Virus record (IMG/VR): IMGVR_UViG_3300033991_000127
Coordinates: 1 to 29,606 of that record
DNA from: a virus
Reading direction: 5' to 3' (one strand)
Length of the DNA: 29,606 nucleotides
Shown here: positions 1 to 29,606 of the stretch, piece by piece
How the letters are laid out: every line of letters begins with the position of its first letter
Position numbering within the stretch: position 1 is the first letter of the stretch
The notes under the pieces: generated by a model
Database searches by the model: none
Told to the model about the DNA's origin: nothing
Seen by the model: the letters and a program-made list of their open reading frames with translations, nothing else
Program-made: the position numbers and the translations under genes

Positions 1-800
1 GATGAAATTGTATATCTCATTATTTTGTTTGTTTTCTTTGAGATTGTCTCTACCAAAGCAGTTTGTTCTGCTATTATCCTTCCAAAATTGATTATTCTGA
101 ATAATGTGTCTGAAATTGTATTGTTTTCGGTAATCATCTTTAATGGTTTTTTGGAGCATAATTCTGCTAAAGCGATGGTTTCTGAAAGATATTCATGAAG
201 AATACTAGCAAGAATCGCCGAATCTGAAAAGGTTAATGATTCTGTTTTTATGCTACTTATTGCTTTGCTTGTTGTTTCTATAAGCGTTTTGCTATCAATA
301 ACAGATTTGTTGCTTTGTAATACTTTGATGTCAGAAATAGCAAAAATTTCATCATCAAATTTGTTCGTATGTATCGATTTTATATCTGTTAGTATAGAAG
401 ATTCTATCAACGACCTGATAAATGTTTTCAATGATAATATAGAGTCTGAAAGTGAAAGTGAATCTATCTGTAATTTTTTCATCTGTTCTGATAATTTGTC
501 GGTGATTGATAGGATTTCATTTTTGATTGTTTTGAGCAATATGATTCGTTTGTCATCTACTGTCAGGGCTTCGATTCTAGTCGCTAATGTTTTTCTTAAA
601 ACAATTCCAGTTATTGTTGAAGATTCCAATATTATTTGAGATTTGATGATGCTTTTCAATATGACATCGCTTAAATTTGTGCTTTCAAGAAGTGGGATAT
701 TCGCCTGTTTTATAGCCATATCTGATGGTGCTAAATTTTCCAATCTTAAAATCTGTGAAAACTTAATTGTGTTGTCTATGTTTGTTAGTGTTTCGCTACA
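1..800 (-). repeat. 18-20 residue protein repeats in fibre C-terminal region
   Basis: Codons 288-553 of the methyltransferase/fibre gene encode about 14 degenerate units that begin with E/D-S/T and carry a hydrophobic-(S/T)-D/E core, for example ESTNLSDVILK, DSLSLSDSILS, ESLTFSDSAIL and TENNTISDTLF. Regular hydrophobic spacing suggests an elongated repeat fold such as a solenoid or fibre shaft. The array is cut by the window edge, so its full length is unknown. Confidence 0.75.
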
Positions 801-1661
801 AGTTTGACTATATTCTTCACCACCAACTTCAGTATAAGTAATCCTCACAGGCAACCAATCTACATATAATGTGTGACCTATTGTCGGCAAAACCTCTGAT
901 TTTCCTATTATAAATCCATATTTTACTAATTCTCCATTTGCCACGCTTATTTCAACTTGGTCTAAAAAGTTCAATTTATCTGTTAATGAGGTTATTGTCT
1001 GTTCTAGATATTGCAGTCTGAATGCTGAAGTCATTTCTGTTTCTAAATCCATCCATTTTGCCTTGAATTTGAATTTCTCTTTATTTGCTTCTATATAACT
1101 ATAATCTTTATAGGAACTTGTATAATAATAGCTTGAAATAATGATTATTCCGTTTTCTGACAGTAATTCAGATATGCTTTCTATATAAGCTAGAACTTCT
1201 GACATGTTTGCAAATATCTCTCCTAAAAGATTGTTCATTATCAGTATGACATCAAATGAACCTTTGGAAAAATTTAATTCTTTGGCATCCATAAGAAAGA
1301 CATTTAATCCTCTCTGCTTACAAATGTCAATCATAACTTGGGAAGTGTCGACTCCTGTATAATCACATGATTTTTTATCTTTCAAATATACCCCAAATCT
1401 TCCAGTTCCACAACCCAATTCTAGAACTTTCGCTTTGTTTGGAATCTTGTTTATAAGATATTTTTCTTCCTTTCCCCACCAATCTGGATTAGACAATACA
1501 AATTGATTTATGAAAACTCTTCCTGTATTCTCATCGTAGTATCCATCTTCCTCAGTATAATGAACCTCGTTTTCTTCAAAGTCGGTTGTAAGAAGGTCGT
1601 CTCCCCATTTGTTCCAATAGTTAGAAACTGCACTTTCCCAGAGTTCGTTTATAGTGGTCAT
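1..1661 (-). CDS. SAM methyltransferase fused to fibre-like repeat protein (partial, runs off left edge)
   Basis: An open frame of 553 codons with no stop reaches the left edge. Residues 1-257 form a class I SAM-dependent methyltransferase: motif I VLELGCGTG at 79-87, YTGVDTS (acidic ribose-binding residue) at 101-107, and motif IV-like FDVILIMNN at 136-144. Residues 265-278 (LYVDWLPVRITYTE) look like the closing strands of a phage fibre beta-sandwich domain, not like methyltransferase sequence. From about residue 288 onward the protein is an array of 18-20 residue repeats. The ATG at 1661 lies 1 nt after the stop of the Hint/fibre gene. Methyl acceptor is unknown. A methyltransferase at the N-terminus of a fibre-type protein is unusual; it may have been inserted into a fibre gene (see findings). 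Domain assignment is firm, the biological role is inference. Confidence 0.85.
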   Translation of the reverse strand, partial: MTTINELWESAVSNYWNKWGDDLLTTDFEENEVHYTEEDGYYDENTGRVFINQFVLSNPDWWGKEEKYLINKIPNKAKVLELGCGTGRFGVYLKDKKSCDYTGVDTSQVMIDICKQRGLNVFLMDAKELNFSKGSFDVILIMNNLLGEIFANMSEVLAYIESISELLSENGIIIISSYYYTSSYKDYSYIEANKEKFKFKAKWMDLETEMTSAFRLQYLEQTITSLTDKLNFLDQVEISVANGELVKYGFIIGKSEVLPTIGHTLYVDWLPVRITYTEVGGEEYSQTCSETLTNIDNTIKFSQILRLENLAPSDMAIKQANIPLLESTNLSDVILKSIIKSQIILESSTITGIVLRKTLATRIEALTVDDKRIILLKTIKNEILSITDKLSEQMKKLQIDSLSLSDSILSLKTFIRSLIESSILTDIKSIHTNKFDDEIFAISDIKVLQSNKSVIDSKTLIETTSKAISSIKTESLTFSDSAILASILHEYLSETIALAELCSKKPLKMITENNTISDTLFRIINFGRIIAEQTALVETISKKTNKIMRYTIS

Positions 1662-1662
1662 A

Positions 1663-2382
1663 TCAGGTCTTCGAAAGGTTATGTATCAATAAATCTCCTG
1701 AATAGAAATTTTCCAGTTCGGTCTCGATGTTGTAAACTATTCCTTTATATTCTCTAGCATTTGGCTGGATTTCAAATACTTCTTTCCACTGGTTATCTAT
1801 CCATATCTTATGGTTTCCAGCAAATTCTATATCTTTATAAATATGAATCATCCAAGTTCCAAAATGAATAGTTCTTGCCTTTATCTTAGTGAACACTTTC
1901 CTTCCATTTTCATCTCCGATTACATATTCTCCTATTTTTAAGTCTTCTATATTTTTCAATCCATTAGGAGTTAAAATTTGAGTTCCTTTCTTAAAACATC
2001 CAGATGAAACATAGGAAACGATTTTGGTTTTAAAATTAGTATTATTCAAAAGAGTCCACGTCCATGTTCTATCTGATGTCCTGTCATAATAATCCAAAGT
2101 TTCATAAAGATAGGGGGTTGTGTTTGTAACATATGTCCAACTTGAGCCACCATTGACACTATAATAAAGTGTTATTGTATGACCACTTACATTAGTATAT
2201 CTTTCTATGCCGATTTCTACAGTGTCTATTGTTTCATCGGTTCCTGTAATTCCATAGTCTCCATATTCGTTTGTTAGTGCAGTCGTAGTTGTATAAGCTC
2301 TTACATTATTTGAAGAATAAGCATTCTGTGGATTAGTCCAAGACCCAGAATTTGAACTGGGAGAATATACTGTTTGTGTCAT
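1663..2382 (-). CDS. Tail-fibre-like protein with C-terminal Hint (intein-like) domain
   Basis: Numbered from an in-frame GTG at 2391, residues 4-131 are a Ser/Thr/Tyr-rich beta-sandwich domain of the type found in phage fibre or baseplate proteins (WTNPQNAY near the start, NNTNFKTKIVSYVSSG at the end). At Cys132 a Hint autoprocessing domain begins: CFKKGTQILTPNGLKNIEDL (block A), NHKIW with His194 (block B) and NFYSGDLLIHN ending in His237-Asn238 (blocks F/G). Only LSKT follows before the stop. Residue +1 after Asn is Leu, not Cys/Ser/Thr, which matches A-type bacterial intein-like (BIL) domains rather than classical inteins. No endonuclease insert is present. The chosen start is ATG 2382, 4 nt after a GTGAT ribosome site. 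The product may cleave or cross-ligate itself on the virion; this is inferred. Confidence 0.85.
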   Translation of the reverse strand: MTQTVYSPSSNSGSWTNPQNAYSSNNVRAYTTTTALTNEYGDYGITGTDETIDTVEIGIERYTNVSGHTITLYYSVNGGSSWTYVTNTTPYLYETLDYYDRTSDRTWTWTLLNNTNFKTKIVSYVSSGCFKKGTQILTPNGLKNIEDLKIGEYVIGDENGRKVFTKIKARTIHFGTWMIHIYKDIEFAGNHKIWIDNQWKEVFEIQPNAREYKGIVYNIETELENFYSGDLLIHNLSKT

Positions 2383-2429
2383 TTCTATCACTAATAAAAA
2401 TAGAAAATTCTAAAATAAACCCCTTTTTA

Positions 2430-2900
2430 TTATGTGTATTGGACTTTATGTGTTAGTTGCAATGAGTCTCCGCTTGCCACATTTATTGCTGAAAATGTCG
2501 CCCTTGCCGCCAATGTTCCGCTTGATGCCAAATCAAATATTCCAGCTTCCGTTATTGCAGTTGCCGCGTTAAAATTGAATGTTGCTACTAATTGGGCTGT
2601 ATCGTTAGTTGTCGTGGTTGTTACTCGGCTACATGTTGCTGAAGCCCTGTCTCCTGCTTGTGCTGCCAAGTCTGTATCTGCTGCTGCCGGTGTCGTTGTT
2701 CCAGTTCCTATAGCTAGTGCTGTAAATGCCTGGCTGACCCCTCCGTTGAACAATCCTGCTACCTGAGCCTTGCCTGTGGTCACAACCAAGTTTGGAACAT
2801 CTATCTCTTCAATTGGCATACCATTTCTATAATGAATAAAATTTATGTGACCTTTCATTCCAACGTTTTCAAATCCTCTATTATATTTATCAAAATCCAT
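2430..2900 (-). CDS. Small phage structural protein (fibre/baseplate-associated type)
   Basis: This 156-residue protein has an N-terminal arm followed by a compact Ala/Thr/Gly-rich beta domain: a NLVVTTGKAQVAGLFNGG segment, ALAIGTGTTTPAAADTDL, then ITEAGIFDL and DSLQLTHKVQY at the C-terminus. That pattern is common in small virion proteins encoded near tail fibres of tailed viruses; no enzymatic motif is visible. AGGTGAATCC precedes the ATG at 2900. It lies directly upstream of the Hint/fibre gene, consistent with a fibre or fibre-attachment role. The exact virion location cannot be told. Confidence 0.7.
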   Translation of the reverse strand: MDFDKYNRGFENVGMKGHINFIHYRNGMPIEEIDVPNLVVTTGKAQVAGLFNGGVSQAFTALAIGTGTTTPAAADTDLAAQAGDRASATCSRVTTTTTNDTAQLVATFNFNAATAITEAGIFDLASSGTLAARATFSAINVASGDSLQLTHKVQYT

Positions 2901-2911
2901 GGATTCACCTA

Positions 2912-3811
2912 TTATATTATTTTATCTTTCGTATTTATAAAGTTAATGTAAGCTTTCATGCCCCCTTCTAGGCTTCTGGGTATTGTCTTGAATTCAGCAA
3001 AAAATCTGCTCGTATCCGCTACTGTCTTTTCTACATACGTGCTGGGTTTCTCCACATAAATCGGCTTAAGTATGGTATCCAAATGCATGTTTATTATTTC
3101 TATCAGCTTGTTGAAGCTGTATGCCTTTCCGGTGCCCAGATTGTAAATCGGATATTTTAATTCCTTTTCAGCACCTTCAATCAGTGCATCAACTATATCA
3201 TCTATGTAGATAAAATCCCTTCTTTGCGAACCGTCCCCCCATATTACTGGTTGCTTGTCGTTTAGCATGTCCCTTAAAAACAATGTAACCGCACTTGAAA
3301 TGTCTCCTTTATGTGCTTCTCCCATTCCATATCCTGCGAATATTCTGAATCCGACTGAACTAACATCCCAAGCCAGTCTAGCCATTGTTTCGCATATTTT
3401 CTTGCCTAACCCATATAAATTATTGGGATATGTTTCACAATCCTCATCAAATGGCAAGGTGTTTCCATAAATGTTTCCGGAACTGGGATATATTAATTTG
3501 GCATTATTTCCTCTAGCTACATCTATTGCAGCATTCATTCCCATTATAGTTGCATGCAACGAATTGAGTGGGTCTTTATTATATTGTATTACCGAACAAG
3601 GTCCAGCAAAATAAAAGACATAATCTACTTTTTCATTTATGTTCATATGCATAATATCTTGATTATAAAAAATAACGCCATTGGGTATATTTTCTTTTTT
3701 TCCAAACGAAAGATTATCTATTCCAATTACTTTATATCCTCTTTTTAATAATCCTTTGCATAGATTCTGACCTATGAATCCAGCACATCCTAAAACCAAT
3801 GCGGTTTTCAT
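2912..3811 (-). CDS. NAD-dependent nucleotide-sugar epimerase/dehydratase
   Basis: An extended short-chain dehydrogenase/reductase of 299 residues. The N-terminal Rossmann motif is GCAGFIGQNL (GxxGxxG), the active site has PSSGNIYG and the YGLGK (YxxxK) pair, and DGSQRRDFIYIDD with the later YNLGTGKAYS stretch is the substrate-binding region of UDP-glucose 4-epimerase/dTDP-glucose 4,6-dehydratase relatives. The likely reaction is epimerisation or 4,6-dehydration of a nucleotide sugar in the cytoplasm. The start is ATG 3811, which overlaps the upstream stop as ATGA and follows GGGGGAG at good spacing; an upstream in-frame ATG would add ten residues. Neighbouring glycosyltransferases suggest it makes a sugar donor. 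The exact sugar is unknown. Confidence 0.88.
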   Translation of the reverse strand: MKTALVLGCAGFIGQNLCKGLLKRGYKVIGIDNLSFGKKENIPNGVIFYNQDIMHMNINEKVDYVFYFAGPCSVIQYNKDPLNSLHATIMGMNAAIDVARGNNAKLIYPSSGNIYGNTLPFDEDCETYPNNLYGLGKKICETMARLAWDVSSVGFRIFAGYGMGEAHKGDISSAVTLFLRDMLNDKQPVIWGDGSQRRDFIYIDDIVDALIEGAEKELKYPIYNLGTGKAYSFNKLIEIINMHLDTILKPIYVEKPSTYVEKTVADTSRFFAEFKTIPRSLEGGMKAYINFINTKDKII

Positions 3812-4788
3812 AAGCATCTCCCCCATCTCGCAAGGCATCTCTTGCAGTGGTCGAACTCTTCAGTGTCTTCTTTTGCTTCGAACTTGTCCAACGGCATTGC
3901 ATTCAGTTTAAATATCTTTCTTCTCAAGTCCTCCCATTTGTCGCTCCTCCACATATCTATAAAACTCTCCTCATATAGGTTTCCCATATTATATTCATAT
4001 TGGGGAACATCATATCCTTCTCCGAGATGCCATGATTTCCATGTGCCGTCTTTTGTGTTTTCTATGCTCTGATACACATAGTCGCATGGATAAACTGTCC
4101 CATCATAGGCTATTATCGGATTCGAAAATGCCCTAAAACATGGTCTCTGCTGCATTTTGACTGGAGACGTCATGCATCTGACCTGAAGATTGTTGCACAT
4201 GTTTATTATCCTTGCCATCCTGTCTTCAAAATCTTCCATTCGAAAAACACTCAGTTCCTCTTCAAGATGTTTTGTGAAATACATCGGATAGAAAAGTATT
4301 ATATTTGCATTTATAATATGGCAGAGATTGATTAACTCCTCTGTCCTATCTAGGCTATTTCTCATTAACAGATGGTTGATGTTGATGTTCAAGTCTGTTC
4401 TTTTGGCTTTTAATTTCATTATATTTTCAATCACATTTTGACATTCTTCGTGTCCTTCATCTACAGATATATGAAGTGTTGAATTTTGTGGAATTAATTT
4501 CATATTTTCATCAGTTATTAAAGAAGCGTTAGTAGTTAATGAAGAATCGATTTTTGAGTTCATAAAATAATTGAGAGATTTTTCTAAATCCTTATAGCAA
4601 AATGGGTCTCCTAGTGCTCCGATAGCTATATTTCTAGCCCAAGGAAGTTTTTCTGCTAAAGTCTTCAAGTCTTCGAATGGTCTTTGACCGAATGGTTTTT
4701 TCATCTGTCTTTTGATGCACATTTTACATTTGAAATTACAATCATGATTGACATCTATTATATAATTTAATGGAAGTGGGCAGTTCAT
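3808..4788 (-). CDS. Radical SAM/SPASM-domain enzyme (copy 1)
   Basis: The [4Fe-4S]-binding CxxxCxxC motif appears as CNFKCKMC near residue 20. The second radical SAM element reads GALGDPF instead of the usual GGEP. The C-terminus has a Cys-rich SPASM-type region (RPCFRAF, VYPCDYVY, HCKRCLARWGRC) that would hold auxiliary iron-sulfur clusters. The family performs radical chemistry on peptides or sugars. The ATG at 4788 overlaps the upstream stop (TAATG) and is preceded by AGGTGG 6 nt away, so it is preferred over the GTG at 4797. Context in a sugar cluster favours a sugar substrate, but peptide modification of a virion protein cannot be excluded. It shares the ALGDPF variant with the second radical SAM gene at 8320-9510. 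Confidence 0.88.
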   Translation of the reverse strand: MNCPLPLNYIIDVNHDCNFKCKMCIKRQMKKPFGQRPFEDLKTLAEKLPWARNIAIGALGDPFCYKDLEKSLNYFMNSKIDSSLTTNASLITDENMKLIPQNSTLHISVDEGHEECQNVIENIMKLKAKRTDLNININHLLMRNSLDRTEELINLCHIINANIILFYPMYFTKHLEEELSVFRMEDFEDRMARIINMCNNLQVRCMTSPVKMQQRPCFRAFSNPIIAYDGTVYPCDYVYQSIENTKDGTWKSWHLGEGYDVPQYEYNMGNLYEESFIDMWRSDKWEDLRRKIFKLNAMPLDKFEAKEDTEEFDHCKRCLARWGRCL

Positions 4789-5915
4789 TACATCCACCTA
4801 TAGATGATTTTGCTCCATATTCTCATCGCCCTTATCATCCTCTTGAAGTATATCTCAACCTCTGGATGAAACTTATTCTTTGTAACTTTCTCTATATAAT
4901 CTGTCATTTTAATATAGCCATCATTATAGCTTGTACAGTCCAAATTAGCATCAATAATCATCTTTACTGTCTTATCGTTCAATACTATTCCAGAAAATTC
5001 CGCCTTCAAGTCTTTATTATAGTCGTGGGTGTTTCTTCTATGTTCTGCTAATGGTATTCCAAACGAGACCGTATGACCTAAAGCATGAGATATTTTCTGC
5101 AGTATGAATCCAGACCAAATATCATCAAATCTGTCGATTTTGTTTTCGTAAATTGCCGTATCTTGAAATAGCAAATAATATGCTGGTAGAACCTCCTTTA
5201 AGAAAGCAGTATTTTGAGTATTAATTGGAATGAAATGATGTAGTGAAAGAGCATATCTTTTTATCAAATTATTTATCTTATTGCTGACCAAATCTGGATA
5301 TATTATATTGGTATAGCTGTCTACGTCTGGCTTGTTTGTCCAAAGTCCCATATTTAGAACTACTTTGTTTTTGTTCTCTATGGAGTTGACAAATTCGTCT
5401 GAATATATCTCCGAAATCGGATATCCCCTCATATAAATAGGACTATGATTACACCCTAGCATATTACATGGATTGACCGTTCTGTTTGGAGAAAAAACAG
5501 TTGGCGTTTTATCAGTAAAGGCATTAATATGCTCTCCCAACCAGTCCCCAGTTGGATAGTTGTCGTCATCTATGGTTATTATCACATCAGAACCAAGTTC
5601 TAAAGCCCTTAGATAACCGAAATTCCTTCTTCTAACGCTTTGATAGGGAATTGCAAACCCAACTTCCTCTTTTAGCTTCGGATAATGCTCGTTAATCCAA
5701 GATTCTTGCTTTTTTATATTAAAAAACTCTATGGTTCCATCTTTTCCATAATCAAAGAACTTGTCCAAGATGTAATGACCGCTTTCTTCTGGTGTTTTTG
5801 TATCACCGACTATGATTATATTCCAGTCCTTATGACCATACTTTTCAAGATTGGGAACATACTCATCTAAAAATCTCGGTAAATTAATCGTTGTTGTAAC
5901 TATACTCGTCTTCAT
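4788..5915 (-). CDS. GT-A-type glycosyltransferase, resembling reversibly glycosylated polypeptide/STELLO families
   Basis: The protein starts with a nucleotide-binding strand (MKTSIVTTTINLPRFLDEY) and carries SVRRRNFGYLRALELGSDVI followed by TIDDDNYP, an acidic DDD metal/nucleotide-sugar motif of GT-A folds. The surrounding sequence resembles reversibly glycosylated polypeptides (UDP-arabinopyranose mutases) and STELLO proteins more than ordinary GT2 enzymes. The role is either sugar transfer or sugar-nucleotide mutase activity in glycan assembly. The start at ATG 5915 is chosen because GAGGAG lies 7-8 nt upstream; it overlaps the previous gene by 32 nt. An upstream in-frame start would add 13 residues. 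The subfamily assignment is moderate. Confidence 0.72.
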   Translation of the reverse strand: MKTSIVTTTINLPRFLDEYVPNLEKYGHKDWNIIIVGDTKTPEESGHYILDKFFDYGKDGTIEFFNIKKQESWINEHYPKLKEEVGFAIPYQSVRRRNFGYLRALELGSDVIITIDDDNYPTGDWLGEHINAFTDKTPTVFSPNRTVNPCNMLGCNHSPIYMRGYPISEIYSDEFVNSIENKNKVVLNMGLWTNKPDVDSYTNIIYPDLVSNKINNLIKRYALSLHHFIPINTQNTAFLKEVLPAYYLLFQDTAIYENKIDRFDDIWSGFILQKISHALGHTVSFGIPLAEHRRNTHDYNKDLKAEFSGIVLNDKTVKMIIDANLDCTSYNDGYIKMTDYIEKVTKNKFHPEVEIYFKRMIRAMRIWSKIIYRWM

Positions 5916-6996
5916 GCCACATCTCCTCAAATATTTTAGCATATCGTTTTCCAAATGCTTCCCAAGTAAGATTGTTTCTTATCCATTCTGCATCTTTTCT
6001 TCTATTACTTCTTTCTGTTTTCATATTTACTTCTGTTCCTAAAACTTTTATAACGTCTGCAAATTCAGAAATATCTTTTACTAAACCCAAATGATGTTTT
6101 ATTACTAAATTGGCAGCCACAAAATCAGGACTTACTATTATAGGACATCCTGTTACTGCAGCTTCAAAAGTAGTAGCCCAACCACCTTGGTCTAAAAATG
6201 GTCCAATATATACATCTGCTATATTATATAGGTCTCTCATTTCCTCGTCCGATTCAATATATCCTGTGAATATGACATCATCCATTACATCCAAGTCCAA
6301 TGCTTTGCTCATTACCTGCTGTTTGTATGGGTCTTTATCGTATCCAGCCAATACCAAAACTGCATTTGGAATCTTCTTCTTTACTTCTGCTAGTATCTCT
6401 ACTGCTGCTACTTGATTTTTAGTGAAGGTGATATATCCGGCTTCTAGAATTACAAATTTGTCTTTTAATTTATATTTTTCTCTCGTCTTTTTAGGATTTA
6501 CTTTTTCTGAGAAATAATCATATCTGACTCCTGGATAGTTGACTATCAAATCGTCCCTCTCATAGATTTTACTGCTTCTGTCTTTTTCATAATCTGTTAT
6601 TACAACTACCTTGTCTATATATTTATTTACTATGTCTTTATATAAACCTGGCAGTTTTTCTCCTCTCAATACTTCAAGTGGTGGTTCGTTTAATTGCCAA
6701 ACGGTTTTGAATTTTTTTGGAAAGACCATTAGTTCGCATGGATGATTGTGTGGATTAATTATATCAAATCTTGGCATTAGATTATGAAGCGTACCCACTA
6801 GTTTGTTTGTATCTAATCCAGTCTCTATTATTCTGGCTTCCTTTAATTCTTTTTTGAATTCTGGAATAGCTCGTTGGGTAAGTACGCATACTACAAAATT
6901 GTGGTCGGTAAGATAGTTAGCCAAGTGGACAATCTGCCTTTCTGCTCCTCCCCATACATAAATTTCCGGTTCAATTATCAAGATGCTCGGTTTCAT
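5884..6996 (-). CDS. GT4-type glycosyltransferase (GT-B fold)
   Basis: The N-terminus has the donor-independent GT4 signature GGAERQIVHLANYL. The C-terminal Rossmann domain contains KFVILEAGYITFTKNQ, a VLAGYDKDPY strand, VIFTGYIESDEEM and EAAVTGCPIIVS, corresponding to the E(x7)E-type nucleotide-sugar site (the first Glu is replaced within GPFLDQGGWATTFEAA). The protein is 370 residues, the normal length for the family, with no membrane segment. It likely transfers an activated sugar to a growing glycan. It begins with ATGA overlap to the upstream gene. The donor and acceptor cannot be read from sequence. Confidence 0.88.
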   Translation of the reverse strand: MKPSILIIEPEIYVWGGAERQIVHLANYLTDHNFVVCVLTQRAIPEFKKELKEARIIETGLDTNKLVGTLHNLMPRFDIINPHNHPCELMVFPKKFKTVWQLNEPPLEVLRGEKLPGLYKDIVNKYIDKVVVITDYEKDRSSKIYERDDLIVNYPGVRYDYFSEKVNPKKTREKYKLKDKFVILEAGYITFTKNQVAAVEILAEVKKKIPNAVLVLAGYDKDPYKQQVMSKALDLDVMDDVIFTGYIESDEEMRDLYNIADVYIGPFLDQGGWATTFEAAVTGCPIIVSPDFVAANLVIKHHLGLVKDISEFADVIKVLGTEVNMKTERSNRRKDAEWIRNNLTWEAFGKRYAKIFEEMWHEDEYSYNND

Positions 6997-7646
6997 TTTT
7001 TCACCTTCAAATAAGGAACAGTAGTAACTACTGGATGTGGTGCTCCATGCCTATATACATTCATTTCTCCTATTCTTATTCCATGGTCTGATGTGATTAC
7101 ATCCGGATTAATCTTTGAGTTCTTTATTTTTTCTAGTACATATCTGATTTCTTCCTTATATAGATTTTTTATTTCTTCCCAGCCATTTTTATTACCATAA
7201 TCTGTCACTAATTGATGGTCAAGAGGCATTCCGTGTCCAGACGTGCCCAGACTTTTTAAGAATTCTCTTCCCTTTGGGTTATTAAACGGTATATGCGACT
7301 GAAGAAAGTGTATAAGTATCCTTTTATCTGGATGTTTTTCGATTACTTTTTCTGCAAAAGTTATCTGCTCGTCTATCTTCAACATGGTGTCATAATCCCA
7401 CATCTTGTAAGCCTTGAAAAACGATTTTCCGAACATATCAACAAAATGTATTCCATGAATCAAAATGGTATCTGAATTGTCTCTTCCGAGCCAATGTGTT
7501 ATATACCATTGCTGTGTATCTAAACACCCATCATTGTCTATCATCATCAGTTTTCCTTCAAAAACATCATTGGCTTCTTTAAAACAATCATATCTGCATC
7601 CGTCTAATACTACCAATACTTTCCATTTTTCGTCTCTTGGATTCAT
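6993..7646 (-). CDS. Sulfatase/alkaline-phosphatase superfamily protein
   Basis: This 217-residue protein carries the N-terminal strand VLVVLDGCRYD (metal-binding Asp and the position of the nucleophile in this superfamily), IHFLQSHIPF in the middle, and ITSDHGIRIGE followed by HGAPHP near the C-terminus, which supply the second metal-site Asp/His residues. It is shorter than typical arylsulfatases (about 450 residues), but compact archaeal members of this type occur beside glycosyltransferases. It may transfer or remove phosphate or sulfate groups on a glycan. There is no signal peptide, so it acts in the cytoplasm. Both ends overlap neighbours as ATGA. The exact reaction is unknown. Confidence 0.75.
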   Translation of the reverse strand: MNPRDEKWKVLVVLDGCRYDCFKEANDVFEGKLMMIDNDGCLDTQQWYITHWLGRDNSDTILIHGIHFVDMFGKSFFKAYKMWDYDTMLKIDEQITFAEKVIEKHPDKRILIHFLQSHIPFNNPKGREFLKSLGTSGHGMPLDHQLVTDYGNKNGWEEIKNLYKEEIRYVLEKIKNSKINPDVITSDHGIRIGEMNVYRHGAPHPVVTTVPYLKVKK

Positions 7647-8191
7647 TTTTTTGCTACCACCCTAATCAATAATGGGTCTTCGTTTTTGTAAACAGACATC
7701 CCATGACCCTTCTTATAATATAATATCTCAAAACCATTATCAATTAATAACTTCAATAACCACTCTCCGTCTATTAGGTTTCTTTTATGTTTGGGAAACA
7801 ATTTAGGTTTATCTCCCTTGGCTCTACATTCTATTAAGAATAATCCTCTTGTCCATTTTACTAATTCTTCTACTTTCTTATTGCTAATAGAATTCAAGAA
7901 AAATCTTGTATAGACTATATCAAAACAACTAAAATCATAATTTGAGAAATCCTTTATATCGATTTTTGTAAATAAAACCCTTTTATTATCTTTTGGTTCG
8001 GTGGCATAGTCTACACCTAAAACAAGTTCCGCATGTTTTCCAAGAAAATAACTATCTCTGCCATTGCCGCATCCTATATCCAAAACCCAATCATTTTTTG
8101 TTATGTATTTACTACAGAATTTGGCAAAATTCGAGGGGTTTTTCTCGTCAAACTTCCTATAAAATTTCTCCCAATATTTTTTATTGTTCAT
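7643..8191 (-). CDS. Class I SAM-dependent methyltransferase
   Basis: Motif I is WVLDIGCGNGRDSYFL, followed by VLGVDYA (acidic motif II) and CFDIVYTRFFLNSI (motif IV). At 182 residues it is a minimal single-domain methyltransferase, most like the TehB/small-molecule group. Its place between a sulfatase-like gene and radical SAM/sugar genes suggests O-methylation of a sugar or of a glycan end, but the acceptor is not visible in the sequence. The ATG sits inside the 3' end of a 49-residue zinc-ribbon-like gene, indicating translational coupling. Confidence 0.85.
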   Translation of the reverse strand: MNNKKYWEKFYRKFDEKNPSNFAKFCSKYITKNDWVLDIGCGNGRDSYFLGKHAELVLGVDYATEPKDNKRVLFTKIDIKDFSNYDFSCFDIVYTRFFLNSISNKKVEELVKWTRGLFLIECRAKGDKPKLFPKHKRNLIDGEWLLKLLIDNGFEILYYKKGHGMSVYKNEDPLLIRVVAKK

Positions 8192-8330
8192 TTGGTATCA
8201 ACTCGTTTCCTATTATAGCTTGACAGTTTTCACATCTGCTAAAATTCTTACTAATTTTAGTAAATGGTCCTTTATGTTTCCACTCTCCCCTTCCTTCAGA
8301 ACATTTTCTAATTGTCGCCTTATCTCTCAT
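8181..8330 (-). CDS. Tiny zinc-ribbon-like protein, 49 aa
   Basis: A 49-codon frame reads MRDKATIRKCSEGRGEW at its start and SRCENCQAII near its end, giving Cys10, His19 and a CxxC pair (33/36) as a possible zinc site. The start follows GTGATATC (a good archaeal ribosome site) and overlaps the upstream radical SAM gene by 11 nt; the stop overlaps the next methyltransferase start. Size, spacing and coupling support a real gene. Function is unknown; it may be an accessory subunit of a neighbour. Confidence 0.65.
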   Translation of the reverse strand: MRDKATIRKCSEGRGEWKHKGPFTKISKNFSRCENCQAIIGNELIPNEQ

Positions 8331-9510
8331 TGATATCACTCAAATTGTCTATATCATAGATGTTGCATATCTTGCAAACCGGATGTGCTTCCTTGACTTT
8401 TTTCTGCCATAAAAGATTTCTTAACTTGGTATATTTTTCACCATACCATATGTCTCTGAACGGTGTTTCAAATATATTTCCCATGCGGGTTTTTCTTTGC
8501 CAATCCCTCCTATTTTGCTCATTCATGCAACAACAACAAATAACCGTTCCATCTGGGAATATATATGGCATTGTCCAAGCCACACATTCGTTTGCCGGTG
8601 GCTTGTTTCTGGCATCCGCATTAAAACTAACAGGTATCCCGACTTTCTTTCCCCTGGCTTGAAGCCTCATGCACAACTCTTCTGGAACTTCCATGAAATA
8701 CGGTTCAATCTCCTTAAAGGTGTGAAGTAATCTGCTATACATTATTCCATCGCAGTTTATTCCCAAACCGTCTACCAAATCTATAAACTGTTCTGCTTCC
8801 TTGATGGTATTCTTCATAATAAGATAGTGAAAATGAATTTCTGGAAAGTGTTTGTGGTGTTTTTTCTTATAGTAATCTAATGCTTTGACATTCTCGATAA
8901 CATGGTCAAAATCTACTCCTCTTCTCATATATTCATATGTCTTCTTTGTGGCAGCATCAATTGAGAACTTTACATAAGCATGAGTATTCATTGTTACGAA
9001 TTTTTCCATATCTTTGGGTTCTAATAATTGGCTTGTTAGATAAATTTCTTGATTAACTCCTTTGTCGCCGACATATTTTACCATCTTCCAGTAGTCTTTA
9101 TTGGTAAATGGGTCTCCCAAAGCATTGTTTCCAGCCCACTTTAAATTAGGAAATTGGTCCATAGCACACTTGAAATCCTTAAAAGATACCTGAATTGGTT
9201 TCTCGTCCCAGTAGCTTAATTCGCATTGTCTGCACCTAAGTGGGCAAATTCCCTGTGTTACTTCCATTTCTATATATTCTGGATATGGCTGCAGTCTATA
9301 TAATAGTTTGATTATTCTCGGGTCTCTAGTCATATAAAAAGTAAATAGATGCAAAAGATTGTAAGTTCTTTTATAGCCCAATTCAGCCCAAACAGAACTA
9401 GCATTCACGCTAGCATATGCTCTTTCGGCTATACTTTTCTCTACAGCATTCATTTCTTCGTCTGGATGGTCTCCTCCTCTCATTTCAAAATCGATGCTAG
9501 CTGGTATCAT
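8320..9510 (-). CDS. Radical SAM/SPASM-domain enzyme (copy 2)
   Basis: The cluster-binding motif is CPLRCRQC near residue 90, preceded by an N-terminal extension of about 80 residues. The second element reads NNALGDPF, the same ALGDPF variant as the first radical SAM gene. The C-terminus has NECVAW, GTVICCCCMN and HPVCKICNIY, a SPASM-type set of cysteines including four in a row. It probably performs a radical modification of a sugar or peptide. The start ATG overlaps the upstream stop as ATGA. The shared variant motif suggests that the two radical SAM genes belong to one subfamily and may act in sequence. Confidence 0.88.
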   Translation of the reverse strand: MIPASIDFEMRGGDHPDEEMNAVEKSIAERAYASVNASSVWAELGYKRTYNLLHLFTFYMTRDPRIIKLLYRLQPYPEYIEMEVTQGICPLRCRQCELSYWDEKPIQVSFKDFKCAMDQFPNLKWAGNNALGDPFTNKDYWKMVKYVGDKGVNQEIYLTSQLLEPKDMEKFVTMNTHAYVKFSIDAATKKTYEYMRRGVDFDHVIENVKALDYYKKKHHKHFPEIHFHYLIMKNTIKEAEQFIDLVDGLGINCDGIMYSRLLHTFKEIEPYFMEVPEELCMRLQARGKKVGIPVSFNADARNKPPANECVAWTMPYIFPDGTVICCCCMNEQNRRDWQRKTRMGNIFETPFRDIWYGEKYTKLRNLLWQKKVKEAHPVCKICNIYDIDNLSDINER

Positions 9511-10154
9511 TTTATCGCCACCATTAATACCCTGTCTCCTGCAAGAGCAACGAATTTTGTCTTTCTAAATCCTATTCTGTTAAGCATCTTTAATATACAA
9601 TCTGGTGTCATTCCCCAATAAACCGTTGGGTCTTCGTTGCATTCGTCTTTGCCATAAAAATAAGCCATTTCATAATGGGATGGTGAGGGAATAACGTGCC
9701 CCTCTAAAAGCAACATATCGTTTGTAATATCATAACATTTTTCAAATAGGTCATAGGGATTTTTAGCATGGTAAAATATTCCAAAATTAAAGATAACGTC
9801 AAAATTATCAAGTTTATTCATTTCTGATATATCCATCAGTTTGAATTTTATATTATATCCCAACTCTTTGTTTATATGTTTATATTTTTTGCATAGTGTT
9901 TCTGGTTCTTGATTAAATACTATTTTTTCACTTATTCCACTATCTATGGATAATACTTTAGTTGCACCTCTTTCCTTTGCTATTATCGAATAAAATCCGT
10001 CCCAAGCAGCTATATCAAGAACAGATTTACCAGTTAAATTCTTCGGAATTAAAGAAGATACCCACATCTGATGTTCGAAGGAATTCTTTCCAGCTATATT
10101 TAGTTGTGGTATCGTATGATACCATTTTAGTTTTTCAGTCTTCAAAATAATCAC
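9507..10154 (-). CDS. CmoB-like class I methyltransferase
   Basis: The N-terminal stretch KWYHTIPQLN and motif I SVLDIAAWDGFYSIIAKERGA closely resemble the CmoB/DUF1698 family (tRNA uridine-34 carboxymethyl/methyl transferases and relatives), with the acidic VLSIDS motif after it and FDVIFNFGIFYHAKNPYDL as motif IV. Relatives in sugar clusters methylate small molecules, so a tRNA role is not implied here. The start is uncertain: GTG at 10154 or TTG at 10145, the latter placed 4 nt after a GGTGAT ribosome site and therefore favoured by spacing. It overlaps the zinc-ribbon gene upstream. Confidence 0.82.
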   Translation of the reverse strand: MIILKTEKLKWYHTIPQLNIAGKNSFEHQMWVSSLIPKNLTGKSVLDIAAWDGFYSIIAKERGATKVLSIDSGISEKIVFNQEPETLCKKYKHINKELGYNIKFKLMDISEMNKLDNFDVIFNFGIFYHAKNPYDLFEKCYDITNDMLLLEGHVIPSPSHYEMAYFYGKDECNEDPTVYWGMTPDCILKMLNRIGFRKTKFVALAGDRVLMVAIK

Positions 10155-10341
10155 CGTTCAATCCAACCAATTTTTTGATTTTCTTGGCTAATTCGAGTGT
10201 TATTTCACAACTCCAACCCGGGTCGCAGTTTTCACACATTCCATAGTTGGTATTTGAAGCTGTCCAAAACATTCTTCCACATTTCTCACATTTTATCTTA
10301 TGTGGATAATCGTTTATGCTTGCAAAATCAATCATTTTCAT
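10135..10341 (-). CDS. Small zinc-ribbon protein, 68 aa
   Basis: Residues 18-21 (CEKC) and 36-39 (CENC) form a classic zinc-ribbon pair, followed by an aromatic/acidic linker and a helix-forming tail (ELAKKIKKLVGLN). It is wedged between an epimerase and a methyltransferase with overlap on both sides. Such miniature zinc ribbons can bind nucleic acid or act as structural adaptors; nothing specific can be claimed. Confidence 0.75.
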   Translation of the reverse strand: MKMIDFASINDYPHKIKCEKCGRMFWTASNTNYGMCENCDPGWSCEITLELAKKIKKLVGLNGDYFED

Positions 10342-11257
10342 GTTTATTCCAGTAATTTATTGTTTTTTGTAGTCCCATTTCAAGAGATATTTTAGGTATA
10401 AAACCCAGTTCTTGTATCGCTTTAGACGAGTTTAATTCTATTTTCATGAATTCTCCGGGTCTTTTTGGAAGAGTATTATAGTTTACAGTTCCTTTCCAAC
10501 CGATTAATGTCTTGCATATACCCGCCACATCTTTTATTTTCCATGCAAAGCCATGTCCTATATTATATATCTCTCCTTCTTTGCCTCTCTCAATAAGAGT
10601 ATTATACCACTCTGTTATGTCATCAATAAAAATAAAATCTCTGCTAGCGTCTGGATTGCCCAAGTTCACTTCTTTTCCTTTTAACATCTGTGTAATTATG
10701 TTTTCAACCACCCCAAGATTTGAAAATATTCCTTCTTTTCTTCCATAGCAATTGGCATGTCTGCTAATCACTATAGGGAAGTTATAAGCTTGAAACATAT
10801 ACAAAAGATACAAATCTGCTGCAAACTTGCTGACAGCATAAGGGGTTGTTGGATTGGGAAATGCTCCTTCATTTACTGGATAGGTTTTTTGGTTGCCATA
10901 GACTTCTGGTGTGCTTGCGTGTATGAATTTCTTAAGATTTGGAACTTCTCTCATAGCATTTTCTGCCATGTTTATAGTTCCTATCAGATTGGTTTCCATA
11001 TATTCTTCTGGTCTTTCAAAACTCCGACTTACACTAGATTGTGCTGCAAGATGAATTATTACATCTGGTTTGACTTCTTTAAGAATATTCTTTACTTGGA
11101 AATTCTGTGTCAAATCAACAAAAGCATACGGAAAATCTACTTTTATTTTTTTTCCAACAGCATATCTAGTTATTCCGAAGATGTCATACTTGTCTTTTAG
11201 ATAATCACAAAGATGACTACCTATAAATCCATCAAAACCCGTGATTAAAATCTTCAT
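10328..11257 (-). CDS. NAD-dependent sugar dehydratase/epimerase, GDP-mannose 4,6-dehydratase-like
   Basis: An extended SDR of 309 residues. GFDGFIGSHL gives the NAD-binding GxxGxxG, IIHLAAQSSV is the central strand, STPEVYGNQ holds the catalytic Thr region, and YAVSKFA supplies YxxxK. SRHANCYGRKEG and ASRDFIFIDD are typical of the GDP-mannose 4,6-dehydratase/dTDP-glucose dehydratase group. It likely makes a 4-keto-6-deoxy sugar nucleotide or a 4-epimer. The start ATG 11257 overlaps the stop of the preceding 28-residue gene (TGATG); two upstream TTG codons were set aside. With the epimerase at 2912-3811 it gives the cluster two sugar-converting steps. Confidence 0.88.
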   Translation of the reverse strand: MKILITGFDGFIGSHLCDYLKDKYDIFGITRYAVGKKIKVDFPYAFVDLTQNFQVKNILKEVKPDVIIHLAAQSSVSRSFERPEEYMETNLIGTINMAENAMREVPNLKKFIHASTPEVYGNQKTYPVNEGAFPNPTTPYAVSKFAADLYLLYMFQAYNFPIVISRHANCYGRKEGIFSNLGVVENIITQMLKGKEVNLGNPDASRDFIFIDDITEWYNTLIERGKEGEIYNIGHGFAWKIKDVAGICKTLIGWKGTVNYNTLPKRPGEFMKIELNSSKAIQELGFIPKISLEMGLQKTINYWNKHEND

Positions 11258-11343
11258 CAACAATTACCCCTTCTGCGTCCTGCTTTTTTTCCTTTTGGTC
11301 TAGGACTTCTTGCCCTAGGACCTCTTCCGTCTCTATTTGGCAT
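11257..11343 (-). CDS. Basic Gly/Arg/Pro-rich peptide, 28 aa
   Basis: The frame starts MPNRDGRGPRARSPRPKG and ends RRRGNC. The ATG is preceded by a perfect GGTGAT with 4 nt spacing, and its stop overlaps the epimerase start (TGATG). The MPxRDGxGP opening is shared with DUF5320-type tiny proteins of archaea and bacteria and with short phage peptides. Function is unknown; the charge suggests nucleic-acid or acidic-surface binding. Confidence 0.65.
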   Translation of the reverse strand: MPNRDGRGPRARSPRPKGKKAGRRRGNC

Positions 11344-11347
11344 TATA

Positions 11348-11440
11348 TCACCTTCTTTTTTTACTTTTTACATGCTTCTTTCTTCTTCTCTTGATTTTCT
11401 TTTTAGATAGTTTTCTTTTTGTTATTTTATCACCTTTCAT
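11348..11440 (-). CDS. Highly basic peptide, 30 aa
   Basis: Thirty codons, more than half Lys or Arg (MKGDKITKRKLSKKKIKRRR at the start), with no acidic cluster beyond one Asp. It sits between two better supported tiny genes and overlaps the 59-residue gene by 11 nt. No strong ribosome site is seen. It may be a nucleic-acid-binding peptide; it could also be chance coding. Confidence 0.4.
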   Translation of the reverse strand: MKGDKITKRKLSKKKIKRRRKKHVKSKKRR

Positions 11441-11609
11441 ATGTTTCATCATCTATAATCGGTTCAATGGATGTTTTTTTTCTTTTCATCCAACAATAAT
11501 TCATTTCTTCATCTGCATCTAATGTGTCTATAAAGTCTTTCCATTCTTCTCTTTCTATTGTTTTAAATTCTAATCCAGACTTCAATTTCATACAATAAAA
11601 TTCTGTCAT
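11430..11609 (-). CDS. Small acidic protein, 59 aa, unknown
   Basis: The frame reads MTEFYCMKLKSGLEFKTIER at its start and EEWKDFIDTLDADEEMNYCW in the middle, then a short basic patch and an acidic tail. It starts with ATGA overlap to the HNH endonuclease stop, typical of real coupled genes here. No family is recognised. Confidence 0.6.
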   Translation of the reverse strand: MTEFYCMKLKSGLEFKTIEREEWKDFIDTLDADEEMNYCWMKRKKTSIEPIIDDETYER

Positions 11610-12172
11610 TTCATTTCCTCGATAGCCTTTATAGCTTTCTTAGCTTTCCATATTTTCCAATTTTCTTCCTTTCTCCATTTTTGACATTTTCTACAATATT
11701 TTGATTTTTTATATGAAGCTTTTAAAACATAGAATACATTACCGCAACGAATACAGTTCTTTTTTAACTTCTTCACTGTTTGAGGTGCCGGTTCAATTTT
11801 ATTATGACAACTTCGACAAAGTGTTATTCCATTATCTATATTAAAGGCTAATTCAGGAAAATTTCTCGTATTCTTTATATGATGGGCATTAATAAATCTT
11901 TTACTTCCACATTTCTGACAAGTAAAATTATCTCTTTCTTTTACTCTTTTTCCCCAACTAACTAAACCATGCATATTATTTTCTTTAAATTCATGATTTA
12001 ATTCATGTTGTTGCATTTCTGAATAATTTCTTATTTTGATTTTGTATGCATTCAACCAATTATAAATTGTTTGTTCACTCTGGATGTCGAATATATCTGC
12101 AATTTTTCTTGCAGATAATTTTTCTTTTATATATAACTCTTCAAGTTCACATGGAGACGGTCTTTCATACAT
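11606..12172 (-). CDS. HNH endonuclease with N-terminal HTH-like and C-terminal zinc-ribbon segments
   Basis: The N-terminal 50 residues (CELEELYIKEKLSARKIADI then QTIYNWLNAYKIKIRN) resemble a helix-turn-helix of homing-endonuclease DNA-binding type. The core is an HNH nuclease: RDNFTCQKCG, INAHHIKN (the catalytic His pair) and DNGITLCRSCHNKIE. A second four-Cys zinc site follows (CIRCGNVF, YCRKCQ). Free-standing HNH genes of this kind are common in tailed viruses and move by homing. It lies between a glycosyltransferase and small genes in an otherwise biosynthetic operon, suggesting later insertion. The start ATG 12172 follows GGTGA with 5 nt spacing; an upstream TTG would add four residues. 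Confidence 0.85.
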   Translation of the reverse strand: MYERPSPCELEELYIKEKLSARKIADIFDIQSEQTIYNWLNAYKIKIRNYSEMQQHELNHEFKENNMHGLVSWGKRVKERDNFTCQKCGSKRFINAHHIKNTRNFPELAFNIDNGITLCRSCHNKIEPAPQTVKKLKKNCIRCGNVFYVLKASYKKSKYCRKCQKWRKEENWKIWKAKKAIKAIEEMK

Positions 12173-12184
12173 TATTTTCACCAA

Positions 12185-13267
12185 TTAAATTTTCTTTAAT
12201 GCATCAATAGCCTTAATAGCAGCGCAATCCCAAGTCCATTTATTCATGTCTTTACTAGCCGATTCTCCGAGTTTTTTAGCTTCTTCTTTATTGTCGAATA
12301 TATATCTCATTTTTTCTCTTAATTCCTTTATAGTTGGTTCAGCCCATTTGCCGAATTGCAAGAAGGTAAATGCAAAATCTTGGTCTGCTGGAACCATTTT
12401 GAATTTCTTTAGCAAGTAGGCGTTCTTTTCATTGGCATAGTCCATATGTGCACCATAGCCAGTAGTAATGCTTGGCAAACCACAACTCATGGCTTCAATC
12501 AACGGAAGATTCCATCCTTCTCCCCTAGTCGGATTTACAAAACAGTCTGCCGAAGTATATAGTCTACCCATATCACTATATTGGGGTATCATTCCCTCTA
12601 CTATCTGAAAATCCGCCCTTGTTTCTGGAACTTTGAAATTAATTAACTGCTTGTAGATATTAAACTGACTGTCAAACAATCTGATTGAATCTGCTACAAT
12701 GACCAACTCTACCTTTTCCTTTTCATTGAATTCCTCGCAATACGCCTTGATAGCCAAATCATATCCCTTTCTCTTTTCCCATTTTCCAACCAATAAAAAT
12801 CTGAATTTGTCCTGCTTTGGAACCAATGGTTCTCTCCATGGACTAAATAAGTTCTGGTCTACTCCACCAGGTACAACAAAGATATCCTTCTTGACTCCAG
12901 AATTCTTGAATACTTCTTTTCCCCATGTGCTCGGTGTCCATACTGCGTCCATTCTGTTCAGAGACATGACCCAAAGCGGAGGTATCTTGTCCACTTCAAG
13001 CATTGTGTACATTATTCTTTTCTTTCCATGAAAACTAAGCGTCTCAGATGGTGTTCCTATTGATAGTCTTATTGCCACATCCGCATCTAGTGTTTTTTCG
13101 TCTGTTTTCATCAGTGGTTGCAGCCTTTCTTCTGCCATTCTCATCTCATCTAGATATGATGGTATCACGCTTATATTATGCCCTAGCTTTTTTATCGCTG
13201 GACAAAGATAGTTTGTAAATCTTCCGTATCCTGTGGGTCCGACTGGACCCCAAAAATTAATATTCAA
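12185..13267 (-). CDS. GT4-type glycosyltransferase
   Basis: A GT-B fold enzyme of 360 residues. The N-terminal domain begins NINFWGPVGPTGYGRFTNYL; the C-terminal domain has FRFLLVGKWEKRKGYDLAI and the donor site RGEGWNLPLIEAMSCGLPSI with the E(x7)E spacing. The start has no ATG; TTG at 13267 is favoured because AGGAG lies 9 nt upstream, against a second TTG at 13276 that would sit directly on the ribosome site. It belongs to the same operon as the GT4 at 13445-14647, and both have the same domain order. Confidence 0.87.
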   Translation of the reverse strand: MNINFWGPVGPTGYGRFTNYLCPAIKKLGHNISVIPSYLDEMRMAEERLQPLMKTDEKTLDADVAIRLSIGTPSETLSFHGKKRIMYTMLEVDKIPPLWVMSLNRMDAVWTPSTWGKEVFKNSGVKKDIFVVPGGVDQNLFSPWREPLVPKQDKFRFLLVGKWEKRKGYDLAIKAYCEEFNEKEKVELVIVADSIRLFDSQFNIYKQLINFKVPETRADFQIVEGMIPQYSDMGRLYTSADCFVNPTRGEGWNLPLIEAMSCGLPSITTGYGAHMDYANEKNAYLLKKFKMVPADQDFAFTFLQFGKWAEPTIKELREKMRYIFDNKEEAKKLGESASKDMNKWTWDCAAIKAIDALKKI

Positions 13268-13268
13268 C

Positions 13269-13355
13269 TTAATCAACTCCTAATTGTTTTTTCTTCAACT
13301 CTACCATTTCTTTCAACAGTTCTCTTATGTCTATTAAAACATCAATTTCTTTCAT
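13269..13355 (-). CDS. Tiny helical peptide, 28 aa
   Basis: The frame reads MKEIDVLIDIRELLKEMVEL then KKKQLGVD, with a heptad-like Leu/Ile pattern consistent with a short coiled coil. GAGG lies 7 nt before the ATG at 13355, and its last codons hold the ribosome site of the downstream glycosyltransferase. It may be a real small protein or a coupling leader peptide. Confidence 0.5.
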   Translation of the reverse strand: MKEIDVLIDIRELLKEMVELKKKQLGVD

Positions 13356-13476
13356 TTTCATTCCTCTTGTCTATGTTGTTTAAAAAATTCTTGAAACCCA
13401 TTTTTCTCTTATGTTCAATTGACAAATGCTTTCCCTTGTTCCAGCTACTTTTGTGCTTGTATACTCCCTTGGGCAT
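13342..13476 (-). CDS. 44-aa NUMOD3-like DNA-binding peptide
   Basis: The frame begins MPKGVYKHKSSWNKGKHLSI and continues EHKRKMGFKNFLNN. The WNKGKxLSxEHKRKMG pattern is that of NUMOD3, the modular DNA-binding motif found as tandem copies in homing endonucleases. Here it stands alone. GGAG lies 7 nt before the ATG, inside the end of the upstream glycosyltransferase. It may be a remnant of a lost endonuclease or a stand-alone DNA-binding peptide. Confidence 0.6.
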   Translation of the reverse strand: MPKGVYKHKSSWNKGKHLSIEHKRKMGFKNFLNNIDKRNENERN

Positions 13477-14647
13477 TTTGTTTCTCCTTGTTTAATTCGT
13501 CCTGTATTTTGTCCATTGCTTTCATCCATCTGCCTTTTACCAACGGTCCATTCCAGTCATATTGCTGTGCGTTCTGCAAGCTCCATTCTGAATAGAACTT
13601 ATATTTTTCTTTGTTCTTCCAGAGCATCTCAAGTTTGTCTGCAGCATCATTTGCATCTGGAACTGCTGTCCATGACAATAATGGTGTCAATATTTTTGCA
13701 TCTAACTTTACCCTTAGGTCTGGATGCGTAAGTTCTTTCCCTGCTGCAAAGTCCGTTACAATACATGGAATGCCACACGCTTGACTTTCTATAATCGGCA
13801 TGCCAAATCCTTCTCTCGAAGTACACATCATGCAAACATCAAACATGCTATAGATTTCCGGCATCTTCTCATAGGGAAGCTGTGTAATAAAATAATACGG
13901 GTCTGAAATATAAGTTATGTCTTCTAGTCCGAAAAACCTTACCATTCCGTTCAAGTCAAAACCATGTACATAATTGTTTATATCGGTATGTAAATATACC
14001 CTTAGATGACAGTCTGGATTTTTGTCCTTGAAAATTTTGATTGCCTCGAACTGCTTCTCCCATCTTTTTCTTCCTTCCTTGTCGTAATTCCCAGCAACTA
14101 TTCCTATCATGAAACAATCCAAGTCGGCTTTTTTAATATTCCATGTTTTTCTGCATTGAAGTTTATCTAATGGCCTGAACAAATTCAAGTCCAAGCCATG
14201 AGGAATATAATCCATTGTTTTTATGCCAACGGATTCCATTGATTCCTTGCTCCACTTTGTAAAGGGTATTACTTTCCAGCATTTCTTGAGGACATTCTCC
14301 AAGTATTTTGCAGTCGGGTCGTGGTCTGTGGGGCTATATGCTACGACATGGTTGAATTTATCGAGTTCTGGAATTACCCACACATCAAAAATGGGAAGCA
14401 AAATGTCCGCCTTGGTCCTGCTTATGTGCTCTAAAAATATATCCTTTCCCCATGGGTCCCTCCATCTAGGGAGAATATTCATACCGCTCCATGTGAGCGG
14501 ATGCCCGCAGTCAACGCCCCAGTATGCAAAAATATTGACTGTATGCCCCATGTCCTGAAGCATTTTAGAAATATATCTCGTTATTATAGAATAAGCTGAA
14601 TTTCCCAACGGCGAATTCGACATAATAAGTATGTTGATAACAGTCAC
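13445..14647 (-). CDS. GT4-type glycosyltransferase, first gene of the decoration operon
   Basis: A GT-B fold protein of about 400 residues with VTVINILIMSNSPLGNSAYS at the N-terminus and, in the C-terminal domain, IGIVAGNYDKEGRKRW, then CTSREGFGMPIIESQACGIP, the GT4 donor-binding region with the paired Glu residues. An archaeal TATA box lies 35 nt upstream, so this gene probably opens a transcript running down to the fibre genes. The start is uncertain among TTG 14650, GTG 14647 and ATG 14623; the N-terminal strand argues for one of the first two. The tail is Gln/Lys-rich. Confidence 0.87.
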   Translation of the reverse strand: MTVINILIMSNSPLGNSAYSIITRYISKMLQDMGHTVNIFAYWGVDCGHPLTWSGMNILPRWRDPWGKDIFLEHISRTKADILLPIFDVWVIPELDKFNHVVAYSPTDHDPTAKYLENVLKKCWKVIPFTKWSKESMESVGIKTMDYIPHGLDLNLFRPLDKLQCRKTWNIKKADLDCFMIGIVAGNYDKEGRKRWEKQFEAIKIFKDKNPDCHLRVYLHTDINNYVHGFDLNGMVRFFGLEDITYISDPYYFITQLPYEKMPEIYSMFDVCMMCTSREGFGMPIIESQACGIPCIVTDFAAGKELTHPDLRVKLDAKILTPLLSWTAVPDANDAADKLEMLWKNKEKYKFYSEWSLQNAQQYDWNGPLVKGRWMKAMDKIQDELNKEKQNAQGSIQAQK

Positions 14648-14681
14648 CAATAAAATATATAATAGAAATTGGTTTTCCCTA

Positions 14682-14689
14682 TTTATAAA
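14682..14689 (-). promoter_or_regulatory. TATA box of decoration operon
   Basis: TTTATAAA preceded by a GC-containing upstream element (AAGC) on the minus strand. The GT4 start lies about 34 nt downstream, giving a predicted leader of around 12 nt. This is a typical archaeal TATA/BRE arrangement. Confidence 0.65.
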
Positions 14690-14700
14690 GCTTATTGATG

Positions 14701-15384
14701 TTATACTGTAATACTTTCAACTAGTTCGGAAGACATCTTGTTTACCATTTCCCATGTAACCGGCCTGAAAATTGTGCTTGCTCTTATTTGTCCAAGTGTC
14801 TGCGTATATCTTTCGTAATAGTTCGCCATGTTTGGAAACCTAGTTGTTTTTCTTACTTCCATTTTTCCAAGCCTGTAGCTATCTACATCCTTCAAATTGG
14901 CTTTAAGAAATGCCAAATAAGCAGTGAGTTCTGCACATGCCCTTTTCAATAATGGATGATTGAAAGGAATCGGAAACCAAACATATTTCACTATGTAATC
15001 ATTTGTAAGTGATGGTGTTGTAGTAAATGTGAATTTTCCCATTTCGTGGTCGTCTATAGAGGAAATAGTTGCAGTTCCGCTTGTCATTTTGGTATAAACA
15101 TCCGCAGTGTTTGCCTTGCTCCAAACTTCTATGTCGGAAGTGTCCACAGTTCCATCGTTGTTCAAATCTCCGAGCGGAGAAAACTTCAGAGCAAATGTCT
15201 TATTGCTTCCATCATAATCTCCGATAAAATAATTAGAATCTCCGAGCCTCGTATAAAGAGTCACGCCTATATCAGAATTCATTTCATAAGCCGCATAAGT
15301 AATCAGAGAATTTAAATTGGCATCAGAAATATCAGAAGTACTAAGATTAGTAATAAGTCTTACATCTGCTGTTCCTGCATACAT
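14701..15384 (-). CDS. Head-tail connector-like protein with EF-hand/dockerin-type loop
   Basis: The N-terminus (MYAGTADVRLI followed by SDANLNSLITYAAYEMNSDI) resembles the helical head of phage gp6/gp15-type connector proteins, and the C-terminal half (FNHPLLKRACAELTAYLAFL) is helical. Between them is DLNNDGTVDTSDIEVW at about residues 73-88, a calcium-binding loop of the dockerin/EF-hand type, unexpected in a connector. It is the last gene of the head module. The start ATG 15384 follows GTGAT at 4 nt. The connector call rests on position and pattern only. Confidence 0.6.
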   Translation of the reverse strand: MYAGTADVRLITNLSTSDISDANLNSLITYAAYEMNSDIGVTLYTRLGDSNYFIGDYDGSNKTFALKFSPLGDLNNDGTVDTSDIEVWSKANTADVYTKMTSGTATISSIDDHEMGKFTFTTTPSLTNDYIVKYVWFPIPFNHPLLKRACAELTAYLAFLKANLKDVDSYRLGKMEVRKTTRFPNMANYYERYTQTLGQIRASTIFRPVTWEMVNKMSSELVESITV

Positions 15385-15392
15385 ATTTATCA

Positions 15393-15671
15393 CTATATTA
15401 AAGTATATGTAACATTTCCATGTATGTTTGCATCTGTCACTATTTGTAATCCAGTTAGTTCTGCATCCAATCTAAAACTGTTCATTGTTCCACCAAGCCA
15501 GACACCAATCGTTGCTGCTGCTGCTGCTGTTCCTTCTGTTACAGTTATAGTTCCAGCTGTGGTATTTGTAATATTCAAACAGTGAAGGACGCAAGGAGTG
15601 CCATCTGAACATGTTACAGTTCCAGCTACAGTAAATGCGGCATACTTATATCTATCCATTCCTAAAGACAT
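15393..15671 (-). CDS. Small structural protein, 92 aa
   Basis: A Thr/Ala/Val-rich beta protein with segments TVAGTVTCSDGTPCVLHCLN, TNTTAGTITVTEGTA and GLQIVTDANIHGNVTYTLI. Such composition is typical of capsid decoration or stopper proteins. GGTAGAT precedes the ATG. No enzymatic motif. Two Cys near residues 21 and 27 could pair. Function inferred from place next to the capsid and connector genes. Confidence 0.6.
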   Translation of the reverse strand: MSLGMDRYKYAAFTVAGTVTCSDGTPCVLHCLNITNTTAGTITVTEGTAAAAATIGVWLGGTMNSFRLDAELTGLQIVTDANIHGNVTYTLI

Positions 15672-15720
15672 ATATATCTACCTTTAAATAATTCTTCTTT
15701 CTTGCTTAAATACTTAATTA

Positions 15721-15999
15721 TCATCTTTTAGGCTTGTGGAAAACTACATACCCGAACAATTCCGAAGCCGCACCCTTGAAAACTACTGTTCCACCTGCAT
15801 GTGCCGTGGTGTTGGATGTTGCGTAAACACCTGTTGCACTTGATGTTCCTGTTGCCGCGTATCCCAATATTGCTCCATCGACGCTTACAGTGCATAAAGA
15901 TGCTGCTGTGAAGGAACCTGCATTGTTGTAGGTCGCCATCACGTCTCTATATGGGTCTCCTGTATATTGTCCAATAAGCCAACTTTTTGTTTCTGCCAT
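15721..15999 (-). CDS. Small virion-type protein, 92 aa
   Basis: The sequence is Ala/Thr/Gly-rich with a predicted beta content (MAETKSWLIGQYTGDPYRDV at the start, SVDGAILGYAATGTSSATGV in the middle) and a basic tail HKPKR. It resembles small head-decoration proteins encoded next to capsid genes. The start ATG 15999 lies 4 nt after GGTGAT; an upstream ATG would add three residues. No homologue is recognised. Confidence 0.6.
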   Translation of the reverse strand: MAETKSWLIGQYTGDPYRDVMATYNNAGSFTAASLCTVSVDGAILGYAATGTSSATGVYATSNTTAHAGGTVVFKGAASELFGYVVFHKPKR

Positions 16000-16009
16000 T
16001 GTCATCACC

Positions 16010-16059
16010 GGACCTTACCGCCGTATTGTTACAGTGTTAGGACGGATTCACTAAGGTCC
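16010..16059. other. Stem-loop in gap between capsid gene and next small gene
   Basis: GGACCTTA (16010-16017) and TAAGGTCC (16052-16059) form a perfect 8-bp stem enclosing an inner CCGT/ACGG stem (16021-16024 with 16042-16045). On the plus strand TTTTTTATTTTT follows, as in a factor-independent terminator; on the minus strand the hairpin lies in the leader of the downstream small virion gene. There is no plus-strand gene reading into it. Confidence 0.6.
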
Positions 16060-16133
16060 TTTTTTATTTTTAACACTAAATAAACCTAAAAACCAATGTT
16101 GCTTGCCATATTTCTCCCGAAGTATAGCCCAAA

Positions 16134-17027
16134 TTAACAACTTGTTATGACTGCTCCAGCTGTTACATTCAACACGCTAACTGCTGCCATCTGAGTGACA
16201 TAAAGTCCTACCGCATCTCTTGCTGGAAGCTCGTCTCTCTTTACAGTCATGTCCCTTTTTACAGCGACTACGACTGCATGAGCCGAATCGAATACAATTG
16301 CACTTCCTGAAGCTACCTGGGTGCTTACCAAAACTCTCAAACCTGCAAACTTACCTATTTCCCCATTCATTAATGGTTCCCTTCCGCCATAAGCGGCTGA
16401 GTTAATGAATTTTGTGTCTTTCAACAAATCTTGCTGTTGTGCTGGGTTTATAAGTATAGTATCAGGATTCCAGTTTTGTCCTCTGACTGCCGCAACTGCA
16501 CTGACTACATCATCATATGCCAATACTCCTGATGTGGTTGCTGTGACTGTTGCTCCTGAATAGTTCCAAGCATATTGTGCTTCCATTGCTGTTACAATTG
16601 CTGTGTCTAGATATTTTGCCATTGCATATCCTGCTTCTGCCAGATAGTCGTTTATCACATCGAAGTGGAAGGCATTTATTGTTTCTGTTGTAATCTCGAC
16701 TGCCACACCAAACTTTGTTGGAGTTACTGTTGCTGGTGTATAAGACGGATTAACTAAAGTTATATTTGAACCTTCACTTACAGCTGCTGCTGTTATTGTC
16801 CCTCTTTTTCCGATTATCAAGCTTCTTGCTGGTGAACCAATCAAATCTCTATTGACTTTGACTACTTGCATGGCCACTAGGTTTGCCCTAGCCGCCTCTT
16901 CAATCTGCCTTTGAATTATTTCTGTTGGTTCCAAAGATGCTACTGAAGTTGTTATAGTTCCAGCTAGCTCTTGTAGGTCTCTCATGTTGTTATCAATCCA
17001 AGCTAATCTTTGTTCTGCTCTATCCAT
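16134..17027 (-). CDS. Major capsid protein, HK97 fold
   Basis: A protein of 297 residues with the layout of HK97-type capsid proteins: a helical N-arm (MDRAEQRLAWIDNNMRDLQE), the region LIIGKRGTITAAAVSEGSNI, a P-domain with TPTKFGVAVEITTETINAFH and helical INDYLAEAGYAMAKYLDTAI, then the A-domain beta strands INPAQQQDLLKD and GKFAGLRVLVSTQVASGSAI. It would assemble the virion shell around the scaffold-like protein encoded just upstream. The start ATG 17027 lies 4 nt after GTGAG; the GTG three codons earlier is less likely. Position after protease and scaffold genes supports the call. Confidence 0.9.
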   Translation of the reverse strand: MDRAEQRLAWIDNNMRDLQELAGTITTSVASLEPTEIIQRQIEEAARANLVAMQVVKVNRDLIGSPARSLIIGKRGTITAAAVSEGSNITLVNPSYTPATVTPTKFGVAVEITTETINAFHFDVINDYLAEAGYAMAKYLDTAIVTAMEAQYAWNYSGATVTATTSGVLAYDDVVSAVAAVRGQNWNPDTILINPAQQQDLLKDTKFINSAAYGGREPLMNGEIGKFAGLRVLVSTQVASGSAIVFDSAHAVVVAVKRDMTVKRDELPARDAVGLYVTQMAAVSVLNVTAGAVITSC

Positions 17028-17028
17028 T

Positions 17029-17322
17029 TTACTCACTTTGTCCCCATTTTAATCCTTTTTTCTCAGCATATACCAACATCTCCCCACCGGTAACTTTGTT
17101 TAAAAATTCTTGAACTTTCTTTTCAGTTGATGGTTCGGATGTCAATGTCTGAGATATTCTGGCAGGTTTTTTCTCTAGTTCTTCTATTTTTTTGGTCAGT
17201 GTTTCAATAGTCTTCTCTAATTCTGCAAATTTCAGTTCCTCTTTCTTTGGTTCCTCTGCAGGTGCTTCTGTCTTTTCTTCTGGCTTAACTTCTGGTTTTT
17301 CCTCTACCTTTTCTTCTGACAT
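17029..17322 (-). CDS. Nested in-frame short form of the scaffold protein
   Basis: Within the scaffold gene, GGTGA lies 4 nt before an in-frame ATG at 17322 (Met156), the same spacing as at real gene starts here. The 97-residue product would contain only the linker, coiled coil and C-terminal segment. This is analogous to the nested scaffold gene Nu3 inside lambda gene C. The sequence shows the signal; use of it is inferred. Confidence 0.55.
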   Translation of the reverse strand: MSEEKVEEKPEVKPEEKTEAPAEEPKKEELKFAELEKTIETLTKKIEELEKKPARISQTLTSEPSTEKKVQEFLNKVTGGEMLVYAEKKGLKWGQSE

Positions 17323-17787
17323 TTTTTCACCTATTTTTTCTTCTTCTGACAGTTCTTTGAATTGTCCTACATCAATATCAAATTTCTTTGCCGCAGCCAA
17401 TATCTTTCTTTTGGCTGTCGCTTTCTCTTCTGGATTCATTCCCTGAGTCTGGTTGAACCTTGCCATTGCATTTCGTGTGTGTGCTGCATCAAAGATAGGA
17501 AGTTTCTTCAATCTAGGAAAGGCGTAGAATTCTGCCTCTGACACACCTCTTTTCTTTCTCTCTGCTTCCATACCTGTAATTTCTGCTAATTCCTCGTCTT
17601 CTTCCTCATCTTCGTCCTCTAGCTTCGTTTCTGGTTTTGTCTCTGATTTTTTCTTGATTTCCTCGACCATTGAAAGAAGTTGTGCAATCTTGGTCTCCAA
17701 AGATGCTATCTTTGATTCCAGATTTTCACTTTCTGTCACTTTGGTTTCGGCATCTTCTGTTGTCTCAAATTCAATTTCATCTGCCAT
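17029..17787 (-). CDS. Scaffold-like coiled-coil protein with DUF6582-type segment
   Basis: The product is very rich in Glu and Lys. Residues about 20-50 (SENLESKIASLETKIAQLLS) form a coiled coil; about 95-140 carry LPIFDAAHTRNAMARFNQTQ followed by KRKILAAAKKFDIDV, a module (DUF6582-like) found in phage prohead protease and scaffold proteins. The rest is a Glu/Pro/Lys-rich linker, a second coiled coil (ELEKTIETLTKKIEELEKKP) and a small C-terminal helix-turn. This is the composition of an internal scaffolding protein. GTGAT lies before the ATG. An internal start (see next entry) probably yields a shorter form. Confidence 0.75.
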   Translation of the reverse strand: MADEIEFETTEDAETKVTESENLESKIASLETKIAQLLSMVEEIKKKSETKPETKLEDEDEEEDEELAEITGMEAERKKRGVSEAEFYAFPRLKKLPIFDAAHTRNAMARFNQTQGMNPEEKATAKRKILAAAKKFDIDVGQFKELSEEEKIGEKMSEEKVEEKPEVKPEEKTEAPAEEPKKEELKFAELEKTIETLTKKIEELEKKPARISQTLTSEPSTEKKVQEFLNKVTGGEMLVYAEKKGLKWGQSE

Positions 17788-17831
17788 TTTATCACTTTTT
17801 TAAAAATTGTGCCGTCAAGTATATTCAGTAA

Positions 17832-17849
17832 TTATAAGTTGCCTTATAA
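17832..17849 (-). other. Leader hairpin with GCAA tetraloop
   Basis: TTATAAG-GCAA-CTTATAA on the minus strand is a perfect 7-bp stem with a GNRA-type loop in the predicted 5' leader of the scaffold/capsid genes. It could influence mRNA stability or translation. Confidence 0.5.
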
Positions 17850-17897
17850 CGACATGAAGTATACTATCATCCGACAATTTATTATTTATTTTCTGTA

Positions 17898-17913
17898 TTT
17901 AAATATATAATTA
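17898..17913 (-). promoter_or_regulatory. Putative TATA box for scaffold/capsid genes
   Basis: An AT-only stretch reading TATATATTTAAATA on the minus strand, about 110 nt before the scaffold ATG, in the gap after the protease gene. If used, the transcript has a leader of roughly 85 nt containing the GCAA hairpin, unlike the leaderless units elsewhere. Confidence 0.45.
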
Positions 17914-17927
17914 GGCTTTAGAAAGAG

Positions 17928-19016
17928 CTAATTTGGTTTTATAATTTCCTTGATTTTGGCATCTCTGCATGCAGGAATCAGTACTAAAGACAACTCCTTG
18001 AAATCATAGTTTCTGGCAGTAAGTCCCTTTCCTTCTTTTATTCTGTCGACTATAACACCGACACTTACCGAATCTACTAGGTTTTCTATTAACTTTCTTG
18101 CAGTATCCTCATCTATGACATCTGCTTCAAAAAGAACTTGTCTATTAATATCATCTAATTCAATTCCAACTATCTTGCCTGCTATATCTCTTACCGATTT
18201 AGAATGGTCTGTCATCAGTGGCTTTCCAATCAAGTCGTTTGCTTTCCTTTTCATCTCTTCATAGGGGTAAAATAATCCGTTCCATATTCCCTCTTTCAAT
18301 GCAACTCCTTTTATCCTAAGGGGAATAACACTGTCTCCTCTTAATTCTCCGATTGTCCTAATCGGCTCTTTGATTGTCAATGTTTCAACTGTTTTTTCAA
18401 ATTTAGACAGTTCTTTTATTTCTTTCAATAAGTGATTAATCTGCATATCTTCCGAGCTTGTCCTATTGAATATATATCTGTATTTGTAGTTTTCTACCAA
18501 GTCTGCATCATCATAAACCATTTCGAATGTTCCGACGAGTTTTTTGCCATTGAACTTGAATCTTCTTATCTTTCCGCTTTCCTCCAATACTTCATATGTT
18601 CCCTCTTCCAATTTCTTGAATATTCCTGGAAAGTTGTGTGTGGCTCCGGGCTTGCCTATCGGTATGGTTCCTGTAAAATTCATTAATTCTTCTGGAACAT
18701 TTGTTCTTTTCTGGCATCTGGTTCCCATTTTGAGAATCATCTTTTCTGCTGCCTTGAATGGCAAGAATGCCCAATCTTCACAAAATCCATCTTTTTGCAA
18801 AAACAGGTCGAAATGCTTTTCATTTCCCAACTGATGAACAGATAATGTAAACTTGGGGGCTTCAAGCTTTTCCTGCTTTCTAGCTATTGCTGCACAAACT
18901 GCTGAAGCTTCCTCTTCCGTATATTTCTTTCCTGTTCTCTTGCTTGTTCTATTCATGTAATATTTTACACAGTCGTCAAATCTTCCTTCCTGACCTTCTC
19001 CGTACTTAAATGGCAT
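17928..19016 (-). CDS. Capsid maturation protease (XkdF-like) with N-terminal LigD phosphoesterase-like domain
   Basis: Three parts are visible. Residues 1-45 hold a FDDCVKYYMNR/AVCAAIARK segment often seen at the start of phage morphogenesis proteins. Residues about 55-167 resemble the 3'-phosphoesterase domain of bacterial LigD: SVHQLGNEKHFDLFLQKDG and EDWAF (His61, His68, Asp70 and Asp76 conserved), then GTYEVLEESG and GKKLVGTFEMV. The third catalytic His position could not be found. Residues about 220-362 are a prohead protease: GKPLMTDHSKSVRDIAGKIV supplies His271, and NLVDSVSVGVIVD supplies the Ser (316 or 318). It would cleave scaffold and capsid proteins during head maturation. ATG 19016 follows GGTG at 6 nt. 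Confidence 0.78.
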   Translation of the reverse strand: MPFKYGEGQEGRFDDCVKYYMNRTSKRTGKKYTEEEASAVCAAIARKQEKLEAPKFTLSVHQLGNEKHFDLFLQKDGFCEDWAFLPFKAAEKMILKMGTRCQKRTNVPEELMNFTGTIPIGKPGATHNFPGIFKKLEEGTYEVLEESGKIRRFKFNGKKLVGTFEMVYDDADLVENYKYRYIFNRTSSEDMQINHLLKEIKELSKFEKTVETLTIKEPIRTIGELRGDSVIPLRIKGVALKEGIWNGLFYPYEEMKRKANDLIGKPLMTDHSKSVRDIAGKIVGIELDDINRQVLFEADVIDEDTARKLIENLVDSVSVGVIVDRIKEGKGLTARNYDFKELSLVLIPACRDAKIKEIIKPN

Positions 19017-19017
19017 A

Positions 19018-19293
19018 TCATACACCAACTATTGTTAAAATTACATTGACTCCTGCGGCGACTATTCCAGCAATTGCAACAACAAAACCATAAAACCATT
19101 TTCTGTTTTTTTCTGCATCTTCATGGTGCCTCAGGTGGTTTTTTAAATTTATACACACCTCATCCAGTTTATCATTGTGTTCTTCTACCTGTTTTTGAAT
19201 ATTATTTAAAGTATCCTTTATCCACTGCATATTGGTCTTTATCACTGCAATGTTCTCCCTATTGTCTGAAATTGAAATATTATTTTTTCTCAT
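19018..19293 (-). CDS. XhlA-like small membrane protein
   Basis: The first 70 residues form a long amphipathic helix/coiled coil (IKTNMQWIKDTLNNIQKQVE then LDEVCINLKNHLRHHEDAEK), followed by one transmembrane segment (WFYGFVVAIAGIVAAGVNVI) at the C-terminus. This is the architecture of the XhlA/hemolysin-associated phage family, which often accompanies holins. In a virus of an archaeon its role could be membrane attachment or lysis. It overlaps both neighbours. The start is set at ATG 19293, three codons inside the longest frame. Confidence 0.6.
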   Translation of the reverse strand: MRKNNISISDNRENIAVIKTNMQWIKDTLNNIQKQVEEHNDKLDEVCINLKNHLRHHEDAEKNRKWFYGFVVAIAGIVAAGVNVILTIVGV

Positions 19294-19603
19294 TATTATC
19301 ATCTAGTTTGTCGATTGGAACGTGTCTTAAATTTCTTTTTTCATATTCGTCTATTATCGAACCATGAAGATTTTTAATATCATCTTCCTTTAGTTTTGTC
19401 TGTTCGTTGTTTATAACATGAATTTTTGAATGTGCAAGTATTAATTGCTCATCCGTCATATCCTTGATGTCTGTTTTAATTTTGTTTATTTTTATAGTGG
19501 GCATGGAAAGTTCAACCTCATATGTCCTTTTTGATTTCATCATACCGAAGGATATGTTTCTTTTCCATTCCTTGACTTTATCTGGGTCCTTTGGTAGTGG
19601 CAT
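19280..19603 (-). CDS. Unknown conserved-looking protein, 107 aa, between portal and membrane protein
   Basis: The frame begins MPLPKDPDKVKEWKRNISFG, continues with a basic helical part, then MTDEQLILAHSKIHVINNEQ and NLHGSIIDEYEKRNLRH, an alpha-helical LHxxIxxEY pattern, ending in a basic tail. It overlaps the portal gene by 26 nt, supporting co-translation. No family is recognised by eye. A head-assembly or portal-associated role is suggested only by position. Confidence 0.65.
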   Translation of the reverse strand: MPLPKDPDKVKEWKRNISFGMMKSKRTYEVELSMPTIKINKIKTDIKDMTDEQLILAHSKIHVINNEQTKLKEDDIKNLHGSIIDEYEKRNLRHVPIDKLDDNNEKK

Positions 19604-20834
19604 TCTTATCTCCTCTTAAATATTCATCTGTTTTGACTACCACAGGTAGTCCTTCCAATTTTCTTATGAGACTTTTCAAGTCGTCATCTGGCTGTAACAA
19701 GCCAATCTGAATTTCTTTAACTAATCTATCTACTTTATTTGACAAACTCTCTTGGCTGGACTCATTCCATATCATCTTAGGAACTTCCTTAAGATTATGG
19801 AGTTCGCATTTTTTCTTAAAGACTTTGTTTTCCATTATATTGGAAATTTCTTTCTGATATCTTCTTACTTTCTTTTCTGTCAATGAAACTATTAAATCAA
19901 GTGTAGCCCTGTTCTGTGCCTCTCCGGTTCCCATTGCATAAGCTCTAGGTAATCCGCTTCCTGCTATTTCCTGGCTTACAAAATAATTAGCGGAATTTAA
20001 AGTGGTGTCGCTTGCATTCGCTTCCTTTATTTGAACATCATACCAGTATGGTCCGACAAAATCTGTTTTATAAGTAATATTCTTCAAAGCATCATGAACC
20101 TTGTTTATTTCTTCGGCAGAAGGAGGATGATTTATGTCCCCTATTTTTCCGAGAATAAACGGTGTTGCTCTCCTGAATTCCTGTTGTGCAACCTTTTCGT
20201 CTATGTTTCTTTTTCCAAGAGATGTCCAATAAATTGGTTCTATTATTCCTATTCCAAGCTGCGATGCTCCAAGAGTGTAAAGCTTGAAGTGTGCCATGTT
20301 TTCAGAAGGAATGACAACAGCCTTTCCTGTCATCAGGTTTTGTGTATAAGCAACGGGGTTGCCATAATCATCTAATTCTGGTTGGTGTGTTCTTGAATCT
20401 CTTTTAAAATCAATAAGTTTGGGGTCCAATGGGTCTGACAAATCAACAATATCGGTGCTTCTAGTGTTGTATATTATTTCAGAATAAGCATTCCCATATA
20501 CACATTTGTGCTGTGCTATCTTTGGAAGCTTTATATCCTCGAATTCTATTTCTTCTAGCCAATCATCTATTAATTTTCTGGCTTCCTCGTTCTCGCACTC
20601 GATTCTGTATCCGGGCGAACATATCATTTCCACCCAAGTGTTTATAATGTTAAATATAAGACAATCAGAATAATAAAGCTGCTCAAGCTTTAAAAACGGC
20701 TTCCTAGCATAAAAAGAAGCGTCTGTAGCAGAACTAGTCCTTTTACCATCTTCCAATGCTAAATTAGTAAGTGGATATAGTTTTTCTTCAGTCTTTTTTT
20801 GTCTATTGAAAAGATAATCAAGAGGATTTCTCAT
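19578..20834 (-). CDS. Portal protein
   Basis: The 418-residue product contains the portal core: LIFNIINTWVEMICSPGYRI, WLEEIEFEDIKLPKIAQHKC, VYGNAYSEIIYN, SENMAHFKLYTLG and GIGIIEPIYWTSLGKRNIDE, typical of SPP1 gp6/HK97-type portals with the wing, stem and crown order. It forms the dodecameric ring through which DNA is packaged by the terminase encoded next to it. The start chosen is ATG 20834, which lies exactly 22 nt after a TTTATAAA box placed right after the terminase stop; longer in-frame starts at 20873 or 20933 overlap the terminase and have no ribosome site. Confidence 0.88.
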   Translation of the reverse strand: MRNPLDYLFNRQKKTEEKLYPLTNLALEDGKRTSSATDASFYARKPFLKLEQLYYSDCLIFNIINTWVEMICSPGYRIECENEEARKLIDDWLEEIEFEDIKLPKIAQHKCVYGNAYSEIIYNTRSTDIVDLSDPLDPKLIDFKRDSRTHQPELDDYGNPVAYTQNLMTGKAVVIPSENMAHFKLYTLGASQLGIGIIEPIYWTSLGKRNIDEKVAQQEFRRATPFILGKIGDINHPPSAEEINKVHDALKNITYKTDFVGPYWYDVQIKEANASDTTLNSANYFVSQEIAGSGLPRAYAMGTGEAQNRATLDLIVSLTEKKVRRYQKEISNIMENKVFKKKCELHNLKEVPKMIWNESSQESLSNKVDRLVKEIQIGLLQPDDDLKSLIRKLEGLPVVVKTDEYLRGDKNATTKGPR

Positions 20835-20856
20835 ATAATATGATTTACTTTCTGTA

Positions 20857-20864
20857 TTTATAAA
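20857..20864 (-). promoter_or_regulatory. TATA box for portal transcript (leaderless)
   Basis: TTTATAAA ends 22 nt before ATG 20834 and begins 1 nt after the terminase stop. The same 22-nt spacing is found at seven other unit starts in the window. Confidence 0.65.
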
Positions 20865-20865
20865 T

Positions 20866-22212
20866 TTATTCATTGTCGTATGTGGATTCGTCTCTAAATA
20901 AAACGGGGGGTTGTTTTGCTTCCCCGACTGCAAAATACTTCAACTGGTTGATGTTTCCCATCGGAGCGGCCATAGCGAGGCTCCATACATAGTCGTCATG
21001 CTTTCCGAAATCTTCTGTTTTCCCAGGCTCCCATTTGATATATCCTCCCGATATTGTTCTCTTTAATGCATGAAGCTGCTGAAGGAGCTTTTCGTTTCTC
21101 GGTATCTTTATTTTTTTGTCTTCAAAAAGCATTCTGAGCTCGGTTATCATCTTGTCTTTTATTTCTGTACTCATGTGTGCAGGCGCTATTATGCTTCCAT
21201 GTGTTTCCCTTAATTCTTCAAAAAGCCTGATTCCCAGTCCGAAGTCGTCCACTATAACCTCTGTTGGTTTTAGGTCTTTTATTTTCTTGTTGATGTATGA
21301 AAGCTGTGTTGTGAATGGAACGCCACTAAATTCCTTTATGTGCCTCACATAGTGCATTCCCTCTTTGAACTCAACAATTGTCAAAACAGTCGCATTCACT
21401 TTTCTTCCGAAGTCTATTCCAAACCTGAGGCTCATCTCCCTCGTTGGCTGTATCATGCTCTCATCAATGGCTGGAATGAGAATTTCATATGGAAAGAAAC
21501 TAGACGACTCATCTAGAAACTCACAGTTGTATGTTTCCCTGAAACTAATTTCGTCCATGTTGTGCCTGAGCGTTTCTGTCATTTCCTGATATTTTCCTAT
21601 ATGACACTCTGTCCAAGGAATCTCAAACGGAATGAAATCGTTCTTGGATTCCTTGGCTTCGCTTAGTATCCTGTAGAATTCCCCCCTTTTTCCACACGGT
21701 CTGGATATTATAGTGACACATCCACCATGGGATATGCTTGGAAGTATTGCGTCAAGCATCCTTTTGTCGTTCTCAAAAAGACCGAACTCGTCGATGTAAA
21801 CCCTGTTGGCTCTGATTCCCTGAACAGTCGGTGGGGAATTCGGCAAAGAGAGTATTCTGGAATTATTATCAAACCTTATGTGCGTCTTTGTCTCTTCGAG
21901 AAGTTTTACATGGTGCGTTATTTTGAAATTATCAAGCACCCTCTTGACATAATTGAGAAGTTCCATCGCCTGCCTCTCTGCTATGGAAATGAAAAGAACC
22001 GTCTGGTTTGGAACCAGCATCGCATAAGCAAGCGCTTCCCATGCGACTGTCGTTGATACTCCAACCTGTCTTGCCTTGTTTATTATCCTGAAGGGAGATT
22101 TGCATTCCAGAATATTCCGCTGATATGGCTGCAGTCTAATCGGTTCTTCTGGGTTCAGTTCAAAATAGTCCTCGATAAAATCGGCAATTGACTTCTCGGG
22201 CTTCGTTTCCAT
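20866..22212 (-). CDS. Terminase large subunit (packaging ATPase/nuclease)
   Basis: A protein of 448 residues with both terminase domains. ATPase: Walker A-like NKARQVGVSTT at 45-55 and Walker B RVYIDEFG at 137-144 (Asp141/Glu142). Nuclease (RNase H-like): GIDFGR at 266-270 (Asp267), VIVDDFG at 319-325 (Asp322/Asp323) and KHDDYVWSLAMA (Asp406/Asp407), the metal-binding acidic triad. The protein cuts concatemeric DNA and pumps it through the portal, whose gene follows immediately. The ATG lies 22 nt after a TATA box, consistent with a leaderless mRNA. No small terminase subunit was recognised nearby. Confidence 0.93.
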   Translation of the reverse strand: METKPEKSIADFIEDYFELNPEEPIRLQPYQRNILECKSPFRIINKARQVGVSTTVAWEALAYAMLVPNQTVLFISIAERQAMELLNYVKRVLDNFKITHHVKLLEETKTHIRFDNNSRILSLPNSPPTVQGIRANRVYIDEFGLFENDKRMLDAILPSISHGGCVTIISRPCGKRGEFYRILSEAKESKNDFIPFEIPWTECHIGKYQEMTETLRHNMDEISFRETYNCEFLDESSSFFPYEILIPAIDESMIQPTREMSLRFGIDFGRKVNATVLTIVEFKEGMHYVRHIKEFSGVPFTTQLSYINKKIKDLKPTEVIVDDFGLGIRLFEELRETHGSIIAPAHMSTEIKDKMITELRMLFEDKKIKIPRNEKLLQQLHALKRTISGGYIKWEPGKTEDFGKHDDYVWSLAMAAPMGNINQLKYFAVGEAKQPPVLFRDESTYDNE

Positions 22213-22234
22213 ATTTAATATTGTATTTTGCTTA

Positions 22235-22242
22235 TTTATAAA
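22235..22242 (-). promoter_or_regulatory. TATA box for terminase (minus strand)
   Basis: TTTATAAA with 22 nt to the terminase ATG at 22212; it is one of a divergent pair separated by 12 bp. Confidence 0.8.
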
Positions 22243-22254
22243 TCTTACAAAAAC

Positions 22255-22262
22255 TTTATAAA
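22255..22262 (+). promoter_or_regulatory. TATA box for plus-strand early operon
   Basis: TTTATAAA with 22 nt to the ATG at 22285. It faces away from the terminase promoter, so this spot divides the two transcription directions. Confidence 0.8.
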
Positions 22263-22284
22263 TACAGGATTATAATTATTCTAT

Positions 22285-22428
22285 ATGACAACAGCATACA
22301 AACCCCTCGGCATCAAGCCGGAGACATATGAAAGACTAAAGAAGTTCAAGAACAAACTAGATGTCAAAAAATCGGTTGCTTCATTCGACGATGCAGTAGC
22401 AGAATTGTTGAAGAGAGCGGGATACTGA
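22285..22428 (+). CDS. Ribbon-helix-helix-type small protein, 47 aa
   Basis: The frame reads MTTAYKPLGIKPETYERLKK and then SFDDAVAELLKRAG, matching the beta strand plus two-helix pattern of VapB/CopG ribbon-helix-helix proteins (V-K-x-x-TYERLK-x-F). As the first gene of the early operon with a leaderless start it is a good candidate for an early transcription regulator. The stop overlaps the next start (TGATG). Confidence 0.75.
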   Translation: MTTAYKPLGIKPETYERLKKFKNKLDVKKSVASFDDAVAELLKRAGY

Positions 22429-22577
22429 TGGCCAGAAAAACGGAAAAAACATTGACCGACAACATTGGGACAATCAGACTATCTTTCGAGGACATCAAAA
22501 GAACAATCGACGGAAACGCCAAAGAGACTGACAAGATAAAGAGAATAGAAAGCATAATAAGCAAACTCTATGATTAA
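22428..22577 (+). CDS. Small unknown protein, 49 aa
   Basis: The frame starts MARKTEKTLTDNIGTIRLSF and is charged and mostly helical towards the end (IKRIESIISKLYD). It overlaps the upstream stop and abuts the next ATG, consistent with a coupled operon. No family is recognised. Confidence 0.65.
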   Translation: MARKTEKTLTDNIGTIRLSFEDIKRTIDGNAKETDKIKRIESIISKLYD

Positions 22578-22715
22578 ATGAAGCTCGAAGAAGTTAAAAA
22601 AGAGCTTTTCGACATTCAGCTACAGATAGAGCTACTCGACGCAAGGCAGAGGCAGATATGGAAAAGGCTAGAGGAAGAGGGAATAGATGAAGACCAAATG
22701 CGACGGATGCAATAG
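22578..22715 (+). CDS. Small coiled-coil protein, 45 aa
   Basis: The frame MKLEEVKKELFDIQLQIELL followed by DARQRQIWKRLEEEG is a near-continuous amphipathic helix. The start directly follows the upstream TAA. Function unknown; such peptides often act as partners for the adjacent DNA-binding proteins. Confidence 0.6.
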   Translation: MKLEEVKKELFDIQLQIELLDARQRQIWKRLEEEGIDEDQMRRMQ

Positions 22716-22821
22716 GACTATAAGCGAAGTCGGAAAGCTATGGAAGTTTGAAAAGAAGCCTGGTAGCAACCGAAGTATATGGCTGTGCAAAAAATGCAGA
22801 GAAGGAAGGATAAAAAAATGA
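22687..22821 (+). CDS. Small zinc-ribbon protein, 44 aa
   Basis: MKTKCDGCNRTISEVGKLWK and, near the C-terminus, WLCKKCREGR give two CxxC pairs, a classic zinc ribbon. It overlaps the preceding gene by 29 nt and the next by ATGA. Likely a DNA- or RNA-binding early protein. Confidence 0.7.
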   Translation: MKTKCDGCNRTISEVGKLWKFEKKPGSNRSIWLCKKCREGRIKK

Positions 22822-23009
22822 GAAAGAAAGAGTTCAAATGCGACTGTGGGAAGAAATGTGTAACACTGTCCATAATAGATTATGGAAGCTTTTATGAGTT
22901 TGTCCTTTGGTTGAATGAAAGGGAGAAAAAAGACGGTTTCCATGCTATATTGTTAAGTCAGAAACAGATAAAACAGATAAGAAAATTTTTAGAGGAGAGT
23001 CTTAAATGA
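22818..23009 (+). CDS. Small CxC-containing protein, 63 aa
   Basis: The start ATG 22818 overlaps the previous stop (ATGA) and is preferred to a longer in-frame start at 22779 that would lie inside the zinc-ribbon gene. The product has CDCGKKC near residue 8, a possible metal site, and an aromatic helix (YGSFYEFVLWLNEREKKD), then a basic C-terminus. Function unknown. Confidence 0.7.
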   Translation: MRKKEFKCDCGKKCVTLSIIDYGSFYEFVLWLNEREKKDGFHAILLSQKQIKQIRKFLEESLK

Positions 23010-23302
23010 AAAAAATTAAAACAATAAAACAAATGACAGATATAGATGATTTTGATAAAGAAAAATATGGAATTGTGGATGAAAGTTTTCCTATTCAATT
23101 TTGTCCAATTTGTGGCAGCGACCACATAACAAGTTCAGGATATGATGATAGTATTTTGAAAGTTCATAGGATAAATTGCTATTGTAATACTTGTCGTTGG
23201 GAATTTGAAGTTTTTATATTGAATAAAGGAAGGTTTGAAACACAGATAAGATTCGACCAAAAAAAATGTAAGATATGCCAAGAAAGAAAGAGACACTGGT
23301 AA
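23006..23302 (+). CDS. Zinc-ribbon protein, 98 aa
   Basis: Two zinc-ribbon knuckles are present: CPICGS near residue 33 with CYCNTC near 58, then a third Cys pair (CKIC) near the C-terminus. The N-terminus is a short acidic region. It overlaps both upstream neighbour and operon partners by ATGA-type spacing. It is probably nucleic-acid-binding. Confidence 0.72.
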   Translation: MKKIKTIKQMTDIDDFDKEKYGIVDESFPIQFCPICGSDHITSSGYDDSILKVHRINCYCNTCRWEFEVFILNKGRFETQIRFDQKKCKICQERKRHW

Positions 23303-23306
23303 TAAC

Positions 23307-23513
23307 ATGAAAAAGCCCGTGGTTCAGACCCATCATCTTATTTATGAGAACGAGGAGCATAACCAGAAGGAAGTCACCGGAAGAATCTACAAGGGAGAGC
23401 ACTGGATAATCACGCATTTAAATAGAAGAAAAAATATAAGTTCTGATTTTATCAAGTCACTGGAATTGTGGCTTGTATTAAATAAAGACAAAGCAATAAA
23501 ACTTAAGGAGTGA
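23307..23513 (+). CDS. Small HNH-like protein, 68 aa
   Basis: MKKPVVQTHHLIYENEEHNQ and YKGEHWIITHL resemble the His-pair and the end of an HNH nuclease core, but no Cys pairs and no clear third catalytic residue are seen. It could be a degenerate or miniature HNH protein. Compare VRHHISYKPDIIKI in the gene at 24168-24572. Confidence 0.5.
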   Translation: MKKPVVQTHHLIYENEEHNQKEVTGRIYKGEHWIITHLNRRKNISSDFIKSLELWLVLNKDKAIKLKE

Positions 23514-23518
23514 TAAAC

Positions 23519-23614
23519 ATGCCAGAAGAGACAACAGAAGTAAAATCAATAGAAGAGGAAGTCAAAACTGAAACCGAAGAAGAAAAACCAACAGAAGAAG
23601 TGAAGGCTGAATAA
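23519..23614 (+). CDS. Acidic peptide, 31 aa
   Basis: The frame MPEETTEVKSIEEEVKTETE continues with EEEKPTEEVKAE; over a third of the residues are Glu. It is preceded by the strongest ribosome site seen (AAGGAGTGAT, 4 nt before ATG) and ends just before a terminator, so it is likely expressed. DNA-mimic or chaperone-like roles are possible. Confidence 0.6.
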   Translation: MPEETTEVKSIEEEVKTETEEEKPTEEVKAE

Positions 23615-23623
23615 GAATCAATT

Positions 23624-23645
23624 GAGAGGTTTTCCTCTCCTTTTT
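23624..23645 (+). terminator. Stem-loop terminator of early operon
   Basis: GAGAGG-TTTT-CCTCTC followed by CTTTTT, directly after the last early gene. Confidence 0.75.
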
Positions 23646-23646
23646 G

Positions 23647-23666
23647 GTTCTTAAGGAACTTTTTTA
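23647..23666. terminator. Second stem-loop with T-tract
   Basis: GTTC-TTAAG-GAAC followed by a run of seven T residues. It lies between converging genes, so it may stop reads from both directions. Confidence 0.55.
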
Positions 23667-23674
23667 TAATATTT

Positions 23675-23914
23675 CTAATACTTCTCTAAAATTTCGCAGA
23701 TTCCCTCCTCGGACTTAACCGAGCATTTGACTTTCCACTTGCTAAAAAGGTAATGAATATATTCATGAACAACAGTCTCCTTGAACTTCTTAACAAAGGT
23801 TCTAACATCCATTGATTCAATCCATACTCTTTTTAAATTAACTGTAATTATTCCATTTTGATACCAGCCGAAGCTATCGGAGAACCTTTTTTTATTAGAA
23901 ACATCAATTATCAT
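23675..23914 (-). CDS. Miniature HExxH zinc-metallopeptidase-like protein, 79 aa
   Basis: The sequence contains VVHEYIHYLFSKW, a HExxH zinc motif near residues 49-53, and EEGICEIL downstream with a Glu that could be the third ligand. The preceding beta strand (GIITVNLKRVW) is typical of SprT/ImmA-like folds, but the protein is about half their normal length. It may be a true small protein or a truncated one. It begins 20-22 nt after a GCTTAAAA-type box. Confidence 0.6.
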   Translation of the reverse strand: MIIDVSNKKRFSDSFGWYQNGIITVNLKRVWIESMDVRTFVKKFKETVVHEYIHYLFSKWKVKCSVKSEEGICEILEKY

Positions 23915-24167
23915 AATATTATTTGAAATTGAATATTTTTAAGCTTATGGAACGGTGACTCTTGAACGATATAGAATGTTGCTGTAAACCTATTTAGATT
24001 CGTCGCCTGACGTATCTGAAAACACACTGATTAGTTCGCTAAATGACGTATATATGTCTAACAAACAGCATATCTTAATCAACTAATGCTTAATAGTAGT
24101 CATCTTTTATATTGCGAATTATAATGCGAATAAAAGTGCGAATAAAAGTGCACCAAAAACTGCGTAA
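23915..24167. other. Non-coding gap, 253 nt
   Basis: No gene was found. It contains the promoter of the HExxH gene at its left end, two TGACGTAT octamers (about 24012 and 24046) and, at its right end, most of the 12-bp tandem repeats. It is a candidate for an origin or control region. Confidence 0.5.
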
Positions 24168-24172
24168 TTAAT
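24113..24172. repeat. Five tandem 12-bp units (iteron-like)
   Basis: Units begin at 24113, 24125, 24137, 24149 and 24161. Two are identical (TGCGAATAAAAG), the first differs in its 3' half, and the last two are more degenerate but keep TGC. Fixed 12-bp spacing is typical of iterons or operator arrays. Confidence 0.7.
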
Positions 24173-24572
24173 AAGTTTTAGCATTATCTATTTCTTCTTT
24201 TATAATTGCTCTAATCTTTTCATAATTAAAACTGTCTGTTGTTTTATCTGGTATCTTCATGTTTATTAAGCATTTGATATATTTGTTAAAACTCATGTCT
24301 TCTTTAAGTTCTTCAAGTTTGTTCTTGAGTTCTGTATCTATTGTTATCTGTGTAAATTTATGTTGTTTCATATGGCAGTCCATACATAATATTTTTATTA
24401 TATCTGGTTTGTACGATATATGATGTCTAACACATGGTGATAGTTTTCTTATTTCTGGATTTTTATGATTTAATATTTTAGGCCACTTAGCTAATACACA
24501 CTCTTTTCCACACTCTTCACATTTAGTTCTTTTTTCTGTTTCATATGTTATATTTTCTTCTGTTTTTTCCAT
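24168..24572 (-). CDS. HNH-type zinc protein fused to helical DNA-binding-like tail, 134 aa
   Basis: The first 70 residues carry CEECGKEC, SPCVRHHISYKPDIIKI and CMDCHMKQHK, which match an HNH zinc-finger nuclease core (two Cys pairs and a His pair). The last 60 residues (TQITIDTELKNKLEELKEDM then YIKCLINM) look like a ribbon-helix-helix or antitoxin-type domain. It starts 23 nt after a GAATATAA box. It may be a homing-type nuclease or a regulator. Confidence 0.65.
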   Translation of the reverse strand: MEKTEENITYETEKRTKCEECGKECVLAKWPKILNHKNPEIRKLSPCVRHHISYKPDIIKILCMDCHMKQHKFTQITIDTELKNKLEELKEDMSFNKYIKCLINMKIPDKTTDSFNYEKIRAIIKEEIDNAKTY

Positions 24573-24595
24573 ATTAATATGTTTGTTATTAAAAC

Positions 24596-24603
24596 TTATA
24601 TTC
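24596..24603 (-). promoter_or_regulatory. GAATATAA promoter box (leaderless)
   Basis: The box ends 23 nt before the ATG at 24572. The same AAAGAATATAA sequence precedes the genes at 25126 and 25552. Confidence 0.7.
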
Positions 24604-24748
24604 TTTATTAAGGTTTTTATTAATCTTTGTTATAACTTATATTCTTTTACTACCTTTGATATACCTAATGTTATAGCAGTGGTATACATGTGTCTTAATC
24701 ACGTCTTGGATATCATATTTTCCCTTAGAATCAAGTATCGCTTGGTGG

Positions 24749-24789
24749 TTTCCTTAGTTCTGTTGTGATTTCCTTAGTGTTTTCCTTAG
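24749..24789. repeat. Three direct repeats of CTAAGGAAA (minus strand)
   Basis: TTTCCTTAG on the plus strand occurs at 24749, 24769 and 24781, each with a following CAC in the minus reading; a related TTTCCCTTAG lies at 24718-24727. They sit just after the LAGLIDADG gene stop. Confidence 0.6.
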
Positions 24790-24802
24790 CAAATGAGACA
24801 GG

Positions 24803-25126
24803 TTAATAGGATTCTAATAATAGTTTTAATCTTTCCCTTTTTACTGAATGGTAATCCATTTCTTCATATATTTTCATTATAAATTCAAATCCCCTTTTTC
24901 TATATATGCATACTCTGTATACTTCTTGATTTCCGTAATTTTGGTTTCTTACCTTTCCTAATTTTATTTCCTTAGCTAATATATTAACCAAATAATCGAT
25001 TATGGTTTTATTAGTATTTGTTATTACTATTGCTCTTGCGGTGTTGTCTTTATTGGTTATTTTTTTAACCCAACCATCAGCTTCTATCATACCTATTATA
25101 AACCCTCTTTCTAAATCTGTTATCAT
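24803..25126 (-). CDS. LAGLIDADG-type homing endonuclease, single motif
   Basis: The N-terminus RGFIIGMIEADGWVKK is a LAGLIDADG helix with the catalytic Asp, followed by the beta-alpha-beta pattern (ARAIVITNTNKTIIDYLVNI, VYRVCIYRKRGFEFIMKIYE). With one motif in 107 residues it would act as a homodimer. Such enzymes are typical mobile elements of archaeal and phage genomes; here it is free-standing, not inside an intron or intein. It starts 22 nt after a GAATATAA box. Confidence 0.8.
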   Translation of the reverse strand: MITDLERGFIIGMIEADGWVKKITNKDNTARAIVITNTNKTIIDYLVNILAKEIKLGKVRNQNYGNQEVYRVCIYRKRGFEFIMKIYEEMDYHSVKRERLKLLLESY

Positions 25127-25148
25127 AATACTAATATGTTTTCAATAT

Positions 25149-25156
25149 TTATATTC
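25149..25156 (-). promoter_or_regulatory. GAATATAA promoter box for LAGLIDADG gene
   Basis: It ends 22 nt before ATG 25126; AAAAGAATATAA continues upstream. Confidence 0.7.
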
Positions 25157-25285
25157 TTTTTCTCTGTCGCACTCGCATAAATCGAGACACCTGTTGCATT
25201 TGCTAAAGAAAATATAAGAGTTTTGCTACTTATTTATAATACTTATTTATAACTTATTAGTATGCTTTATCTTTACTTTTTATCT

Positions 25286-25552
25286 TTAGTAGTGTTCTTC
25301 GTATCGTTGTATACATAATTTCAATAGGTTAACATAAAAAGAATTGTCTATATTGTTACATAGTTCGTCTATAAGTCTTTTATATTTTTCATCTACAAAA
25401 CCATTTCCTCTCATATTGTTAAGATATTGACTTACTGCTGGTTGTGTTATGCATAATAGTTTGCTTATTTCTGTTTGTGTTTTGTTCTTTATTAGGTTGT
25501 TTGCTACTTCGGTATGGAAATCGCTACATATTTTTTCGAATTTTGTTCTCAT
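25286..25552 (-). CDS. HTH transcription regulator, 88 aa
   Basis: Residues 26-48 form a canonical helix-turn-helix: TQTEISKLLCITQPAVSQYL, with a following basic-Gly turn (NNMRGNG). The pattern is that of archaeal XRE/Trp repressor-like regulators. An adjacent 13-bp repeat array upstream may be its operator. The start ATG 25552 lies 22 nt after a GAATATAA box, so the mRNA is leaderless. It may control the accessory genes or the early/late switch. Confidence 0.82.
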   Translation of the reverse strand: MRTKFEKICSDFHTEVANNLIKNKTQTEISKLLCITQPAVSQYLNNMRGNGFVDEKYKRLIDELCNNIDNSFYVNLLKLCIQRYEEHY

Positions 25553-25574
25553 ATTAATCGTTTGTATTAATCAT

Positions 25575-25582
25575 TTATATTC
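25575..25582 (-). promoter_or_regulatory. GAATATAA promoter box for HTH gene
   Basis: It ends 22 nt before ATG 25552. Confidence 0.7.
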
Positions 25583-25616
25583 TTTTTGATTCTTTGCTTA
25601 TTAGTTCTTAATAGCT

Positions 25617-25712
25617 ACTTTATCAGTATACTTTATTTATATTTTTGCTACTTTATTAGTATAGTTTATTAGTATAGTTTATTAGGATTTTATTAGTATT
25701 TTATTTAGTAGT
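25617..25712. repeat. 13-bp direct repeats upstream of HTH gene
   Basis: TTTATTAGTATAG occurs at 25652-25664 and 25665-25677, with degenerate copies at 25619 (TTTATCAGTATAC), 25678 and 25689. A related TTATTAGTATGC lies downstream of the HTH gene at about 25255. The 207-nt gap 25553-25759 holds no gene. Confidence 0.65.
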
Positions 25713-25721
25713 AGTATTCTG

Positions 25722-25734
25722 ACTCTTTAAGAGT
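25722..25734. other. Inverted repeat ACTCTT-T-AAGAGT
   Basis: A 6-bp perfect dyad next to the repeat array; it could be a protein-binding site or the end signal of the minus-strand operon ending at 25760. Confidence 0.4.
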
Positions 25735-25759
25735 ATTGTGTCGCTTATCTGTGGCTTTA

Positions 25760-25966
25760 TTAGAACAATGACTCATAAATCTCTAAAAATCTGTCAAAAT
25801 CCTCCTGATTCCATCTTTTTCCGTCTATTTCCACGTCTACCTCTAAAAACGGTAGTTCTTCGTTTTCTGCCATTTTTCTTAATTCTATTAGTTTTATTTT
25901 CAGTTCTGTCAAGTCCTTTATTTCTTCTTCGTATGGTTTACCATAATCTACTGTCAGTTTTATCAT
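25760..25966 (-). CDS. Small acidic protein, 68 aa, unknown
   Basis: The frame MIKLTVDYGKPYEEEIKDLT continues with a helix and ELPFLEVDVEIDGKRWNQED near the end. Rich in Glu/Asp, no recognised family. The ATG follows GGTGG at 5 nt; a GTG three codons earlier is less likely. It is the last gene of the block expressed from the 26687-26694 promoter. Confidence 0.65.
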   Translation of the reverse strand: MIKLTVDYGKPYEEEIKDLTELKIKLIELRKMAENEELPFLEVDVEIDGKRWNQEDFDRFLEIYESLF

Positions 25967-25976
25967 GTTTACCACC

Positions 25977-26066
25977 TTAAATTATCTCTATTACCTTTTT
26001 GTTGTCAAGTAAATATTCCACGTATCTTCTTTTATTGTAGTAGTAGCTTCTTAGTATTTGTATCAT
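25977..26066 (-). CDS. Basic peptide, 29 aa
   Basis: MIQILRSYYYNKRRYVEYLL followed by DNKKVIEII. Preceded by AAGGAGTGAG, a strong ribosome site 4-5 nt before the ATG at 26066. Function unknown. Confidence 0.55.
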   Translation of the reverse strand: MIQILRSYYYNKRRYVEYLLDNKKVIEII

Positions 26067-26070
26067 GTTC

Positions 26071-26265
26071 TCACTCCTTAAGTTCTTCGTAGCTCTCTAG
26101 TAGTCTTTTTAGTTCTTTAGCTTCGTTTAGTTTCAAATCTATTTTTGTAGGTTTCTTTTTATCACTTGCTTGAAAAACTACTGTTAGCATTTTTGAGTTA
26201 TCTGTTTCTGTTAATAAACTAGTTCTTATTTCTATATCATTATCAAAATCTAGTAATTTATCCAT
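26071..26265 (-). CDS. Small acidic protein, 64 aa
   Basis: The frame starts MDKLLDFDNDIEIRTSLLTE, has a strand MLTVVFQAS and a C-terminal helix EAKELKRLLESYEELKE. GTGAG lies 5 nt before the ATG. No family recognised. Confidence 0.65.
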   Translation of the reverse strand: MDKLLDFDNDIEIRTSLLTETDNSKMLTVVFQASDKKKPTKIDLKLNEAKELKRLLESYEELKE

Positions 26266-26271
26266 ATTTAC

Positions 26272-26424
26272 TCACTCTCCTAAATCTATTAGTTTCTTTT
26301 TTAGTTTTGTATTTATATCATTATCTTCTTTCTCTAAGTCTAATGTTTGTTGGTAAAACAGTATTCTTTCTATCTGTCTTTTATTCAGATTAACCCTTAT
26401 TGTCTTAGCTTTTTTTGTGTTCAT
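26272..26424 (-). CDS. Small basic protein, 50 aa, ribbon-helix-helix-like
   Basis: MNTKKAKTIRVNLNKRQIER followed by ILFYQQTLDLEKEDND and a basic helix. The KTIRVNLNKRQIERIL start fits the strand-helix of ribbon-helix-helix proteins. It overlaps the upstream stop as ATGA. Likely a DNA-binding protein, but the call is tentative. Confidence 0.6.
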   Translation of the reverse strand: MNTKKAKTIRVNLNKRQIERILFYQQTLDLEKEDNDINTKLKKKLIDLGE

Positions 26425-26654
26425 GGCAAATCACATATCATACTGTATAGTTTCTTAATTTCCTTTTTTGTTAGAAATAACACGGGTTTTGATTCCTTAA
26501 AATCTTGTTTTAGGTTATCTATTTCGTTTATTTCTATGCCATTACCAAGTCTAAAAGCTATTAGTCTTTCGTCTAACAAACCATCGCTTATGATTTCTAT
26601 TTCGTCTTTATCTACTAATACTCTCATTTCATTATTTTCTATTTTTTCACTCAT
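26421..26654 (-). CDS. Small unknown protein, 77 aa
   Basis: The frame MSEKIENNEMRVLVDKDEIE continues with ISDGLLDERLIAFRLGNGIE and ends in LTKKEIKKLYSMICDLP. Alternating strands and helices, no recognised motif. GGTGAT lies before the ATG, and the TATA box at 26687-26694 is upstream, so it opens the minus-strand block of five small genes. Confidence 0.65.
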   Translation of the reverse strand: MSEKIENNEMRVLVDKDEIEIISDGLLDERLIAFRLGNGIEINEIDNLKQDFKESKPVLFLTKKEIKKLYSMICDLP

Positions 26655-26686
26655 AAAATCACCTTAATTATAATTAGTGTATTAAG

Positions 26687-26694
26687 TATATAAA
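26687..26694 (-). promoter_or_regulatory. TATA box for minus-strand small-gene block
   Basis: TTTATATA on the minus strand, 32 nt before ATG 26654, giving a leader of about 10 nt with a GGTGAT ribosome site. Confidence 0.65.
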
Positions 26695-26767
26695 TCTATG
26701 CCTTTTTACCATTTTATCTTTATTCACTAAATACAACATTTCAATAATATGTATTTGAAACTATATG

Positions 26768-26775
26768 TTTATATA
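26768..26775 (+). promoter_or_regulatory. TATA box for wHTH-HNH gene
   Basis: TTTATATA with 21 nt to ATG 26797, leaderless spacing. Confidence 0.65.
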
Positions 26776-26796
26776 CTTATGATGTAGAATATTATT

Positions 26797-27486
26797 ATGA
26801 ATTATTTGTTAGATAAAACACCAACTAATGTGATTTTATTATTGGGAAACTATCAATTATCAAATTCTAATGATTGGAACATTATCAAGATTTCAAAATA
26901 TGCAGATAATACTTATTCTCATATCAACAAAATTGTCAAAGTCTTGGAAGAAATGGATATAGTAAATGTTAAAAAGGAAGGCAGGGAAAACATAATTTAT
27001 CTGACAGAAAAAGGTTGGAAAATCTTTTTACATTTAAATGAAATCAACAAAATAACAAACATTATAACTTTTAATGAAGAATTAAAGGAAAGACCGATAA
27101 ACACAGACAAAATGGTAGAGCAGTTCAGATATTATTTTCACCCATCATATTATAGGGTATATGATTATCTGACGGAGTTTCAGATTAATGAAATAAAGGA
27201 AAGAGATGGAAGAAAATGTGTCTATTGTAATAGAAACTTGAGAGAAAATTTAAAGACACCAGAAGACGACCTTTTGACATTTGACCACATTATACCTTTT
27301 TCCAAAGGTGGAAAGACAACAATAAAAAATATCGTTCTTGCCTGTTGGAAATGCAACAAGACGAAAAGAAATCTTGATGTGAAAATATTTTGCAATAAGA
27401 TGAGATTTAAAGTTCCTGAACTCGTTAAAAGATTGCTAAAGGAACAGAAGAACGAAGAAGATGTTATAATTACAAAGTATATTTGA
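26797..27486 (+). CDS. Winged-helix DNA-binding protein fused to HNH nuclease
   Basis: Residues 1-95 form a winged helix-turn-helix of the MarR/PadR type (IIKISKYADNTYSHINKIVK and ENIIYLTEKGWKIF as the wing). After a linker, residues about 138-205 are a canonical HNH domain: RDGRKCVYCNRNL, LLTFDHIIPFSKGG (HNH His and Asn positions) and NIVLACWKCNKTKRN. The combination of a regulator-type wHTH with an HNH nuclease in one chain is uncommon; homing or restriction-like roles are possible. It starts 21 nt after a TATA box and is transcribed alone or with the next small genes. Confidence 0.8.
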   Translation: MNYLLDKTPTNVILLLGNYQLSNSNDWNIIKISKYADNTYSHINKIVKVLEEMDIVNVKKEGRENIIYLTEKGWKIFLHLNEINKITNIITFNEELKERPINTDKMVEQFRYYFHPSYYRVYDYLTEFQINEIKERDGRKCVYCNRNLRENLKTPEDDLLTFDHIIPFSKGGKTTIKNIVLACWKCNKTKRNLDVKIFCNKMRFKVPELVKRLLKEQKNEEDVIITKYI

Positions 27487-27499
27487 CAATAGCGAAATG

Positions 27500-27507
27500 T
27501 TTAAATT
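27500..27507 (+). promoter_or_regulatory. TATA-like box TTTAAATT
   Basis: It ends 23 nt before ATG 27531, fitting the leaderless spacing rule. Confidence 0.55.
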
Positions 27508-27530
27508 AAATTAAGAAACATATAATTATT

Positions 27531-27713
27531 ATGAGTAATAAGACTAAAATGATAAAGAAAATGAAAGAAATTGCAGATAAATATAATTATAAATTGGTAA
27601 GCGTTAGCGTAATTGATAAAAAATGCTTGAATTTACCAAAAGAACTTTTAAAGGCGTTTCCTAAATTAGATGAATTGATATTAAAAACATCAGCGAAAGC
27701 GATAAATAAATAA
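27531..27713 (+). CDS. Small basic protein, 60 aa
   Basis: MSNKTKMIKKMKEIADKYNY followed by a beta strand LVSVSVIDKKCLNLP and a helix ELLKAFPKLDELI. Basic, with no recognised family. Confidence 0.6.
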   Translation: MSNKTKMIKKMKEIADKYNYKLVSVSVIDKKCLNLPKELLKAFPKLDELILKTSAKAINK

Positions 27714-27731
27714 TTTTTTAAAGGCGATTTT

Positions 27732-27860
27732 ATGAATCCTGACGAATATAAAGAAGGCGATAAGATAATTTTTGGCATTAATATAGATAGAATAATTAGA
27801 GTAAGAAATGCCATAGCTAAAAGATTAAAGAAGCGTTTGAAGAATCAAAAAACAATTTAA
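27732..27860 (+). CDS. Small basic protein, 42 aa
   Basis: MNPDEYKEGDKIIFGINIDR followed by IIRVRNAIAKRLKKRLKNQK. It is preceded by AAAGGCGATTTT and followed by another TTTAAAGGCGA, a recurrent motif here. Function unknown. Confidence 0.55.
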   Translation: MNPDEYKEGDKIIFGINIDRIIRVRNAIAKRLKKRLKNQKTI

Positions 27861-27882
27861 AGGCGATTAGCTAATAAAAAAG

Positions 27883-27901
27883 GGTTACTCCTACAGTAAC
27901 C
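27883..27901 (+). other. GGTTACT hairpin, copy A
   Basis: GGTTACT-CCTAC-AGTAACC, a perfect 7-bp stem, preceded by six or more A and followed by CAAATTTTAAGG. The second copy is at 29314-29332. It lies in an 85-nt gap between two genes. Confidence 0.65.
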
Positions 27902-27945
27902 AAATTTTAAGGGGCTTTTTAATAAATTAAGGAGAGTAGATTAGT

Positions 27946-28155
27946 ATGAATGAAACAAAGGAGTTTGAAATCTGGAAAAAGGAGAATATGGAAGATTTGG
28001 AAAAACAATATAGAGATTATCTTAAATTCACAGTTGCCGAAGATGAGGGTTTTGATGTAAGACATTTAGAGGACTTTGATACATGGTTGGAAGTAGAATT
28101 TGATAGATTAAAAGAGGAAGAATTTAAATTGTCAGAAGAAGGTATTAAAGAGTGA
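27946..28155 (+). CDS. Acidic helical protein, 69 aa
   Basis: MNETKEFEIWKKENMEDLEK followed by QYRDYLKFTVAEDEGFDVRH and an acidic helical end. A purine-rich AAGGAGAGT ribosome site precedes it. No family recognised. Confidence 0.6.
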   Translation: MNETKEFEIWKKENMEDLEKQYRDYLKFTVAEDEGFDVRHLEDFDTWLEVEFDRLKEEEFKLSEEGIKE

Positions 28156-28202
28156 TGGAAAGATTGATTAATACTTTAAAGGCGAAAAAAGAGGTGTATT
28201 AA

Positions 28203-28403
28203 ATGAAACAAAACATCTTGTGGAGAATAAAGATTTCAAAATATGATTATAAAGGCAAAGAAAGATACTTAGCAATATTAAAATCCTTTCAATTTGGTAT
28301 GGAATGGGAGTATAGCTTCAATGAGCCGACACTTTCAAGACTATTAAATAAAATAAAGTCAGAAATTTGTCCGAATATTAAATTAAGTAAAAAGGTGATT
28401 TAA
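28203..28403 (+). CDS. Small unknown protein, 66 aa
   Basis: MKQNILWRIKISKYDYKGKE continues with YLAILKSFQFGMEWEYSFNE and a basic helix. GAGGTG lies 6 nt before the ATG. A 15-codon frame at 28155-28202 bridges from the upstream gene and may only serve coupling. Confidence 0.6.
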   Translation: MKQNILWRIKISKYDYKGKERYLAILKSFQFGMEWEYSFNEPTLSRLLNKIKSEICPNIKLSKKVI

Positions 28404-28631
28404 ATGAATAGTGCAGTTAAAGAGATTAAGAAAATATTTGATAAAAACGGTTTCGGAATAGCAATAGAACTACCAATACATATAGAACAAGAAAAACAGT
28501 TAGACAGGGATTTAGAGCAGTTTTTAGATAGGTGGGAAGAAGGTTTAATAGAAGCCAACAGGGAAGCGATTGAGGAACAAGCCATAGAGAATTACGAGCC
28601 AGATTGTCCTTACAACGAGGGATATGCATGA
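28404..28631 (+). CDS. Acidic helical protein, 75 aa
   Basis: MNSAVKEIKKIFDKNGFGIA followed by IEQEKQLDRDLEQFLDRWEE, a heptad-like helix, and an acidic C-terminus with a single Cys. AAAGGTGATTTAA precedes the ATG. No family recognised. Confidence 0.6.
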   Translation: MNSAVKEIKKIFDKNGFGIAIELPIHIEQEKQLDRDLEQFLDRWEEGLIEANREAIEEQAIENYEPDCPYNEGYA

Positions 28632-28747
28632 ACATTGAAGAAAGGATTTTGAACGGAATGAGCATAGAAATATTGGAGGAAATTATAGAGGAAGCACACC
28701 TTAAGCTAATGGAAAAACTGTTGAAGGGATTGACAACCGAACAATAG
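28628..28747 (+). CDS. Small helical protein, 39 aa
   Basis: MNIEERILNGMSIEILEEII followed by EEAHLKLMEKLLKGLTTEQ, an amphipathic helix. Start overlaps the preceding stop (ATGA). Function unknown. Confidence 0.55.
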   Translation: MNIEERILNGMSIEILEEIIEEAHLKLMEKLLKGLTTEQ

Positions 28748-28756
28748 TGCTAATAA

Positions 28757-28764
28757 TTATAAAT
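28757..28764 (+). promoter_or_regulatory. TATA-like box ATTATAAA
   Basis: It ends 46 nt before ATG 28811, whose own GGTGAT ribosome site suggests a leadered transcript. Confidence 0.5.
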
Positions 28765-28810
28765 AGTAGCAAAGATAATAATTATTATAGCTTTTAATTG
28801 GGTGATAAAG

Positions 28811-29020
28811 ATGTTTGATGTAAATAAGAGTTTTTGGTTTAAATTAAAGGGAATTAAAAAGAACGAAGTAAATGTAAAAGGAAGGGTATTGGAAGAGAAC
28901 AATTTTTTTGTAAAGATTCAATTAGACGATGGAAAAGAATCTATAATCCCCTTTGTAAGGGTTTTAGATGTGAATGAAATTAAAGAAGAATATAAGCAAG
29001 GTGATTTGAATGAAATTTAG
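28811..29020 (+). CDS. Small beta-rich protein, 69 aa
   Basis: MFDVNKSFWFKLKGIKKNEV then a pattern of short beta strands (VNVKGRVLEENNFFVKIQLD, SIIPFVRVLDV) as in a small beta-barrel. The start ATG 28811 follows GGTGAT by 4 nt. The fold guess is weak; the gene is coupled to the next by an 11-nt overlap. Confidence 0.6.
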   Translation: MFDVNKSFWFKLKGIKKNEVNVKGRVLEENNFFVKIQLDDGKESIIPFVRVLDVNEIKEEYKQGDLNEI

Positions 29021-29309
29021 TGCAAGACAGGGGGATATTTTGCTTGTAGAAGTGGACAAGATACCAAACAATGTAAAAAACAAAGACAATATACTTGCAT
29101 TGGGAGAAGCAACAAATCACAGCCACAGAATTTTAAACGCACAAGTGATGGTAGATAATTTAGGTAATCAGTTTATTAATGTTCCACAACAGGCACAAGT
29201 AGTTCATGAAGAACACAAGCCGATTACCGTTCCAAGAGGAAAATACAGATTAATTCAACAACGCGAATTTGATTTGGTAAATGAAGTAACTCAACAAGTA
29301 ACTGACTAA
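29010..29309 (+). CDS. Protein of phage-associated family with RQGDILL motif, 99 aa
   Basis: The start MKFSARQGDILLVEVDKIP and the later GEATNHSHRIL, VVHEEHKPITVPRGKYRLIQ and QQREFDLV follow a pattern remembered from proteins beside DUF6745-type repeat genes: RQGDxLL near the start, GHAHRI in the middle and HEEHxPIxLPxGxYxxxxQREYD at the end. The next gene here is of that type, supporting the assignment. Function is not known. Confidence 0.6.
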   Translation: MKFSARQGDILLVEVDKIPNNVKNKDNILALGEATNHSHRILNAQVMVDNLGNQFINVPQQAQVVHEEHKPITVPRGKYRLIQQREFDLVNEVTQQVTD

Positions 29310-29313
29310 AAAA

Positions 29314-29332
29314 GGTTACTCTAATGGTAACC
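29314..29332 (+). other. GGTTAC hairpin, copy B
   Basis: GGTTAC-TCTAATG-GTAACC with the same flanks as copy A (A-run before, CAAATT after), directly after the stop of the RQGDILL gene and 17 nt before the next ATG. Confidence 0.6.
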
Positions 29333-29348
29333 AAATTGGGTAGATGTT

Positions 29349-29606
29349 ATGCTAAATAAACTTACAGAAAAACAAATAGAATTAATGAACGAAGTTCATG
29401 AGGAATGGATAGGCAGATTCAATTCTCTTGAGTTTGACGAAGAAAAAGCCAAAGACTTGATAGATTTTCTTTATAAATTAGCAAAATATAAATCACCAAT
29501 TAAGATTGTTTTAGACTCGCCTTTAGCTTTGCAATTCGCTTGTAATATGTTCAAGGAGTCGCAAGTGTGGTCGCAAGTGAGGTCGCAAGTGTGGTCGCAA
29601 GTGAGG
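29349..29606 (+). CDS. Repeat protein resembling DUF6745 family (partial, runs off right edge)
   Basis: The N-terminal 67 residues (MLNKLTEKQIELMNEVHEEW, YKSPIKIVLDSPLAL) resemble the start of DUF6745-type proteins, where an IxxxDSPxAL element precedes a repeat region. From residue 71 the chain becomes SQVW and SQVR units alternately. The frame is open at the window edge. Function unknown. Confidence 0.6.
   Translation, partial: MLNKLTEKQIELMNEVHEEWIGRFNSLEFDEEKAKDLIDFLYKLAKYKSPIKIVLDSPLALQFACNMFKESQVWSQVRSQVWSQVR
29559..29606 (+). repeat. 12-bp coding repeats (SQVW/SQVR)
   Basis: Four units, TCGCAAGTGTGG and TCGCAAGTGAGG alternating, start at 29559, 29571, 29583 and 29595 and reach the window edge. 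Near-perfect repeats like these often mark expansion or assembly breaks. Confidence 0.8.

What the first reader, a model, noticed from the sequence alone, without database searches (positions are those of the whole stretch)
890..1993. A fibre gene appears split by a Hint + methyltransferase cassette
The fibre domain that starts in the 1663-2382 gene stops abruptly at NNTNFKTKIVSYVSSG, where a Hint domain begins at Cys132. The strands expected to finish such a domain (LYVDWLPVRITYTE) appear only after the methyltransferase in the next gene, which starts 1 nt beyond the Hint gene's stop and in another frame. Removing the roughly 1.1-kb segment from the Hint Cys to the methyltransferase end restores a continuous fibre sequence. 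This resembles known 'fractured' genes with split inteins and an inserted gene, but here the Hint domain is complete and the inserted gene is a methyltransferase rather than an endonuclease.
Basis: partly seen in the sequence, partly recalled or inferred. Interest (0 to 1): 0.85.

Follow-up and report, generated by a model that had tools for sequence, protein, structure and literature searches.

The report
Virus fibre gene split by inserted cassette
In an unnamed virus of microbes, a gene for a sugar-binding-like fibre domain has been cut in two just before its last strand by a 1.1-kb insert encoding a self-cleaving (Hint) domain and a methyltransferase; related viruses carry the same gene unbroken, but whether and how the two halves rejoin is unknown.

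Summary
Gene A (1663-2382, -) ends a jelly-roll fibre domain before its last strand and runs directly into a Hint domain (Cys129 to His-Asn234-235, +1 Leu, stop). Gene B (<3-1661, -) starts 1 nt after that stop with a complete methyltransferase (~1-257). It then resumes with the missing strand (HTLYVDWLPVRITYTE, 828-875) and fibre repeats. Three viral contigs (L056-L058) carry the same gene uninterrupted; L058 aligns to A1-128 and then B264-286 with one residue between. An independent profile matches A over positions 1-120 and B over 126-139. Dozens of cellular homologues are continuous there. The confident model of the intact L058 protein (pLDDT 89.8) is a CBM-like jelly roll whose last hairpin loop is the insertion point. 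The methyltransferase is otherwise free-standing. No intron, flanking repeat or composition break was found. It resembles the known 'fractured genes', but with no intein C-half and no endonuclease. The Hint fits a type-A bacterial intein-like domain, which mostly cleaves. Best guess: two translationally coupled chains re-form the jelly roll non-covalently after Hint self-removal. This mechanism is inferred, not shown. Trans-ligation, a broken fibre and a frameshifted single chain remain open.

The parts
1999..2382 (-). Gene A residues 1-128: fibre jelly-roll domain without its last strand (ends ..NNTNFKTKIVSYVSSG)
   Evidence: L058 intact protein aligns to A1-128, score 216 vs shuffle maximum 90; profile positions 1-120 matched, 32 bits
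1666..1998 (-). Gene A residues 129-239: Hint domain, Cys129 to His-Asn 234-235, then LSKT
   Evidence: Hint_2 2.7e-6, Hom_end_hint and Vint 1.6e-4, Intein_splicing to its last position 9e-3; aligned with Spl DnaX, gp41-1 and BIL structures
1662..1665 (-). Stop TGA of gene A and the single base before gene B's ATG (TGA-T-ATG)
   Evidence: Sequence; no Shine-Dalgarno match before gene B, B frame open only 24 nt upstream
891..1661 (-). Gene B residues 1-~257: complete class I SAM methyltransferase
   Evidence: Methyltransf_25 6.3e-15; phrog_22502 and phrog_4752; free-standing homologues end at B GFIIGKSE
876..890 (-). Gene B residues 258-262: linker between methyltransferase and fibre strand; a TTG codon (893-895) just upstream is a possible internal start, untested
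   Evidence: Sequence and alignment
828..875 (-). Gene B residues 263-278: missing last strand of the fibre domain (HTLYVDWLPVRITYTE)
   Evidence: Profile positions 126-139; 10-11 of 12 residues identical to the intact viral genes
3..827 (-). Gene B residues 279-553: fibre repeats (LSD/E-type), cut by the end of the record
   Evidence: phrog_12240 1.5e-5 for the part after the methyltransferase; a similar domain-plus-repeat order in viral L011
2430..2900 (-). Upstream tail/fibre-associated neighbour gene
   Evidence: phrog_5417 1.6e-21, phrog_4176 tail fiber 1e-10

Best explanation
A once continuous gene for a CBM-like jelly-roll fibre protein with a repeat stalk has been broken in the loop of its last beta-hairpin by a 1.1-kb cassette. 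The cassette encodes a Hint domain, in frame with and ending the first half, and a methyltransferase, in frame with and starting the second half. This part is shown. Proposed working: ribosomes stop on TGA and restart on the ATG one base later, giving two chains in step. The Hint domain, which has Cys1 and His-Asn but a Leu at +1, cuts itself off the first half (N-cleavage through the Gly128-Cys129 thioester) rather than splicing. The first half then captures the last strand carried by the second chain and completes the jelly roll non-covalently. The fibre would thus be a two-chain domain with a methyltransferase attached at the junction. These steps of the working (coupling, cleavage, strand capture) are inferred.
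For: Split: uninterrupted homologues in viruses L056-L058 from the same start codon; complementary, adjacent profile matches of the two genes, joined 52 bits against 32 and 15 apart; 87 of 91 profile hits reaching this region in fetched loci, some of them counted in more than one locus, run through to the last strand. The intact L058 model (pLDDT 89.8) puts the break in the loop between strands 119-125 and 133-145, with jelly-roll folds as nearest structures and viral tail proteins among nearest viral models. Coupling: TGA-T-ATG and no Shine-Dalgarno match before gene B, whereas gene A and its upstream neighbour have one. Both reading frames are intact, the strand is well kept (10-11 of 12 residues), and GC matches the flanks. 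Hint chemistry: Cys1, block-B His and HN present; type-A BIL domains lack a +1 nucleophile and mostly cleave (PMC4031507).
Against: Only one virus record shows the arrangement, so there is no test of selection or age. The Hint has Ala in place of the usual block-B Thr (AGNH against TGNH), which may weaken it, and its Pfam scores sit just below or below cut-offs. The broken half could not be modelled (pLDDT 37) and no two-chain model was possible. Several other genes of this virus also lack a clear Shine-Dalgarno match, so its absence before gene B is weak evidence of coupling. Nothing shows the halves meet.
Confidence: 0.45

Rival explanations
1. The halves are rejoined covalently: the Hint thioester on Gly128 is attacked by the amino end of another chain, most simply that of gene B, ligating fibre-N to methyltransferase-fibre-C so that the methyltransferase sits as a nested domain in the hairpin loop.
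For: Type-A BIL domains can ligate without a +1 nucleophile by attack of a free amine on the N-terminal thioester (PMC4031507). Gly at -1, Cys1 and HN are present.
Against: The C-flank is only LSKT and then a stop; no intein C-half precedes gene B's fibre part; for type A BILs cleavage products dominate (PMC4031507).
Confidence: 0.15
2. The fibre is simply broken: the insertion inactivated or truncated it, gene A works as a shortened fibre (or not at all), and the strand in gene B is a remnant.
For: A single record; no direct evidence of reassembly; fibre genes are often lost or exchanged (general knowledge).
Against: Both frames are open, start/stop spacing is tight, and the orphan strand is 10-11/12 identical to intact genes. 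The intact model shows the strand as a well-ordered part of the domain, so gene A alone should not fold properly.
Confidence: 0.27
3. One polypeptide is made after all, by programmed frameshifting or because the record carries a 1-nt error at the A/B junction; the Hint is then excised and the methyltransferase is a nested domain of a continuous fibre.
For: A 1-nt shift between HN and the methyltransferase would fuse the frames; BIL-type splicing would then leave fibre-methyltransferase-fibre.
Against: Gene B has a natural ATG one base after a stop, its frame is open only 24 nt upstream, and no slippery run is visible at the junction.
Confidence: 0.1
4. The match between the fibre N-part and the strand after the methyltransferase is coincidence and the two genes were never one.
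For: Strand motif is short (12-16 residues) and gene B alone scores only 10-15 bits.
Against: Loci found by gene B's motif alone carry a gene-A-like domain directly upstream; viral homologues align to both genes contiguously.
Confidence: 0.03

Closest known systems
Fractured genes with split inteins and a homing endonuclease (Dassa et al. 2009, cited in PMC3229294; paper not held, described from memory)
   Same: A gene continuous in relatives is broken into two genes around an inserted gene, with intein-type domains at the break
   Different: Here the Hint is complete and on one side only, the other half carries a methyltransferase and no intein C-half, no endonuclease is in the insert, and the host gene is a fibre
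Type-A bacterial intein-like (BIL) domains (Amitai 2003, Dassa 2004; as reviewed in PMC4031507)
   Same: Cys1, C-terminal His-Asn, no nucleophile at +1, at the edge of a variable surface-type protein
   Different: Followed by only four residues and a stop, inside a viral fibre gene whose other half lies in the next gene; activity untested
ShiLan-type insertion in a phage methylase gene (PMC11855218)
   Same: An unorthodox insertion in a viral gene that is neither a plain intein nor an intron
   Different: ShiLan is in frame with its host gene and hides an out-of-frame HNH; here the host gene is cut into two chains and the payload is a methyltransferase
Uninterrupted fibre genes of viral contigs L056-L058
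   Same: Same start, same domain, same YVDWLPVR[VI]T end
   Different: No Hint, no methyltransferase, no long repeat stalk

Membership tests
Fractured gene with split intein | Gene continuous in homologues is split into two adjacent genes | tested here: met
Fractured gene with split intein | Intein N-half on the first gene and C-half on the second | tested here: not met
   Hint on gene A reaches the intein C-terminal HN; gene B starts with a methyltransferase that runs to the fibre strand
Fractured gene with split intein | Homing endonuclease gene at the break | tested here: not met
   only Hint and methyltransferase domains found in the insert
Class 1 intein | Cys/Ser/Thr at +1 after the C-terminal Asn | tested here: not met
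   HN is followed by Leu
Class 1 intein | Single frame through both exteins | tested here: not met
   TGA stop, gene B in another frame
Type-A BIL domain | C-terminal His-Asn without +1 nucleophile | tested here: met
   definition in PMC4031507
Type-A BIL domain | Closer to BIL A than to other Hint types in sequence | tested here: inconclusive
   best Pfam model Hint_2; BIL structure 2lwy aligns only over block A, E 0.58; gp41-1 E 0.07
Type-A BIL domain | Autocleavage or splicing activity | not testable with these tools
   needs expression
CBM-like jelly-roll fibre domain | Same fold and full domain when joined | tested here: met
   sequence; fold of the intact relative L058 (the window's own joined protein was not modelled)
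Class I SAM methyltransferase | SAM-binding motif and complete domain | tested here: met
   LELGCGTG motif; Methyltransf_25 1-97/97; ends with free-standing homologues
Self-splicing intron insertion | Intron RNA covering the insert | tested here: not met
   no group I or II match in 600-2600

The most novel reading that the evidence does not exclude
A new kind of gene-fracturing cassette, in which a self-cleaving Hint domain and a methyltransferase with neither intein C-half nor endonuclease split a virion fibre into two chains that re-form one domain (by strand capture or Hint-driven ligation), placing an enzyme on the fibre.
Probability: 0.3. Interest if true: 0.8.

Novelty: new variant of a known kind. 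Interest (0 to 1): 0.6.

Why it matters
It is a well-documented natural break inside a single folded domain of a likely virion protein, with the unbroken gene available for comparison. It makes testable whether a Hint/BIL domain of a virus does useful work (trimming or ligating a fibre), how a domain survives being divided between two genes, and whether fibre genes can pick up enzymes this way. If the halves reassemble it would also offer a natural split site in a CBM-like fold.

Tried and rejected
Single-protein scans of viral contigs with genes A and B, the capsid protein and the joined fibre found nothing. A first DNA pattern gave two chance hits and a second none. tblastn in named phages gave only inteins, weak fibre hits and one methyltransferase; the Rctr197k hit is not a fibre relative. 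A terminase alignment was too diverse to use. Intron: rejected. Target-site duplication or inverted ends at the two junctions: none that marks both ends. Recent foreign insert by composition: no contrast. A single-sequence model of gene A was useless. Normal intein spanning Hint plus methyltransferase: rejected, because the methyltransferase runs to its natural end with no block F/G before the fibre strand. Canonical trans-splicing: rejected for lack of an intein C-half.

Full report
What is there. The window is a whole 29.6-kb virus record, a fragment with no named organism. It carries terminase, portal and HK97-type capsid genes. Between the head genes and the last tail genes lies a block of glycan-type genes: epimerases, glycosyltransferases, radical SAM/SPASM proteins and two further methyltransferases. 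At the left end are gene A (1663-2382, -) and gene B (<3-1661, -). Gene A has an N-terminal region of 128 residues and then a Hint domain that starts at Cys129 and ends LLIHN-LSKT-stop. Gene B starts one base after that stop, in another frame, with a methyltransferase, followed by HTLYVDWLPVRITYTE and a long repeat region.

Is the fibre really split? I first looked for the missing strand alone. A DNA pattern for DWxPVxxxYT over 85,000 prokaryote genomes gave ten loci; in seven the motif is the end of an uninterrupted secreted-type domain. A profile built from six of these, without any sequence of the window, matches gene A over positions 1-120 (32 bits) and gene B over positions 126-139 (15 bits in a 50-residue piece, 10 bits in the whole gene B product); the joined sequence scores 52 bits with one continuous alignment. 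An alignment search then found three viral contigs with the whole gene in one frame: L058 (161 aa) and the near-identical L056/L057 (171 aa). L058 begins MTETTNSPSSNTGSWTNP against MTQTVYSPSSNSGSWTNP in gene A. It aligns to A1-128 (score 216; best of 300 shuffles 90) and then to B264-286 (65; best shuffle 55), with one residue between. The gene A match does not depend on the motif used to find these contigs: gene A alone is recognised in L058 at 42% identity over 107 residues, E 1e-12. Of 91 profile hits that reach this region in fetched loci (some counted more than once), 87 run through the last strand. I take the split as established.

Where in the fold. AlphaFold of the intact L058 protein on an 11-row alignment gives pLDDT 89.8 and pTM 0.83. 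The break falls in the loop between strands 119-125 and 133-145, that is, just before the last strand. PDB neighbours are carbohydrate-binding modules and other jelly rolls (best E 8e-5, TM only 0.4-0.55). Viral neighbours include uncharacterised phage proteins at TM 0.7-0.8 and a Methanobacterium virus Drs3 tail protein at 0.72. 'Fibre' is therefore a fair label, by fold and neighbourhood, but not proven by virion data.

What the insert is. The Hint is supported by several Hint models at 2.7e-6 to 9e-3, close to or below their cut-offs. It has Cys1 after Gly, GNH in block B (with Ala in place of the usual Thr) and the terminal HN, visible in alignments to mini-inteins. The residue after Asn is Leu. 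This is the pattern of type-A BIL domains, which lack the +1 nucleophile and give mainly cleavage (PMC4031507, PMC7664689). The methyltransferase is complete: free-standing homologues from genomes of the phylum of L023 (a Woesearchaeota MAG) end where gene B reads GFIIGKSE. None of nine related viral records has it, although several are fragments. Thus the insert consists of a finished Hint ending the first gene and a finished methyltransferase starting the second. There is no intein C-half, no endonuclease, no intron, no repeat marking both ends and no composition contrast.

How it may work. Gene B lacks a Shine-Dalgarno match and sits at TGA-T-ATG, which points to reinitiation after gene A (the reinitiation is inference). 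With Leu at +1 the Hint should trim itself off rather than splice. The jelly roll lacking its last strand is unlikely to be stable alone, and the strand is still close to that of intact relatives, so I favour capture of gene B's strand by gene A's product. Ligation of the thioester to the amino end of gene B, a broken fibre, or a frame error are the alternatives, and the data here do not decide between them. A possible parallel is L086, a Patescibacteria MAG in which the same domain is interrupted in the same loop by a TGATATG and a second gene that supplies a signal peptide before the last strand. Only one genome shows it, so it may be an assembly error.

Known or new. By anatomy it resembles fractured genes, but two of their defining features were tested and are absent. 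It is best called a new variant. The literature search found no fibre split in this way, but the held library lacks key papers, including Dassa 2009.

Noticed in passing
L086:1057-3367: In a Patescibacteria MAG the same jelly-roll domain is cut in the same last loop: the first ORF stops (TGA-T-ATG) and the next begins with a signal peptide followed at once by the last strand. A second natural split or an assembly error.
   Followed up: partly
2912-14650: Block of sugar-type genes (two epimerases, at least four glycosyltransferases, two radical SAM/SPASM proteins, two more methyltransferases) between head genes and the terminal tail genes; gene B's methyltransferase may belong functionally with it.
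   Followed up: partly
11606-12184, 24803-25126 and 26797-27486: Two HNH endonuclease genes (11606-12184, 26797-27486) and a small protein that by eye looks like a LAGLIDADG fragment (24803-25126), possible agents of insert mobility, none next to the split fibre.
   Followed up: no
17928-19028: Weak match to the LigD 3'-phosphoesterase domain (PF13298, E 0.0014) in a gene placed where a head maturation protease is expected.
   Followed up: no
L011:6430-8556: Viral protein with a different beta domain followed by LTExxTATxxx repeats similar in style to gene B's repeat region.
   Followed up: no
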